Assembly (NCBI RefSeq): GCF_016901835.1
Contig: NZ_JACJKX010000005.1
Location: forward strand, 1 to 64,000
Length of the DNA: 64,000 nt
Direction: 5' to 3'
From: Parasutterella secunda
GTDB taxonomy: Bacteria > Pseudomonadota > Gammaproteobacteria > Burkholderiales > Burkholderiaceae_F
Shown here: one piece after another, positions 1 to 64,000 of the stretch
Layout: every line of letters begins with the position of its first letter
Numbering within the stretch: position 1 is the first letter of the stretch
Notes under the pieces: generated by a model
Databases searched by the model: none
Told to the model about the DNA's origin: nothing
Seen by the model: the letters and a program-made list of their open reading frames with translations, nothing else
Program-made: the position numbers and the translations under genes

Positions 1-4238
<4,238 letters not shown>

Positions 4239-4583
4239 ACCTAACTCCATAAAGCACGGTTTTTATGTACTTGCTTTTTTACAAAGTATTTTAACTTCTC
4301 TGTCGTCATTACGTTTTGGAAAAAGCACCGAGTAAGTGCTTTTTGCCAAATGTTATCACTGGTGTTCAAATCAAGAGTACGCATAAGTTAGCGTTAATTT
4401 ATGATCGTTACTTAAGTATTTAGACCAACGATCATTATTAGAGTTATTTTGACTTCTTATTTTTATCTCAGTAACTTAAAATTTTGAAATCACCGTTATT
4501 TTTCTGTCAGTTATTTCCATAAAGGAAACAAGCACAGCTTAACGGCATTTTTAAGTTTGATTTGGATACTACCGAGAACATAT
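4239..4583. other. AT-rich divergent intergenic region between hsdR and the DUF262 gene
   Basis: Strongly AT-rich, with no credible coding frame. It must hold the promoters for the hsd operon (leftward) and the DUF262/HNH gene (rightward), but I could not assign convincing -35/-10 pairs. The one clear structure is a 9-bp perfect inverted repeat at 4401-4435, listed separately. Confidence 0.6.
4401..4435. repeat. 9-bp inverted repeat, possible operator
   Basis: ATGATCGTT (4401-4409) and AACGATCAT (4427-4435) are perfect inverted copies separated by 17 bp, so the arm centres lie 26 bp apart, about 2.5 helical turns. It lies midway between divergently transcribed restriction genes. A dimeric regulator binding both arms is possible; no regulator gene is adjacent. 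Confidence 0.45.
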
Positions 4584-6362
4584 ATGAAGACTAATGACAG
4601 ACCTCTCTCAGAATTAATGCAATCTGTAGATACTGGGGCAGCACAGTTACCTGATTTTCAACGAGGTTGGGTGTGGGACGATGGACGCATAAAGGCATTA
4701 ATTCTTAGCGTTATTCATAATTTCCCGGTAGGAGCAGCAATGTTTCTTGAATATGGGAACGAAACTATTCGTTTTAAACATAAACCAATAGAAGGTTCTC
4801 GTGCAGACTCAAACATTGTTCCAGATGAGCTTATCCTTGATGGACAACAAAGATTAACCTCACTTTACAATGCGTTATACAGCAAAAATCCTGTTCGTAC
4901 GAAAACAGATAAAGGCAAAAAAATAGATAGATACTATTATTTAGACATTGAAAAAGCTCTTGATTTGGAAGCAGACGATGGACAAGTAGTTATTTCTGTT
5001 CCAACAACAAAGCAGATTACTTCAGATTTTGGCAGAAGAATTGAAAAAGATTTGTCTACAAGGCAAGATGAATTTAGGTTGAAAATGTTCCCACTTAATA
5101 TCATTCTCGATTCTAGTGAGGAACAGGGTTGGCAAAACGATTATTACGCATACTACAACTACGATCCGGCAGTCATACGACAGTTTACGGAGCTCTTCAC
5201 GAAAATTATCATGCCAACTCAAAAGTACTCCATGCCAGTTATTCTTCTTGATAAAGAGACTCCTAGAGAGGCAGTGTGCCAAGTCTTTGAAAATGTGAAT
5301 ACCGGTGGTGTTTCTTTAACGGTTTTTGAGCTTGTTACCGCGATTTTTGCTATGGATGATTTTCCATTGCGAAAAGATTGGGAAGATCGTAAGGAAAAGT
5401 ATTTCAAAAATGATCTATTAAATATTGTTACGGCAACAGACTTTTTAACGGCTCTCACTCTCCTTGCTTCGTACAAAACAGGAGGAACAGTAAGTTGCAA
5501 GAAGAAAGATGTGTTAGCTTTAAAGTTAGCAGCTTATATCAAATATGCGGATGATCTTTGCAAGGGATTCACTATAGCTGCCCAACTGTTACAGGAGGAA
5601 CGTGTATTTTCAAGCAAAGACCTTCCATATAGTACTCAGCTTATTCCTCTTGCGACGATTTGTACCGTGTTAATGGAAGGGAACAAGATTTATACAACGA
5701 CTATTAAAAATAAAGTAAAGCAGTGGTATTGGTGCGGTGTGTTTGGTGAGTTATATGGGTCTGCTAACGAGACAAGATATGCCAACGATATAACACAGGT
5801 TCTCAAGTGGATATCAAATGATGCGGACTTACCTAAGACAGTTACAGATTTCTTCTTTAATCCCACTCGATTGCTTAGTTTGCAATCCAGACAATCGGCA
5901 GCTTACAAAGGAATCATGGCTTTAATTTTAAAGAATCATGCTCGTGATTTTATTTCCGGTAGTGAAATGGATTTCTCAATATACTCAGCTGAAAAAATCG
6001 ATATTCATCATATCTTTCCTAGAGATTACTGTGTGCAGCAAAATTATGAGAAGATAAAATGGAACAGTATTGTTAATAAGACCCCGATTTCTGCCCGAAG
6101 TAATCGAGAAATTGGAGGAGTTGCGCCATCCGTTTACCTTGGAAAGTTAGAAAAGAAAGGTTCTGTACAAGAGTTAGATTTGGATGAATATATTGAAACT
6201 CATTATGTTGATCATTCTTTACTAAGAAATGATGAATTTCAGGATTTTATTATTGACAGAGCCAAAAAACTTCTTAATGCGATTGAAATAGCTACAGGCA
6301 GAAGTATTTCAGGTAAAAGTTCTGATGAAGTCAAACGGGCGTTTGGGGCACCTTTGGAATAA
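4584..6362 (+). CDS. DUF262 and HNH nuclease protein, GmrSD-like
   Basis: Protein of about 592 residues with an N-terminal DUF262 (ParB/Srx-like) domain and a C-terminal DUF1524-type HNH nuclease domain. Visible marks are LPDFQRGWVW near the start, DGQQR (about 86-90), FENVNTGGVSL in the middle, and the HNH signature IDIHHIFP (HH near 474-475) followed by a conserved N-x-NKTPIS region. Family members include GmrSD, a type IV enzyme that cuts modified phage DNA with NTP help, and DUF262 genes that travel with type I systems. A TTG at 4557 would add nine residues; the ATG at 4584 gives the usual family N-terminus. Divergent from hsdR. The actual substrate is unknown. Confidence 0.85.
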   Translation: MKTNDRPLSELMQSVDTGAAQLPDFQRGWVWDDGRIKALILSVIHNFPVGAAMFLEYGNETIRFKHKPIEGSRADSNIVPDELILDGQQRLTSLYNALYSKNPVRTKTDKGKKIDRYYYLDIEKALDLEADDGQVVISVPTTKQITSDFGRRIEKDLSTRQDEFRLKMFPLNIILDSSEEQGWQNDYYAYYNYDPAVIRQFTELFTKIIMPTQKYSMPVILLDKETPREAVCQVFENVNTGGVSLTVFELVTAIFAMDDFPLRKDWEDRKEKYFKNDLLNIVTATDFLTALTLLASYKTGGTVSCKKKDVLALKLAAYIKYADDLCKGFTIAAQLLQEERVFSSKDLPYSTQLIPLATICTVLMEGNKIYTTTIKNKVKQWYWCGVFGELYGSANETRYANDITQVLKWISNDADLPKTVTDFFFNPTRLLSLQSRQSAAYKGIMALILKNHARDFISGSEMDFSIYSAEKIDIHHIFPRDYCVQQNYEKIKWNSIVNKTPISARSNREIGGVAPSVYLGKLEKKGSVQELDLDEYIETHYVDHSLLRNDEFQDFIIDRAKKLLNAIEIATGRSISGKSSDEVKRAFGAPLE

Positions 6363-6552
6363 GTATTCAGAGTCGACACTGTAAGAAGTGTTACCTGTAC
6401 TTTTCAGGTTGTATTTCTGAGTGGTCAAAAACAAAGATGATGCGCGAACTTGTACTGAGTTTGACATAAATTCAATTAAATCAATACAGTTGATAGGGTA
6501 GGAGTTACGTGTGACTTACATCCAACACTTCCGTTAATGTCCTGCCCTGTAC

Positions 6553-6588
6553 CAAACAATCGCCTGATGGTCGCTTAACTATTGTTTG
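6553..6588. repeat. 8-bp inverted repeat in the gap after the DUF262 gene
   Basis: CAAACAAT (6553-6560) and ATTGTTTG (6581-6588) are perfect inverted copies 20 bp apart. The roughly 290-bp gap 6363-6654 shows no coding frame; this repeat and the hairpin at 6626-6650 are its only structures. Function unknown. Confidence 0.35.
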
Positions 6589-6625
6589 ATTGTCAACTTT
6601 GTTCGGTTTAACAAATTCGACTGAA

Positions 6626-6650
6626 TGAAATTCTCTATCGCAGAATTTCA
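6626..6650 (-). terminator. Hairpin after the HD-domain gene, probable terminator
   Basis: TGAAATTCT and AGAATTTCA pair over 9 bp around a 7-nt loop. It starts 4 nt beyond the HD-domain stop on the minus strand and also lies downstream of the converging DUF262 gene. There is no proper U-tract in either direction, so termination efficiency is uncertain; it may mainly protect the 3' end. Confidence 0.45.
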
Positions 6651-6654
6651 AGTT

Positions 6655-7332
6655 TTAATAATTGACTTTTTTTAGATAATTCAATGCCTTTCGGTATTTT
6701 TCCAGACGACTAAAGTCTGTCTCTGTAGGATCGGGGATACGACTGATATCCATGTTGTGCGTGAGATCAGCCATTTTTACTTCGCGTGCGACGGCATCAA
6801 GCGATATTCGTTCGATGTAGTCTGAATAACTTTCCCCCTCCCAACGAGTCAATGTTGAGACTCGATTGTATATTTCCTTTAGTACGCCTTTTTCCTTTAG
6901 GCTGTCGTAAGTTTCGCCTCCGTCCTCCATTACATCGTGTAGGATTGCTACGCACTTGCTGATTTCGTGAGTACATAGCTCTGAAACCTTCAATGGATGA
7001 TTGATGTAATCAACGCCGCCCTTGTCTTTTTGCCCTTTATGACATTGCGTTGCGATTTTAATGACCAGTTCTCGCTGCCCTTTGAGTTTATTCGAAAAGT
7101 CTTTTTCAATTTCAGCGATTTTGCCTTCAACGAATTCCTTTGATTTAGGGATAAAGTTGATTGAATCACTGATATCTTCCTCGACCCAAAGACACCAATA
7201 CCACCCATACCCGGGAACCCACTCTTGAGCAAGGCCGTTTTCTACTCTTGCGTAGGGACCGTTGCCGATAATCTGCCCATAAAGCCCTTCCCAATGGGTC
7301 ATGTCGTACGGAGTTAATGAATATTTGCTCAT
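6655..7332 (-). CDS. RelA/SpoT-type HD phosphohydrolase (possible small alarmone hydrolase)
   Basis: Protein of 225 residues with a metal-dependent HD domain resembling the ppGpp hydrolase half of RelA/SpoT and stand-alone small alarmone hydrolases. The key residues are present: CHKGQ (H98), NHP (H112), HDVMED (H132, D133, E136, D137) and KMADLTHN (D189), matching the family's HDxxED and K-x-AD-x-x-HN motifs. No synthetase or TGS/ACT domain is present. Residues 1-65 are a separate WY-rich N-terminal region I do not recognise. The start is set by AGGAG ten bases before the ATG at 7332; longer frames upstream lack a ribosome site. The substrate (ppGpp, pppApp or another nucleotide) is inferred, and the setting beside restriction genes suggests a stress or defence role. 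Confidence 0.8.
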   Translation of the reverse strand: MSKYSLTPYDMTHWEGLYGQIIGNGPYARVENGLAQEWVPGYGWYWCLWVEEDISDSINFIPKSKEFVEGKIAEIEKDFSNKLKGQRELVIKIATQCHKGQKDKGGVDYINHPLKVSELCTHEISKCVAILHDVMEDGGETYDSLKEKGVLKEIYNRVSTLTRWEGESYSDYIERISLDAVAREVKMADLTHNMDISRIPDPTETDFSRLEKYRKALNYLKKVNY

Positions 7333-7900
7333 TTTTCGGTATCTCCTATTTTGTAGCCTGAACTGTTGAAGCAATTCAAGTTCAGCCAAAGTTCTTTGGT
7401 GAAAAGAAAAATGCTTAAGTAATGGATTTGATTTTTGAGATGTTGCGGTCGGATCACTGTTAGGCAGAACGCCCTTGCTGCCGGAACTTATGGCAAATAG
7501 CAATCTTGCCGACTCTTCAATTGTATCTTAAGAATTTAGAGCGGAAGAGATTAATTTTGTTTTAATGATATAGATAAAAATTTTTGTCTTTATACAGCTT
7601 AAAAAGATGCTGCTGATGATAAATGGAAAATTTATATTGATTCAATGATTGAGATACTTAGATGCTCACTTTTGATCCTTAGCTGTTGGTTGAAATTTAA
7701 AAGGATCAAAGGCTGGTTACGGGATAGACCAGTACTCTACTGGCGCAACCGGCAAATGATTTTGGATTTTGGATCATACCCCAATCTATCCCATCTACCT
7801 GTACTTAATTGTAGTGAATTTATTTTTGATACTCCATCTCAAAGTGAAGTAACTAGTAAGAAAATAAGATTGTGAACATTTCTAATGCATGAGGTTGAAT
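7333..7900. other. Intergenic region between the HD gene and the 712-residue gene
   Basis: 568 bp of AT-rich DNA between divergent genes. A 76-codon frame at 7645-7875 has no ribosome site and no recognisable protein character, so I do not call it. The region contains the extended imperfect palindrome at 7712-7753 and presumably the promoters for both flanking genes, which I could not pinpoint. Confidence 0.5.
7712..7753. repeat. 42-bp extended imperfect palindrome
   Basis: The inner arms CCAGTA (7729-7734) and TACTGG (7738-7743) pair around CTC. The outer arms GCTGGTTACG (7712-7721) and CGCAACCGGC (7744-7753) pair at eight of ten positions plus one G-U. On the left a 7-nt bulge separates inner from outer arm; on the right they abut. 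It is markedly richer in G+C than its surroundings, which suggests a folded RNA or a protein site rather than chance. Confidence 0.5.
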
Positions 7901-10039
7901 ATGTTACTCGACAAGAAAGCGGCTTTTGGTTTGGCTGATTTAAGTGATGAGGCAATACGCAAAATCGCTTTGAATGCTAAAGAAAAAATCCCAGCATACT
8001 GGGGAGCCTATGCAGACGAGTTACTTCCAAATGGTCTAACGCTTATCGATCACGTAGCACCCAACCGTTGGAATGAAGACGCGGTGCCGACAGAGGTCAA
8101 GCATGTTCAACCGAATTTCAGTTTTAATGTCTGTACCGAAATGTCCTTTGTGATTGACAATAATCAGCCAATCAGACCTATTCATGATCCTAGATGTATA
8201 TGGATGCGTGCTCTTACAGATAATCGTGAATACGGACAGCTCGTACCGGTCAAAGTAGTCCATCCATGGTTGTTGCCTAGTTTTATTTCAATTGAACAGG
8301 TACGTCTGAAAGTATTTGTTCTTGCAGATCAAATCCGGATATTGCGACCAGGCAAGTTGGATGATCAGAGTCAAACAGTTCACATTCCGCATGAGTTTTC
8401 TGCACTAAAAATGATTTTGGGTAAATATTGTTCGGAAGAAAATGAGGATTGCATTCATTTATCGGCCGAAATCATAGACAGTCGTCTGATACCGTCAGTC
8501 AAACTTCCGCAGCTTGCTGACACTTCTGAAAAAGCTTTTACAACAGAACCAATGCGGCTTTTAACTTGTAAAACCCCCTTTGGTAATGTCAGTGTCCTGA
8601 CTCGGGAGAGTCTTTTATCTGATAAAAGTAAAGAACTATTGAATAGTCAGGGATTGATTGTTTCTGTTAGTGGTTTGCTGATAGGCGACGCAAGAACAGG
8701 AGAGTTTAGTGAAGGCATGCGTTGGGATGAATTAATTTTGGGACAACTCCTCAGAAGCTCTGCCTATACGCACTCTATTCGACTGATTTCAAAGTATCTG
8801 AGGCGTGATTCAATCATGTTAGTTGATGGAAAAATGAAAGCTTATGGGATAGAGGCTATTTTAGAAGCAATGCGACCATTGGTTTACGATAAATATGAAA
8901 TCAATTATTGCGGTATTCGGGATGTAAAAACTGGGGAACCCCACTTTGCTCTTGTCTTTAGGGATAAGACAGATCAACGTTTTATGCATTGGCTCATTCC
9001 TTCTATGGCAAAAGACGCAACATGGATTGCTGGATTTCGAATTGAAACAAGATTTAATAAATTTGAAATAGTTCTTGAAGGAAATGATCTGGAATATATG
9101 AAAGATCACGCAGTTGGGAAGTTTAAAGCCTATTCTGGTCAAAAGAAGTCTGAAACTGTAACCGAAACCGAAGAGAATGGTAAGTTCATTTTCGATGGTG
9201 ATGCAGATGTTTTTCCCAGTAAACACGAAGAAGACATGGATGGAGTGCTGAGCGCCTTGTGTGAAACCGAGGAAGAGTTTGAGAAACTTTTAGGACCAGT
9301 AATTGAAAGCGCAGAAGTTGTTCAGGACTCGCAAAGGCAAATTGCAGGGGAAGAAATTTTAATCTTAAAGAGTTCGTCATCGTGGGGACGGCAACATATA
9401 GCCTTTTATATTGCAAAAGATCCTGTTGAAAAGAAAGTCATGCTCAAAATGCAGATCCCCCAATATGAAGGAATGGTCTGTAAAGCTAAAATTCTTTCAA
9501 CCTGCACATGGCCTAATAAGATAGGCGGAGAGGTGGCTCTTGCCGTTGGTGAAACACTGATTACTGCCGTGGTCCCCGATTTTTATTTGAAGAAAGAGCT
9601 TTTAGTACCAGGGAAAGAACTTTATTTCCGTATCAGCGCCAGCGCACAAAAATTAGATAAACAGCCAGTCAAAACATTCACGATTACGGAAGGAGCTTTA
9701 TATGAGGCTGAGCTTTCACGGTTTTTGAAGGACAATCCTAATAAAATGGAAAAAGATTTTCCGGGAATCAAAATTTCGACAGAGGGGATGGTGGCGATTT
9801 TCCCAAGAGAATACTCAACATATTTTGAGTTAGCATCTCCAGTGTTAGCGACAGAAAACACTACATTTTTGGGAGAAAAGATCCTGAAAATGAAAGTCAT
9901 TCTGCATCGCTTTGAGGATGAAGAAATCTATATGAACTTATACGCAACACCGAATCAAATTGTTTTTGGGGAGAATATCGATAGCGTTGTTGGTCTTGTA
10001 CGGCTTTATGCGGAGCCTCTTGAAGTACAAATAAACTAA
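7901..10039 (+). CDS. Large protein of unknown function (712 residues)
   Basis: I do not recognise this protein. It has no signal peptide, no obvious membrane segments and no Walker, HNH, DEDD or other nuclease motif that I can see. The first 400 residues look globular. A charged, acidic linker around 430-480 (rich in E and D, including CETEEEFEKLL) leads to a C-terminal part of beta-rich appearance, which might be one or two OB- or immunoglobulin-like folds; that is only an impression. The ATG at 7901 has GAGG six bases upstream and is preferred over an ATG at 7889. Codon and base use match the neighbouring AT-rich defence genes. It lies alone before a lipoprotein gene, 63 bp away, and the two may be cotranscribed. 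Confidence 0.75.
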   Translation: MLLDKKAAFGLADLSDEAIRKIALNAKEKIPAYWGAYADELLPNGLTLIDHVAPNRWNEDAVPTEVKHVQPNFSFNVCTEMSFVIDNNQPIRPIHDPRCIWMRALTDNREYGQLVPVKVVHPWLLPSFISIEQVRLKVFVLADQIRILRPGKLDDQSQTVHIPHEFSALKMILGKYCSEENEDCIHLSAEIIDSRLIPSVKLPQLADTSEKAFTTEPMRLLTCKTPFGNVSVLTRESLLSDKSKELLNSQGLIVSVSGLLIGDARTGEFSEGMRWDELILGQLLRSSAYTHSIRLISKYLRRDSIMLVDGKMKAYGIEAILEAMRPLVYDKYEINYCGIRDVKTGEPHFALVFRDKTDQRFMHWLIPSMAKDATWIAGFRIETRFNKFEIVLEGNDLEYMKDHAVGKFKAYSGQKKSETVTETEENGKFIFDGDADVFPSKHEEDMDGVLSALCETEEEFEKLLGPVIESAEVVQDSQRQIAGEEILILKSSSSWGRQHIAFYIAKDPVEKKVMLKMQIPQYEGMVCKAKILSTCTWPNKIGGEVALAVGETLITAVVPDFYLKKELLVPGKELYFRISASAQKLDKQPVKTFTITEGALYEAELSRFLKDNPNKMEKDFPGIKISTEGMVAIFPREYSTYFELASPVLATENTTFLGEKILKMKVILHRFEDEEIYMNLYATPNQIVFGENIDSVVGLVRLYAEPLEVQIN

Positions 10040-10102
10040 AGGCTTTTAATCAAAGGAATGGTGGCGTAGTATAGAAAAAAACATATCAAAAAGGAGCTAA
10101 AA

Positions 10103-10609
10103 ATGATTTCCCTAAGGAATAAAGCCTTGATTGTTGCAACTGTATTGACTGCTTGTCTTTCCGGTTGCGCCAGCGTCTCTACTATGGACCAGGCTGCTGC
10201 TGTAGAAGCAATAAATGGAAATCCTCCGGAAGGACAAGCACGGATTTACGTCTATAGAGATGATGTGTTGGGAGCGGCTTTGTACAAGGATATTTACATC
10301 GATGGGAAATGTTTGGGAGAATCGGCTCCCAATACTTTCTTTTATGCAGATGTTGAAGGGGACAAAGACCACTTCGTGTCGACAGAATCCGAATTTTCGC
10401 CCAATCATCTCTTTATCTATACAAAAGCTAACGAAAAATACTATATTCAGCAATTTCTCAAAATGGGGGTGTTTGTTGGCGGAGCGGCTTTAACACAAGT
10501 AGATAAGGCTACAGCTATGCGAGCTATGCAAGAGTGCAAACTTGCTGTTCCCGGAACCTGTAGCAGTGCACAAGAAGTAAAGCTACCAAGTCAACAAACA
10601 GTAGAGTGA
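10103..10609 (+). CDS. DUF2846-like lipoprotein
   Basis: Exported lipoprotein of 168 residues. A short hydrophobic signal ends in the lipobox LSGC with the lipidated cysteine at about residue 22. The rest (EGQARIYVYRDD..., IYIDGKCLGE..., NEKYYIQQF) resembles the DUF2846 family, small periplasm-facing lipoproteins of unknown role that share an RIYVYR strand and a YIDG turn. AAGGAG lies seven bases before the ATG. It follows the 712-residue gene and is ended by a strong hairpin at 10691. It marks the right end of the AT-rich block. Confidence 0.8.
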   Translation: MISLRNKALIVATVLTACLSGCASVSTMDQAAAVEAINGNPPEGQARIYVYRDDVLGAALYKDIYIDGKCLGESAPNTFFYADVEGDKDHFVSTESEFSPNHLFIYTKANEKYYIQQFLKMGVFVGGAALTQVDKATAMRAMQECKLAVPGTCSSAQEVKLPSQQTVE

Positions 10610-10690
10610 CGAAAGTTTACCTACCCAGAGAATAAAGCGAACGCGTTACAGCTGTCAGACGTAACAATATAACGTTTAAAAAACATTTTT

Positions 10691-10740
10691 GACCGAAACT
10701 TCAACAACTTTCACACTTGGAGTTTCGGTCGGTTTGTTTG
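10691..10740 (+). terminator. Long stem-loop after the lipoprotein gene
   Basis: GACCGAAACTTCAA (10691-10704) pairs with TTGGAGTTTCGGTC (10717-10730) over 14 positions with a single G-U, around a 12-nt loop. The following bases GGTTTGTTTG are T-rich but interrupted. It is a probable terminator for the lipoprotein gene and separates the accessory block from the core genes. Confidence 0.6.
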
Positions 10741-10873
10741 TAGGGGAGGAACAATACATCGCCATTTTGTTTTCTAGTCAAAAGGATGATTTTTTGGGGG
10801 TTAAATTTTCCCAATTCCCTCTGTATGATAAGGGTGTTTTTTTAATGCTCACGCTTTGAAAAAAGGATACGAG

Positions 10874-12988
10874 ATGCAAAACTTGGACAAAATTATGAAG
10901 CCGCGCGCCATCGCAGTGATCGGTGCCTCTACTAAAGCTCACACAATCGGTTCTGACATCATGAAGCGATTGCAGGAGTACGGTTTCAAGGGAAAAATCT
11001 ATCCCGTCAATCCCAAGGGTGGAGTGATTGAAGGTCTGCAGGCCTACCCGACGGTCTTGGACGTTCCCGGTGAAGTAGATTTAGCCATTGTGGTGGTTAA
11101 TGCCAAGTTTGTGCTCTCAACGATTGATCAATGCCACGAAAAGGGTGTGGGCGGTCTTTGTGTGATCAGTGCCGGTTTTAAAGAAACCGGTAAAGACGGG
11201 GCGGAACTTGAAAAGGCTTTGCTGGAAAAGGTTCGTGCCTATGGAATGCGCTGCGTCGGCCCCAATTGCCTGGGCGTGGTGAACACCCATCCGGATATTC
11301 GCATGGATGGCTGCTTTGCTGAAAGCCTGCCAGAGCGTGGCGGCATCGGCTTTGTGTCTCAGTCCGGTGCTTTGGGTGGCGGCATTCTCAATATTTTGAA
11401 AGACTTGAATTTGGGTTTTGCTCAGTTCATTTCTATCGGTAACCAGGCCGACGTGAATGCCGAAACCGCTATCGAATACTGGGAAAATGAAGACGATGTG
11501 AAGCAAATCCTGCTTTACATGGAATCCATTCAAAATCCTGCTAATTTCCGCCAATTGGCTACCCGCGTTTCGAAGAAAAAACCGATTCTCGCTCTTAAAG
11601 CCGGTCGTAGCGCAGCTGGCGCCAGCGCCGCTTCTTCTCACACGGGGTCTTTAGCCGGTGCCGATAAGGCTGCTAATGCTCTCTTGGCTCAGTCCGGTGT
11701 GATTCGTGAATATTCACTTGAAAACCTTTTTGCGACAGCCAAGGTTTTTGCCAACTGTCCGATTCCGAAGGGTGATCGCGTGGCCATCATCACCAATTCC
11801 GGCGGTCCCGGCATCATGGCAACGGATGCTGTGAGTGAGTACGGCATGAAGATGGCACCTTTGAGCGACGCGACGAAAGAAAATTTGCGCTCTTTCCTGC
11901 CTGCAGCGGCCTCTGTTAAAAATCCTGTGGACATGATTGCCTCGGCTCCGATTGAACACTACAAGCAAACGCTTGAGACGGTTTTGGCCGACGACAATGT
12001 GGACATGGTCATTGTGATTTATCTGCCCTTCCTTGGTTTGAAGGACATTGACGTGGCCCGTGCGGTTATGGAAATTAAAGCCCAGCACCCGGAAAAACCG
12101 ATTGTGGGCGTATTTATGACGAAGAGCGAATTCTTCTCTCAATTGTCCGACATGCAGGTCAATGTGCCGTTTTTCATGTATGCCGAACAAGCCGCTGATG
12201 GCTTAAATCGCCTCAATCAGCAGCGCGTTTGGAATGAAAAACCGATCGGCACGAGCCCCGTTTTTGAAGTCAATCGTGATCGCGCCCGTGAAATCATCAT
12301 GCAAAGCGCCTCTCAAGGTCGTGAACAGTTGACGACGCGTGAAAGTATTGACGTTTTGGATGCTTACGGCATCCGTGTCTGCCGCTCGGGTTTCGCAGTC
12401 AATGAAGATGAAGCAGTTGCGGTGGCTGACAAGGTGGGTTACCCCGTTGTGATGAAGATGACCTCCAAGACTACTTCTCACAAAACCGATGTGGGTGGTG
12501 TTCGTGTCAATATTCAAAATGCCGATGATTTGCGTGCTCAATACCGCGACTTGATTGCCAAACTTAAAGAAAAGAACCTTCTTGACGGTTTGGAAGGCGT
12601 CATCATTCAGGAAATGGTGAAGGGTTCTCGAGAAATGGTGTGCGGCGTCGCAACCGATCCCCAATACGGGCACATGGTGATGTTCGGCTTAGGCGGCGTT
12701 TTCATCGAAGTGATGAAAGACGTCACCTTCCGCATGGCGCCGTTGACCGATGTGGATGTCGATGAGATGATCCGTGGTGTTAAGGCCTACAAGTTGCTTG
12801 AAGGCGCTCGCGGCACGACGCCTGCTCAGATGGGTCAACTCAAAGAGTGTCTCTTGAGAATTTCTCAATTGGTGAGCGACTTCCCGGCAATCACTGAGCT
12901 CGATATCAATCCGCTCATTATCAGTGAGAAAAACGGAGAAGGTATTGCGGTAGACGGTCGCATCAAAGTTAATCTCAAGAAACTTTAA
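10874..12988 (+). CDS. Acyl-CoA synthetase (ADP-forming) family, acetate--CoA ligase type
   Basis: NDP-forming acyl-CoA synthetase of 704 residues that interconverts an acyl-CoA, ADP and phosphate with free acid, CoA and ATP. Domain order is CoA-binding (AIAVIGAS near the start), succinyl-CoA-ligase-like domains with the SSHTGSLAG loop carrying the likely phosphohistidine near residue 255, and a C-terminal ATP-grasp domain from about residue 475 with VVMKMTSK and GGVFIEV. No GNAT domain is fused, so it is not a Pat-type protein acetyltransferase. AAAGGA precedes the ATG at 10874; a TTG at 10856 is in frame but less likely. Single gene with its own terminator. The acid used (acetate, propionate or another) cannot be told from sequence. 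Confidence 0.85.
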   Translation: MQNLDKIMKPRAIAVIGASTKAHTIGSDIMKRLQEYGFKGKIYPVNPKGGVIEGLQAYPTVLDVPGEVDLAIVVVNAKFVLSTIDQCHEKGVGGLCVISAGFKETGKDGAELEKALLEKVRAYGMRCVGPNCLGVVNTHPDIRMDGCFAESLPERGGIGFVSQSGALGGGILNILKDLNLGFAQFISIGNQADVNAETAIEYWENEDDVKQILLYMESIQNPANFRQLATRVSKKKPILALKAGRSAAGASAASSHTGSLAGADKAANALLAQSGVIREYSLENLFATAKVFANCPIPKGDRVAIITNSGGPGIMATDAVSEYGMKMAPLSDATKENLRSFLPAAASVKNPVDMIASAPIEHYKQTLETVLADDNVDMVIVIYLPFLGLKDIDVARAVMEIKAQHPEKPIVGVFMTKSEFFSQLSDMQVNVPFFMYAEQAADGLNRLNQQRVWNEKPIGTSPVFEVNRDRAREIIMQSASQGREQLTTRESIDVLDAYGIRVCRSGFAVNEDEAVAVADKVGYPVVMKMTSKTTSHKTDVGGVRVNIQNADDLRAQYRDLIAKLKEKNLLDGLEGVIIQEMVKGSREMVCGVATDPQYGHMVMFGLGGVFIEVMKDVTFRMAPLTDVDVDEMIRGVKAYKLLEGARGTTPAQMGQLKECLLRISQLVSDFPAITELDINPLIISEKNGEGIAVDGRIKVNLKKL

Positions 12989-12995
12989 CCGTCAT

Positions 12996-13026
12996 AAGGG
13001 GCGTCGGAATCGGCGCCCTTTTTTGA
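12996..13026 (+). terminator. Rho-independent terminator after the acyl-CoA synthetase gene
   Basis: GGGCG and CGCCC pair around a ten-base loop, flanked by AA/TT pairing and followed by six T residues, starting about 8 bases after the stop codon. Confidence 0.8.
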
Positions 13027-13161
13027 AATCGAGTGAATAACAAAATAATTATAAAAACCACTTATAGTTCTTCTTTAACTGAAACCAACTACATCCTGTA
13101 TGGTTTTGGATTTTTCACTTCAAGCACCCCATTAAGTTACGAAATATTTATTGAAAAATTC

Positions 13162-13189
13162 TTGACTTAGTCCGCCGATCCTTTTAAAT
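13162..13189 (+). promoter_or_regulatory. Predicted sigma-70 promoter of the dcw cluster
   Basis: TTGACT (13162-13167) and TTAAAT (13184-13189) are separated by 16 bp. The MraZ repeats start five bases downstream, so the repressor would sit on the transcription start. Confidence 0.6.
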
Positions 13190-13193
13190 TGCA

Positions 13194-13228
13194 GTGTAAG
13201 AAAGTGGGAAAAAGTGGAGGTTTGTGCC
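13194..13228 (+). promoter_or_regulatory. MraZ operator: four GTG repeats at 10-bp spacing
   Basis: Copies beginning at 13194 (GTGTA), 13204 (GTGGG), 13214 (GTGGA) and 13224 (GTGCC) are exactly 10 bp apart, so all face the same side of the helix. MraZ is known to bind tandem TGGGN repeats spaced this way in front of its own gene. The middle two copies are nearest to consensus. Confidence 0.75.
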
Positions 13229-13281
13229 GTAAAGGTGCAAACAGCCTTTCGTTTTTTGTCTGAATTGTTCTGGGTGGACTG

Positions 13282-13710
13282 ATGTTTCAAGGCACATCTT
13301 TACTGGTGCTCGATGCAAAAGGCCGTCTCTCGTTACCGTCAAAGTATCGGGAGAGCCTTCTTGTACCCTGCCAGGGAGAGGTGACCCTGACTCGCCATCC
13401 GGACGGTTGCGTGCTGATCTATCCCCGAGCTATTTGGGTTGAATTGCGATCCAAGCTCGCCTCTTTACCATACTCGGCTCGTGCGCTGCAGCGTGTGATG
13501 TTGGGTAGCGCCATTGATGTCAATGCCGACGGTTCCGGCAGACTTCTCGTTCCCGGTGATCTCAGAAGTCTGTGCGGACTCAATCGCGAAGTGACGTTAA
13601 TCGGTATGGGTAATCACTTCGAATTATGGGATCAGGCGAAGTACATGCAATTTGAACAAGCTGAATTACAGAAAGGACTACCGCCCGAAGTGTTTGACCT
13701 GGTGCTGTAG
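13282..13710 (+). CDS. mraZ: Transcriptional regulator MraZ
   Basis: AbrB-fold DNA-binding protein of 142 residues, first gene of the division/cell wall cluster. Two SpoVT/AbrB-like halves are visible: residues 5-50 (LLVLDAKGRLSLPSKYRE) and about 78-125 (IDVNADGSGRLLVPGDLR), each with the family's D-x-x-GR-x-x-(L)P pattern. Length is typical. It acts as an oligomeric ring that represses its own promoter through GTGGG repeats, four of which lie 50-90 bp upstream. The next gene, rsmH, starts ten bases after its stop; excess MraZ and RsmH are known to counteract each other in E. coli. Confidence 0.95.
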   Translation: MFQGTSLLVLDAKGRLSLPSKYRESLLVPCQGEVTLTRHPDGCVLIYPRAIWVELRSKLASLPYSARALQRVMLGSAIDVNADGSGRLLVPGDLRSLCGLNREVTLIGMGNHFELWDQAKYMQFEQAELQKGLPPEVFDLVL

Positions 13711-13720
13711 GAGAGGGGGA

Positions 13721-14671
13721 ATGGAAAAGCGCTTCGCTCACCTCTCCGTTATGGCAGAGGTGGCGCCGCCTATGGTGGTAACAAATCCTGATGGGACGTA
13801 CGTTGACGCGACGTTTGGCCGCGGAGGTCACTCGCGCCGTATTCTCTCGCTTCTTTCCCCCGAAGGCAGACTCATTGCCTTCGATCGAGATCCCCAAGCC
13901 ATTGAATCCGCAAAAGAAATCGACGACAAACGATTCAGCATTATTCATGCTCCTTTTTCCCACATGCGTGAAGAGCTCTCGCTCAAAAATGTCGATCGGG
14001 TAGCGGGTGTTTTTATGGATATCGGCGTGTCGAGTCCGCAAATCGATGATGCCTCTCGCGGTTTTTCATTCCGTATGGACGGGCCGCTTGATATGCGCAT
14101 GGATACCTCCTGCGGTCAGACGGCAGCCGAATGGCTTGCAAGTGCCTCGGAAACAGAAATTGCCCGAGTGATTCACACGTTGGGCGAAGAGCGTTTTGCC
14201 AAAAAGATTGCCCGCGCGATTGTTCAAAGTCGCGTGACTGATCCCCTTGTCTCCACCCAACAATTAGCTAAATTGGTGGCTCAGGTCGTTCCTGCCAATA
14301 AGAAAGATCCCACTCAAAATCCGGCGACCCGAACTTTCCAGGCAATTCGCATTCACATCAACAGCGAGCTCGATGAGCTCTCGCAGGCGCTCGAAGCAGC
14401 GATGGATTTGGTCGAAGACGGCGGTCGAATCGCCGTGATTACGTTCCATTCGCTAGAAGACCGAATCGTTAAGCGCTTTTTCGATGAAAAAGCTCATCCG
14501 GAAAGACGGTTTGATTCGCGCCTGCCCCTGCGCGCGAGTGAATTGCCTGCGCCTGAATTAACCGATATCAGGCGCATCCTTCCCACCGAAGAAGAGTGTG
14601 CGGCTAATCCGCGTGCCCGAAGCGCTATTTTGCGTGTGGCCACGCGTGTGCGCACGGGGAGGCCGGCATGA
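13721..14671 (+). CDS. rsmH: 16S rRNA (cytosine-1402-N4)-methyltransferase RsmH
   Basis: Methylates C1402 of 16S rRNA in the ribosomal P site, using SAM. The product has 316 residues. The start HLSVMAEVAPPM and the SAM loop DATFGRGGHSRRIL (about 28-41) are characteristic, as are DIGVSSPQID and the C-terminal FHSLEDRIVKRFF. A purine-rich GAGAGGGGG directly precedes the ATG. Its stop overlaps the ftsL ATG (ATGA). Confidence 0.97.
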   Translation: MEKRFAHLSVMAEVAPPMVVTNPDGTYVDATFGRGGHSRRILSLLSPEGRLIAFDRDPQAIESAKEIDDKRFSIIHAPFSHMREELSLKNVDRVAGVFMDIGVSSPQIDDASRGFSFRMDGPLDMRMDTSCGQTAAEWLASASETEIARVIHTLGEERFAKKIARAIVQSRVTDPLVSTQQLAKLVAQVVPANKKDPTQNPATRTFQAIRIHINSELDELSQALEAAMDLVEDGGRIAVITFHSLEDRIVKRFFDEKAHPERRFDSRLPLRASELPAPELTDIRRILPTEEECAANPRARSAILRVATRVRTGRPA

Positions 14672-15012
14672 TTCGTTTTGAAATGCTGCGGCTTCTTCGC
14701 CAAAACGCTAATCTGATTGCCATTGTGTCGCTGACATTGGCCGTGGTTTGGGTTGCGCTCTTGATTGTGAATAACCAATACAAGGTCAGGGCACTCACTT
14801 CAGAAATTGAACAGGAGCAGGAACAATACAGAAGGCTTTTGGATGAGCAGCGTGAAATCAATATTGAATTGGCCAAGGTAACGTTGCCCGGTTACATTGC
14901 CTCGCGAGCACGTGATATGGGACTTGAGCCTGCGCGAAATGAAAATACCGTCATTTTGCAGCCCAAACCTGTTCCGCGCTTTGTAACCCGTAAAGAGGGG
15001 GATCGGTCATGA
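14668..15012 (+). CDS. ftsL: Cell division protein FtsL
   Basis: Small bitopic protein of 114 residues: a short cytoplasmic start, one membrane helix at about 14-34 (ANLIAIVSLTLAVVWVALLI), then a periplasmic coiled coil rich in E and Q (SEIEQEQEQYRRLLDEQRE). FtsL pairs with FtsB and FtsQ and signals to FtsWI at the septum. Low sequence conservation is usual; the position between rsmH and ftsI with ATGA overlaps on both sides supports the call. Confidence 0.9.
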   Translation: MIRFEMLRLLRQNANLIAIVSLTLAVVWVALLIVNNQYKVRALTSEIEQEQEQYRRLLDEQREINIELAKVTLPGYIASRARDMGLEPARNENTVILQPKPVPRFVTRKEGDRS

Positions 15013-16823
15013 CGATGCGTGAACCCTTAAGTACTCGGGTCTTTAACTTCTTGAGAAAGCGTTTCCACGAATTCTGGAGTGAAGATACGACTCCGCGCAT
15101 GCCCAAGCGCTCCAAAGAAAGAGAAAAAGAGTGGTTGGCCTTGGAAATTTCTCAAAAACGCTCTCACGTGGTTTTGGGAGTGTTGGTGGGGATTTTTGTC
15201 GTCTGCTTCCTGCGTGCCGGGTATTTACAGTGCTTTAATACGGAATTCCTGCAAAAACAAGGCGAAGTCCGTTATGCCAGAACGCTTGAGATTGCAGCCG
15301 GCCGCGGTCAGATTTTTGACCGAAACGGTGTAGTGTTGGCCGCAACGCTGCCCGCACGAAGTATTTGGGCGACAACGAATTTGGTGACGGCAACGCCTGC
15401 GCAATTAAGTCAGTTGTCTGACCTTTTGGGTGTTTCCGAAACGACACTTAAAAAACGTCTGTCACGTAAGGACGCTTTTGTCAACTTGGCTCGCCAGGTC
15501 GATATGGACGTTGTTCGTCAGGTGCAGGCGATGCATCTGGAGGGTCTCACCTATTCGCCCGACGTGAAACGCCACTATCCGGGTGGAGAAGTCTCCGCGC
15601 ATATCGTGGGCTTTAATAACCGTGAGGACCATGGTCAGGAAGGGGTGGAACTGGCCAACGACAGGACCCTCACCGGCAAAAATGGTGCTCGTCGGGTAAT
15701 CCGTGATCGTTTGGGACACGTCATTGAAGAAATGTGGACGCAGGAGCCGGTGCCAGGTCAGGATCTGCATCTTTCGATTGATTCCCGTATCCAATACATT
15801 GCCTATTCTGCTGTGAAAAATGCGGTGGAAAAACACCAGGCTAAGGCGGGTGCCGTCGTTGTGGCCGATTCCATCACCGGCGAAATTTTGGCTCTCGTGA
15901 GTTGGCCCGGTTTCGATCCGAATGATCGCAGCACGTTTGTGTTCGAAAAAATCCGCAACCGAGTAGTCACGGATACGTATGAGCCGGGCTCAATCATGAA
16001 GCCTTTTGCGATTGCCAAGGCGCTGGATATGGGTATTGTCCGTCCGGACAGTTTGATTCAGACGGCGCCCGGTAAGATTCGAGTGGCTGACCGTACGATC
16101 AGCGACACAAGGGATTTCGGGTTGTTGAGGGTTTCTCAGGTCATTGCCAAATCATCAAACGTGGGCACAGTCAAAATTGCGCTTCAGATTCCGCCCGAAG
16201 TGTTGTGGGAAACGTATAGCCGTTTAGGCTTTGGACAGGCCCCTCAGGTAGGTTTCCCCGGAGCGGTAGCGGGCCGCCTGCGTCCTGCCAAGACCTGGGG
16301 GCCGGTTGAACAAGCGACCATTTCCTACGGCTACGGTTTGTCGACTTCGTTAATGCAGATTGCTCAGGCCTATACGGTCTTTGCCAGAAACGGTGACGTG
16401 ATTCCGTTGACCTTAATGAAGCAGGATCATCCGGCTGTGGGTGAACAGGTTTATCGTCCTGAAATTGCCCGCCAGATGCGCGCCATGATGATGACCACGG
16501 TTCACCGCGGTGGAACGGCATCGCGTCTGAAGGTGACGGGCTACACCGTAGCCGGTAAGACCGGTACTGTTTACAAAGTGAAAAACGGTGAATATGTCAA
16601 AGATTACGTTGCTTCTTTTGTCGGGGTGGCACCGGCAACCCAGCCGCGTTTGGTGGTAGCGGTGATGATTGATGAACCGAAAGATTCCGGTCACGTGGGT
16701 GGCGTGGTCGCGGCTCCCGTGTTCGGTGAAGTGGTCGAGGCGGCTTTGCGTACGCTGCTTGTTAACCCCGATGATCCGATGATGGTCGCCGGCGGTGGAC
16801 TCATGGCCAGGACAACCCATTAG
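15009..16823 (+). CDS. ftsI: Septal peptidoglycan transpeptidase FtsI (PBP3)
   Basis: Class B penicillin-binding protein of 604 residues that cross-links septal peptidoglycan together with FtsW. One N-terminal membrane helix (about 55-75) is followed by the pedestal domain (GRGQIFDRNGVVLA) and the transpeptidase domain with the active-site motifs SIMK (S328, K331), SSN (about 382-384) and KTGT (about 517-520). All catalytic residues are present. Its ATG overlaps the ftsL stop. Confidence 0.97.
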   Translation: MTMREPLSTRVFNFLRKRFHEFWSEDTTPRMPKRSKEREKEWLALEISQKRSHVVLGVLVGIFVVCFLRAGYLQCFNTEFLQKQGEVRYARTLEIAAGRGQIFDRNGVVLAATLPARSIWATTNLVTATPAQLSQLSDLLGVSETTLKKRLSRKDAFVNLARQVDMDVVRQVQAMHLEGLTYSPDVKRHYPGGEVSAHIVGFNNREDHGQEGVELANDRTLTGKNGARRVIRDRLGHVIEEMWTQEPVPGQDLHLSIDSRIQYIAYSAVKNAVEKHQAKAGAVVVADSITGEILALVSWPGFDPNDRSTFVFEKIRNRVVTDTYEPGSIMKPFAIAKALDMGIVRPDSLIQTAPGKIRVADRTISDTRDFGLLRVSQVIAKSSNVGTVKIALQIPPEVLWETYSRLGFGQAPQVGFPGAVAGRLRPAKTWGPVEQATISYGYGLSTSLMQIAQAYTVFARNGDVIPLTLMKQDHPAVGEQVYRPEIARQMRAMMMTTVHRGGTASRLKVTGYTVAGKTGTVYKVKNGEYVKDYVASFVGVAPATQPRLVVAVMIDEPKDSGHVGGVVAAPVFGEVVEAALRTLLVNPDDPMMVAGGGLMARTTH

Positions 16824-16893
16824 AGCAGAAATGCCGTTATTGAAAATCAAATGAATGCGGCATGGACTGAATATCCAAGAGAGTAAATTCCTT

Positions 16894-19758
16894 ATGACGG
16901 ACAATATCCAATCTTATGTCAGTTTATTAAGGCGGTTGGTGCCTCAAGCCAAGCGTCTGACGCTGGATTCCCGTAATTTGCGAGAGGGCGATGTTTTTGT
17001 TGCCGTGCCCGGTCTGCATCGAGACGGACGCGAATTTTTAGAAGAGGCTTCAAAAAAAGCCAGTGCACTGGTTTATGAAGACGACGGTATGCGCCGTACG
17101 TTTTCTGTACCTACCATTGCCGTACCATCCTTGGGCGTACATTTGGGGGAATTCGCGGCGGGTTTTTATCGTGATCCGAGCGCTAAGCTTTTTACGATTG
17201 GTATTACGGGTACAAACGGAAAGACCACTTCGTCGCATTGGTTGTCTCAGCTTTTTACTCTTTTAGATCAAAAGTGTGCAGCAATTGGCACGATCGGTTG
17301 TTTCATGGACGGAAAGGCCTTTGAAAGTGCACCGTTGACAACGCCCGATTCGCTCACACTTCAGGGGCTTTACAAGGATCTCTCCAAGGCCGGAGCCAAA
17401 GCAGTGGCCCTAGAGGCAAGCTCTATCGGTTTGGAGCAGGGGCGGCTGCAGGCTACGCGTTTTGATGTGGCTGTTTTCACCAATCTCACGCGTGACCACT
17501 TGGACTATCACCACGATATGGTAGCCTATGAGAAGGCTAAAGCCATTCTTTTTAATTGGCCTCAACTGCAACACGCCGTAATCAATATTGATGACGAAGC
17601 GGGGGTGCGTTTGGCTGAAGGGACCTCTCATCGGGCCATTCATACGATCGTCACGACCATTAAGGGAACGATTGCTTTGCCGGCGACGAGACTTTTGGCA
17701 GCGGAAAATATTCGTCCGATGCCCGAAGGCATGCAATTTGACATTGTTTTTGAGGCCGAGCGGCACACGGTTCATTTACCCATTTTCGGTGCTTTTAATA
17801 TTTCCAATATGTTGGGAGTGGTCGGCGCTGCTTTGTGTCGAGGCTTTGCGCTATCTGACATTGTCGAACAACTTCCTCATTTGGTGGCGCCCGCAGGCCG
17901 TATGCAAAGGGTTCCCTATCCGGGAGCAGCTTTGGCAATTGTTGATTACAGTCACACGCCTGATGCCGTGCAAAAAGCACTCGAGGCTCTCAGAGGGGTA
18001 GCGAAGGTGCGTCGCGGTAAACTCTGGGCGGTATTGGGCGCAGGTGGCGATCGCGATGCCGGTAAGCGCCCCATTATGGCTCTGGTCGCTGAGGCCGGGG
18101 CCGATCGGGTGATTCTCACAAGTGACAATCCTCGCACCGAAGATCCCGAAGAGATTTTGCGTCAGATGTGCGCGGGACTTCGTACCCCGCAGCGCGTGAT
18201 TGTCGATCGGCGCGAGGCAATTTTTACGGCGATTAAGGAAGCCGAGCCCGAAGATGTGGTTTTAATTGCCGGTAAGGGTCATGAGCTTTATCAGGAAATC
18301 AACGGTGTGAAGCACCCCTTCGGAGATGTGATTGAAGCGCGAAATGCCCAAAAGATGAAAAATCCTCCGGCCGATGCACTCTTGACCGTTAAGTTTCTTT
18401 CGAGACTTTTGCCGGGTTCGCACCTTGTGGGCAGTGATGTTCCCTTTACCAACGTCTGTACCGATACGCGTTTGGTGCGCGAAGGGTCGCTATTTTTTGC
18501 CTTGCGAGGCGAGCGCTTTGACGGACACGATTTTGTCAATCAAGCCATGCACGCGGGCGCTGCCGCTTTAGTCGTCGATCATGAAGTCTATAGCCCGTTA
18601 CCGCAGATTGTTGTTAAAGACGTGAAGTTTGCCCTAGGGGCAACTGCGGCTTATTGGCGTCGCGGGCGGTCGTTAGCTTTGGCAGCTGTCGCAGGCAGTA
18701 ACGGCAAAACAACGACCACGCAGATGATCGCGACGATTTTGAGGCTTCGCTACGGTGATAACGCACTTTCAACCGAGGGTAATTTCAACAACGATATCGG
18801 CGTGCCGATTACCCTTTGGCGCTTAAGAGATCATCACGAAGCCGCTGTGGTTGAAACCGGGATGAATCACGTAGGAGAAATGCGCTATTTGAGCGGTTTG
18901 GTTCAGCCGACGGTAGCAGTTGTGACCAACGCCCAGCGCGAACATCAGGAATTTTTACAGTCGATTGAAGCCACCGCCCGGGAAAACGGTGAAATTCTTC
19001 GAGTTCTGCCTTCAAGCGGCGTAGCGGTGATCCCTTGTGACGATCCCTGCCGTCCGATTTGGTTGGAAATGGCCCAGCAGGCCAATATCATGACTTTCGG
19101 TATTGATGCCTCGGCCGATGTCAGCGGTTGTGTGAGGACCGGTCCCGACGGCATGGTGGCCATGATCGATACGCCGACGGGCTCCTTTGAAGCGAAATTG
19201 AAAGTTCGCGGGGAGCACAATTTCAAAAACGCTCTGGCTGCCACTGCGGTGTGTTTAGCCATGAATGTTTCGCTTGATCTGATTCGCCAAGGGCTTGAAT
19301 CGTTTGAAGCGATCAAGGGCCGCGGGCAGGTGCACAATTGCGGCTCGCTTACCGTGATTGATGATGCCTATAATGCGAACCCCGACAGTATGAAGGCGGC
19401 CATTGATTTGCTCACGAGTTATCCGGGGCCGCGCCTGTTGATAGCCGGCGACATGGGAGAGTTGGGTGCGCGCAGCATTTCGTACCATGAAGAAATCGGT
19501 GAGTATGCAGCCAAGAAACACGTTGACGGTTTCTTTGCAATCGGCGATAACATGCGCTACGCCGTCAAGCGGTTCAGTGCGTTTGCTCCCAAGGCGCATG
19601 CACTTTGGGAACCCAATCGTGAAAAATTTATGGATGCGGTACTCAAAGAAAGCCAAAACTACCGAGTGGTCAGTGTGAAGGCTTCCAATTTCATGAAATT
19701 ATCAGAGGTGGTTAAGGCGCTTGTTGAAGCGCAGGCGCCCAAAGAAAAGAAGGATTAA
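16894..19758 (+). CDS. murEF: Bifunctional MurE-MurF ligase fusion
   Basis: One 954-residue chain carries two successive Mur ligases: MurE adds meso-diaminopimelate to UDP-MurNAc-L-Ala-D-Glu, and MurF then adds D-Ala-D-Ala. Each half has its own ATP-binding loop, GTNGKTT (about 106-112) and GSNGKTTTT (about 600-608). DNPRTEDP near 411 is the MurE signature for diaminopimelate. The join lies near 485, after [14 protein letters not shown]. There is no stop or internal start between the halves and no separate murF. The ATG at 16894 follows AAGAGAG and gives a normal MurE N-terminus. Such fusions are known in several Burkholderiales. Confidence 0.95.
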
Positions 19759-19760
19759 GG

Positions 19761-20915
19761 ATGCTTCTGGAATTATTCCAATGGCTCGGAGAGGATATCC
19801 GAGCCTTTCAGGTTTTCAATTACTTGAGTTTGCGTGCCGTGATGGCAGCGCTTACGGCTTTGGCAATCGGCTTTATGGCTGGTCCCGCAACGATCCGTTA
19901 TCTGCGGGCAATGAAGATGGGACAGGCAGTCCGTACCAACGGCCCAAAGACCCATATGGTTAAAGATGGTACGCCGACCATGGGCGGAGTGCTCATTTTG
20001 ATTTCCATCGGTTTGTCAACACTGTTGTGGATGGATTTAAGTAACCGCTTTGTCTGGGTGGTACTGTTTGTGACACTCGGTTTCGGTTGGGTCGGTTGGG
20101 TCGATGACTACCGCAAAGTCGTGCACCATGACCCCAAGGGAATGAGTGCCAAAGAAAAGTTCGGGTGGCAATCTTTGATCGGCATTGTCGCCTCTGTCTA
20201 TCTGGCTTTTGCGATCAGCGCGCCTAACGATATTCATGTGGTGCACATGATTGTGGGTTGGGTGGAGTCGGGATTCCCGATGCAAATGCCCTCGCATGCT
20301 GATTTGATCATTCCGTTTTTCAAGCACTTTGCCTATCCGTTGGGTATTTTCGGTTTTGTTGCGCTCACCTTCGTTGTGATTGTGGGTACGAGTAACGCCG
20401 TGAATTTAACCGACGGTTTGGATGGATTGGCCATTTTGCCTGCGGTGCTCGTGGGCAGCGCTTTGGGCGTGTTTGCTTACGTGGAAGGCCGCATCGACTT
20501 TGCCCGCTATTTACTCTTTCCGTACATACCGGGCGCCGGTGAGTTGGTGGTTGTTTGTGCGGCGTTGGCAGGAGCCGGTCTTGCCTTTTTGTGGTTTAAC
20601 GCCCACCCCGCACAGGTCTTTATGGGTGACGTGGGAGCCTTGGCTTTGGGCGGCACGCTCGGTACGGTCGCTGTGATCGCCCGTCAGGAATTGGTCTTAG
20701 CCATTATGGGTGGCATCTTCGTTGTGGAAACCCTTTCGGTGATGATTCAGACTACGTACTTCCGTCTCTCAGGAGGTAAGCGCGTGTTCCTCATGGCTCC
20801 GATTCACCATCACTTTGAATTAAAGGGCTGGAAAGAAACACAAGTGGTGACCCGATTCTGGATCATTACGTTTATCTTGGTGTTGATCGGTTTGTCGACA
20901 TTGAAGATTCGTTAA
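19761..20915 (+). CDS. mraY: Phospho-N-acetylmuramoyl-pentapeptide transferase MraY
   Basis: Integral membrane enzyme of 384 residues with about ten hydrophobic helices. It transfers phospho-MurNAc-pentapeptide to undecaprenyl phosphate, making lipid I. Signature segments are [20 protein letters not shown] with the catalytic aspartates, [13 protein letters not shown] and [12 protein letters not shown], and the C-terminal [14 protein letters not shown]. It starts 3 nt after murEF and its product is the substrate for MurG four genes on. Confidence 0.97.
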
Positions 20916-20927
20916 GAGGCATAAACG

Positions 20928-22388
20928 ATGCAAAAACAGAAAGCTTTAGTGGTCGGTTTGGGCGCTTCGGGCGAGGCCTGTACCCAGTTTTTACTCAAAC
21001 GCGACTGGCAGGTGACGGCAACCGATACTCGTGAGCAGCCGCCCGCTTTGGGGCGTCTGGCCGGAACCGAGGGCTTTGATTTTGTAGAGTTGAGTCGGGC
21101 TCAGGATAGCCTTGAGGGTGTTTCAATTCTTGTGATGTCTCCGGGCATCAGCCCCTGGCATTCGGCTGTGACGCCCCTTGTTGAAAAAGCCCGCTCGATG
21201 GGGATTGAGCTTGTGGGAGAAATCGAGCTTTTTGCCAGAGAATTAGCCAATTTGAAAGCTCAAAAAGGCTATGAGCCTAAGGTGATTGCCATCACGGGTA
21301 CCAACGGCAAAACGACGACAACGGTTTTGACCACGAAGATGGCGGCTGCCGGTGGCTTAAAAGCAGTCGCAGCAGGCAATATCGGTCCCAATGCCGTCAG
21401 AGAGTTGGATCGGTACCTTGAGGCAGATGACCTGCCCGATGTGTGGGTGTTGGAGTTATCGAGTTTTCAGCTTGAAACCACCTCGAGTTTAGTGCCCGAT
21501 GCAGCGGCGCTTTTAAATATCACGCAGGATCACTTGGACTGGCACGGCGGCATGAATGAGTACGTGGCGGCCAAGGCAAGAATTTTTGCTCACGAAAAAA
21601 CGGCCCGTATCCTCAACCGTGATGATGCAACGGTGATGAATTTTGCCGTTGAAGACCGGCGCGTTTTCACTTTCGGTGCGTCCGAGCCTACTCGCTCCAA
21701 TGAATGGGGGTTGGTTGAAAGCGACGGCATCCTGTGGCTGGCGTTCAATGAGGATGACTCGGTTCAGCTCAGTAAACGCAAGGTACTCGAAGGCCATGTG
21801 CTGCAACGCTTGATGCCCGAAGAGGCTTTGCATATTCGTGGTCGCCACAACACCATGAATGCGCTCGCAGCCCTTGCTTTGATTTATGCAGCGGGCCTTT
21901 CCATCAGTGACGCTTTGCGAGCCTTGTCTCAATACAAGGGCGAACCTCACCGCGTTGAATACGTGATGACCGTCAATGACATTGATTACATTGATGACAG
22001 TAAGGGAACCAATGTCGGGGCAACGGTGGCGGCGCTCGAAGGATTGGGTGCTCGCGGCTCGCGCTTGGTGGTAATTTTGGGCGGTGATGGAAAAGGACAG
22101 GACTTTGCTCCCATTGCCGAATCCATGGCCAAATATGCTCGGGGAGCCGTATTGATCGGGCGCGATGCGCCTTTGATTGAGAAGGCGCTTGCCGGGGCGA
22201 CGTACCCGATCGTTCATGCAAAAGACATGCCCGAGGCTGTGCGCAAGGCCACCGATCTGGCCGAGCCCCATGACTGTGTGCTTTTGTCGCCTGCCTGCGC
22301 CAGTTGGGATATGTTTAAAGATTACGCTGAACGTTCCGCTATTTTTATTGCCAGTGCAAAGGCCCTGGCCGGTGAAAATCAGCAATGA
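20928..22388 (+). CDS. murD: UDP-N-acetylmuramoyl-L-alanine--D-glutamate ligase MurD
   Basis: Cytoplasmic ATP-dependent ligase of 486 residues that adds D-glutamate to UDP-MurNAc-L-Ala. An N-terminal Rossmann domain (ALVVGLGASGEA) is followed by the ATPase domain with GTNGKTTTT (about 125-133) and the C-terminal domain with YIDDSKGTN and LLSPACASWDMF. Its stop overlaps the ftsW ATG. Confidence 0.97.
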   Translation: MQKQKALVVGLGASGEACTQFLLKRDWQVTATDTREQPPALGRLAGTEGFDFVELSRAQDSLEGVSILVMSPGISPWHSAVTPLVEKARSMGIELVGEIELFARELANLKAQKGYEPKVIAITGTNGKTTTTVLTTKMAAAGGLKAVAAGNIGPNAVRELDRYLEADDLPDVWVLELSSFQLETTSSLVPDAAALLNITQDHLDWHGGMNEYVAAKARIFAHEKTARILNRDDATVMNFAVEDRRVFTFGASEPTRSNEWGLVESDGILWLAFNEDDSVQLSKRKVLEGHVLQRLMPEEALHIRGRHNTMNALAALALIYAAGLSISDALRALSQYKGEPHRVEYVMTVNDIDYIDDSKGTNVGATVAALEGLGARGSRLVVILGGDGKGQDFAPIAESMAKYARGAVLIGRDAPLIEKALAGATYPIVHAKDMPEAVRKATDLAEPHDCVLLSPACASWDMFKDYAERSAIFIASAKALAGENQQ

Positions 22389-23596
22389 TTAGTCTGAAGC
22401 AGCTTTTTCAAAAAAAAGAGAAAAAAAGCGGGGACTGGACGACCAGAAGCTCTTTTGCGACCATTTCATCGATTGACTACAGCGTCATTGCCACCATTAC
22501 GGCTCTTTTGATTCTGGGGCTCGTGATGGTGTATTCGGCTTCCATCTCTTTAGGGGACTCACCGAAATATCAAACCTCCGAGGGCTTTTTTGCCGTCAGA
22601 CATGCCATCTACATTGTCATTGGGATGGTGGCAGCCTTTTTTGTTTTCAAAATGCCGCTTCACCGCTGGTACACGTTAAGTTATCCCTTAGGCGCATTGG
22701 GCATTTTATTGCTCATTTCCGTGTTCGTCCCCGGGTTAGGGCATGAGGTGAACGGCTCGACCCGTTGGATCGGATTCGGCCCTGTTAATCTTCAGGTCTC
22801 GGAAGTCGTCAAATTTGTATCCGTTTTGGTGATCTCGCACTTTGTAGTGAAGCGTCAGGCGTACATGCACTCCTATACGCGAGGCCTGATTCCTGTCATG
22901 CTCTATATCGGCATGGTGGCCATGCTCTTATCCTTGCAGCCTGACTTGGGAGCGACGGTGGTGATCAGTGCTATTGTGATGGGTGTGGTTTTCCTCGGGG
23001 GCTTGAGTTGGCGCATCATCATTCCCTTCGGCATTGTGATTTTGACCGTGATTGTCTCTTCCATTGCGCTTTCGCCCTGGCGTACCGCCCGTGTGTTTGC
23101 CTATCTTAATCCGTGGGATATTGAAAACCAGTTAGGTAAAGCCTATCAGCTCACGCACTCGCTGATTGCTTTCGGTCGCGGGGAACTGTTCGGCGTCGGG
23201 CTCGGCGCCAGTGTCGAAAAAATGCACTATTTGCCTGAAGCGCACACCGACTTTATTCTCGCTGTGATCGGTGAGGAATTAGGGCTCGTGGGATTTACGG
23301 TTGTGCTTTTACTGTTTTATTGGTTGGTGCGTCGCTCTTTTGAGATCGGTCGACAGGCCGTGCGATTGGAGCTGATTTACTCAGGCCTGGTTGCGCAGGG
23401 GGTAGGGGTTTGGATCGGCGTGCAGGCGCTCATTAATATCGGTGTGGCAATCGGCGTGTTTCCGACCAAAGGTCTGACCCTTCCGCTTGTGAGCTACGGC
23501 GGATCGTCTATAGTGGTGACACTCTGTGCATTAGCCCTGTTACTGCGGGTTGATTATGAAAATCGCCTTCTGATGAGAGGAAAGAGGAGACGGTAG
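22385..23596 (+). CDS. ftsW: Septal peptidoglycan polymerase FtsW
   Basis: SEDS-family glycosyltransferase of 403 residues with about ten membrane helices. It polymerises lipid II at the septum in complex with FtsI, encoded earlier in the same operon. Recognised segments include LVMVYSAS, GSTRWIGFGPVNLQVSE, QPDLGATVV and the C-terminal GLTLPLVSYGGSS. ATGA overlap with murD; murG begins directly at the next base after its stop. Confidence 0.96.
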   Translation: MISLKQLFQKKEKKSGDWTTRSSFATISSIDYSVIATITALLILGLVMVYSASISLGDSPKYQTSEGFFAVRHAIYIVIGMVAAFFVFKMPLHRWYTLSYPLGALGILLLISVFVPGLGHEVNGSTRWIGFGPVNLQVSEVVKFVSVLVISHFVVKRQAYMHSYTRGLIPVMLYIGMVAMLLSLQPDLGATVVISAIVMGVVFLGGLSWRIIIPFGIVILTVIVSSIALSPWRTARVFAYLNPWDIENQLGKAYQLTHSLIAFGRGELFGVGLGASVEKMHYLPEAHTDFILAVIGEELGLVGFTVVLLLFYWLVRRSFEIGRQAVRLELIYSGLVAQGVGVWIGVQALINIGVAIGVFPTKGLTLPLVSYGGSSIVVTLCALALLLRVDYENRLLMRGKRRR

Positions 23597-24679
23597 ATGC
23601 AGACAAAACATTTGATTATTGCGGCAGCCGGAACGGGCGGACACGTTATGCCCGGCTTGGCCGTGGCCGAAGAAATGAAAAAGCGCGGTTGGACTGTCTC
23701 CTGGATCGGAACGCCGGTGGGGATGGAGTCGCGCTTGGTCGGTCAACGAAATATTGAATTTGATGCGCTGGACTTTACCGGCATGCGGGGCAAAGGGCTC
23801 AAACACATGATCACGGGTGCTCTAAAGCTCGTGAAAGCCTGCTTTGCCGCAAAAGGATTGGTTGAAAAGAGACAGGCGAGTGCAGTCTTTTCCACAGGCG
23901 GCTATATTGCTGTGCCTGCGGCGTTCGGGGCCAGATGTAAAAATAAGCCCCTCATTATGATGAATTGCGATGCGGGCAGCCTCATGAGCGTAAGAGCCGT
24001 GATGCCTTGGGCACAAGCGGTGATGTGCGGCTTTGACGGTGAGTGTGCGCATCGGGCTGGCAGCAAAGCCGTCGTCTCCGGTAACCCCGTTCGGGAAGAT
24101 ATTCTGGCTTTACCGGAACCCGAAGAGCGTTATGCCAATCGCACAGGCAGACTTCATCTTTTGGTGTTCGGGGGGTCTCTGGGAGCTAAGGTGCTCAATG
24201 AAACGCTGCCGGCAGCAATGGCTAAGTTCGATGATGAAACGCGGCCGATCATTACCCATCAGTGCGGTAAAAATGCTGTTGAAGAAGTTAAAGCGCTTTA
24301 TGTCAAATACGGAATTGAAGCCAACGTGATTAATTTCATTGACGATATGGCAAGCGCCTATCGTGAGGCCGATGTGGTGGTGTGTCGCGCAGGCGCGACA
24401 ACAGTGAGCGAACTTACGGCAGGCGGAATTCCGGCTATTTTGGTGCCCTTTGTTGTTTCCACTACCCAACACCAACTCGGTAATGCCCGCTATATGCAGG
24501 ATGAAGGGGCAGGGATTTTGTTGGAACAGAAAAACCTCACGCCCGACAGTCTTTATGAGAAACTGAGTAGCCTCAATCGCAGCGATTTAGTCAAAATGGC
24601 AGTCAAGGCCAGAAGCCTGGCTAAACGGGGAGCTGCCAAGACAGTAGCCGATACGATTGAACGTTTGGCAAAATACTAG
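23597..24679 (+). CDS. murG: Lipid II synthase MurG
   Basis: GT28 glycosyltransferase of 360 residues on the inner face of the membrane; adds GlcNAc from UDP-GlcNAc to lipid I. The N-terminal [13 protein letters not shown], the middle [12 protein letters not shown] and the C-terminal donor-site region [22 protein letters not shown] are typical. It starts immediately after the ftsW stop; murC follows after 31 bases. Confidence 0.96.
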
Positions 24680-24710
24680 TTTAAGTTTTGAGTTTTTGAA
24701 GGCAAAAACA

Positions 24711-26111
24711 ATGCGATTTGCGGTCAATAAGATTCATTTTGTAGGCATCGGCGGCACCGGTATGAACGGTATTGCCGAGGTGTTGGTCACGCTTGGCTAC
24801 AAGGTGACCGGGTCCGACATGGCAACCAATGCTGCCACGGAACGCTTAAGTGGTCTGGGCGTGGAGATTTTCCATGAGCACAGCGCGGAAAACGTCAAAG
24901 GGGCTGATGTGGTTGTGATCTCTTCGGCCATTAAGCCCGATAACCCTGAGGTCGTCGCGGCACGCCAAGCAAGAATTCCGGTGGTGCCCCGAGCCGTGAT
25001 GCTTGCCGAACTCATGCGCTTCAGAAGCGGTATTGCGATTGCCGGCGCTCATGGTAAGACAACCACCACCTCGTTGGTTGCAAGCTTGTTGGCCGCAGGG
25101 GGCCTCGATCCCACCTTTGTGATCGGGGGACGATTGAATTCAGCCGGCGCCAATGCCCGTTTGGGCCGAGGCGAATTTCTTGTGGCCGAGGCCGATGAGT
25201 CCGATGCATCGTTCCTTTACTTGTCGCCCGTTATTGCGGCGGTGACCAATATCGATGCAGACCATATGGATACGTATGATCATAACTTCGATAAACTCAA
25301 GCAGGCTTTTGTCGATTTCTTAACTCGTCTGCCTTTTTACGGGAAAGCGGTGCTTTGTCTGGATGATGAAAATGTACGCTCCATCATCGGCCGCGTACCC
25401 CGTTCGGTGGTGACCTACGGTCTTTCTGAAGAGGCCGATGTGCGCGCGATCAACATCCGAGCCGAAGGCACTCAGATGTGTTATACGGTTTTAAGACAGG
25501 GACGCGAACCTCTGGATGTTCGCCTGAATTTGCCCGGCATGCACAATGTCCGAAACAGTCTTGCGGCGATTGCCATCGCAACGATGGTCGATGTCTCCGA
25601 TGAAAGTATCAAGACGGCTCTTGAAAACTTTACCGGTGTGGGGCGGCGCTTCAGCCGCTACGGAGAGATTGCTTTGCCTGAGGGCGGCCACTTCACTCTC
25701 ATTGATGACTACGGTCACCATCCGCATGAAATGAAAGCAACGCTTGAAGCCGTGCGTGGAGCTTTCCCCGGACGTCGGGTTTTGGTGGCTTTCCAACCGC
25801 ATCGCTATACTCGCACCAGAGATTGCTTTGAGGACTTTGTGAAAGTACTAAGCAGTGTTGAGGCTTTGGTTTTGGCCGATGTGTATCCGGCAGGCGAAAC
25901 CCCCATTGTAGGAGCCGATGGGCGCTCGTTGGCTCGTGCCATCCGTATTGTCGGTCAGACGGAGCTCGTCTTTGTCGACACCCCTGCGGAAATGGACGAG
26001 GCCATTATGAAATTAGCCCGGGACGGAGATGTGGTCGTGACCATGGGTGCGGGTAGCGTCGGAGGTGTGCCCGGTCGTTTGAAAGCACGTGCCGGTATCT
26101 CGGAAAAGTAA
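24711..26111 (+). CDS. murC: UDP-N-acetylmuramate--L-alanine ligase MurC
   Basis: ATP-dependent ligase of 466 residues that starts the stem peptide. The Rossmann start [18 protein letters not shown], the ATP loop [10 protein letters not shown] and [14 protein letters not shown] are MurC-specific. An in-frame upstream start would lie inside murG; the ATG at 24711 gives the normal length. Confidence 0.96.
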
Positions 26112-26120
26112 GGAAAACAA

Positions 26121-27089
26121 ATGCAAGAAACGAAAAAAGAAATTAAACCTGAAAGCTTGGGTAAGGTGGTGCTGCTTTTGGGCGGTATGTCGAGCGAACG
26201 TGAAGTCTCGCTCATGAGTGGCAAGGGTGTCTACGATGCCTTGACCGAAGCCGGGGTCGATGTCACGCGTTTTGATCCGCAGGAGCAAAAGGTTTCTGAG
26301 TTGGAAAAGGGCGGCTATGATCGCGCCTTTATCGCTTTGCACGGCCGCTACGGTGAAGACGGTACGATTCAAGGCGTATTGGAATATTTGGGCGTTCCGT
26401 ACACAGGACCGGGTGTGAAGACAAGCGCCATTGCAATTGACAAAAATCTCACGAAGCAAATTTGGCGTGAACGCCAGATTCCGACGCCCAAGGGCATGCT
26501 CGTGTCGCTTGACAGTGACTTGCATTATGTCATGCAGGAATTGGGACGCGACCTGGTGGTCAAACCCGCCCGTGAAGGCTCGAGCATCGGCTTGACAAAG
26601 CTCAAGGATGCCACAATTGAAGAGTTGCACGCTGCGATTGAAAAAGCGGCTGTCCTGGATCGCCATGTGTTGGTTGAAGAACGTATCTTCGGTCGAGAAT
26701 TAACGGTTGCCGTGATGGGGTCCGGGCAAGATGCCAAGGTGTTACCCATCATTGAAATCATTGCTCCTGACGGAGACTACGACTATCAGAACAAGTACTT
26801 CACGAACGACGTCCGTTATGAATGCCCGGCTAAGCTTTCTGACGATCTGCGCGAAGATATCTCGCGTGCCTGCCTGAGTGCCTATCGTGCTTTGGGCGCC
26901 CGCGGCTGGAGCCGTATTGACCTCATTTTGGCCGATGACGGTTCGTTCTGCCTGTTGGAAATGAACACTTCGCCCGGCATGACGGCTCACTCTTTGGTGC
27001 CGCTTGCTGCGAAAAATGCAGGCTTAAGCTACAAGGAACTGGTGCTTCAGGTTTTGGCCGAAGCAAAATTGGATTTTGTACGCCCCTAG
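26121..27089 (+). CDS. ddl: D-alanine--D-alanine ligase
   Basis: ATP-grasp ligase of 322 residues that makes the D-Ala-D-Ala dipeptide used by the MurF half of the MurEF fusion. The N-terminal LLGGMSSEREVSLMSG, the substrate segment LHGRYGEDGTIQG, VKPAREGSSIGL and the metal-binding C-terminal LLEMNTSPGMT are all present. AAGGAAAA precedes the ATG, ten bases after murC. The ddlB position in the dcw cluster is the usual one. Confidence 0.96.
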   Translation: MQETKKEIKPESLGKVVLLLGGMSSEREVSLMSGKGVYDALTEAGVDVTRFDPQEQKVSELEKGGYDRAFIALHGRYGEDGTIQGVLEYLGVPYTGPGVKTSAIAIDKNLTKQIWRERQIPTPKGMLVSLDSDLHYVMQELGRDLVVKPAREGSSIGLTKLKDATIEELHAAIEKAAVLDRHVLVEERIFGRELTVAVMGSGQDAKVLPIIEIIAPDGDYDYQNKYFTNDVRYECPAKLSDDLREDISRACLSAYRALGARGWSRIDLILADDGSFCLLEMNTSPGMTAHSLVPLAAKNAGLSYKELVLQVLAEAKLDFVRP

Positions 27090-27113
27090 GTCTAAGCGTC
27101 GGTCTTTTTTTGC

Positions 27114-27932
27114 ATGAAGCGTTTTTTTAAAGCGGTTCTGATTATTTTGGCGATGCTCCTGCTGCTTGCTGCGGTCGCAGTGAGCAGCTTTCCTCGTTAT
27201 GCGGAATCGTTTTTCACCATTCGTGCCGTGGAATTGACCGGAGAGATTGACCATATTTCGTCCGTACATTTTCGAAGGGCCTTGGGTAACACCACAAACG
27301 GAACTTTTTTCAATATCAATTTGGATGCCATTCGCGAAGCGGCTCTGAGAGCCCCTTGGGTGAAGTCGGTTAACGTCAGGCGGGTTTGGCCTGACAAAAT
27401 CAATATTGAAATCAAAGAGTACAAGGCATTGGCGCTTTGGGAAGACGGCAGGCTTGTCTCTGTCGATGGAGAACTTTTTGCCGCCAACCCTGAAGAGGTC
27501 GATAACCCTATGGCGCTGCCTGAATTTTTCGGACCTTCGGAAATGGTCCAGGAAGTTACGCGCCGATATAAACGCTTCAATAAAATGCTTCAGGTGGTGA
27601 TGCCTAAAGCGCGCGTGACAGAAGTGAGCGTCAATGACCGTAACAGCTGGGCATTGGCCATTGCTTCCGACAAAATTCCTCCTACACGCATTGAGTTGGG
27701 AGTTGAGCACGAGGATTGGACGCTTGAAGATCGTTTCGGTGTGGTTATCGTACAATATCCGGATATAGTGAAACTAATGAAAGGGGCGCCCTCGAGTATT
27801 GACGCCAGGTATGAGTTGGCCTTCTCAGCTACGCTGCCCGAAAAGAGTCTGCGGATATACCGCTCGCAGGCCGGACGTCGGCAAGCGGCTGAGTCTATTG
27901 CAGAGGCCAACAGACAAAGTAGTGCGCGATGA
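27114..27932 (+). CDS. ftsQ: Cell division protein FtsQ
   Basis: Bitopic division protein of 272 residues that bridges FtsL/FtsB to the rest of the divisome. A membrane helix at about 6-27 is followed by a POTRA domain (FTIRAVELTGEIDHIS) and the beta domain (PWVKSVNVRRVWPDKINIEI), as in the FtsQ/DivIB family. The ribosome site is weak. The stop overlaps ftsA (ATGA), which suggests translational coupling. Confidence 0.93.
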   Translation: MKRFFKAVLIILAMLLLLAAVAVSSFPRYAESFFTIRAVELTGEIDHISSVHFRRALGNTTNGTFFNINLDAIREAALRAPWVKSVNVRRVWPDKINIEIKEYKALALWEDGRLVSVDGELFAANPEEVDNPMALPEFFGPSEMVQEVTRRYKRFNKMLQVVMPKARVTEVSVNDRNSWALAIASDKIPPTRIELGVEHEDWTLEDRFGVVIVQYPDIVKLMKGAPSSIDARYELAFSATLPEKSLRIYRSQAGRRQAAESIAEANRQSSAR

Positions 27933-29221
27933 AAGAAAATAAAAAAGTTATCACCGCATTGGATATCGGATCGAGCAAAATCCTTGCTGTCGTAGCCGAG
28001 ATATACAAAGACGGAACGTTTCGGGTGTTGGCCCAGGGACGTGCCGAATCTCAAGGCGTGCTCGACGGCAATGTCATCAGTCCGGAAGAGGCACTGCCTC
28101 AGGTGAAAGCGGCTTTAGTCGAAGCGTTCGGCATTGCAGGCAAGATGCCGAGCCTTGACGTGTGCACGAATATTTCCGGCAAATCCCTGGAAGGGAAAGA
28201 CTCCAGTGCGGAGATGCCTTTAAGAGGCCGCACGGTGACGGCAATGGACATGAAAAATGTCCAAAGCATGGCTCAGGACGCTCTTGAATTGCGCGACGAT
28301 CAGCAGCTCATTAAATCGGACCTGCTCTACTACACACTCGATAATCAAGACGATGAGCTCACGGCTCAGAATACGCTCGATGCCAAAAGCTCAAGAATTT
28401 CGGCTCATCTTCACTCGGCCGTCACCAATTCAACAAGTGCGCTTAATCGTGCCAAGGTCATCCGCCGAAGTGGGATGGATATCACTCAGATTCTGCCAGA
28501 AGCCTGGGCAAGCAGTTATGCTGTCTTGACTCAGGATGAGATGCAAAATGGGGTTGTTGTCATTGATTTCGGAGCAGGCACAACCGATGTGGCGGTCTTT
28601 TTAGGCGGTCATCCTCGCTTTACTTTTACGCTCAATTACGGCGGCAGACGTATCACTCAACGCATCAGCGGTTATCTGCACTGTACGATGCAGGAAGCCG
28701 AATCGATTAAAACAAAGGTGGATTTGCGCTGCCGCCCCGAAGATGCGGATGTGATTTTGTATCGCACACCGTTGGAAGAGGGCAATAAAAAGTATTCCAA
28801 ATTAGACATCTCACAAGTTGTCTATCGCGAAGTCCGAAACCTGAATATGGCGATCGGCGAAAAGCTCTTTGAAGCCGGTTGGTACGTGTCTCAAAACGGT
28901 ATGCCTTGCAATACCTTGCCGGGCGGAATTGTTTTGACCGGGGGTTCGGCTTTATTGGTGGGTATTACGGAGCTGTTTTCCTCAATGCCCGGTCCTTTGG
29001 CTTACACATTCAGCACACGCCTGGGGCGCTCGCGTTACACGGGAGATGCCTGCATCGGTTTGAATTCTCCCAAAGAAAGTGCAGTCATGGGCCTCATCAG
29101 CTATGAAGCCATGCGATTTAAAGAAGGCGAAGAGGATGAAGGAGAGGCTGCGGCTTCCGATGATTCCTTATGGTCCAAAACCAAACGCTACGTCGTCGAG
29201 TTTTTTATCGGACAATACTGA
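27929..29221 (+). CDS. ftsA: Cell division protein FtsA
   Basis: Actin-like ATPase of 430 residues that tethers FtsZ to the membrane. Visible marks are the phosphate-1 loop ALDIGSSKI, the second phosphate loop VVIDFGAGTTDVAVF and LTGGSALLVGI. The last residues (LWSKTKRYVVEFFIGQY) look like the membrane-binding amphipathic helix. A 7-bp hairpin lies 20 bases after the stop. Confidence 0.96.
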   Translation: MKENKKVITALDIGSSKILAVVAEIYKDGTFRVLAQGRAESQGVLDGNVISPEEALPQVKAALVEAFGIAGKMPSLDVCTNISGKSLEGKDSSAEMPLRGRTVTAMDMKNVQSMAQDALELRDDQQLIKSDLLYYTLDNQDDELTAQNTLDAKSSRISAHLHSAVTNSTSALNRAKVIRRSGMDITQILPEAWASSYAVLTQDEMQNGVVVIDFGAGTTDVAVFLGGHPRFTFTLNYGGRRITQRISGYLHCTMQEAESIKTKVDLRCRPEDADVILYRTPLEEGNKKYSKLDISQVVYREVRNLNMAIGEKLFEAGWYVSQNGMPCNTLPGGIVLTGGSALLVGITELFSSMPGPLAYTFSTRLGRSRYTGDACIGLNSPKESAVMGLISYEAMRFKEGEEDEGEAAASDDSLWSKTKRYVVEFFIGQY

Positions 29222-29240
29222 TTTTGTCATATCCCTGCCA

Positions 29241-29258
29241 AGCCCGACAGTTCGGGCT
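29241..29258 (+). terminator. Compact hairpin between ftsA and ftsZ
   Basis: AGCCCGA and TCGGGCT pair perfectly around CAGT, 20 bases after the ftsA stop. There is no T-run after it, so it is more likely an RNA-processing, attenuating or stabilising element in the 143-bp ftsA-ftsZ gap than a full terminator. Confidence 0.4.
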
Positions 29259-29364
29259 AGACCTCGAAAAGTCCCTAATAACATTGAAATTTTTTGTTGA
29301 AAATCTAAGCAAAAAACGCTTACTTCATACATAATTATGGGATTGGTTTTGGAGGCCTATTCCC

Positions 29365-30630
29365 ATGTTTGAAGTACTCAGTGATAATGATCCTCGCCAG
29401 ACGGTGATTAAGGTTGTCGGTGTGGGTGGCGGCGGTGGTAACGCCGTGGAACACATGATTGAGCGTGGTGCTCAAGGCATTGAATTTATTGCAATTAATA
29501 CGGACTACACGGCTTTGTCGCACTCACGGGCTCATGCAACGCTGCAAATCGGTAAAACCGGTTTGGGTGCCGGCGCACGTCCCGAAGTCGGTGAGCAGGC
29601 TGCCATTGAAGCCAAAGATCGTATTAGAGAACTTCTGCAGGGCGCAAACCTTGTGTTTATCACAGCCGGTATGGGCGGCGGCACGGGAACGGGAGCCGCT
29701 CCTGTTGTGGCTCAAATTGCCCGTGAAATGGGTATTCTGACGGTCGCAGTCGTCACCAAGCCCTTCAGTTACGAAGGCGCTTTGCGTATGCAGCGCGCAG
29801 AAGAAGGTTTGGTGAAACTCAAGCAATGTGTTGATAGCCAGATTGTGATTCTCAACGATAAGCTTGAAGACGAATTAGGTGAAGATGCTTCCGTGAGTGA
29901 ATGCTTTGCAGCCGCTGATGATGTTCTTTTCAAGGCATGTGCAGGCATTACGGAAATTATTCAAACTCCGGGTTTGATCGGTGTTGATTTCGAAGATCTT
30001 CGTACAGTGATGAGCGAACGCGGTACCGCGATGATGGGCTCAGCCATGGCTTCCGGTCCCGATCGTGCTCGCATTGCTGCTGAAAATGCCGTGGCTTGTC
30101 CGCTTCTTGAAGGCGTGACGCTCAACGGCGCTCGTGGCGTCTTGGTCTATATCACCGCCAGTGAAGAGACGATGAAGATGAAGGAAACCAAGACCGTGAT
30201 GAATATCATCACCAACTTCACGGCTAAGGGCGCTCAAGTGATTTACGGCTCTGCCTACGATGACAGCATGGGTGACTCTATGCGTGTGACGGTGGTGGCC
30301 ACCGGCTTGGATGGCGGCAAGGAAAAAGAGGTCGCTCCGATTGATAAGCCTGACGGAGAAATTTCGGTTTGGGAATCCAATAAGCGTACTTTTGATGAGC
30401 CTAAGCAGGCCGATCCTTGGCAGTCTCGCCAGCCTGCTTCGCAACCGGGCGGATCCACTCAGCAACCTGTGCGCACTTTGAATGAAACGCAACAGCCGGC
30501 TGAGGTTAAGCCAGCAGAGGAAAAGTCGACGCCCGTCGTTGAAACGAAACCCGAGCAACCCGCTGCTGAGGAAAAGACTCAGGATGAGTGGGAAAAGGGT
30601 TGGTGGGCCATCCGCCACGACACGAAGTAA
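29365..30630 (+). CDS. ftsZ: Cell division protein FtsZ
   Basis: Tubulin-like GTPase of 421 residues that forms the division ring. The N-terminal [10 protein letters not shown], the tubulin signature [12 protein letters not shown] near 105 and the T7-loop region ([15 protein letters not shown]) are intact. After residue 320 there is a long linker rich in P, Q, E and K. The C-terminus ends in [13 protein letters not shown] and lacks the DIPxFLR-type peptide that usually docks FtsA and ZipA. The gene has a 143-bp leader and probably an extra promoter there, which I could not define. lpxC follows after 14 bases. Confidence 0.96.
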
Positions 30631-30644
30631 GCACTCATTTATTT

Positions 30645-31556
30645 ATGCTTAAACAACGAACACTTAAAAAAGTCGTCCGTACGGTGGGTATTGGCCTGCA
30701 TTCAGGTCGCAAGGTGCATTTAACTTTGCGACCGGCAGAACCCGATACCGGCATTGTTTACTCGCGAGTCGATTTGGATCCGCCGGTCGTGATGCCTGCT
30801 GAAGCCACCCGCGTCAATGACACCCGAATGGCGACCACTTTAAACGAAGGTCCGGTCAAGATTTCCACTATTGAGCACTTAATGAGTGCTTTTAACGGCT
30901 TGGGGATCGATAACTGCTACGTGGACGTGGATGCGCCGGAAATTCCCATTATGGATGGGTCAGGCGCGAGTTTTGTATTTCTTATTCAGGCCGCAGGCAT
31001 TGTTGAACAGTTCGCCCCCAAGCGTTTTGTTCGCGTGACTAAAACGGTTCGGGTCACTGAAGGGGACAAGTGGGCGCAGCTTGAGCCTCACGAGGGTTTT
31101 TCGCTTGCCTTTAGCATTAATTTCGGCCATCCTGCCATCGACAGTACAAAGCAATTTACTGAGGTTGATTTCTCTACCGTCGATTATGCGCACTCGGTGA
31201 GCCGCGCCCGTACGTTCGGCTTTGTGCAGGATGTGGAGATGCTGCGCTCAATCGGTTTGGCTCAGGGCGGTACGCTTGAAAATGCGGTGGTGATGGATGA
31301 GTATAGGGTACTCAATCCCGAGGGGTTGCGTAGTCAGGATGAGTTTGTCAAACACAAAATTCTCGACGCAATGGGCGACCTTTATGTATTAGGCCATCCG
31401 CTTTTGGCTCGTTACAGCGCCCATAAGTCAGGTCATGGTCTCAATAATAAATTGCTGCGTGCGCTTTTGGCTGATCCCGAATCTTGGGAATGGGCAACGT
31501 TTGAAAAAAATGATGCCCCCAAGGATTTCTCTTTTGAAAAGGTCAAAGCCATGTGA
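30645..31556 (+). CDS. lpxC: UDP-3-O-acyl-N-acetylglucosamine deacetylase LpxC
   Basis: Zinc deacetylase of 303 residues that performs the first committed step of lipid A synthesis. Zinc ligands lie in IEHLMSA and in [24 protein letters not shown] at the start and the [11 protein letters not shown] segment are family marks. The ATG at 30645 gives the normal N-terminus MLKQRTLKK. It closes the dcw operon. Confidence 0.96.
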
Positions 31557-31569
31557 TTGGCATCCGGGT

Positions 31570-31639
31570 GAGCCGTTTTTTCGAATTGAGCCCAATCGGA
31601 GTACTATCCTGATTGTGGCAAACCGATAGAAAACGGCTC
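31570..31639 (+). promoter_or_regulatory. Structured leader before the LysE-type exporter gene
   Basis: GAGCCGTTTT (31570-31579) and AAAACGGCTC (31630-31639) are perfect 10-bp inverted copies. Between them CAATC and GATTG can form an inner stem. The right arm ends five bases before the exporter ATG, so the fold would hide its ribosome-binding region. A regulatory RNA or attenuator is inferred. Confidence 0.45.
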
Positions 31640-31644
31640 ATTTG

Positions 31645-32295
31645 ATGTCTCTTTTCACGCTTTTTCTGATCACGTCTTTAGCAAACATTCTCTCGCCCGG
31701 CATGGGTGTGATCTTTGCCATTGTGCTTTCTTTGCAGCAAGGGTGGCATAAAACCGCATTTTTTGCTTTAGGTCAGGCTGTTGGTATTGCACTGCTTTTT
31801 ACGGCAGCCATGTCCGGAATGGGCGTTATTTTAGCTTCCAGTCCCACTCTTTTTTCGATAATCAAAATCTGCGGTGCTTTCTTCATTCTCTATTTGGGTT
31901 GGCGCAGTTGGCATAAGCCCGGGATGCATTTCGGAACAAAAGGCGATCAACAAGGGCCTGCTTCAGAAACTCAAGTGCCGAAAGATGCCTGGAACAATTT
32001 TTCAAAAGGGGTAGTGATTTCTTTATGCAATCCTCAGCCCATCATTTTCGGTATCAGTGTTTTGCCGCAATTTGTGGACCCGGCCCAGTCCTATGTAGCA
32101 CAGTCTGTTCTGATGATTGTTGTTTACGCCGTTTTGGTTTTCATCAATTTGGTGATGTATTCGATTTTGGCTGAAAGGGCCAGACGCTTTTTCTCAGGGC
32201 CAAAAGGCTCTCAGATCATTAATCGGGCGACCGCCTGCGTATTTTTCATCATCGGTTTTTTAGTACTGGGATTTGCAGTGAGCGATTTTCTCTAG
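31645..32295 (+). CDS. LysE/RhtB-family amino acid exporter
   Basis: Inner-membrane protein of 216 residues with about six hydrophobic helices. The start LFLITSLANILSPGMGVIFAI has the NxxxPG motif of the LysE/RhtB translocator family, which exports amino acids such as lysine, threonine or homoserine lactone. The substrate cannot be read from the sequence. ATG at 31645 is preferred to a TTG three bases earlier. It converges on dciA with only 4 bases between the stops. Confidence 0.85.
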   Translation: MSLFTLFLITSLANILSPGMGVIFAIVLSLQQGWHKTAFFALGQAVGIALLFTAAMSGMGVILASSPTLFSIIKICGAFFILYLGWRSWHKPGMHFGTKGDQQGPASETQVPKDAWNNFSKGVVISLCNPQPIIFGISVLPQFVDPAQSYVAQSVLMIVVYAVLVFINLVMYSILAERARRFFSGPKGSQIINRATACVFFIIGFLVLGFAVSDFL

Positions 32296-32305
32296 AGAAC
32301 TAGAG
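32290..32305. terminator. Small shared hairpin at the convergent LysE/dciA ends
   Basis: CTCTAG and CTAGAG pair around AGAA, overlapping both stop codons. Only short T-runs follow, so it would be weak in either direction. Confidence 0.35.
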
Positions 32306-32752
32306 CTTTAACGCTTCGGCGAGTCTTTCCAACGCCTTACGGACGTTTTCATCTTCGGTGCGTTTGGCACTGGCGTAGACGGCTTCAGAGGCTCCGGGCT
32401 GGGCCACACGGGGGGCGTCCTTAGGATAGGGTTCAAAATCGGGCAGTGGTTTGATTTTGCCGGCTCTTATTGCCTGAATCGGGAAATTTAAACCGATATC
32501 AAAAAGCGCTTTTTCCAGTGTCGGTTGAATTTGTTTGAGGCGATTGGCAATGGTTGCCGTGGTTGTGTTGATGATGATGCCTTGAGCAGAGCATTCAATA
32601 TGCACACAATGCTGAAAATCGATGTTAATACGTTTTTTACGGCAGGCATGCTCGAGCACCAGTGTCACTTTGGATGCCACCATTTGACGAGCGATAAAAG
32701 AGTCACCGTCGAGTGAATTAAAAACTGTTTTGATATTTTCCAGACCGTACAT
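32300..32752 (-). CDS. dciA: DciA-like DUF721 protein
   Basis: Protein of 150 residues resembling DUF721/DciA, the ancestral loader of the replicative helicase DnaB in bacteria that lack DnaC. The N-terminal part contains LVLEHACRKKRIN, and the core NTTTATIANRLKQIQPTLEKAL has the KH-like pattern of these proteins. The C-terminal 40 residues are charged and probably disordered. Its place between lpxC and secA, opposite to both, is typical of betaproteobacteria and is part of the evidence. Confidence 0.75.
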   Translation of the reverse strand: MYGLENIKTVFNSLDGDSFIARQMVASKVTLVLEHACRKKRINIDFQHCVHIECSAQGIIINTTTATIANRLKQIQPTLEKALFDIGLNFPIQAIRAGKIKPLPDFEPYPKDAPRVAQPGASEAVYASAKRTEDENVRKALERLAEALKL

Positions 32753-32800
32753 GATTTTCCTCTGATCGGCATTTTCTCATAGATAGCTTGCCAATGAGAA

Positions 32801-32989
32801 ATGAGCACAAAAGTTACAAAAAAAGCTCGCAAAACTCAAAAAACTAAGAAATTTCAAAGCGAAATTGATCTGTCAATATGCGATAATCTCGAGCTATGGT
32901 TTGTCTCATTGACAAAAGTTGTCGTCAAAATTAACAAGAACGCGAAGTGTCTGATCACTCTCGCACAGGGTAAAAAAGATGTTTTCTGA
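32801..32989 (+). CDS. Possible short leader peptide upstream of secA
   Basis: A 62-codon frame begins 48 bases after the divergent dciA start and ends inside the secA start (11-bp overlap). The product is very lysine-rich at its N-terminus ([14 protein letters not shown]), with no signal peptide, so it does not look like SecM. The ribosome site is poor. It could be a chance frame in the secA leader, or a coupling or sensor peptide. I list it only because of its place and overlap. Confidence 0.2.
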
Positions 32990-35756
32990 GCTTTTAACGA
33001 AAATTTTCGGCAGTCGCAATGACCGCTTGATTAAACAGTACCGTCGTCAGTGCGTTGCGATCAATAAGTTGGAACCGACGATCAAAGCTTTGAGTGATGA
33101 AGAGCTCAAAGGCAAAACTCAAGAATTCCGTGATCGACTCGCAAAAGGTGAAACGCTCGAGGCATTACTGCCTGAAGCTTTTGCCGTTGTTCGTGAAGCC
33201 AGTTTACGTGTTTTGGGGATGCGCCACTTTGACGTACAGTTGATCGGCGGCATGGTGTTAAACGATGGCAAGATTGCTGAAATGCGTACCGGTGAAGGTA
33301 AGACGCTCACCGCAACCTTGGCTGTGTATTTAAACGCTCTGCCGGGTAAGGGTGTTCATGTGGTGACGGTCAATGACTATTTGGCCAAACGTGACGCCGA
33401 ATGGATGGGCCGAGTTTACAACTTCCTCGGGATGACTGTCGGAACGATTTACAGCCAACAACCCAATGAAGAAAAGGTCCAGGCCTACGCTGCAGACATT
33501 ACCTACGGTACCAATAACGAGTTTGGTTTTGACTATCTGCGTGACAACATGGAGTACGACATCCATCATCGTCGTCAACGCGGTCTGCACTATGCGATTG
33601 TCGACGAAGTGGACTCCATTTTGATTGACGAAGCTCGTACCCCTTTGATTATTTCAGGGCCTGCTGACGACAACACTGAGCTCTATGCCAAGATCAACGA
33701 TATCCCGCCTCTTTTAACCCGTCAGGCAACGGAAAAGGGTGAAGGGGATTACTGGGTTGATGAAAAAGCGCACCAGGTTTATATCTCCGAACAAGGCCAC
33801 GAACACATCGAGCAGATCCTGACTGAACGCGGCCTTATCCCTCAAGGACAAAGCCTCTACTCGGGTCAAAACATTATTTTGATGCACCACCTGATGGCTT
33901 CTTTGAGAGCGCATTCACTATTTAAGCGTGATCAGCACTATGTGGTTCAAAACGGTGAAATCGTCATCGTGGACGAATTCACGGGCCGTCTGATGCCGGG
34001 TCGCCGTTGGTCCGAAGGTTTGCATCAGGCCATTGAAGCTAAGGAAGGTGTCAAGATCAATCAGGAAAACCAAACGTTTGCCTCGATCACTTTCCAGAAT
34101 TACTTCCGTATGTATGAAAAACTGGCTGGTATGACCGGTACGGCTGATACGGAAGCCTACGAATTCCAGGATATTTACGGTTTGGAAACGGTTGTCATTC
34201 CGACTCATAAGAAGATGATTCGTGATGACCAGCAAGACAAGGTGTTCCGCACGGTCGATGAAAAGTATCGCGCGATCATTGAAGACATCAAAGAATGCAA
34301 CAAGCGCCAGCAACCGGTTCTGTTGGGTACGACCTCAATTGAAAACTCTGAAGCGCTCAGCCAACTGCTTGATAAAGAAGGAATCAAACACAATGTGTTG
34401 AACGCCAAGCAGCACGAACGTGAAGCTCAGATTGTTTTGGAAGCTGGCCGCCCGGGTGTAGTGACGATTGCTACGAACATGGCTGGCCGCGGTACCGATA
34501 TCGTTTTGGGCGGTGGCATCAATAAACATATCGATGACATTAAGACCAATCCCGATCTGAGTGAAGAGGAAAAACAGGCTCAGATTGAAAAGGTTAAAGC
34601 CGAGTGGCAGATCGAACACGACAAGGTGGTGGCCGCAGGCGGTCTTCGAATCATCGGCAGTGAACGCCATGAGTCCCGCCGTATTGACAACCAGTTGCGT
34701 GGTCGTGCCGGTCGTCAGGGTGACCCGGGTTCGTCATGCTTCTACCTCTCGATGGAAGATCCGTTACTGAGAATCTTCGGCGGTGACCGTATGCGTGCGA
34801 TTGCCGACAAACTTAAACTTGAAGAGGGTGTGGCCATTGAATCCAATATGCTTACGCGCATGATCGAAAGTGCTCAGCGTAAGGTCGAAGGCCGCAACTA
34901 CGATATCCGTAAGCAGTTGCTTGAATTTGACGACGTTCAAAATGACCAGCGCCGTGAAATTTACCGCTTGCGAAATGAAATTTTGGAAAGTTCCGATTTA
35001 AGCGAAATGGTGACCAATTTGCGTCATGGCTATTTCACGGATCTTTTCAGAACGTATGTGCCGGTGGATACCGTTGAAGAGCAATGGGATCTCAACACCT
35101 TGACGACGATTCTCAAGAGTGAGTGGGGTATTGATCTGGACTTTGCCGGCATGCTTGAAAAGAGTAACTCAACCACCGATGAAGATTTGCTCAAGGCCTT
35201 GATCGATGAAGTGGATCGTATTTATAACGAAAAGGTGGAGTTGGCCGGTCCTCAAGCTATGCACGATTTTGCCAAACAAGTGACGCTGCAAGTTTTGGAT
35301 AGCATCTGGCGTGCCCACATCACGGCTTTGGATGCTTTGCGTCAGGGTATTTACCTGCGTGGTTACGCTCAAAAGCAACCGAAGCAGGAATACAAGCGTG
35401 AAGCCTTCTCCATGTTTGAAACGCTGCTTGATCGTGTGCGCGAAAACGTGATGCGTGTGTTGATGACTGTTCGTATCCAGACTCGTGAAGAAGCCATGGC
35501 TGAACAGCAACGGGCTCAGCAGCAGGCGCTGGAACGTGCTCAGGCAATTGCTCAGGCCCAAGCTCGGGCCCAAGCCGAACAGCAGGCCAAGCAAAAGGTG
35601 GTGCATGACGATGAAGGGCACGAATTGTCCTTTACCGGCATATCACCCGCCGGCGTTGATCTCGATAAAGTCGATTGGCGAGGCGTTTCTCGCAACGATC
35701 CTTGCCCCTGTGGGTCGGGTAAAAAGTTTAAGAATTGCCACGGTCACATTGACTGA
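32979..35756 (+). CDS. secA: Preprotein translocase ATPase SecA
   Basis: Motor protein of 925 residues that drives unfolded preproteins through SecYEG. Walker A is in MRTGEGKT (about 101-108); [17 protein letters not shown] is the DEAD-box segment; [12 protein letters not shown] is the second RecA-like motif. A Q/A-rich linker (about 845-880) leads to the zinc finger [13 protein letters not shown] at the C-terminus that binds SecB and phospholipid. AGGG precedes the ATG. A terminator follows. Confidence 0.97.
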
Positions 35757-35776
35757 TTTCAGAAACATTTAACCTA

Positions 35777-35806
35777 AGGGCGCTCAAGTCGGGCGCTCTT
35801 TTTTTC
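35777..35806 (+). terminator. Rho-independent terminator after secA
   Basis: AGGGCGC pairs with GCGCTCT over 7 bp with one G-U around a 9-nt loop, followed by a run of seven T, 20 bases after the secA stop. Confidence 0.8.
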
Positions 35807-35820
35807 AGAAGTGCCGAAAA

Positions 35821-36678
35821 ATGACAGATCGAATTGAAACATTGGTTGCCTGTGCAGTCCTGATGGATGAGCAGGGACGTTGTCTGTTGAATTCCAGACC
35901 GCAAGACAAGGTTTATGGCGGTTGGTGGGAGTTCCCCGGTGGAAAGCTTGAAGCGATGGAGACAGCTGAAGAAGCGGCCAAGCGCGAGGTGCGAGAGGAG
36001 TTGGGCCTTGATATTGCAGAGGCGGTTCCTTGGGTGACGATCGTTCATGATTATCCGCATGCTTTGGTTCGGGTTCATTTCCTGCGCTCCTGGAAGTGGC
36101 GAGGTACGCCCAAAGCACTCGAAAGACAGGACTCGTTCGGGTTCTTTGCACCGAATGAATGGCCCGAACCGCTTCTGGAGGCAAGTAAGCCCTTGAGAGA
36201 ATGGCTCAAATGCCCCAAACACTGGCTCAAAATTAAGTCGGCTCAGGCGGCGGATTTTTTTGAATCACAAAAAGGCAGAACTTTTGACGGGGCTATTTTA
36301 TGTGGTGAGCACGCCGCAGAATTTGAGACTTGGAAAGAAAAATTAGCGCCTTTGGGGGTTCGTGAGATTTGGGTGGATGCCGAGGCAAAAGCGGATGTTC
36401 AGCACAAAGCCGACGGCGTCTTTGTCGATGACAACCAAAGCAGTGACGCTATTGAAAATAAACGTTTTGCCGTCAAGGCTGATATCAGTCGTTGGGATGA
36501 AATCGCTGCCCAAGGCGCTCTTTTTGCCTGGGTTGATCCAGCAGTACGGGTTGCTTCAAGCGCCTGGCTTCGTTTAATGGCCGATAACCCCGTACCGCTC
36601 TTTCTCACGAATATAAAGATCAATGACGAAAAGTTATTGAGACCGCACGGGGCACACGGTTGGATTGAAACTATTTAG
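35821..36678 (+). CDS. mutT: MutT-like Nudix hydrolase with a C-terminal ThiE-like domain
   Basis: The first 130 residues form a Nudix hydrolase; the Nudix box runs from GGKLEAME to REVREELGL (about 40-62), with the catalytic REVREE glutamates intact. MutT proteins hydrolyse 8-oxo-dGTP and prevent A:T to C:G errors. Residues 140-285 form a second domain with a weak resemblance to thiamine-phosphate synthase barrels, as found fused to MutT in many beta- and gammaproteobacteria; its thiamine-site residues are not evident. The stop overlaps the 3' end of yacG, which converges on it. Confidence 0.85.
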
Positions 36679-36910
36679 TCTCGCCTGAAGAGTCTTTTTT
36701 CTCTTCTTCTAAATGAGAAAAAAGCTCTTGGGCCAGTTTGTCGGCTTCGCTTTCGTTTGTTTGGGCGTAAGAATTGCCGCGAATAACGTAAGCATCACTT
36801 GCCCACTCGCCCAAGTCAATCAGTTTGCATCGCTCCGAGCAAAACGGGCGCCAGGGATTTTTTTCTGACCATTCAACCGGTTTCTTACAAGTCGGGCACT
36901 TGACAATCAT
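36671..36910 (-). CDS. yacG: Zinc-binding protein YacG (DNA gyrase inhibitor)
   Basis: Small protein of 79 residues with a treble-clef zinc site: [10 protein letters not shown] and [14 protein letters not shown] give the four cysteines. YacG binds GyrB and blocks DNA binding by gyrase in E. coli. It overlaps the coaE stop by four bases, and coaE-yacG is the usual neighbourhood. The intervening zapD gene seen in many relatives is absent. Confidence 0.93.
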
Positions 36911-37536
36911 ACGGGTTCTCTCGATTTAGGCGACTGGCGCGCCATGTTGAGGTAAAAGTCGTGCAATCGACGCACTTGTTGAGTGAGCGCTTCCACCGTG
37001 GACTCATTGACGATGACTTCATTGGCAATAGCTTTTCTGGCATCGCGAGTAGCCTGAGTTGCGATAATGGCCATGACTTCTTCGGCAGAAAGCTTAGAGC
37101 GCTGCATGACACGAGCCACTTGAGTTTCAACTTCACAGTCGATCACCAAAATACGGTCACAACGACTGATCCACTGAGGACTTTCCGCTAAAAGGGGAAC
37201 AACCAGCACAACATAGGGGGCTTGTGAGTGCTGAGAGATCGAGGCCATCGTTACATTAGCGATGATCGGGTGCAAGATAGCTTCCAGCTTATGACGGGCT
37301 TCGGGATCTTTAAAGACCAATTCGCGCATTTTATTTCGATCAAGCCGCCCCGAAGGATCAATCAACTCATCGCCGAATGCCTCACGAATGGCAGGAATGG
37401 CCAAACCGTTGGGAGCAGTGATCGCGTGGCTGATCAAATCCGTGTCAATAACGGGCACACCCAATGCCTCAAAAGCGTTACTGGCTTGAGTTTTCCCGGA
37501 GCCGATTCCGCCGGTCAAGCCCACAATCCATGTCAT
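36907..37536 (-). CDS. coaE: Dephospho-CoA kinase CoaE
   Basis: P-loop kinase of 209 residues performing the last step of coenzyme A synthesis. [12 protein letters not shown] (about 6-17) is the nucleotide loop; DTDLISHAI, the LEAILHPII segment and VPLLAES are family marks. It lies downstream of the hyp genes but is separated by 190 bases and probably has its own promoter there. Confidence 0.95.
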
Positions 37537-37727
37537 GAAAAAACCTATGAAAGAATAATTGAAAGACTCACAAATTATACGTTCTTTGGAGTCGTCAATT
37601 GAAAAAAGAAAATGTTTTTCCTCATGTCCTAGGTAGCCACGCGTAATGCAGTTAATGACGTTTTTTTTTCAGGACAAGACAGGAGCGCTTTTTCCCTATT
37701 CGGCGTGGGTCTTGTTTGGACTAACCG

Positions 37728-38777
37728 TTAACAGATTCTGGGCAGCTGCTCACCGTTTAACCAATCAACGCTTCTGCGGCCACCCAGAAGCGTTTTCATT
37801 TCAACAAAACCGGCATTTTCTTGTGTGACTTCTCCGATAATGGCTGCATCGCGACCGTGAGGGTGCACTTTCATGATGCGCAAAACCTTCTGTGCATCAT
37901 TGGGGTTACAGATCACGATGACTTTGCCTTCGTTGGCGACAAAAAGAGGATCGAGCCCTAAAAATTCACAGGCGGCAGCAACCGAAGGTTTAACGGGAAT
38001 GGATTCTTCGTTCAGAAAAATCCCGACACCGCTTTGATGGGCAATTTCGTTAAGCGTTGCTGCCAATCCGCCTCGAGTCGGATCACGTAAGACATGAATG
38101 TCGGGGACTGCTGACAACACTTTTTCAATCAGATCATTTAAGGGGGCGGTGTCACTTTCAATTTCTGTTAAAAAGGACATGTTTTCCCGTTTGGACAAAA
38201 TGGCTGTTCCGTGGTCACCCATGGATCCCGAAATCAAAATCACATCTCCCGGCCGAGCATTCTTACCGGAAATCGGGAAATCCGTTATTTTTTCTCCGAT
38301 TCCGGTCGTTGAGATATAAATGCCATCGCTGTGACCTTTTTCGACCACTTTGGTGTCACCGGTGACGATGGCAACGTGTGACTCTTTCGCACTTTTTGCC
38401 ATCGACTCAACGATTTTGTTGAGATCGCTCAAAGCAAAGCCTTCTTCAAGGATGAAACTCGCAGCAATGTATAAGGGTTTGGCACCACACATTGCTACAT
38501 CATTGACCGTGCCGCAAACTGCGAGTCGCCCGATGTCTCCGCCTGGGAAAAATAAGGGTGAGATCACATGCGCATCGCACGAAACGGCTATAGGTCGTTT
38601 CATGGGCGGGAGAACCGCACCGTCGTGTCCCTCATCGAGCCAATCATTGGTGAAGTGGCGTGCGAAAATTTCTTCAATTAATTGGGCACTCGCGAGGCCG
38701 CCCGCACCGTGAGTCATTTCGATGCGGCCGCCTTTCAGATCGAGATGGCGAACGTAGCTGGGTTTAATGGATGACAT
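37728..38777 (-). CDS. hypE: Hydrogenase maturation protein HypE (carbamoyl dehydratase)
   Basis: Last gene of the minus-strand hyp arm, 349 residues. HypE receives a carbamoyl group from HypF on its C-terminal cysteine and dehydrates it to the thiocyanate that becomes the CN ligand of the NiFe centre. The C-terminus ends in PRIC, the essential motif. The N-terminal MTHGAGG and the AIR-synthase-like fold segments (GDTKVVEKG, RDPTRGGLAATLNE) are intact. AAGGA precedes the ATG at 38777; longer frames upstream lack a site. Confidence 0.96.
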   Translation of the reverse strand: MSSIKPSYVRHLDLKGGRIEMTHGAGGLASAQLIEEIFARHFTNDWLDEGHDGAVLPPMKRPIAVSCDAHVISPLFFPGGDIGRLAVCGTVNDVAMCGAKPLYIAASFILEEGFALSDLNKIVESMAKSAKESHVAIVTGDTKVVEKGHSDGIYISTTGIGEKITDFPISGKNARPGDVILISGSMGDHGTAILSKRENMSFLTEIESDTAPLNDLIEKVLSAVPDIHVLRDPTRGGLAATLNEIAHQSGVGIFLNEESIPVKPSVAAACEFLGLDPLFVANEGKVIVICNPNDAQKVLRIMKVHPHGRDAAIIGEVTQENAGFVEMKTLLGGRRSVDWLNGEQLPRIC

Positions 38778-38788
38778 TTGAATCCTTC

Positions 38789-39928
38789 TTACTTTGTTGT
38801 TTTTTGAACTCCGGAACCTTTGGGTGCATAACGCCAGTAGGCCGCGCATGCCCCTTCAGAGCTGACCATGCAAGCGCCCATCGGGTGAGCAGGCGTGCAA
38901 ACCGTACCGAAAAGCTTGCAGTCTCGGGGTTCTTTTTCTCCTCGTAAAATCGCCCCGCATGCGCATGCCTTGTTGTCCGGGCTGTGAAGTTCGGGCATAT
39001 TGAAACGCTTTTCAGCATCGAAGTCTTGAAATTCGTCGGCAAGTTTCAGCGCAGAAAATGGCACTTGTCCTAATCCTCGCCATTCAAACGACTTCCGAAG
39101 TGTGAAAACGTCTTTCATCAACTTTTTGGCGATTAAATTACCTTCAGGGCTTACCGCTCTTGTGAATTCATTTTCCACACAGTGACGCTTTTCGTTGGTT
39201 TGTTTAATCAGCATCAAAATGGCAAGAAGCATATCAATGGGTTCGAATCCGGCGATCACAACAGGCTTTTCCCAATTTTTGGCAAAGCCTTCATAGGCAT
39301 TTGAGCCGATGATAGTCGAAACATGAGCCGGACCCACCAGCCCGTCTAAAAGGCCCGCCGGAGAGTTCTTCGAAGCACTCTTGAGAATATGCTCCATGGC
39401 AGCGGGCGTGAGCACGTGATTGACGAAAACAGAAAAATTCTTAAGTCCCAAATTTTTTGCCGTTTTCACCGCAACGGCAGTGGGCGGAGTCGTGGTCTCA
39501 AATCCGATTGCAAAAAAGACGACCTGCCGGTCGGGATTGTTTTTTGCCAGATTTAAGGCGTCCATGGGAGAGTAAACCATGCGTACATCCCCTCCGAGAG
39601 CGCGGCAATTAAAAAGCGACAGCCCTTTGGAGGTGGGCACACGCAAGGTATCGGCATAAGTACAAAGGATCACTTTTTCGGTTAATGCCAAGTTGATCGC
39701 CATCTCGATTCGCCCGACCGGTAAAACACAAACCGGACAGCCCGGCCCATGAATCATTTTGACATTTGGGGGCAGCAAGTCAGTCAGTCCCCAACGCGAC
39801 AGTACATGGGTGTGACCACCGCAAAATTCCATGAAACGGTAGGAGCGGTCGGTGCGGGTTTGGCGGGCAATTTCCTCGCTTAGGGCAGCGGCCTTTTCCC
39901 GGTCACGGTATTCCGTTACGTATTGCAT
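38789..39928 (-). CDS. hypD: Hydrogenase maturation protein HypD
   Basis: Iron-sulfur protein of 379 residues on which, with HypC, the Fe(CN)2CO unit is assembled. EFCGGHTH near 34-41, HGPGCPVCVLP (about 60-70), and the C-terminal cysteines (NKACACGAIL, CKLFGTVCTPAHPMGACM) for the [4Fe-4S] cluster are present. Start overlaps the hypC stop (TAATG). Confidence 0.96.
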   Translation of the reverse strand: MQYVTEYRDREKAAALSEEIARQTRTDRSYRFMEFCGGHTHVLSRWGLTDLLPPNVKMIHGPGCPVCVLPVGRIEMAINLALTEKVILCTYADTLRVPTSKGLSLFNCRALGGDVRMVYSPMDALNLAKNNPDRQVVFFAIGFETTTPPTAVAVKTAKNLGLKNFSVFVNHVLTPAAMEHILKSASKNSPAGLLDGLVGPAHVSTIIGSNAYEGFAKNWEKPVVIAGFEPIDMLLAILMLIKQTNEKRHCVENEFTRAVSPEGNLIAKKLMKDVFTLRKSFEWRGLGQVPFSALKLADEFQDFDAEKRFNMPELHSPDNKACACGAILRGEKEPRDCKLFGTVCTPAHPMGACMVSSEGACAAYWRYAPKGSGVQKTTK

Positions 39929-40170
39929 TACATGAACTCCGCCTCTTTTTTTCCCTCGGCTGCAATACTTTTGAGTAACTCCTGGGTTTGGCGGGCTTGA
40001 GCCGAATCAATACGATTCAGTGCAAAACCCACATGAACGATAACCCAATCGCCTGCAGCGGGATTTTCAATTAACGAAACGTTGACCTCTTTTTCTATGC
40101 CATTGAAATCGCACAGAGCATTTTCACTGTCAATTAATTTGATGATTTTTGCCGGTACAGCCAAACACAT
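39928..40170 (-). CDS. hypC: Hydrogenase assembly chaperone HypC
   Basis: Small OB-fold chaperone of 80 residues. The essential N-terminal MCLAVP is present, and its cysteine binds iron after loss of Met1. It partners with HypD and then with the large subunit precursor. The ATG at 40170 is chosen because it gives this N-terminus. A second HypC relative, hoxL, is on the other arm. Confidence 0.95.
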   Translation of the reverse strand: MCLAVPAKIIKLIDSENALCDFNGIEKEVNVSLIENPAAGDWVIVHVGFALNRIDSAQARQTQELLKSIAAEGKKEAEFM

Positions 40171-40193
40171 AGTCTTTTTCCGATGAAACGTGT

Positions 40194-42530
40194 TCAACGG
40201 TCTCCTTCAAAAATAAATTGATCGGCCTGAGCTTCTAGTGCAAGATGCGCCAACCACACCTGCCCTAACGCCAGTCCTCCGTCTCCGGCGGGGACCTTCT
40301 GCGGGTAGTAGCTTTCCATGTTTTGTGCGTGTAACTCATTGACCAAACAAGCCGTCAGGATACGATTGGCCATGCAGCCGCCCGTTAAAGCGATAGGACC
40401 CCTGTAATCCGTTTGTCGGCAGGCTCTGAGCGTCAATTGCACCAAGCCACATGCCAGTGTCGCATGAAAGTCGGCCGCCCATTGCGAAACGCTTTGGGTG
40501 TCAAGCGAGCTGTGCGCACAGACTATTTTGTCTAAAAAAGGTAGCAGGTTCAGTTGCCCGCCTTTAATCTCAAAACCGTCGCGATGCACATGAGGCACAG
40601 CTTTGTAGGCCGTACTTTCCAACAGCATGGCCGCACGGGCTTCATCGTGTTGGATGTCGCACAACCCCAAAAGTGCACTGAGTGCATCAAAAAGTCTGCC
40701 AACTGACGAGCTCGCAGGCGAGAGTTTGCAATTCGTGACGAGCGAACCGAAGTGTGCAGCGTTGGGCAGGGTGGGGAAAAATTTTTCAATGAGAGACTCT
40801 TTTTTAAGAAGAGTCAAGACCGAAGCGCCCATGCGGCGAGGTTCGTGTGCGGCGATGTCGCCGCCCGGAAGCGGCAAGGGTAAAAGCGTTCCCCAACGTT
40901 CAAAGCCGGTTCTTTTCACCATGAGTAGCTCCCCACCCCAAATTTCTTTACCGGGACCCAGTCCGACGCCGTCAAGCGCAAGGCCGAGTGTGGGCTCTTT
41001 ACGGTTGAGCTCCGCCATGGCTACCCCAATATGCGCAGCATGATGGTAAATGGAGAAAAACTTGGCATGAGTTTCATCAGCGAGCTTGGCAGCATAACGG
41101 GTGCTGAAAAAGTCCGGATGCGCATCGGAGACCACAACTTGTGGTTTAATCTCATAGAGGTGGGCAAGATGAGAAGCAGCCTCTCGGTATGCTTCAGTGG
41201 TTTGGGTATTTTCTAAGTCTCCGATATGTTGGGTTAAAAAGACATCCTCATCTCGTGTGAGCGCAGCCGTGTTTTTCAGATAGGCACCTGCGGCAAAAGT
41301 GGGCTCAATTGCTTGGTCAAACTTGATGGCTTCGGGTGCGTAGCCGCGCGATCGTCGGATGAAGATCGGCTTCTCGCCCACCATACGGACAACGGAATCA
41401 TCACAGCGAGTGAGAATATCACGGTTATGAAGAAGGAAGAAATCGGCAATCCCTGACAGTTTCTCCAAGGCCTCATCATTGCCGATGACCAGAGGTTCAC
41501 CCGAGCGGTTAGCCGAGGTCATCACAAGCATTTCATTTAAGCACAATGATTCGGTCCACTGAGCACCATCGGGTTTACCTGCCAATGAATGAAAAAGCAG
41601 CCAATGCACAGGTGTATAAGGCAACATAATGCCGATGTCGGATAAGCCATCGGCAATGCCCGGTAAATCAATGTTTGCTTTTTTGGGTAAAAGAACAATC
41701 GGTCTGGCAACACTTTCGAGGATTGAGCGTGCAGCTTCACTGATTTCTGCGTAAAGTGCGGCACTTTTTGCATTGGCCATCATAACCGCAAGCGCTTTCT
41801 CATCGCGCCCTTTCCGTTGTCTCAGTTCAGCAACGGCTTGCGGATTACGGGCATCACACACAAGGTGAAAGCCCCCCAAACCTTTGACCGCGACAATTTT
41901 CCCTGCACGGATCGCATCAATTGTCAGATCGATCGGGTCGCCTTCAATCGCTTCGCCTCGTGCGTTTTCAAAGCAAAGTTCAGGACCGCAAACCGGACAA
42001 GCATTGGGTTGAGCGTGAAAGCGTCGATCCAAGGGGTCTGTATATTCCTTTTGACACTGCGGGCACATTTTAAAAGGTGCCATAGTGGTCTGCGGCCGAT
42101 CGTAGGGCAGGTGTTTGGTAATCGTAAAGCGCGGACCGCAGTGGGTGCAGTTGGTAAAGGCGTAACGGTAACGGCGGTTGCCGGGCGTAAACATGTCTTC
42201 GAGACAAGCCTTACACGTGGCAGCATCAGCCGTGATAGCCGTTTTGACTTTACCTTCCTGACTTTCGGTAATGGTGAAGTCTGTGTAGCCTTTAACCGGT
42301 GTATCCGACATGTGTATGTAGTCAATACGGGCCAGAGGCGGTTTACCTTGACGCATGGCTTCGGGAAAAGCTAATACTTGGTTGTCTTCACCTTCGAGTA
42401 CCACCCCGACTCCTTCAGCATCGTTAAATACTTCGCCATTGAGTCCGAGTTCTCTGGCGATGCGATAGACCGTCGGTCGAAAACCGACTCCTTGAACCAA
42501 TCCGTTAATACGGAAAAATTTTGCGATCAT
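40194..42530 (-). CDS. hypF: Carbamoyltransferase HypF
   Basis: Multidomain enzyme of 778 residues that turns carbamoyl phosphate and ATP into carbamoyl-AMP and loads HypE. In order: acylphosphatase domain (NGLVQGVGFRPTVYRIA), two zinc fingers (CKACLEDM...CTHCGPRF, CPQCQKEY...CPVCG), a YrdC-like domain with the KGLGGFHLVCDA loop, and a Kae1/TobZ-like C-terminal domain with HHAAH (about 500) and TGGCMANRIL. All parts are intact. Confidence 0.96.
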   Translation of the reverse strand: MIAKFFRINGLVQGVGFRPTVYRIARELGLNGEVFNDAEGVGVVLEGEDNQVLAFPEAMRQGKPPLARIDYIHMSDTPVKGYTDFTITESQEGKVKTAITADAATCKACLEDMFTPGNRRYRYAFTNCTHCGPRFTITKHLPYDRPQTTMAPFKMCPQCQKEYTDPLDRRFHAQPNACPVCGPELCFENARGEAIEGDPIDLTIDAIRAGKIVAVKGLGGFHLVCDARNPQAVAELRQRKGRDEKALAVMMANAKSAALYAEISEAARSILESVARPIVLLPKKANIDLPGIADGLSDIGIMLPYTPVHWLLFHSLAGKPDGAQWTESLCLNEMLVMTSANRSGEPLVIGNDEALEKLSGIADFFLLHNRDILTRCDDSVVRMVGEKPIFIRRSRGYAPEAIKFDQAIEPTFAAGAYLKNTAALTRDEDVFLTQHIGDLENTQTTEAYREAASHLAHLYEIKPQVVVSDAHPDFFSTRYAAKLADETHAKFFSIYHHAAHIGVAMAELNRKEPTLGLALDGVGLGPGKEIWGGELLMVKRTGFERWGTLLPLPLPGGDIAAHEPRRMGASVLTLLKKESLIEKFFPTLPNAAHFGSLVTNCKLSPASSSVGRLFDALSALLGLCDIQHDEARAAMLLESTAYKAVPHVHRDGFEIKGGQLNLLPFLDKIVCAHSSLDTQSVSQWAADFHATLACGLVQLTLRACRQTDYRGPIALTGGCMANRILTACLVNELHAQNMESYYPQKVPAGDGGLALGQVWLAHLALEAQADQFIFEGDR

Positions 42531-42542
42531 GGCTTTTTCCCG

Positions 42543-43352
42543 TTATAGGCTGGCCAAGGTTTTTTGAGCTTCAAGCCACGTGATCCATTTATCGAGCCCA
42601 TCGCCTTTGGTTGAGGAAACTCTGAGAATCCGAATTTTCGGGTTGACTCGCCGGGCATATTCTTCACAGGCTTCGATATTGAAGTTGACGTAGTCAAGAA
42701 GATCGACCTTATTGATGATCATCACGTCGGACGCTCTGAACATGTCGGGGTATTTGAGCGGTTTGTCTTCGCCTTCGGTTACCGAGAGAATGACTACCTT
42801 ATGGGCTTCGCCGAGATCAAATTCGGCAGGGCAGACGAGATTGCCTACGTTTTCAATAAAGAGCACTGAGTTATCGGACAGCTGCATATGGCCGAGTGCG
42901 TGACGAACCTGTTCGGCATCAAGGTGACAGCCCTTACCCGTATTGATCTGATGGGCTTGAACACCAGTAGCCCGAACCCGCTCGGCATCATTGCTGGTTT
43001 GTTGGTCGCCTTCAATGACACTGATGGTGAGTTTCTCACCGGCAGCTTTAATCGTTGCACAAAGTAGCTCTGTCTTGCCCGAGCCGGGACTGGAGACAAA
43101 ATTCAGGGCGAGGATATGCTTTTGTCGGAAATAGTCACGGTTTTCATTGGCCACCGCATTGTTGCGTGACAAGATGTCTTCTTCAATCGCAATGGCGCGT
43201 TCGGTGCCGACAGCCGCATCGTGAGAGTGCAAGTCCGACTCTCCGTGCTGATGTTCATGATGCTCGTGCGTGTGCGTGATGAGATTGCCGTTTTCATCGA
43301 CGTGCGTATGAGTATGAGGGTGGTTGCCGCCGCAACCGCATGTCGTACACAT
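42543..43352 (-). CDS. hypB: Nickel-incorporating GTPase HypB
   Basis: GTPase of 269 residues that delivers nickel to the hydrogenase with HypA. It begins with MCTTCGCGG (CxxCGC nickel site) and continues with a histidine-rich stretch (more than ten His in the first 45 residues) that can store nickel. The GTPase domain has SSPGSGKTEL, ENVGNLVCPAEFDLG and NKVDLLD. Two adjacent ATG codons exist; the second, at 43352, has AGGAG seven bases before it. Confidence 0.95.
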   Translation of the reverse strand: MCTTCGCGGNHPHTHTHVDENGNLITHTHEHHEHQHGESDLHSHDAAVGTERAIAIEEDILSRNNAVANENRDYFRQKHILALNFVSSPGSGKTELLCATIKAAGEKLTISVIEGDQQTSNDAERVRATGVQAHQINTGKGCHLDAEQVRHALGHMQLSDNSVLFIENVGNLVCPAEFDLGEAHKVVILSVTEGEDKPLKYPDMFRASDVMIINKVDLLDYVNFNIEACEEYARRVNPKIRILRVSSTKGDGLDKWITWLEAQKTLASL

Positions 43353-43386
43353 CATTGAACTCCTTATTCTCAACTAATTATTCGTT

Positions 43387-43731
43387 TTAGTCATCGGCCA
43401 CAATGTCAATGACTTTCAATTCAGTTCCGCCGGTGGCTGTCAGGTGATATCCGCCGCAGTGTGGACAAGCTTCTCCGTAGCGTTTTAAGGGCACTTCAAG
43501 TGAACAGTCCATGCACCAGGCTTTGCCGGGTGGCCTGTCAATAACGAGTTCGGCACCTTGAGCACAACCGTTTTGCGTGACGGATTGCCAGGCAAAGCGC
43601 AGACTTTCAATATCAACTCCGGCAAGCTCACCGACAGCGATGCGCACGCTTTTTACTCGGTTGACATGGTTAGCCTGTGCCGTTCGTTGCACAATCTCGA
43701 TGATGCCTTCGGCAATGGATAATTCGTGCAT
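43387..43731 (-). CDS. hypA: Hydrogenase nickel metallochaperone HypA
   Basis: Protein of 114 residues with the N-terminal nickel site MHELS and a zinc finger formed by CMDC and CPHC. It hands nickel to the large subunit with HypB. The ATG at 43731 is fixed by the MHE N-terminus and overlaps the hoxV stop (ATGA). Confidence 0.95.
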   Translation of the reverse strand: MHELSIAEGIIEIVQRTAQANHVNRVKSVRIAVGELAGVDIESLRFAWQSVTQNGCAQGAELVIDRPPGKAWCMDCSLEVPLKRYGEACPHCGGYHLTATGGTELKVIDIVADD

Positions 43732-44801
43732 CAGACCTCCTTTTGAGGCCACTGAACGGTCACGCGGGTACAAGGATCAAAGGCGCAGGCTATGAGGTTA
43801 ATACCGGTCACAATTGACTTCACGGCTCCGATTCTTTTATTGGCGTAGCGGTTCATGACTTCGACCATCGGACTTTCTTCCTGAAAAGCCCATTCAGTGG
43901 GGGCTACGATGTGGTACTGCATTTGTCCGCTTTCAAAGCGAAGAAAATGCATGAGTGTTCCGCGAGCGGTTTCAACGACTCCAGCCCCCCAACCCTGCTC
44001 CAAAGAATAGCTCTCAATGGTAAAGGCCGGTAGCAGACCTGAGGCGTAGTTCTTTAGCTCTTCAAGTCTTGCCAGCACCAGGTCCCTGACCCGAAAATCA
44101 TTGCGTCTTCCTTGATTTTGTACGCTTCTGATCCGAGCCAAGGCTCCGGGAATACGAGCCCCTGCCCACTGAGGAGAAACTGCCCAATCAGGATAGTCCT
44201 GAAGGATGTTTACGAAAAGCTTCAAAATTTCTTTTTTATGAATCTCTTCAGGAAAAAGAAGTGCTTGACCGCTCATAGGCATGTCATCGAACCGTTCAAA
44301 TGTGTGTTTGATGGCATTGATGGCAATTTTTTCACGTGCAAACCACAAGATGACAAGCGCTTTAAGGTCGGCTAAAAAGTTCTCTAAAGCGACATTATCT
44401 TGAGTCGGTGACTTCGATAGCTCCCAAAGTCTGCCTCGGAGCTCTCCGATTGTTCGAAGACTCTCCGGGCTCACTTTCCCGTGAATGGTAAAGGGCTGTA
44501 AATCCATGCTCAGTACGCGGATCGTTTCAAGAACAGCCTCGGCGGTGATCAGTTTGTTGCGATTACTTAAATTTTTGATAGTTTGACCGGTGGCAGCTTC
44601 TCGGGCAGCTTCAAATGCACAAACCTGAGCAATGGGACAAAGCCCCAGTAGCGATCGAAGAATGTCAGGTGCTTTGTCTGCTCCCAGAGATTGAACGGTT
44701 TTCGAAATAACCGTAGTCCGGTGGTTATGCAGATCAACCTGCAGGGCATGATTTTTTTCTTTAACGAGTAAAGACACTGAGGTCAAATCGGGGCTATGCA
44801 A
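43731..44801 (-). CDS. hoxV: HupK/HoxV-type hydrogenase assembly scaffold (degenerate large-subunit paralogue)
   Basis: Protein of 356 residues resembling a shrunken hydrogenase large subunit. GLCPIAQVCAFEAA (about 53-66) stands where the large subunit has RICGVCTGIHAL, and DPCTRVTVQ near the C-terminus stands where it has DPCLACATH, so only one cysteine of each CxxC pair region remains clearly placed. In R. eutropha HoxV carries the Fe(CN)2CO unit from HypCD to the large subunit. It lies between hoxT and hypA, as in that organism. The name is based on this pattern and position. Confidence 0.8.
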   Translation of the reverse strand: MHSPDLTSVSLLVKEKNHALQVDLHNHRTTVISKTVQSLGADKAPDILRSLLGLCPIAQVCAFEAAREAATGQTIKNLSNRNKLITAEAVLETIRVLSMDLQPFTIHGKVSPESLRTIGELRGRLWELSKSPTQDNVALENFLADLKALVILWFAREKIAINAIKHTFERFDDMPMSGQALLFPEEIHKKEILKLFVNILQDYPDWAVSPQWAGARIPGALARIRSVQNQGRRNDFRVRDLVLARLEELKNYASGLLPAFTIESYSLEQGWGAGVVETARGTLMHFLRFESGQMQYHIVAPTEWAFQEESPMVEVMNRYANKRIGAVKSIVTGINLIACAFDPCTRVTVQWPQKEV

Positions 44802-44802
44802 T

Positions 44803-45303
44803 TTACTTCACCTCCTTTGGTACGGGGCTGAAGAAATCTCGTCGAGACAGAGATTGCGGCAGACTTGCCGGTTTGATTTTCTCCTTTTCAGAAAGCTCCG
44901 AAGAGGTACTGAGCATTAGGTTAAGTGCCCGGGCAGCAAAATTCTCAGCCGCTCTTTGGTTATAAAGAGGATCGACCGGGCTCATCAGCGAACAGGATAA
45001 AAAAGACCCCAGGCGCTCACTTTTCATGCCAAGAAAACTGAATTGCCCAGCTGGAAGGGTAACAGGAGCAATTTTCCCTTCCAAAATGTCAGGCCACGTT
45101 GAATACTCGCCCCGGGCAAGCACGACCAAAATTGACCAAGGAGTCACTAACGCTCCGATCCAGTGTTTCCTATACGGCTGAAAGTCAATAGCCCTCACCT
45201 GCAATCGGTTGTTGCAGATGGGCAGACTCTTCATGTGCTGGTTATAAATTCGGGTAAATTCGGCCTCGAATTCACCGGCCGGGCAATGATTACGGTCAAG
45301 CAC
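44803..45303 (-). CDS. hoxT: HybE/HupJ/HoxT-family hydrogenase assembly protein
   Basis: Protein of 166 residues of the HybE/HupJ/HoxT family, chaperones for export-coupled assembly of [NiFe]-hydrogenases, thought to protect the enzyme from oxygen in the HoxT case. The family core is visible: RIYNQHMKSLPICN, VRAIDFQPYRKHWIGALVTP and LPAGQFSFLG. The start is GTG at 45303 with GAGG five bases before it. First gene of the leftward hoxT-V-hypABFCDE arm; 1 base separates it from hoxV. Confidence 0.82.
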   Translation of the reverse strand: MLDRNHCPAGEFEAEFTRIYNQHMKSLPICNNRLQVRAIDFQPYRKHWIGALVTPWSILVVLARGEYSTWPDILEGKIAPVTLPAGQFSFLGMKSERLGSFLSCSLMSPVDPLYNQRAAENFAARALNLMLSTSSELSEKEKIKPASLPQSLSRRDFFSPVPKEVK

Positions 45304-45350
45304 AACAACCTCTTAAAAAAGCTTTTTTTCAGACTACTCTGAATTAACTT

Positions 45351-45364
45351 TAAATAGTGATCAA
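45351..45364. promoter_or_regulatory. Possible FNR/CRP-family site in the divergent hydrogenase region
   Basis: TAAATAGTGATCAA matches the FNR consensus TTGAT-N4-ATCAA at eight of ten positions. It lies about 45 bp downstream of the predicted leftward promoter. A single weak match; oxygen control of the locus would make sense but is unproven. Confidence 0.3.
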
Positions 45365-45407
45365 AACCGTACCGATTCGGACATATTTCAAGAAGATTTT
45401 GAAAAAT

Positions 45408-45435
45408 CGTATAAAAATAAAAGAAAATATAACAA
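45408..45435 (-). promoter_or_regulatory. Predicted leftward promoter for hoxTV-hypABFCDE
   Basis: On the minus strand TTGTTA and TATACG are 16 bp apart. The -35 box ends one base from the -35 of the rightward promoter, a back-to-back pair. The leader to hoxT is about 100 nt. Confidence 0.4.
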
Positions 45436-45436
45436 A

Positions 45437-45465
45437 TTGAGCAAAACATACCCCTTTGGTGTAAT
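45437..45465 (+). promoter_or_regulatory. Predicted rightward promoter for hoxKGZMLOQR
   Basis: TTGAGC (45437-45442) and TGTAAT (45460-45465, five of six matches) with an ideal 17-bp spacer. Transcription would start near 45472, leaving a 125-nt leader before hoxK. Confidence 0.55.
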
Positions 45466-45479
45466 AAAACACTGCGTTT

Positions 45480-45549
45480 GCCTGTAAGTGTTGGACTTTT
45501 CGTGTCATACAATCTAATCAAGGACGAGAGAACGTCTTACTTAGCAGGC
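45480..45549 (+). promoter_or_regulatory. Long-range stem in the hoxK leader
   Basis: GCCTGTAAGT (45480-45489) can pair with ACTTAGCAGGC (45539-45549) over ten base pairs with one bulged G. It lies within the predicted 5' leader, ending 34 bases before the AGGAG of hoxK. Role unknown. Confidence 0.35.
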
Positions 45550-45596
45550 CTTTTTGTTTGAATCATGGCAGGCGAAAGGCTAAGGAGAACCCCTTT

Positions 45597-46694
45597 ATGT
45601 ATGAAACTCAATATGAAGCGTTGCGACGCCAAGGAGTCAGCCGCCGCAGCTTTTTGCAATTTTGCTCACTGACGGCTGCCAGTTTGGGTTTGGGCAGCGC
45701 CGGCGCTCAGGAAATTGCCCAGGCCATTGAAACGAAGCCGAGAATGCCAGTGGTTTGGCTTCACGGTTTGGAATGCACGTGTTGCACGGAATCGTTTATC
45801 CGTTCCTATCATCCTGTAGCCAAAGACTTGGTTTTGTCGATGATCTCTCTTGACTACGATGATACGATTATGGCAGCAGCAGGCCATCAGGCAGAGGCAG
45901 CGCTCGAAGAGACAATCACTAAGTACAAGGGCAATTACATCTTGGCCGTAGAAGGCAATGTGCCTTTGAATGAAGACGGCATCAATTGCATTCCTGCGGG
46001 AGAAACTTTCCTGCAAAAGATTAAACACGTAGCAGCCGGTGCAAAAGCCGTGATCGGTTGGGGCTCTTGTGCGGCCTGGGGATGCGTGCAGGCTGCCAAA
46101 CCCAATCCCACGCATTCAGTCCCTATTACAGAAATTATTACGGATAAGCCCATTGTGTTGGTGCCCGGTTGTCCGCCGATTCCTGAAGTGATGACGGCCG
46201 TCGTGACTTATATTCTTACTTACGATCGGATTCCGCCTTTGGATCGTTTGGGTCGTCCCAAGATGTTCTACGGGCAGCGCATTCACGATAAGTGCTACCG
46301 CAGAGCGCACTTCGATGCCGGTCAATTTGTCGAAAAATTCGACGATGAGGGTGCCAAACTCGGGTATTGCCTCTACAAGGTCGGCTGCAAAGGTCCGACG
46401 ACATACAATGCTTGCTCCACAATTCGGTGGAACGAAGGTTTGTCTTGGCCGGTGCAGTCCGGTCATGGATGCATCGGTTGCTCTGAACCGAATTTCTTTG
46501 ATAAAGGATCGTTTTACGAACACGAAACGACGATTCTGCCGCCCGGTTTCGGTGGAATTGAATCGACTGTCGATAAGGTGGGCCTGGCCACAGTTGGGGT
46601 GGTCGGCGCCGCAGCTATCGCTCATGCAGCATTGTCAGCTGTCGCTCAAGCGCGAGCCAAAAAGACCAATAAAGATCTCGGGAGGGAAGAATAA
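45597..46694 (+). CDS. hoxK: [NiFe]-hydrogenase small subunit, oxygen-tolerant type (HoxK/HyaA/HupS)
   Basis: Periplasm-facing iron-sulfur subunit, 365 residues as precursor. A Tat signal (RRSFLQF at 16-22) ends at AQA, residue 43, giving a mature start IETKPR. Proximal-cluster cysteines in precursor numbering are 60, 62, 63, 158, 163 and 192, which become 17, 19, 20, 115, 120 and 149 in the mature protein. The extra 19 and 120 are the mark of [4Fe-3S] oxygen-tolerant enzymes. Medial and distal cluster ligands are also present ([28 protein letters not shown]). A C-terminal membrane helix (about 335-355) anchors it. AGGAG precedes the ATG at 45597. Stop overlaps the hoxG ATG. Confidence 0.96.
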
Positions 46695-48460
46695 TGGCAG
46701 ACCGTCGTATTGTTGTTGATCCTGTTACGCGTATTGAAGGTCATCTGCGTGTACAGGCCGTCTTGGGTAATGGCGGCAATGTCATTACGGATTCCCAGAG
46801 TACAGGGACGATGTGGCGTGGGTTGGAAGTGATTCTCAAGGGACGAGACCCGCGTGATGCTTGGGCATTTGTTGAACGTATCTGCGGGGTGTGCACCGGT
46901 ATTCATGCTTTGGCAGCGGTCAGAAGCGTGGAAGACGCAATCGGGATCAAAATTCCGAAAAATGCAAACATCATTCGCAATTTGATGAATGCAACGCTTT
47001 ATACGCATGATCACATTGTTCACTTTTATCAGTTGTCTGCTCTGGACTGGGTGGACGTGGTCAGCTCTTTGTCGGCCGATCCCCGTGAGGTCTCAGAGCT
47101 GCAAAAGAAAATCAGCCCTCATCACCCGCTGAGTTCACCGGGCTACTTCCGCGATGTACAGAATCGTATGAAGAAGTTTGTGGCCTCCGGTCAGTTGGGC
47201 ATTTTTGCCAACGGTTACTGGGGACATCCGGCTATGAAATTGCCCCCTGCCGTGAACCTTTTGGCGGTCACTCACTATTTGGAAGCGTTAGACTTCCAAC
47301 GTGAAATCATCAAAATCCACACGATTTTGGGTGGGAAAAATCCTCATCCGAACTACTTGGTGGGTGGTGTCGCTTGCCCGATTAACATGCACGACTCCGG
47401 TGCCGCAGGCAATATGATCAATGAAGTCACAATGAACTACATGCGTGATATTGCTAAGCAGTCCGTGGAATTTGTTCGCAATGTTTATCTGCCGGATATC
47501 AAAGCCATTGCCTCCTTCTATCCGGAATGGTTCAAATACGGCGGTGGCATCGTCAAAAAGAATGTGCTCTGCTACGGTGATTTCCCTGAAATCGCCAACG
47601 ATTGGTCCGAAAAGTCGCTTCAGATGCCTTCGGGTGCCATCATTGATGGGGATCTTACGCATGTGCACGAAGTGGATTTGCGCGATCCGACGCAAATTCA
47701 GGAATTTGTGGATCATTCCTGGTACAAATACCCGGAAGGTAAACAAGGTCTGCACCCCTGGGAAGGTGTGACGGATCAGGCCTTTGAATTACCTGAAGGA
47801 TCGGTAGGCACGAAGACCAAGTTTGAATGGCTGGGTGAAAAAGGTAAATATTCGTGGATTAAGAGCCCGCGTTGGAAAGGCCACATGATGGAAGTGGGCC
47901 CCCTTGCCCGGCTTATTGTTTCCATTGCCAAGGATGTTAAGCCCTTTAAAGAACCTGCCCTTGAGCTTCTTAAAGAACTCAATTTGCCGCTTGAGGCTGT
48001 TTACTCTACATTGGGTCGCCATGCAGCGCGTGCGTTGGAGTGCGACTGGACAGCCCACAAAATGGTGCAGTATGTCGATGACTTGATTGCCAATATCAAG
48101 TCGGGCGATGAAACGGCAGCCAATATGGAATTGTGGGAACCGAAGACGTGGCCTAAAGAGTGTCGTGGTGTCGGTTTCTGCGAGGCCCCTCGCGGAGCAC
48201 TGGGTCACTGGTGTGTCATTAAGGATACACGTATCGAAAACTGGCAGGCGATTGTTCCGACAACCTGGAATGCCTCGCCCCGTAGCCCCGAAGGACTTCA
48301 AGGAGCCTTTGAAACGTCCTTAATCGGGACGCCGGTTGCCGATCCGCAACGGCCTTTGGAAATCATCCGCACGATTCACAGTTTTGACCCGTGCTTGGCT
48401 TGTGCTACGCACGTTCTGGATCCGCAGGGACACGAGCTTTGCAATGTGCGGGTTCGCTAG
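46694..48460 (+). CDS. hoxG: [NiFe]-hydrogenase large subunit (HoxG/HyaB/HupL)
   Basis: Catalytic subunit of 588 residues that splits H2. The NiFe-binding cysteines lie in RICGVC (C64, C67) and DPCLACATH (C567, C570). HoxM is expected to cut after H573, removing a 15-residue tail that begins VLDPQ. The sequence is full length and intact. It is folded onto HoxK in the cytoplasm and co-exported by the Tat signal of HoxK. Confidence 0.97.
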   Translation: MADRRIVVDPVTRIEGHLRVQAVLGNGGNVITDSQSTGTMWRGLEVILKGRDPRDAWAFVERICGVCTGIHALAAVRSVEDAIGIKIPKNANIIRNLMNATLYTHDHIVHFYQLSALDWVDVVSSLSADPREVSELQKKISPHHPLSSPGYFRDVQNRMKKFVASGQLGIFANGYWGHPAMKLPPAVNLLAVTHYLEALDFQREIIKIHTILGGKNPHPNYLVGGVACPINMHDSGAAGNMINEVTMNYMRDIAKQSVEFVRNVYLPDIKAIASFYPEWFKYGGGIVKKNVLCYGDFPEIANDWSEKSLQMPSGAIIDGDLTHVHEVDLRDPTQIQEFVDHSWYKYPEGKQGLHPWEGVTDQAFELPEGSVGTKTKFEWLGEKGKYSWIKSPRWKGHMMEVGPLARLIVSIAKDVKPFKEPALELLKELNLPLEAVYSTLGRHAARALECDWTAHKMVQYVDDLIANIKSGDETAANMELWEPKTWPKECRGVGFCEAPRGALGHWCVIKDTRIENWQAIVPTTWNASPRSPEGLQGAFETSLIGTPVADPQRPLEIIRTIHSFDPCLACATHVLDPQGHELCNVRVR

Positions 48461-48471
48461 GAGGATCGTTT

Positions 48472-49182
48472 ATGAGAATTGATCCTGTCACTTTTGAAGT
48501 TGATCCGACGGGCGGAACTCACCCCATTTATGTGTGGGAAGCCCCGGTGAGAATTTGGCACTGGGCGATGGCCCTGTGCATGGCGGTAATGATTGTGACC
48601 GGTTTTTTGATCGGAGCCCCCATGGTTGCCAATCTGGGAGATACTTGGTCGACATATGATTTCGGTTATATCCGTTTGGCCCATTTTATTGCCGGCATGA
48701 TTTTTACCGTACTCTTTATCTACCGGATCTTTTGGGCAATTGTCGGTAATCGCTACGCCCGCATGATCTTTATTCCGCCGCTTTGGTCCGTGAAGTGGTG
48801 GAAAGGGGTTATAGCCCAAGTGCTGTACTACCTCTTTATCAAGAAGACGGCACCGGAGTACGCCGGGCACAACCCCTTGGCACAATTAGCTATGTTTGCC
48901 ATGTTTGTGTTGGGCAGTTTTGTGGTGATTATCACGGGCTTTGCTCTTTATGCACAGGCTTGGGGTTGGGATGTCAGCTGGATGGCTTGGTTCGGCTGGG
49001 TCTTTAGTCTCGCAGGCGACGCTCAGACCGTCCGTACAGTCCACCATGCCTGTATGTACGTGTTCATTCTCTTTTCGATTGCCCATATTTACATGTCCTT
49101 TAGAGAGGATGTGATGGGAGGGGCGACGACTCTGTCGTCTATGTCAACCGGCTTGAGAATGTTTAAAGAAACTCATCACTGA
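48472..49182 (+). CDS. hoxZ: Ni/Fe-hydrogenase b-type cytochrome subunit (HoxZ/HyaC)
   Basis: Di-heme membrane protein of 236 residues with four main helices that anchors HoxKG and passes electrons to quinone. Heme-ligand histidines are seen in VRIWHW, RLAHFIAG and TVRTVHHACMY...IAHIYMSF. AGGAGG precedes the ATG 11 bases after the hoxG stop. Presence of this gene shows the enzyme feeds the respiratory chain, that is, H2 uptake. Confidence 0.95.
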   Translation: MRIDPVTFEVDPTGGTHPIYVWEAPVRIWHWAMALCMAVMIVTGFLIGAPMVANLGDTWSTYDFGYIRLAHFIAGMIFTVLFIYRIFWAIVGNRYARMIFIPPLWSVKWWKGVIAQVLYYLFIKKTAPEYAGHNPLAQLAMFAMFVLGSFVVIITGFALYAQAWGWDVSWMAWFGWVFSLAGDAQTVRTVHHACMYVFILFSIAHIYMSFREDVMGGATTLSSMSTGLRMFKETHH

Positions 49183-49203
49183 GACAGCTGTTGATGAGAC
49201 TTG

Positions 49204-49239
49204 GGCTTGAGAAGTTGTCAGTGAGTTGCTTCTCAAGCC
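49204..49239 (+). terminator. Strong intercistronic hairpin between hoxZ and hoxM
   Basis: GGCTTGAGAAG (49204-49214) pairs perfectly with CTTCTCAAGCC (49229-49239), loop 14 nt, followed by the T-rich TCTTTCTT. It may be an attenuator or an mRNA 3'-end stabiliser that raises the level of the structural genes over the assembly genes. Confidence 0.6.
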
Positions 49240-49291
49240 TCTTTCTTGCTCTAGAGCAACCTTTTTGCAGATGCTTGTAGACGGATCTGAG

Positions 49292-49897
49292 ATGCCTAAA
49301 TATGAAGTGCTTGTTATTGGAATCGGCAATATTCTCTGGGCCGATGAAGGATTCGGCGTTAGGGCGGTAGAAGCCTACCATCGTCGCTTTGCCGATGATC
49401 CGGTGGTCAGAGTCATTGACGGAGGGACGTTGGGCGCTTATCTTATCAATGAGGTGATGGAGGCTAAGCGTCTTTTGATTTTTGACTGTTGTGACTTTAA
49501 AGATCAACCGGGCACGCTGAAAGTCTTGAGAAATGAAGAGATCAGGCTTTGGGCATCAACTAAGATTTCGGCCCATCAGGCCGGCATGAATGATGTTCTG
49601 GTTACAGCCTCTTTATCCGGTTATGAGCCGCAAGCCATCACCGTGGTGGGTGTTCAACCTCTGGAGCTTGAAGATTACGGAGGCAGTTTGACCGGCATTG
49701 TCAACGAGCAAATTGAGCCTGCTCTTCAAGCCGCCCAAGAGCAAATGATTGCGTGGGGGTTTGCTCCACGAAAACGAGATGCCTACGAAGAGGTTGTACC
49801 GCTCGGAGAAGCCACACTTGAGCGTACACCTTATGAAGAAGGGCGACCGTCCGAGAACGAGGCTTGTCGCTTTGCAGATGTGCGATTTTTGAAGTAA
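49292..49897 (+). CDS. hoxM: Hydrogenase maturation endopeptidase (HoxM/HyaD/HupD)
   Basis: Nickel-dependent protease of 201 residues that removes the C-terminal tail of HoxG once the NiFe site is complete. GIGNILWADEGFGVRAVE at the start carries the nickel-sensing glutamate; HQAGMNDVL carries the conserved histidine. The ATG at 49292 gives the family N-terminus. The last 40 residues form a charged extension. Confidence 0.93.
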   Translation: MPKYEVLVIGIGNILWADEGFGVRAVEAYHRRFADDPVVRVIDGGTLGAYLINEVMEAKRLLIFDCCDFKDQPGTLKVLRNEEIRLWASTKISAHQAGMNDVLVTASLSGYEPQAITVVGVQPLELEDYGGSLTGIVNEQIEPALQAAQEQMIAWGFAPRKRDAYEEVVPLGEATLERTPYEEGRPSENEACRFADVRFLK

Positions 49898-49926
49898 GTC
49901 TTAACTGCTCGATAGTCGGTGAAGAA

Positions 49927-50268
49927 ATGTGTATAGCGATTCCTAAAAAAGTGATTTCCTTGCATAACACAGCCAGTGGAACCAGTGCCGATGTGCAAGA
50001 CGGCGATCAAGTCGAACGGGTGGATACCTCCTTGATTGAATCCGTTGCGGTGGGTGATTACGTCCTGGTTTTCAGAGGCAACGCCTTGCGTGTCGTTCAG
50101 GCAGAGGAAGCAATGAAAATTCAAGCCGCGCTCAATTGTGTGCAAAAGGTTATGCAAGGACAAGCCGATGAAGCGCAGATAGAGAATAGTTTTGCGGATT
50201 TGCAAAGCGACTCATCCCGATTGCCGCCTCATTTAGCTGCTTTAGTCGGTAAGAAAGTGATTGAATAA
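49927..50268 (+). CDS. hoxL: HypC-like hydrogenase chaperone (HoxL/HupF)
   Basis: Second HypC/HupF relative of 113 residues, starting MCIAIP with the essential cysteine. The C-terminal 40 residues extend beyond normal HypC. In R. eutropha and Rhizobium the HoxL/HupF chaperone guards the large subunit during maturation under oxygen. 29 bases after hoxM. Confidence 0.9.
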   Translation: MCIAIPKKVISLHNTASGTSADVQDGDQVERVDTSLIESVAVGDYVLVFRGNALRVVQAEEAMKIQAALNCVQKVMQGQADEAQIENSFADLQSDSSRLPPHLAALVGKKVIE

Positions 50269-50278
50269 GGAGTTGACA

Positions 50279-50758
50279 ATGCCCAAAGCGTTCAACGCCG
50301 TTACAGCAGAAATCAATCGTTTGGATATAGCCGAGCATCCGGCCTTTAAGCGTCTGTTCGGTCAGGCAGGCTTCAGTCTCATTGATTCATCTCAGTTGGA
50401 GGAATTTCTCAAAATTGAGGGATTGAAGATGCTGGTTTTTGCTGATGATCCCAATGAAAGAAAAACAACCATGGATATGGCGGTGATTGCGCCGGAGCTG
50501 AAAAAAGCTTTCAGCGGGACGCTGGCCGCTACAGCATGGGCTCAATTTAAAGAAGCCCGAAGCATGGCCTCGCGTTGGGGATTGCGCTCGATGCCTGCGG
50601 TGGCTATTTTCCGCGACAGTGATTTTCTCGGTGCAGTTCAAGGGCTCAAGACCTGGAGTGAGTATTGCTCGCTTTTGTCCGAAATTGTCCTTCGGGATAA
50701 ACCTGCTGCGCGCACGATTGCTATCATGCCGGCGCAATCTGCCCGATGTGATGCGTGA
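50279..50758 (+). CDS. hoxO: HyaE/HupG/HoxO-family thioredoxin-fold chaperone
   Basis: Protein of 159 residues of the HyaE/HoxO family, thioredoxin-like but without a CxxC, which binds the Tat signal of the small subunit during cluster assembly. LKMLVFADDP, the helix APELKKAFSG, WGLRSMPAVAIFRD and the C-terminal EIVLR segment match. The ATG at 50279 follows AAGGAG; overlapping upstream frames are ignored. Confidence 0.88.
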   Translation: MPKAFNAVTAEINRLDIAEHPAFKRLFGQAGFSLIDSSQLEEFLKIEGLKMLVFADDPNERKTTMDMAVIAPELKKAFSGTLAATAWAQFKEARSMASRWGLRSMPAVAIFRDSDFLGAVQGLKTWSEYCSLLSEIVLRDKPAARTIAIMPAQSARCDA

Positions 50759-50777
50759 TTGAATTTTGAGGTGAAAA

Positions 50778-51560
50778 ATGACTCAGATGTCATCGAATCG
50801 TTGGATTAATGTCGACTTGGATGCGCAAACGGAGCATGCTGCTGCAGAGGCGACAGTGAAATTTTTGCTAGAAGTGCAAGCGGCGCTTTTTTCGAAAGGT
50901 TCTGAAGAAAACAAGCCTTTATTGACGGTACCGTTTGACCGATTTGATCCCAACCACCTTCAATTTATTTTGGCTACGGTCGGTAGCGGTGAAGTTCGGG
51001 CGACAGTGGGGGATAGTATCCGTCTGGAAGAGACAATGATTGAAGGCCTGTGGCGAATTCAGGAAAACGGAGTCGACCGTTTTGAAGTGGTTTGTGTTCC
51101 TGATGTGCTTTTAAAGAATTTGTCTGATGAATTCTTGACGGTGCCGACTCAGACGCCCGAGGGTGTCTTTGCCGCTTCTGCGATTCTTCAAGAGCTATCA
51201 AGTGCTCAACGGACTGAAGATCTGCAATCACTATCATTTGAACCACCCTATACGGTTGAGATTTCCAGACAACCGTTAAGTCCGGCTGATGGGGAATTTA
51301 TCGAAAAAGTGTTGGGTAAAGGCGTTATCGATATCAGTATTTCCGGTTTTGCCAGAGCTCATATCCAAAGCACAGCCAAAAAAGGCATATGGCGTAATCG
51401 AATCTTCAATAATGCGGGTAAAGCACTTTTTGATGCCTACGTTGTGACGAAGATGCCCCCGGAAGTCGGAGAGTCGATTGAGCAGATGCAATCAGGTGCT
51501 AAGCGTTGCGACGAAATTTTAAGTTGGCTCAAAGAAGATTTGGCTAGCGGTAGACTCTGA
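50778..51560 (+). CDS. hoxQ: HyaF/HupH/HoxQ-family hydrogenase assembly protein
   Basis: Protein of 260 residues of the HupH/HyaF/HoxQ family, found with oxygen-tolerant uptake hydrogenases and linked with small-subunit maturation together with HoxO. LQFILATVGSGEVRATVGDS, IEETMIEGLWRI-like segments and the C-terminal LFDAYVVTKMPPEV are typical of the family. GAGGTG precedes the ATG 19 bases after hoxO. Confidence 0.88.
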   Translation: MTQMSSNRWINVDLDAQTEHAAAEATVKFLLEVQAALFSKGSEENKPLLTVPFDRFDPNHLQFILATVGSGEVRATVGDSIRLEETMIEGLWRIQENGVDRFEVVCVPDVLLKNLSDEFLTVPTQTPEGVFAASAILQELSSAQRTEDLQSLSFEPPYTVEISRQPLSPADGEFIEKVLGKGVIDISISGFARAHIQSTAKKGIWRNRIFNNAGKALFDAYVVTKMPPEVGESIEQMQSGAKRCDEILSWLKEDLASGRL

Positions 51561-51569
51561 GGCGAGTTC

Positions 51570-51803
51570 ATGCCACAAGAAACAATAGATAAAGTATTGG
51601 ATCGGTTGAATCGGGAGCGCATCGGTCCACAAACCAAAATGCAATGTAAGGTCTGTTGGTATGTCTACGATCCTCAAGAGGGTTGTGAAGAATTTGATAT
51701 ACCGCCGGGAACGGCTTTTAATGACTTACCGGACTACTTTACTTGTCCCGGCTGCGGAAATGAAAAGAGCGGCTTTTTGCCGCTCCCTGACAATCAAGGC
51801 TGA
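51570..51803 (+). CDS. hoxR: Hydrogenase-linked rubredoxin (HoxR/HupI)
   Basis: Rubredoxin of 77 residues with a short N-terminal extension. The iron ligands are CKVC (about 26-29) and CPGC (about 60-63), with WYVYDPQEG between. HoxR is required for full oxygen tolerance of the R. eutropha enzyme, supporting the [4Fe-3S] cluster. Last gene of the rightward arm; converges with the MBL gene, stops 6 bases apart. Confidence 0.93.
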   Translation: MPQETIDKVLDRLNRERIGPQTKMQCKVCWYVYDPQEGCEEFDIPPGTAFNDLPDYFTCPGCGNEKSGFLPLPDNQG

Positions 51804-51809
51804 AGAATT

Positions 51810-52595
51810 TTAGAAACTCAATACTTCGCCGTCGGCAGGAATAAAGAGTTTTTGAAGACCTTTAGCCTCAGCAAACTCTCTTAATGATTGCCGGGTGACC
51901 GTTGCGTGAGAGACACCTTCCACGTGAGTAGCAATGACTTGAATTTGTGGGAAATCCTGCATCAAGGCCCAAATGTCATATTCGTTCATAATCAAAGGAT
52001 GACCTTTGGGAGCTTGAGCTCCTGCTGCATTAACGGCAACAACATCGGGTTTGTATTTTTCGATAGTCTCGCGAACTCCTTCGTAGTAAACGGTGTCACC
52101 AGCCAGGTAAAAAATCCTCTCTTCTGCTGCGGTTTTAAATAAAACACCACTTGCTTGATCGGTATAACCGCTTAATTTATAAAAGTGCTCAGTGACAAGA
52201 TCGGTGCGACCATGATCGCACGGCGTTTTCGTTAAAGTGATGTTCTTAAATGCCACTCCCTCTTCACTTAATACGATGATTTTGTTAAAACCCAGCGCAT
52301 TCATCATTTCCGCTTCTTGGGTGTTTTGAGCGAAAATGGGAAGTGTCTTGGGCAAAATTTGCATGGCAACATCATCGAAATGGTCAAGATGCCAATGGGT
52401 GACGATGACTGCATCAACGTTAAAAAGCTCTTCAACCGGACACGGCAACTCAATCGTTGGATTGCCTTGGGCACAAACCGGAGTGTCTGGGAAAACAGGA
52501 TAAGTATTGGCAGGTGCCAACATCGGATCAATCAAAAAACGAACCCCACCGAACGTAACGATGCTGGTCGCACTTCGAATTTGTTGAAATTGCAT
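51810..52595 (-). CDS. MBL-fold metallo-hydrolase (UlaG-like)
   Basis: Metallo-beta-lactamase-fold protein of 261 residues. THWHLDHFDD (about 60-69) is the HxHxDH metal motif, and other metal ligands lie in CDHGRTD, LAGDTVYYEG and ATHVEGVSH. It is close to the UlaG-like/L-ascorbate-6-P lactonase group, but many such proteins have unknown substrates. GAGAGGA precedes the ATG. Divergent from a MerR gene, with a MerR-type promoter in between, so it is probably induced by that regulator's signal. Confidence 0.85.
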   Translation of the reverse strand: MQFQQIRSATSIVTFGGVRFLIDPMLAPANTYPVFPDTPVCAQGNPTIELPCPVEELFNVDAVIVTHWHLDHFDDVAMQILPKTLPIFAQNTQEAEMMNALGFNKIIVLSEEGVAFKNITLTKTPCDHGRTDLVTEHFYKLSGYTDQASGVLFKTAAEERIFYLAGDTVYYEGVRETIEKYKPDVVAVNAAGAQAPKGHPLIMNEYDIWALMQDFPQIQVIATHVEGVSHATVTRQSLREFAEAKGLQKLFIPADGEVLSF

Positions 52596-52629
52596 GGTAT
52601 ATCCTCTCTTTGTGCTTTTGTGTAAAGAG

Positions 52630-52660
52630 AGTTTAAAATCTAAAGCTACTATAGCTTCAA
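52630..52660 (-). promoter_or_regulatory. MerR-type promoter/operator of the MBL gene
   Basis: On the minus strand TTGAAG (52660-52655) and TAAACT (52635-52630) have a 19-bp spacer, the over-long spacing typical of MerR-activated promoters. The dyad AAGCTA-CTA-TAGCTT (52643-52657) sits inside it. Confidence 0.65.
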
Positions 52661-52670
52661 GTTTGTTGAT

Positions 52671-53027
52671 ATGAGAATAGGTGAATTATCAAAATTGACC
52701 GGTTGTCCGATCGGAACTATTCGTTTTTATGAGCAAAAAGGGGTGTTGCCCGATATCGCTCGGAACCTCGGCGGGCAAAGAAGTTATTCGGGAAAGGATG
52801 TAGAGCGTTTGCGCTTTATTATGGATTGTCGCACCAACGGCATGAAATTGGAGTGTATCGAGCGGTTTTTAGAATACCGAGATAATCCCTCTCTCGGCAA
52901 CGAATGGTTGCTCGCCCAGGTCAAAGGCTATTTGCAACAAGTAGCCAAAAGACGCGAGGAACTTGATCGGGTAGAAAAACACTTAAAAGCGATTGCGCTT
53001 TCGTTGGAAAAAACACTCAACCGCTAG
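52671..53027 (+). CDS. MerR-family transcriptional regulator
   Basis: Regulator of 118 residues: winged helix at the start (MRIGELSKLTGCPIGTIRFYEQKG) and a dimerisation coiled coil after 80. The metal-binding cysteines of MerR, ZntR, CueR or CadR are not present near the C-terminus, so a metal ligand is unlikely; the inducer is unknown. It probably controls the divergent MBL gene, acting at the dyad just upstream. Confidence 0.88.
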   Translation: MRIGELSKLTGCPIGTIRFYEQKGVLPDIARNLGGQRSYSGKDVERLRFIMDCRTNGMKLECIERFLEYRDNPSLGNEWLLAQVKGYLQQVAKRREELDRVEKHLKAIALSLEKTLNR

Positions 53028-53030
53028 GCA

Positions 53031-54155
53031 TTATTGACCTTTTTGTGGTCTGAAAGTTTTAACGGTTTGCACCACTTCTTCAATATTGTCGGTGATGGAT
53101 ATTCGTAAACCGTTGTACTTTCCGGTTTCGACCAAATGTTCAATGAGTGGGTAAACCGGCATTTCCTTGCGCCAGAAATCAACTCCAAGGAACACCATTA
53201 AACTTGAGTATCCGTAAGTTTTATAGTGGTTCGGAACAGCTGCCTGGAAAATCTCCTGAACGGTGCCGGCACTACCCGGTGTGTAAATTAAACCGCCTCG
53301 GGTGATATTGAGGATGGTGTCTTCTCGGATACTGTTATCAAAAAACTTAGCAATATGTGTGGCAAAAGGTGTTGCCGGCTCATGTCCATAGAGCCACGTG
53401 GGAACGCCCAGGCTGATGAAGTGCGTCTGACGCATCTTCAGTTTCACAATGAAAGCCGTCTTTAACCATCCCGCATCCTGCCAGCTTGGCGCTTCAGACA
53501 GAATTTCCAGTGCTTCATCAACTTCTTTCAAAGAGCGTTTGGCTAACCACGCTCCCAAGTGTGTAGCCTCCATTGCCCCGGCCCCGCCTCCGCTCACCAT
53601 GATGAATCCCATCTCGGTCAGACGTTTACTTAAGAGCACAATTTGGCGGTAAAAGGGATCTGTACGCAGTAAGTCGTGACCGCCCATGATTCCCACAATC
53701 TGCCGCTCATGGTAATTGGACAGAAAATCTTTGATTGCATTGCTCATTGAGTGGTCGTGAAGGTACCGCGAGAGCGTTTCTTTAATGTTTTTGGAAAACA
53801 CCCCGGTTTGCAGATAGTGCCGGTAGACGCGACGGTCATAGGTATTTTCAATGCTGCTCTCATCTCGGATATCGAAGCCCGAATAAAGTGAATTGGAGGA
53901 ATACAGATAGCTTCTGTAAATGTCAAAAGGCGCATCCAATTTAGGAAAGATCAGATTGGATTTATCAAGCGTTTTGGAAAAACTCTCAGGCAAGACGCAT
54001 CCGAGGAAAAGACAGTCTGAGTAGGTTGACTGAGCAGCTAAATCAGCCAGATCTGTGAAGTCAATATTTTGAAAAACATGATGGTCAATGTGACCGGGTT
54101 CTGTGACAAGTCCCAACAACTGAGTGATGGTTTCAATTTCTGTGTATTCGCGCAT
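53031..54155 (-). CDS. LOG-family Rossmann nucleotide-binding protein
   Basis: Protein of 374 residues with a 130-residue N-terminal extension and a LOG/TIGR00730-like Rossmann core. IVGIMGGHD is the first loop, VSGGGAGAMEATHLGAW near 190 and PGSAGTVQEIF near 292 are the nucleotide motifs. Members of the family are nucleoside monophosphate phosphoribohydrolases, once called lysine decarboxylases. The second motif is PGSAGTxQE instead of the commoner PGGxGTxxE, as in the long subgroup. Substrate not certain. Confidence 0.75.
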   Translation of the reverse strand: MREYTEIETITQLLGLVTEPGHIDHHVFQNIDFTDLADLAAQSTYSDCLFLGCVLPESFSKTLDKSNLIFPKLDAPFDIYRSYLYSSNSLYSGFDIRDESSIENTYDRRVYRHYLQTGVFSKNIKETLSRYLHDHSMSNAIKDFLSNYHERQIVGIMGGHDLLRTDPFYRQIVLLSKRLTEMGFIMVSGGGAGAMEATHLGAWLAKRSLKEVDEALEILSEAPSWQDAGWLKTAFIVKLKMRQTHFISLGVPTWLYGHEPATPFATHIAKFFDNSIREDTILNITRGGLIYTPGSAGTVQEIFQAAVPNHYKTYGYSSLMVFLGVDFWRKEMPVYPLIEHLVETGKYNGLRISITDNIEEVVQTVKTFRPQKGQ

Positions 54156-54263
54156 AAAGGGCTCCTTTTCACCTCATTTTTATTTTAGGGGAGTCCATCG
54201 GAAAGCTCTAGATTGCCAGAACTCAAAAACGCTACAATGGAAAAAAGACAGGATTGATCCATC

Positions 54264-56006
54264 ATGATTGTTATCGATCGCATACGCATTAACGGCTTCA
54301 GAAGCATCCGCACTTTGCAGATGCCCTTGGGTCGCACAACGGTTTTGCTTGGTGCGAATAATTGTGGCAAAAGCACGGTTTTAAAAGCGCTTGAATTGGC
54401 TTTGAGTGATGAAACTTCCGTTCAGAAAGAAGATTTTCACATGGATGCTGTCGGCACCTTTGCCAAAGAATTATGGGTCGATGTGCGTTTTGTGCCGATT
54501 AACCCGCAATCGAATCGTTTGTCGATGTTTCCTGATCAGTGGCAAAAAGAGTTTGCGGGTTTAATTCGCAGGGACCATTATCGACGCGAATACATGGCTT
54601 TCAGGACAGTGTTTACTCGCCATGACAATGGGGTAATCACAAAAGCACGCTATGAGATACTGCATTGGGATGCCGCCCGGCTCGGAGAGGCTATCGATGT
54701 GCTACCCCATGCTATTCAGTTTGTGAGTATTGATGCTGAGGAAAACCTCAGAGAAGATCTTAAAAATGAAAAATCGTTTGTCAGTCTGACGGTCAATGAG
54801 TTAAGTACTGTACTGAAAAAACACCCTGATTATGGAGTTAAGCCGATTGAGGACTTAAAGGCGATGTTGGACTCTTTGAGTCAAACACTAGAAGGACCTG
54901 GAACCGGCTTGCCTCAGGGAGTCGCATTGACGGCTGATAATATTGAAGCGTTCTTCTCTTTAGTAAAAAGTGACTCCGAGAAAATCATTCCGTTTTCGGT
55001 CCTTCAGGGTAAGGGCAGTCAAAAAAGCGTCGCCATTCTGTCTATTGTTGTTTTAGTGGATTTGTTGGCAAAGCATGCACAGTTATCTCAGAAGCCGCTT
55101 TTTATGCTGATTGCTGCAGAGGAACCGGAAATTCATTTGCACCCTAACGCTCAACGCGCACTGATGACTCGGCTCAAATCGCTATCTCACCAATGTGTAG
55201 TTTCCACCCATTCACCGTACGTAGCCTCAGTATCTGAGCCTCATGAGTTTCGCAGCATGTTGCGGGTTGGTGAAGACATTCGGGTACAGTGGTTACCTCA
55301 AAATATTGATCCTATGGAAACTCGGGTCATTAAACGGCTTATTTTGCGTTTCAGAGCCGAAGTACTCTTTGCTACGGGGCTGATTTTTGTGGAAGGGGTT
55401 ACCGAAGAGCAACTCATACGAGGGATGTTTCAGGCTTATTTTGGAGAAGATCCCAGCACCTATGGGATCAGCATCATCGGGGTGGACGGTAAAAGTTATG
55501 CACCGTTTCTAATGTTGGCGCTCAGTCTTAAAAAGCCGTTTTGTGTGATCAGTGATAATGACGGAGATGCCCGACATGTGGTCCTGAAACAATTAAGTGA
55601 CACGGAAAGAAGGGTTCACAGCCGAGCACAGGACAATCAAAGCGGAGTGTTTTTCCTCTCTCCCGGTTTGGCAATCGAAGGCGAGTTGGTTTACAAGACA
55701 GGACTTAAGCGCGAAATTTACGATGCACTTTGGGCCTGTAACGGTTCAACAAACACTTCGCCCAAATCCAAGCACCTTCAGTACGAGCGCATGATGGCGT
55801 TGGCCCCGAGGGATCTAAAACGCAAACTTGAGAAAAAGAAAGCAGAATATTCTGGATTCTTGGGAGAAATTATTGCTCAAAACCCCTATAACCAGTCTGT
55901 TGACAATATGTTGCCGATAGCGGTCAGGAAAGCATTTGAACAAATTTCTCTTTGGCTCGGCAAAACAAAGAAAGATTCTGAAACTGAAACGGTTAGTTAT
56001 ACTTAA
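54264..56006 (+). CDS. OLD-family ATP-dependent endonuclease (AAA ATPase and TOPRIM)
   Basis: Protein of 580 residues. The N-terminal ABC/SMC-like ATPase has Walker A GANNCGKST (30-38) and ends in a signature/Walker B region (LFMLIAAEEPEIHLHPNAQ) and STHSPYVA. A TOPRIM nuclease domain follows with FVEGVTEEQLI (glutamate near 377) and the D-x-D pair in SDNDGD (near 430). This is a class 1/2-like OLD protein; such proteins act in phage defence (P2 OLD, Gabija GajA). No gajB/UvrD helicase is next to it, so it would act alone. Typical length. Confidence 0.85.
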   Translation: MIVIDRIRINGFRSIRTLQMPLGRTTVLLGANNCGKSTVLKALELALSDETSVQKEDFHMDAVGTFAKELWVDVRFVPINPQSNRLSMFPDQWQKEFAGLIRRDHYRREYMAFRTVFTRHDNGVITKARYEILHWDAARLGEAIDVLPHAIQFVSIDAEENLREDLKNEKSFVSLTVNELSTVLKKHPDYGVKPIEDLKAMLDSLSQTLEGPGTGLPQGVALTADNIEAFFSLVKSDSEKIIPFSVLQGKGSQKSVAILSIVVLVDLLAKHAQLSQKPLFMLIAAEEPEIHLHPNAQRALMTRLKSLSHQCVVSTHSPYVASVSEPHEFRSMLRVGEDIRVQWLPQNIDPMETRVIKRLILRFRAEVLFATGLIFVEGVTEEQLIRGMFQAYFGEDPSTYGISIIGVDGKSYAPFLMLALSLKKPFCVISDNDGDARHVVLKQLSDTERRVHSRAQDNQSGVFFLSPGLAIEGELVYKTGLKREIYDALWACNGSTNTSPKSKHLQYERMMALAPRDLKRKLEKKKAEYSGFLGEIIAQNPYNQSVDNMLPIAVRKAFEQISLWLGKTKKDSETETVSYT

Positions 56007-56031
56007 GAAAATTTTTCTCGGAGTGCTTTCT

Positions 56032-56307
56032 GTGCGCCAATGTATGGATGCTGACAATCTTCATAAAAGATTGAAAAAAATCATGGGTCAGGTCAATGCT
56101 ATTGATCGGATGATCGATGAGGACGTCCCTTGTGAAAATATTCTTATGCAAGTTAACGCTGCCAAGGGGGCTCTTCACAAAGTCGGTCAAATCATTCTGG
56201 AGGGTCACCTTAATCACTGTGTCAAAGAAGGCATAGAGCACGGTGATGTCGATAAGACAATTCGAGACTTTGCCAAAGCTATTGAACATTTCTCTCGCCT
56301 TTCTTAA
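56032..56307 (+). CDS. CsoR/RcnR-family metal-sensing repressor
   Basis: DUF156 repressor of 91 residues. Metal ligands are C34, H59 and C63 (GHLNHC), the Cys-His-Cys pattern of CsoR-type copper(I) sensors; the RcnR nickel/cobalt N-terminal histidine is absent. A GTG at 56032 with GGAG eight bases before it is preferred; ATG 56044 is a second option. It is followed by a perfect operator-like palindrome and a metal ATPase gene, the usual arrangement. Confidence 0.85.
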   Translation: MRQCMDADNLHKRLKKIMGQVNAIDRMIDEDVPCENILMQVNAAKGALHKVGQIILEGHLNHCVKEGIEHGDVDKTIRDFAKAIEHFSRLS

Positions 56308-56321
56308 TCGTTAGTGATTAA

Positions 56322-56351
56322 TTGACAGGTACTTAAGCTCAGGTTTAGACT
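56322..56351 (+). promoter_or_regulatory. Predicted promoter of the P-type ATPase gene
   Basis: TTGACA (56322-56327) and TAGACT (56346-56351), spacer 18 bp. The palindrome begins four bases later and covers the probable transcription start, as expected for repression. Confidence 0.5.
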
Positions 56352-56354
56352 TTA

Positions 56355-56382
56355 TTAATACCTATAGGGGTATAGGTATTAA
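56355..56382. promoter_or_regulatory. CsoR-type operator palindrome
   Basis: Perfect 12-bp arms TTAATACCTATA and TATAGGTATTAA flank GGGG. CsoR/RcnR repressors recognise operators of the ATACC-TATA-GGGGTAT kind, and the regulator gene is 48 bases upstream. Confidence 0.75.
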
Positions 56383-56396
56383 AAATGGAGAGTGTT

Positions 56397-58277
56397 ATGA
56401 ATTGGCGTGTGCCCGAATGGGTCAATGGCGAAGAAAGACGAACAATTGTTTTTCTGATTATTTCCGGACTGGCCCTGGGTGTCAGTTTCTTTTTGCCCGA
56501 AGGATCCTGCCCTGTTGATCCGGCTTGGGTAAGTATTGTTTTGTGTGGAATTCCCATTATCAAAGAGGCCATAGAAGGGCTGGTGAGCCGCTTTGATATA
56601 AAAGCCGACGTATTGGTTTCAATGGCATTAATCGCCTCTGTCATTATTGGTGAGACTTTTGCAGCAGGTGAAATTGCCTGGATTATGACCATCGGTTCAT
56701 TTCTTGAAGAATTAACCGTTGAAAAAGCCCGTGCCGGTATCGCGGAGTTAGTCAAACTTTCTCCTGAAACGACTCGAGTTAGACGACAGTCAAAAACAAT
56801 GACAATACCAGCCGATGAGGTTTTGGTCGATGATGTTCTTGAGGTTTTGCCTGGGGAAAAAGTGCCGACCGATGGAGTGGTTATCAAAGGGACAACGGCA
56901 ATCGATGAATCGGTGATGACGGGAGAACCGATGCCCGTAGATAAAGGAGTCGGAGATGAGGTCATGAGCGGAACGCTTAACCGCTTCGGGGCTTTTGAAA
57001 TGCGTGCGACCAAAGTAGGTAAGGAGAGTTCGGTCAATCGTCTCATTGCCTTGGTCGAAAGTGCAGATGCCAATAAAACGAAAATTGTTCGCCTGGCCGA
57101 TCAGTGGGCAACTTGGGTTGTCGTAGCTGCGTTAACTTCAGCAGCGATAACTTGGTATATAACCGATGAAGTTGTTCGAGCAGTGACAATTTTGGTGGTC
57201 TTTTGTCCATGTGCATTGGTGCTGGCGACGCCGACAGCCGTGATGGCGGCAATCGGAAACGCCACGCGTAAGGGCTTTTTAGTCAGAGCCGGTGATGCAC
57301 TTGAGCGATTGGCAGAGGTGAGAAAAACTGCGTTTGATAAGACAGGAACCCTCACAGAAGGCAAACCGGTTGTGGTACAGGTGGTAGCGAAAAAAGGTTT
57401 CACAGCAAAAGAGGTTTACACGTTGGCGGCTTCTGTGGAAAAGCTCAGCGAACATCCGTTAGGAAAGGCAATTATCAAAAGTTATAACAGTCAGGCAGAT
57501 GCAGGCAAGCTTTTTGAACCGATCGGTTTTGAGATGTTACCGGGTTTGGGAGTTAAAGCGATCATACAGAATCGGCTCGTAGAAGTCGGAAGTCTGAAAC
57601 TGGTCAACGAAAATCGATCGTTTGATCCACAAGAGAAAGAGATGATCAAGCAAGCCGAAGAGGCTTCGCGTCACGGTCAAAGTATTTCGTATGTACTGTT
57701 AGATTCTCAAATAGTTGGCTTTCTGGCTCTGGAAGACAAAATCAGGCCGTTTGCCGGAGAGGTTGTCTCAAAATTGATTTCTTTAGGCACAGAACCGATT
57801 CTTCTCACCGGAGATAAAGAATCGGCAGCCCAACACGTTGCGCAGACTGTCGGTATTGAGAAAGTAATTGCCGGATGTTTGCCTGAAACAAAGTTGGCCT
57901 ACGTAAAAAATGAAGACCGCCAAAATCATAAACTATTGATAGTCGGCGACGGAATTAATGACGCACCGGCTCTCAAGTGTGCCCATGTTGGAATTGCAAT
58001 GGGAGGAATCGGTAGCGGAATTGCCGTAGAAGCGGCCGATATTGTGGCTGTGAGTGACCGCATCGAAGGCATCCCAATGCTAATCAGATTGTCACGGAAA
58101 ATGATGAAGGTCATCAGGATTAACCTGACATTGGCGATGACGATTAATTTTGTAGCCATTGTCTTGGCTATGGGAGGCTGGATGGGACCGGTAGTAGGAG
58201 CGCTCGTACACAATGCGGGGTCCGTATTGGTGATTATTCATTCGGCATCGTTGCTACGATTTGAGGCGAGTGAATAA
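56397..58277 (+). CDS. Heavy-metal-translocating P1B-type ATPase
   Basis: Inner-membrane metal pump of 626 residues. Metal site CPC (about 270-272), phosphorylated D314 in DKTGTLT, the HP motif SEHPLGKA and GDGINDAPAL are intact. There is no N-terminal HMA metal-binding domain. The last helix has HNAGSVLV, which does not match the Cu(I) subgroup and is nearer the Zn/Cd group, while its repressor has copper-type ligands; the metal is therefore open. GGAG before the ATG at 56397 sets the start; an ATG at 56385 is also in frame. Confidence 0.88.
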   Translation: MNWRVPEWVNGEERRTIVFLIISGLALGVSFFLPEGSCPVDPAWVSIVLCGIPIIKEAIEGLVSRFDIKADVLVSMALIASVIIGETFAAGEIAWIMTIGSFLEELTVEKARAGIAELVKLSPETTRVRRQSKTMTIPADEVLVDDVLEVLPGEKVPTDGVVIKGTTAIDESVMTGEPMPVDKGVGDEVMSGTLNRFGAFEMRATKVGKESSVNRLIALVESADANKTKIVRLADQWATWVVVAALTSAAITWYITDEVVRAVTILVVFCPCALVLATPTAVMAAIGNATRKGFLVRAGDALERLAEVRKTAFDKTGTLTEGKPVVVQVVAKKGFTAKEVYTLAASVEKLSEHPLGKAIIKSYNSQADAGKLFEPIGFEMLPGLGVKAIIQNRLVEVGSLKLVNENRSFDPQEKEMIKQAEEASRHGQSISYVLLDSQIVGFLALEDKIRPFAGEVVSKLISLGTEPILLTGDKESAAQHVAQTVGIEKVIAGCLPETKLAYVKNEDRQNHKLLIVGDGINDAPALKCAHVGIAMGGIGSGIAVEAADIVAVSDRIEGIPMLIRLSRKMMKVIRINLTLAMTINFVAIVLAMGGWMGPVVGALVHNAGSVLVIIHSASLLRFEASE

Positions 58278-58304
58278 CAAAAAAGCGACTCGGGCAGTCG
58301 CTTT
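58275..58304 (-). terminator. Terminator of the tRNA-Pro transcript, shared with the ATPase gene
   Basis: AAAGCGACT and AGTCGCTTT pair over 9 bp around a 5-nt loop (58282-58304). Read leftwards it is followed by six T, so it is a good terminator for tRNA-Pro/ispB. Read rightwards the T-run is only three, so termination for the ATPase gene would be weaker. Confidence 0.75.
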
Positions 58305-58313
58305 AAGAATTTA

Positions 58314-58392
<79 letters not shown>

Positions 58393-58405
58393 ACATCTTT
58401 TGTTG

Positions 58406-59401
58406 TTAAGCTTTCCGCTCAACAACGAAGGACAACAATTCTATCAGAGAATTTTTGAAAATGGAAGGGGAAAGTGCATCTAATGCATTTTTCCCTTTTT
58501 CCAGCTCCTGTTGTGCGCGCTCTTTGCACTTTTCAATGGCTCCGCTTTGCTGAATGATGTGAGAAATTTTCTGGAAATCGCCGTGACCTTGTCGGATCGC
58601 CTCTTCAATAAATGCCTTATCTTCTGCGCTCACTTGTTGCATGGCATAAATAACAGGAAGCGTCACTTTGCCTTCTGCGAAGTCTGAGCCGATTTGTTTT
58701 CCGCTCTCTTCAGGGTTGCCGGAGTAATCGAGAATATCATCGGCAATCTGAAACGCATTGCCTAAAGCCATGGTGTAGTCAACCAAAGCCTGTTCCTGTT
58801 TTTCATCAGCACCGACCAATGCACAGGCCATTTTGGCAGCGGCCGCAAACAGTACGGATGTTTTTCGTTCAATGACTTTCAGATAGCGGGGTTCATCCAC
58901 GCTGGGGTCATGAGCGTTTTTCATCTGGATGACTTCCCCTTCGCTGAGCGTGTTGGCCGCGCCCGCCAAGGCCTGCATGACGCGAAGGTTACCGATGCGG
59001 ATCATCATTTGAAATGAACGCGTGTACATGAAGTCACCCACCAATACCGCAACGTTGTTGCCCCATTGGGCATTCGCTGTAGGACGGCCGCGGCGCATCA
59101 TCCCTTCATCCACGACATCGTCGTGCATAAGGGTAGCCGTATGAAGCATTTCAATCGTAGCGCCCAACTCGCGGTGATCGGTTCCTTGATAACCCAGTGC
59201 GCGAGCCATAAGCATCAAAAGGGCCGGCCGCATACGCTTGCCGCCCGCCTGCGTGATGTAGGAAGCGATTTTGGTAATGGTCGGGCTTTGACTGTGAGCG
59301 AACTCACGGGCAAGAATTCCATCGACCGCTTTTAAATCTTCGGCAATGGGGGCTAAGACCGCCAAAGCGGATTTCTTTTGAGAAGAGGTATTGGATGTCA
59401 T
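58406..59401 (-). CDS. ispB: Octaprenyl diphosphate synthase (polyprenyl synthetase)
   Basis: Trans-prenyltransferase of 331 residues that makes the ubiquinone/menaquinone side chain. The first Asp-rich motif DDVVDEGMMRRGRPTAN (near 92) and second DDILDYSG (near 219) are intact. It is divergent from the rplU side, as in other betaproteobacteria, but a phosphate transporter gene now lies between. Confidence 0.93.
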   Translation of the reverse strand: MTSNTSSQKKSALAVLAPIAEDLKAVDGILAREFAHSQSPTITKIASYITQAGGKRMRPALLMLMARALGYQGTDHRELGATIEMLHTATLMHDDVVDEGMMRRGRPTANAQWGNNVAVLVGDFMYTRSFQMMIRIGNLRVMQALAGAANTLSEGEVIQMKNAHDPSVDEPRYLKVIERKTSVLFAAAAKMACALVGADEKQEQALVDYTMALGNAFQIADDILDYSGNPEESGKQIGSDFAEGKVTLPVIYAMQQVSAEDKAFIEEAIRQGHGDFQKISHIIQQSGAIEKCKERAQQELEKGKNALDALSPSIFKNSLIELLSFVVERKA

Positions 59402-59482
59402 AGTGGCCTCATTATACCTGCGGGTGGGAACAAAAAAGGAGGACCTATTTTGAAGATCCTCCTGTAGCTTTCCGGCTAATTG

Positions 59483-61732
59483 TTATTGAGCCGATTGCGG
59501 TTTGTTGCTTCCTTCTTTTCCAGAAGTCGGTTCATTGAGCTTTTGCTGCAACATCGCAATGATTTCATAGTGATTGATTAGTTCGCGAGCAAAAAGGATG
59601 AACGAGAGGAACAACTCGCAACCACGAGCCGAGAAACCTTTATCCGGACCGTTGCGCAGAAGCTTTTCCTGAATCGTTTCAATGCGGCTCAAAAGGGTTT
59701 GAGCGTTGGCATGAAGCGCATTGACATCGGCTTTGCCGTTATGGTTGCCGACAATCTCAAGCAAGAGCTGCGACAAATCAGCCAAATCCTGACTTAATTC
59801 ACCTTGGAAGGTACGGTGACGGTTGGCAATATGGTCTTTGGAGACACGAGCCAAAGCTTGCAGGTAGCGACCGACATCACGCAGGTTGGTAAAGGTGCGG
59901 AAGTAGCTGTAACGGGCGTCCAGGTCTTCTTTGTTCGGAACATAACCGGAATTTTCCATCTTGTAGTAGATGCTGCGTTCGTGGGTCAGTTGATCAAAGT
60001 TTTCATTGGCCTGAAGCTTCAGCTTGCGCAATCCGCTTTCGTCATCGTTTAAGAACGTCTCAACGATGTTGTTATAGAGCGTAACGGTAGACAAAAGATT
60101 TTCGCCGACGCGTTGATTGAGAATCTCACGAATCTTTTGAACGTCATAACGTACGGCTTGTTCGGCCTTGTAATTGGCTTCCTGTTGCTTAAAGCGCATA
60201 TTGCTTCGAATAATGAGAACGAAAGACAAAATGGCAAGCACGAATGCTACAAAGCCACCGCCTAAGAAGATGATGCCGCAAACCAAGGCAGCTAACGTAC
60301 TGGCAGTCAAGGCAGTTACGAACCAACCGCTGATCACGGTGAGCACACCGGAAATACGGTAAACGGCAGTTTCGCGGTCCCAAGCACCGTCGGCAAAGGA
60401 CGAACCCATGGCAACCATGAAGGTGACGTATGTCGTAGACAACGGCAACTGCAGTGAAGTGGCCGAAGAAATAAGTGCAGCCGACAACACAAGGTTCACA
60501 GAGGCTCTGACGTAGTCAAAGGGCAGAGGAATTTCACCTCGCTTGAGTCGTCTCGGTTTAAAACGGGAGTCCAGTTTTTTCTTAACCAATCCCGGAATCA
60601 ATTGATTGACGATGTTACCCAATCCCATGGACGCACGAACGATGACACGGCCGGGAATAGAAGAGCCGAATTGTTCGTGATCGCTTTGTTGAGCAGACAG
60701 ATTCAATGCGGTTTGCAGCACGCGGTGGGCCTTCTTGGAGAACCACAGGGTGAAGACCATGACGATGCCGGAGGCCACGAGGAAGAAAGTATCGGTCTTC
60801 GTGGAAACCAAAAGACCTTGCATCATGAGGTCATCGGGATTGGCGCCCGAGGCAATCCAGATCTTGAAGCTGTCGTAAGCGGCAAGCGGCACGCCGACGA
60901 AGTTCACCAAGTCGTTGCCGGCGAAGGCAAAAGCCAAGGAGAAGGTACCGGCCAGAATAACGATTTTGAAAACGTTAAACTTGCTGACCATGATGAGGAT
61001 TTGGAAAAGGATTGAGAATCCCACGAACAAAACCACGACCAATATGCCGGTATTGACTTGAATCCAATCGATCCATTCCGGACGCATGAAGCTTGCACCC
61101 TTAGCACCCTTCATCACCAGGAAGTAGGCAATGGCGGTAATGGACAGACCGCCGAAGACACCGCCCACATAGGGATAGACTCTTTCGAAATGGAAAGAGA
61201 AGATCAGACGCATGATGTATTGAATGACAGCGCCTGAAACAAATGCAACAACGACGGAAATCAGGATGCCTGAAATAATGGTGAGCGACTTACTGGTATT
61301 GATGTAGTCGAAAACCATCTCCATGGAACCGCCTTCCATATAAAGCTTAATAGCGGCTGCGGCAATGGCGCTGCCCAATAATTCAAAGACGATGGAAACG
61401 GTGGTAGAAGTAGGAAGGCCGAGGGAATTGAAGGTATCAAGTAAAACGATATCCGCGATCATAACCGCAAAGAAGATAATCATCACCTCAGTGAAATTAA
61501 ACATCTGCGGATGGAAAATGCCGGATCGCGCGATCTCCATCATGCCCGAGGAGAATGTTGCACCGAACAACACCCCGAACGTTGCCACCCACATCGTCGT
61601 ACGGAAACTTGCGATGCGGGATCCCATGGCGGAATTTAAAAAGTTTACAGCGTCATTGCTGACGCCAACGAAAAGGTCAAAGCAGGCGAGGCCGGCTAAA
61701 AAAACCAGCATCGCTATATAGTAATATTCCAT
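59483..61732 (-). CDS. PiT-family inorganic phosphate transporter
   Basis: Inner-membrane phosphate/cation symporter of 749 residues. The two PiT repeats are marked by GVSNDAVNFLNSA near the start and AGNDLVNFVGVPLAA in the middle; about ten helices are seen up to 530. The last 200 residues form a cytoplasmic helical domain resembling PhoU/DUF47. The ATG at 61732 gives the normal short periplasmic N-terminus. A three-repeat Pho box lies upstream. Confidence 0.9.
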   Translation of the reverse strand: MEYYYIAMLVFLAGLACFDLFVGVSNDAVNFLNSAMGSRIASFRTTMWVATFGVLFGATFSSGMMEIARSGIFHPQMFNFTEVMIIFFAVMIADIVLLDTFNSLGLPTSTTVSIVFELLGSAIAAAAIKLYMEGGSMEMVFDYINTSKSLTIISGILISVVVAFVSGAVIQYIMRLIFSFHFERVYPYVGGVFGGLSITAIAYFLVMKGAKGASFMRPEWIDWIQVNTGILVVVLFVGFSILFQILIMVSKFNVFKIVILAGTFSLAFAFAGNDLVNFVGVPLAAYDSFKIWIASGANPDDLMMQGLLVSTKTDTFFLVASGIVMVFTLWFSKKAHRVLQTALNLSAQQSDHEQFGSSIPGRVIVRASMGLGNIVNQLIPGLVKKKLDSRFKPRRLKRGEIPLPFDYVRASVNLVLSAALISSATSLQLPLSTTYVTFMVAMGSSFADGAWDRETAVYRISGVLTVISGWFVTALTASTLAALVCGIIFLGGGFVAFVLAILSFVLIIRSNMRFKQQEANYKAEQAVRYDVQKIREILNQRVGENLLSTVTLYNNIVETFLNDDESGLRKLKLQANENFDQLTHERSIYYKMENSGYVPNKEDLDARYSYFRTFTNLRDVGRYLQALARVSKDHIANRHRTFQGELSQDLADLSQLLLEIVGNHNGKADVNALHANAQTLLSRIETIQEKLLRNGPDKGFSARGCELFLSFILFARELINHYEIIAMLQQKLNEPTSGKEGSNKPQSAQ

Positions 61733-61762
61733 GAAGATTCCGTCCGTTTGTATAAGAATAGT

Positions 61763-61780
61763 CAACGTTATGTAACGTTG
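61763..61780. repeat. 18-bp palindrome in the PiT leader
   Basis: CAACGTTATGTAACGTTG has perfect 8-bp arms around TG. It lies between the Pho box and the PiT start, near the expected -10/+1. It may be a repressor site of unknown kind. Confidence 0.5.
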
Positions 61781-61790
61781 TGCGAAGTTT

Positions 61791-61819
61791 ATGACACAAT
61801 TATGACAATAATGTGACAA
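61791..61819 (-). promoter_or_regulatory. Pho box, three PhoB repeats
   Basis: On the minus strand TTGTCAC, TTGTCAT and GTGTCAT start exactly 11 bp apart (plus-strand copies at 61813, 61802, 61791), with A/T-rich 4-bp spacers. This is the known PhoB direct-repeat arrangement, placed to activate the PiT gene under phosphate limitation. Confidence 0.75.
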
Positions 61820-61884
61820 AACGATGTGCCAAAGGGATATTTTTCAGCGTTTGTGTCGTGTTTGTCGGTAAGCAGTCGGAAAAT

Positions 61885-61913
61885 TTGCATAACTCTTTGA
61901 TTTGTGAAATAAT
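61885..61913 (+). promoter_or_regulatory. Predicted promoter of rplU-rpmA
   Basis: TTGCAT (61885-61890) and AATAAT (61908-61913), spacer 17 bp. The -10 is five of six to consensus; the -35 is weak. Leader of about 100 nt. Confidence 0.4.
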
Positions 61914-62018
61914 CCGCATTTCCACGCATGAGTAGGTGGGGATTGTCCCTGCCGATTAACTATAAAAAGGTTTCGCAGACAGTGCGTTGGCTGAGCGAAA
62001 CGGGCGAGGTAATTAATA

Positions 62019-62330
62019 ATGTACGCAATTATCAAAACCGGTGGTAAGCAATACCGTGTTGCCGCTGGTGACAAGCTCAAGGTTGAATCCTTGAACGCCG
62101 AAGTCGGCTCCCAAGTGACCCTTTCTGAAGTCTTGGCTGTTTCCGATGGCAATGAACTCAAGGTCGGTGCTCCTTTTGTTGAAGGCGCCTCTGTTACGGC
62201 TACGGTTGTTTCTCACGGCCGTCACGACAAGGTTCGCATCTTCAAGATGCGTCGTCGTAAGCACTCCATCAAGAGCGCTGGTCATCGTCAAAACTACACG
62301 GAGCTCAAGATCGAATCGATCGCGGCTTAA
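62019..62330 (+). CDS. rplU: 50S ribosomal protein L21
   Basis: Protein of 103 residues, full length. [14 protein letters not shown] and the C-terminal [18 protein letters not shown] are L21 hallmarks. First gene of the rplU-rpmA unit. Confidence 0.98.
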
Positions 62331-62357
62331 TTTGGACTTTTCTAAGAGAGTAAGAAA

Positions 62358-62615
62358 ATGGCACATAAAAAGGGCGGCGGTTCTACCCGCAACGGTCGTG
62401 ACTCCCAAGCTAAGCGTCTTGGTGTGAAGGTTTTTGGTGACGCAGCCATTAACGCTGGCGGCATCATCGTTCGTCAACGCGGCACGCAATTCCATCCCGG
62501 CGACAATGTCGGTATGGGTCGTGACCACACCTTGTTTGCCAAGGTGGACGGCACGGTGAAGTTTGAAGTCAAGGGACCTCAAAATCATCGTTTCGTCAAA
62601 GTGATCCCCGCTTAA
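62358..62615 (+). CDS. rpmA: 50S ribosomal protein L27
   Basis: Protein of 85 residues, beginning [16 protein letters not shown], whose N-terminal tail reaches the peptidyl-transferase centre. No cleavable N-terminal extension. A terminator follows before obgE. Confidence 0.98.
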
Positions 62616-62671
62616 TTGACGGCGACACGAATCGGATGATTGGTTTCATCCGAGAAACTGTTTAAAAACGA

Positions 62672-62699
62672 AAAGGCCATGTCGGTGACATGGCTTTTT
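62672..62699 (+). terminator. Rho-independent terminator after rpmA
   Basis: AAGGCCATGTC pairs with GACATGGCTTT around GGT with one G-U, followed by five T. Confidence 0.85.
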
Positions 62700-62710
62700 C
62701 TGTGTGTTAA

Positions 62711-63856
<1,146 letters not shown>

Positions 63857-63884
63857 CTAGTAAGTATTTTTACCTATTTTTAGA

Positions 63885-63916
63885 AAAGGGGGTGCGCGAG
63901 TACTCCCTTTCTTTTT
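63885..63916 (+). terminator. Rho-independent terminator after obgE
   Basis: AAAGGGGGT pairs with ACTCCCTTT over 9 bp with one G-U around an 8-nt loop, then CTTTTT. Confidence 0.8.
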
Positions 63917-63953
63917 AGAATTTTGGGCGTTCAACTCAAAAGCGGAGAAAAAA

Positions 63954-64000
63954 ATGCCCACTACAGATCAAGAATTACTGCCGGCCTGGACACTCGAGGA
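63954..64000 (+). CDS. Start of an unidentified gene, cut by the window edge
   Basis: An ATG with GGAG about seven bases upstream begins MPTTDQELLPAWTLE and remains open to the end of the window (15 full codons). In many relatives proB follows obgE, but this N-terminus is not that of a glutamate 5-kinase. Too short to identify. Confidence 0.5.
   Translation, partial: MPTTDQELLPAWTLE

Follow-up and report, generated by a model that had tools for sequence, protein, structure and literature searches.

The hydrogenase locus and its maturation genes

The window, by which we mean the whole 64,000 nt stretch of DNA analysed, carries a [NiFe]-hydrogenase locus in which hoxKGZMLOQR lie in this order on the plus strand, with hoxT, a hoxV-like gene and hypABFCDE encoded divergently on the minus strand (Table 1). 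The hoxK frame is uninterrupted from ATG to stop, encodes 365 amino acids, and has AAGGAG directly 5' of its start codon. FNR/ANR-type control of hoxK was considered and rejected, as the best upstream match, TAAATAGTGATCAA (8 of 10 positions), was reached in 139 of 500 single-base shuffles; this match was not seen at the corresponding place in the other rows.

Table 1. Genes of the hydrogenase locus, in window coordinates
Gene	Position	Strand	Product	Remarks
hoxK	45597..46694	+	Group 1d-type [NiFe]-hydrogenase small subunit	Tat signal; six proximal-cluster cysteines
hoxG	46694..48460	+	Large subunit	Shares its active-site cysteines and canopy with Hyd-1 and HoxG
hoxZ	48472..49182	+	Membrane b-type cytochrome subunit	Start is a chosen in-frame ATG
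hoxM	49292..49897	+	HyaD/HybD-type maturation endopeptidase	Start is a chosen in-frame ATG
hoxL	49927..50268	+	HypC-like chaperone	TIGR00074 over cut-off
hoxO/hyaE	50279..50758	+	HyaE-family small-subunit chaperone	PF07449 over cut-off; start is a chosen in-frame ATG
hoxQ/hyaF	50778..51560	+		HupH_C domain, PF04809 over cut-off
hoxR	51570..51803	+	Rubredoxin-like protein, 77 aa	PF00301 over cut-off
hoxT/hybE	44803..45303	-	Assembly chaperone	TIGR03993, 129.9 bits (cut-off 78.5)
hoxV-like	43731..44801	-		Weak similarity; assigned mainly by position
hypA	43387..43731	-		Start set by family match
hypB	42543..43373	-		His-rich N-terminus
hypF	40194..42530	-		Full length, 778 aa
hypC	39928..40170	-		Start set by family match
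hypD	38789..39928	-		
hypE	37728..38777	-		Start is a chosen in-frame ATG

Residues mapped by alignment showed that the active-site cysteines of HoxG (C64, C67, C567 and C570) are conserved, as are all of the residues that we take to form the Hyd-1 active-site canopy (E28, D118, H229, P508, R509 and D574). HoxZ scored 185.7 bits against TIGR02125 (cut-off 121.5), and family models above their cut-offs mark HoxK as a predicted Tat-exported small subunit with a b-type cytochrome partner. The hoxR gene begins 9 bases past hoxQ and contains a rubredoxin match at 51636–51776; its product scored 67.3 bits against the Pfam rubredoxin model (cut-off 23), fell under the cut-off of the NCBIfam rubredoxin model, and is 39% identical to pHG1 HoxR over 59 aa. 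The HoxV-like protein is 23% identical to pHG1 HoxV, with its matches to PF00374 and other families under cut-off. Judged by these assignments, the structural genes are accompanied by the hoxL, hoxO, hoxQ, hoxR and hoxT genes of a C. necator-type aerobic maturation set.

The membrane-bound hydrogenase of C. necator H16 (HoxKGZ, encoded on pHG1; PDB 3RGW and 5MDJ) has the six cysteines of HoxK in common with the window enzyme, with about 70–71% identity in HoxK and 59% in HoxG, and the order hoxKGZMLOQR is common to both loci. The two differ in the position of hoxT, hoxV and the hyp genes, which are divergent in the window and downstream in C. necator, and in HypF, which is full length in the window whereas the pHG1 copy is short. 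The maturation proteins of the window are only 23–61% identical to those of C. necator; HoxL, HoxO, HoxQ, HoxT and HoxV fall at 23–33%, against the about 70% of HoxK. No counterpart of the regulatory-hydrogenase gene of C. necator was found among the ORFs of 37728–51803, and the whole genome from which the window comes contains one hydA-family match. Hydrogenase 1 of E. coli (hyaABCDEF), which like the window enzyme is found in enteric bacteria, has the six cysteines and the canopy residues in common with it, and HyaA and HyaB are 65% and 58% identical to the window subunits. The hya locus, in which only hyaABCDEF are annotated, has no annotated hoxL, hoxR, hoxT or hoxV, and it adjoins the cytochrome bd-II genes, whereas the cydAB genes of the window's genome lie on a contig other than that of the hydrogenase.

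The layout recurred in the window's genus: in each of the six other contigs fetched, hoxT and hoxK are divergently transcribed and hoxR comes after hoxQ; the hyp run reaches hypE in four of these six, and the remaining two contigs end sooner. Rubredoxin was found in 9/9 genomes of the genus, on a contig other than that of hoxK in two of them (G002 and G003). In Parasutterella muris and the uncultured Sutterella RUG068, hoxT lies after hoxR in the same orientation, unlike the divergent gene of the window. Of the named loci, taken from the best 80 of 592 relatives listed, 59 extend 9 kb or more 3' of hoxK; a hoxR match (E 1e-4) was present in 46 of these and absent in 13, Sutterella seckii included. 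In one member of the window's genus (L144, G005:C18), about 4 kb of extra DNA lies between hoxK (near 7909–9003) and the divergent hoxT (match from 13351).

The presence of hoxR bears on the conditions of assembly. A passage of PMC10583674 reports that C. necator lacking hoxR gives an EPR spectrum resembling that of the C19G variant, and describes this as a first sign that HoxR aids Cys19 binding under aerobic conditions. That hoxR has been retained is thus a second indication that the enzyme is assembled with some oxygen present.

Six proximal-cluster cysteines in HoxK

The first-pass annotation had placed six cysteines at residues 17, 19, 20, 115, 120 and 149 after Tat cleavage at residue 43, with the same numbers as in C. 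necator HoxK and E. coli Hyd-1. Our recomputation agrees: the cysteines lie at residues 60, 62, 63, 158, 163 and 192 of the precursor, which give these mature positions on subtraction of 43, and all six are invariant in an alignment of window HoxK, C. necator pHG1 HoxK and E. coli HyaA. Cleavage after residue 43 is suggested by a structure-sequence match in which window residue 44 pairs with residue 1 of mature C. necator HoxK, together with a match of the Tat-signal model TIGR01409 to residues 14–41 (22.8 bits, cut-off 16.7). The ligands of the distal cluster, which we take to be His187, Cys190, Cys215 and Cys221, and those of the medial cluster, presumably Cys230, Cys249 and Cys252 along with Pro242, are all present in window HoxK.

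All six cysteines occurred in 107 of 128 distinct small-subunit rows (a count that left out one 23-residue fragment), and each of these 107 rows had Pro at mature position 242. The remaining 21 rows (20 CGCCGC and one CGNCGC) were without both Cys19 and Cys120. The six-cysteine pattern is therefore not a chance feature. The cysteines were also complete in 80/80 named loci, the best 80 of 592 relatives listed, a set biased by selection with two peptide patterns covering Cys17, Cys19 and Cys20, and in 30/30 loci of the GTDB family, a set that is likewise biased as the best-scoring of 53 genomes over cut-off, with the nine genus genomes included. The window's genus provides an unselected set, in which hoxK was found in 9/9 genomes and the six cysteines in all eight members other than the window.

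Class assignment and descent

A search against all solved structures ranked C. necator HoxK first for the window protein (541 bits), followed by 4C3O (514 bits), E. coli Hyd-1 (510 bits) and 3AYX (496 bits); we take 4C3O to be Salmonella Hyd-5 and 3AYX to be the Hydrogenovibrio marinus enzyme. Structures of the six-cysteine type and their variants scored 477–541 bits, some of the top rows being engineered variants of HoxK and Hyd-1, and the first match beyond this type was 3MYR, presumably the Allochromatium vinosum enzyme, at 316 bits.

A quick IQ-TREE phylogeny was built from 68 rows taken from 145 aligned small subunits (144 and the window), matches covering fewer than 200 query residues having been left out. 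The tree separated 64 six-cysteine rows from four outgroup rows, E. coli HybO and three plasmid-borne enzymes, all without Cys19 and Cys120 (SH-aLRT 97, the only support measure used, on a tree whose outgroup branches are very long). The window thus stands among six-cysteine rows of the group 1d type and apart from the outgroups, which bears out the phylogenetic check proposed in the first-pass annotation. Its further assignment of the enzyme to the oxygen-tolerant membrane-bound type is supported by the structure ranking and the tree, and the part of PMC10583674 that concerns C. necator ties Cys19 and Cys120 to oxygen tolerance. Assignment to the oxygen-tolerant-type (group 1d) uptake hydrogenases, as predicted from sequence, is well supported.

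Within the tree the window falls in a 21-row clade (SH-aLRT 99) that also holds its genus and each of the five named rows of Sutterellaceae in the tree. Inside this clade it joins Candidatus Aphodousia faecigallinarum and two further genomes of the genus; P. muris is at the base, and the next row outside is a metagenome-assembled genome named Aquincola. Small subunits of Sutterellaceae among the listed matches were 86% (S. seckii), 78% (Sutterella RUG068) and 73% (P. muris) identical to the window protein, and all three share its clade. Rows of the GTDB family occupy four places in the tree, namely the 21-row clade, an eight-row clade of other genera, a three-row group and a single row. Inside the 21-row clade, hoxK of two members of the window's genus (G006 and G007) is closer to rows of genera g3 and g16 (supports 90–95) than to the other rows of the genus, which hints at exchange among members of the gut clade, or else at proteins too similar for the tree to resolve well. 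With family rows in four places and genus rows mixed with those of two other genera, the tree does not bear out plain vertical descent in all its parts; transfer inside the family or low resolution may account for this. The tree places the origin of the gene inside the Burkholderiales branch of group 1d, from which it may have been inherited or transferred.

Purifying selection within the genus

Between hoxK of the window and that of Candidatus Aphodousia faecigallinarum, 192 of 365 codons are identical; the 173 changed codons comprise 166 silent and seven residue-changing differences. That 166 of 173 changes are silent points to purifying selection on hoxK. In three comparisons within the genus, hoxK dN/dS was 0.010 (against G001) and 0.019 (against G008), and dS was saturated against G007; where computable, dS was 1.55 and 2.44, so that silent sites are near saturation.

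Conservation was strongest in the enzyme itself, with identities to G001 of 98% for HoxK, 96% for HoxG and 94% for HoxZ against 65–85% for the maturation proteins. Across three genus comparisons (37728–51803 against L141, L142 and L143), HoxK was 92–98%, HoxV 29–65% and HoxT 50–65% identical; HoxV evolves so fast that its homology is hard to recognize. Against G001, dS was 1.55–2.05 in hoxKGZ, 2.72 in hypB and saturated in the other maturation genes; given this lower dS in hoxKGZ, part of the conservation may stem from codon bias or from older exchange. Recent transfer of hoxKG between species was rejected as the source of the 98% HoxK identity, as the DNA is only 80–85% identical over hoxK and the portion of hoxG present in the faecigallinarum contig. 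The hydrogenase is very probably in use by its host.

Host genus and habitat

The closest named HoxK among the matches listed was that of Candidatus Aphodousia faecigallinarum (98% identity), whose hoxK is codon-identical to that of the genus genome G002. In all likelihood the window's genus is thus Candidatus Aphodousia, named from chicken faeces (GTDB CAG-521, Burkholderiales), although the genome, at 1.98 Mb and 98% complete, looks like that of a species other than faecigallinarum, given that the two hoxK genes have only 192 of 365 codons identical. In the relevant passages of PMC8035907, Candidatus Aphodousia is described from chicken-gut metagenomes, with figures for four species of 1.5–1.8 Mb and 47–48% GC. 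This kinship supports the intestinal host that the first-pass annotation had supposed; no member of the genus is known to us in culture.

Our searches of the open-licence literature found no publication on an Aphodousia hydrogenase and none pairing CAG-521 with hydrogen, and the search for Sutterella or Sutterellaceae together with hydrogenase gave nothing useful. The one table passage seen in a paper on hydrogen sinks in chickens (PMC10095559) mentions neither Sutterella nor Parasutterella. A study of Sutterella abundance in dogs and cats calls the genus asaccharolytic and nitrate-reducing, and its passages on Sutterella demonstrate nothing about a hydrogenase (PMC6182564). Group 1d hydrogenases in animal guts have already been published, in a paper whose passage on Parasutterella names it as an inferred hydrogenotroph with the hydrogenase group unstated (PMC12911397); microaerobic reductases are treated as general background in part of PMC4257093.

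Electron acceptors in the genus and family

Cytochrome bd subunit I was found in 9/9 genomes of the genus (10/14 known genomes used as controls). Heme-copper oxidase, PF00384 molybdopterin enzymes and NrfA were each found in 0/9, against 8/14, 11/14 (E. coli included) and 1/14 (E. coli) of the control genomes, respectively; five of the nine genus genomes are <90% complete, and the absences hold for all nine. PF00384 also takes in NuoG, so that complex I of the usual type seems to be absent too.

In the window's own genome, PF00890 gave four matches, of which the one strong match is FrdA. The frdA, frdB, aspA (aspartase) and dcu (C4-dicarboxylate transporter) genes form a single gene run (G000:C2, about 99–105 kb; L133 and L140). 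The best models for frdA and frdB were PRK08626 and PRK13552, both of which we take to be of the Wolinella type, and no frdC anchor gene was found adjoining frdAB. The aspartase scored over the cut-off of a subfamily model and just under that of the equivalog TIGR00839. The sole UbiA-family match in the genome is MenA-like (TIGR00751, 123 bits, cut-off 102), which points to menaquinone.

Across the GTDB family (67 genomes of 18 genera), 53 genomes had a small subunit over cut-off and 26 a heme-copper oxidase (COX1): the two occurred together in 16 genomes, the hydrogenase alone in 37 and the oxidase alone in 10, and four genomes had neither. In this tabulation sub-cut-off matches (hydA in G057, COX1 in G013) were scored as absent and partial over-cut-off hydA matches (G013 and G042) as present. 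Of the 41 genomes that lack a COX1 match over cut-off, 37 carry the hydrogenase; of the 26 that have such a match, 16 do. These figures come from related genomes and do not count independent events. On our reading, lineages that gave up high-oxygen respiration have retained the hydrogenase.

A proposed respiratory role

We consider it highly probable that the locus encodes a respiratory, membrane-bound, H2-oxidizing HoxKGZ enzyme of the group 1d type with a Cys6 [4Fe-3S] proximal cluster, passing electrons through menaquinone to fumarate or O2. In the mechanism that we propose, HoxL, HoxO, HoxQ, HoxR, HoxT, HoxV, HoxM and HypABCDEF would mature the enzyme in the cytoplasm, and the HoxKG dimer would exit via the Tat system. 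Gut H2 would be oxidized at the periplasmic face, and the electrons would pass along three Fe-S clusters to the cytochrome b HoxZ and on to menaquinone. When oxygen is absent they would reach fumarate, supplied by aspartase, via FrdAB; in the presence of oxygen traces they would reach O2 via cytochrome bd. Oxygen tolerance would arise from a Cys6 [4Fe-3S] cluster making two redox transitions, of which the C. necator cluster is capable according to a passage of PMC10583674.

The nearest precedent for such acceptor use is E. coli Hyd-1, which is oxygen-tolerant yet induced anaerobically (PMC8177889, in part). Passages of the same paper report that the benefit of Hyd-1 and Hyd-2 in the inflamed mouse gut is lowered, but not abolished, without fumarate reductase, cytochrome bd-II or nitrate reductase, and that fumarate is obtainable from aspartate. 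The first-pass annotation had taken the six cysteines to point to H2 use near the oxic mucosa. Given the E. coli precedent, this does not follow from the cysteines alone, which do not reveal the acceptor. The window's genome has cytochrome bd, but it also has frdAB, aspA and a dcu gene, and transfer from H2 to fumarate fits as well as transfer from H2 to O2. What makes use near the oxic mucosa plausible is the presence of hoxR and cytochrome bd, together with the biopsy enrichment of group 1d genes. In the passages of PMC12578642 concerned, these genes are 2.6-fold enriched in mucosal biopsies and are enriched in Crohn's disease, and according to that paper they probably reflect Enterobacteriaceae.

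The enzyme could instead work essentially only anaerobically, from H2 to fumarate, with the cysteines and the aerobic maturation set as relics of an aerobic ancestor and an oxygen tolerance that is idle today. The run of frdAB with aspA and a dcu gene would suit this account, as would the placement of the clade among Burkholderiales rows, some of which are aerobic hydrogen oxidizers by lifestyle. The anaerobic induction of E. coli Hyd-1 is a further point in its favour (PMC8177889, in part). Relics, however, are expected to erode, and the retention of the extra cysteines, hoxR and cytochrome bd argues against one: Cys19 and Cys120 are kept in all eight other members of the genus despite near-saturated silent sites, hoxR in 6/6 of the other contigs, and cytochrome bd in every one of the nine genomes. 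We regard this account as possible but doubtful.

Less likely still is that the hydrogenase and cytochrome bd act chiefly as an oxygen scavenger that keeps the cell anoxic, with energy gain secondary; of the two oxidase families searched, the genus has cytochrome bd throughout (9/9) and heme-copper oxidase nowhere (0/9), as such a role would have it, but the presence of genes for fumarate reduction suggests a genuine respiratory chain. An oxygen-sensitive standard uptake hydrogenase (of the 1b/1c/1e kind) that carries the extra cysteines by chance is very improbable in view of the structure scores (477–541 against 316 bits), and is contradicted by the small-subunit tree and the operon content.

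Returning to the respiratory role with either acceptor, we tentatively speculate that Aphodousia lives largely by oxidizing H2, with a knallgas-type oxygen-tolerant hydrogenase, acquired from Burkholderiales stock, as its main respiratory donor enzyme feeding menaquinone. The same enzyme might then support fumarate reduction in the lumen and the reduction of trace O2 close to the epithelium, in a chain pared to fumarate reductase and cytochrome bd. As a molecule the hydrogenase is ordinary and of a textbook type; the interest lies in its pairing with the few partner families found. An oxygen-tolerant-type hydrogenase and hoxR have been kept under strong selection despite these few partners, and the short partner list makes the role easy to test. 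The bacterium would offer a simple system for asking whether oxygen-tolerant hydrogenases of the gut help a cell to use oxygen or merely to survive its presence. It also bears on which bacteria account for the mucosal and Crohn's disease group 1d genes described in part of PMC12578642.

Other features of the window

The first 8 kb of the window (1–8000) is AT-rich, with 38% GC. Type I restriction-modification genes (HsdM and HsdR) and a gene for a GmrSD_N-domain protein (HEC-05-like in PADLOC) lie at 70–6362, likely forming a defence island upstream of a cell-wall gene cluster. The 716-aa ORF at 7889–10039 had no Pfam, NCBIfam or PADLOC match at E 0.001. At 53034–54155 is a SLOG/LOG-like Rossmann protein whose family matches are all sub-threshold, followed at 54264–56003 by an OLD-family ATPase/TOPRIM protein, for which the top PADLOC model was GajA (380.9 bits), and at 55936–56307 by a metal-sensitive repressor of the PF02583 family. 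An ADP-forming acyl-CoA synthetase-like fusion is encoded at 10856–12988; its best NCBIfam match was 4-hydroxybutyrate--CoA ligase, at 619 bits and under the cut-off of 1300, and it is a possible route from acyl-CoA to ATP.
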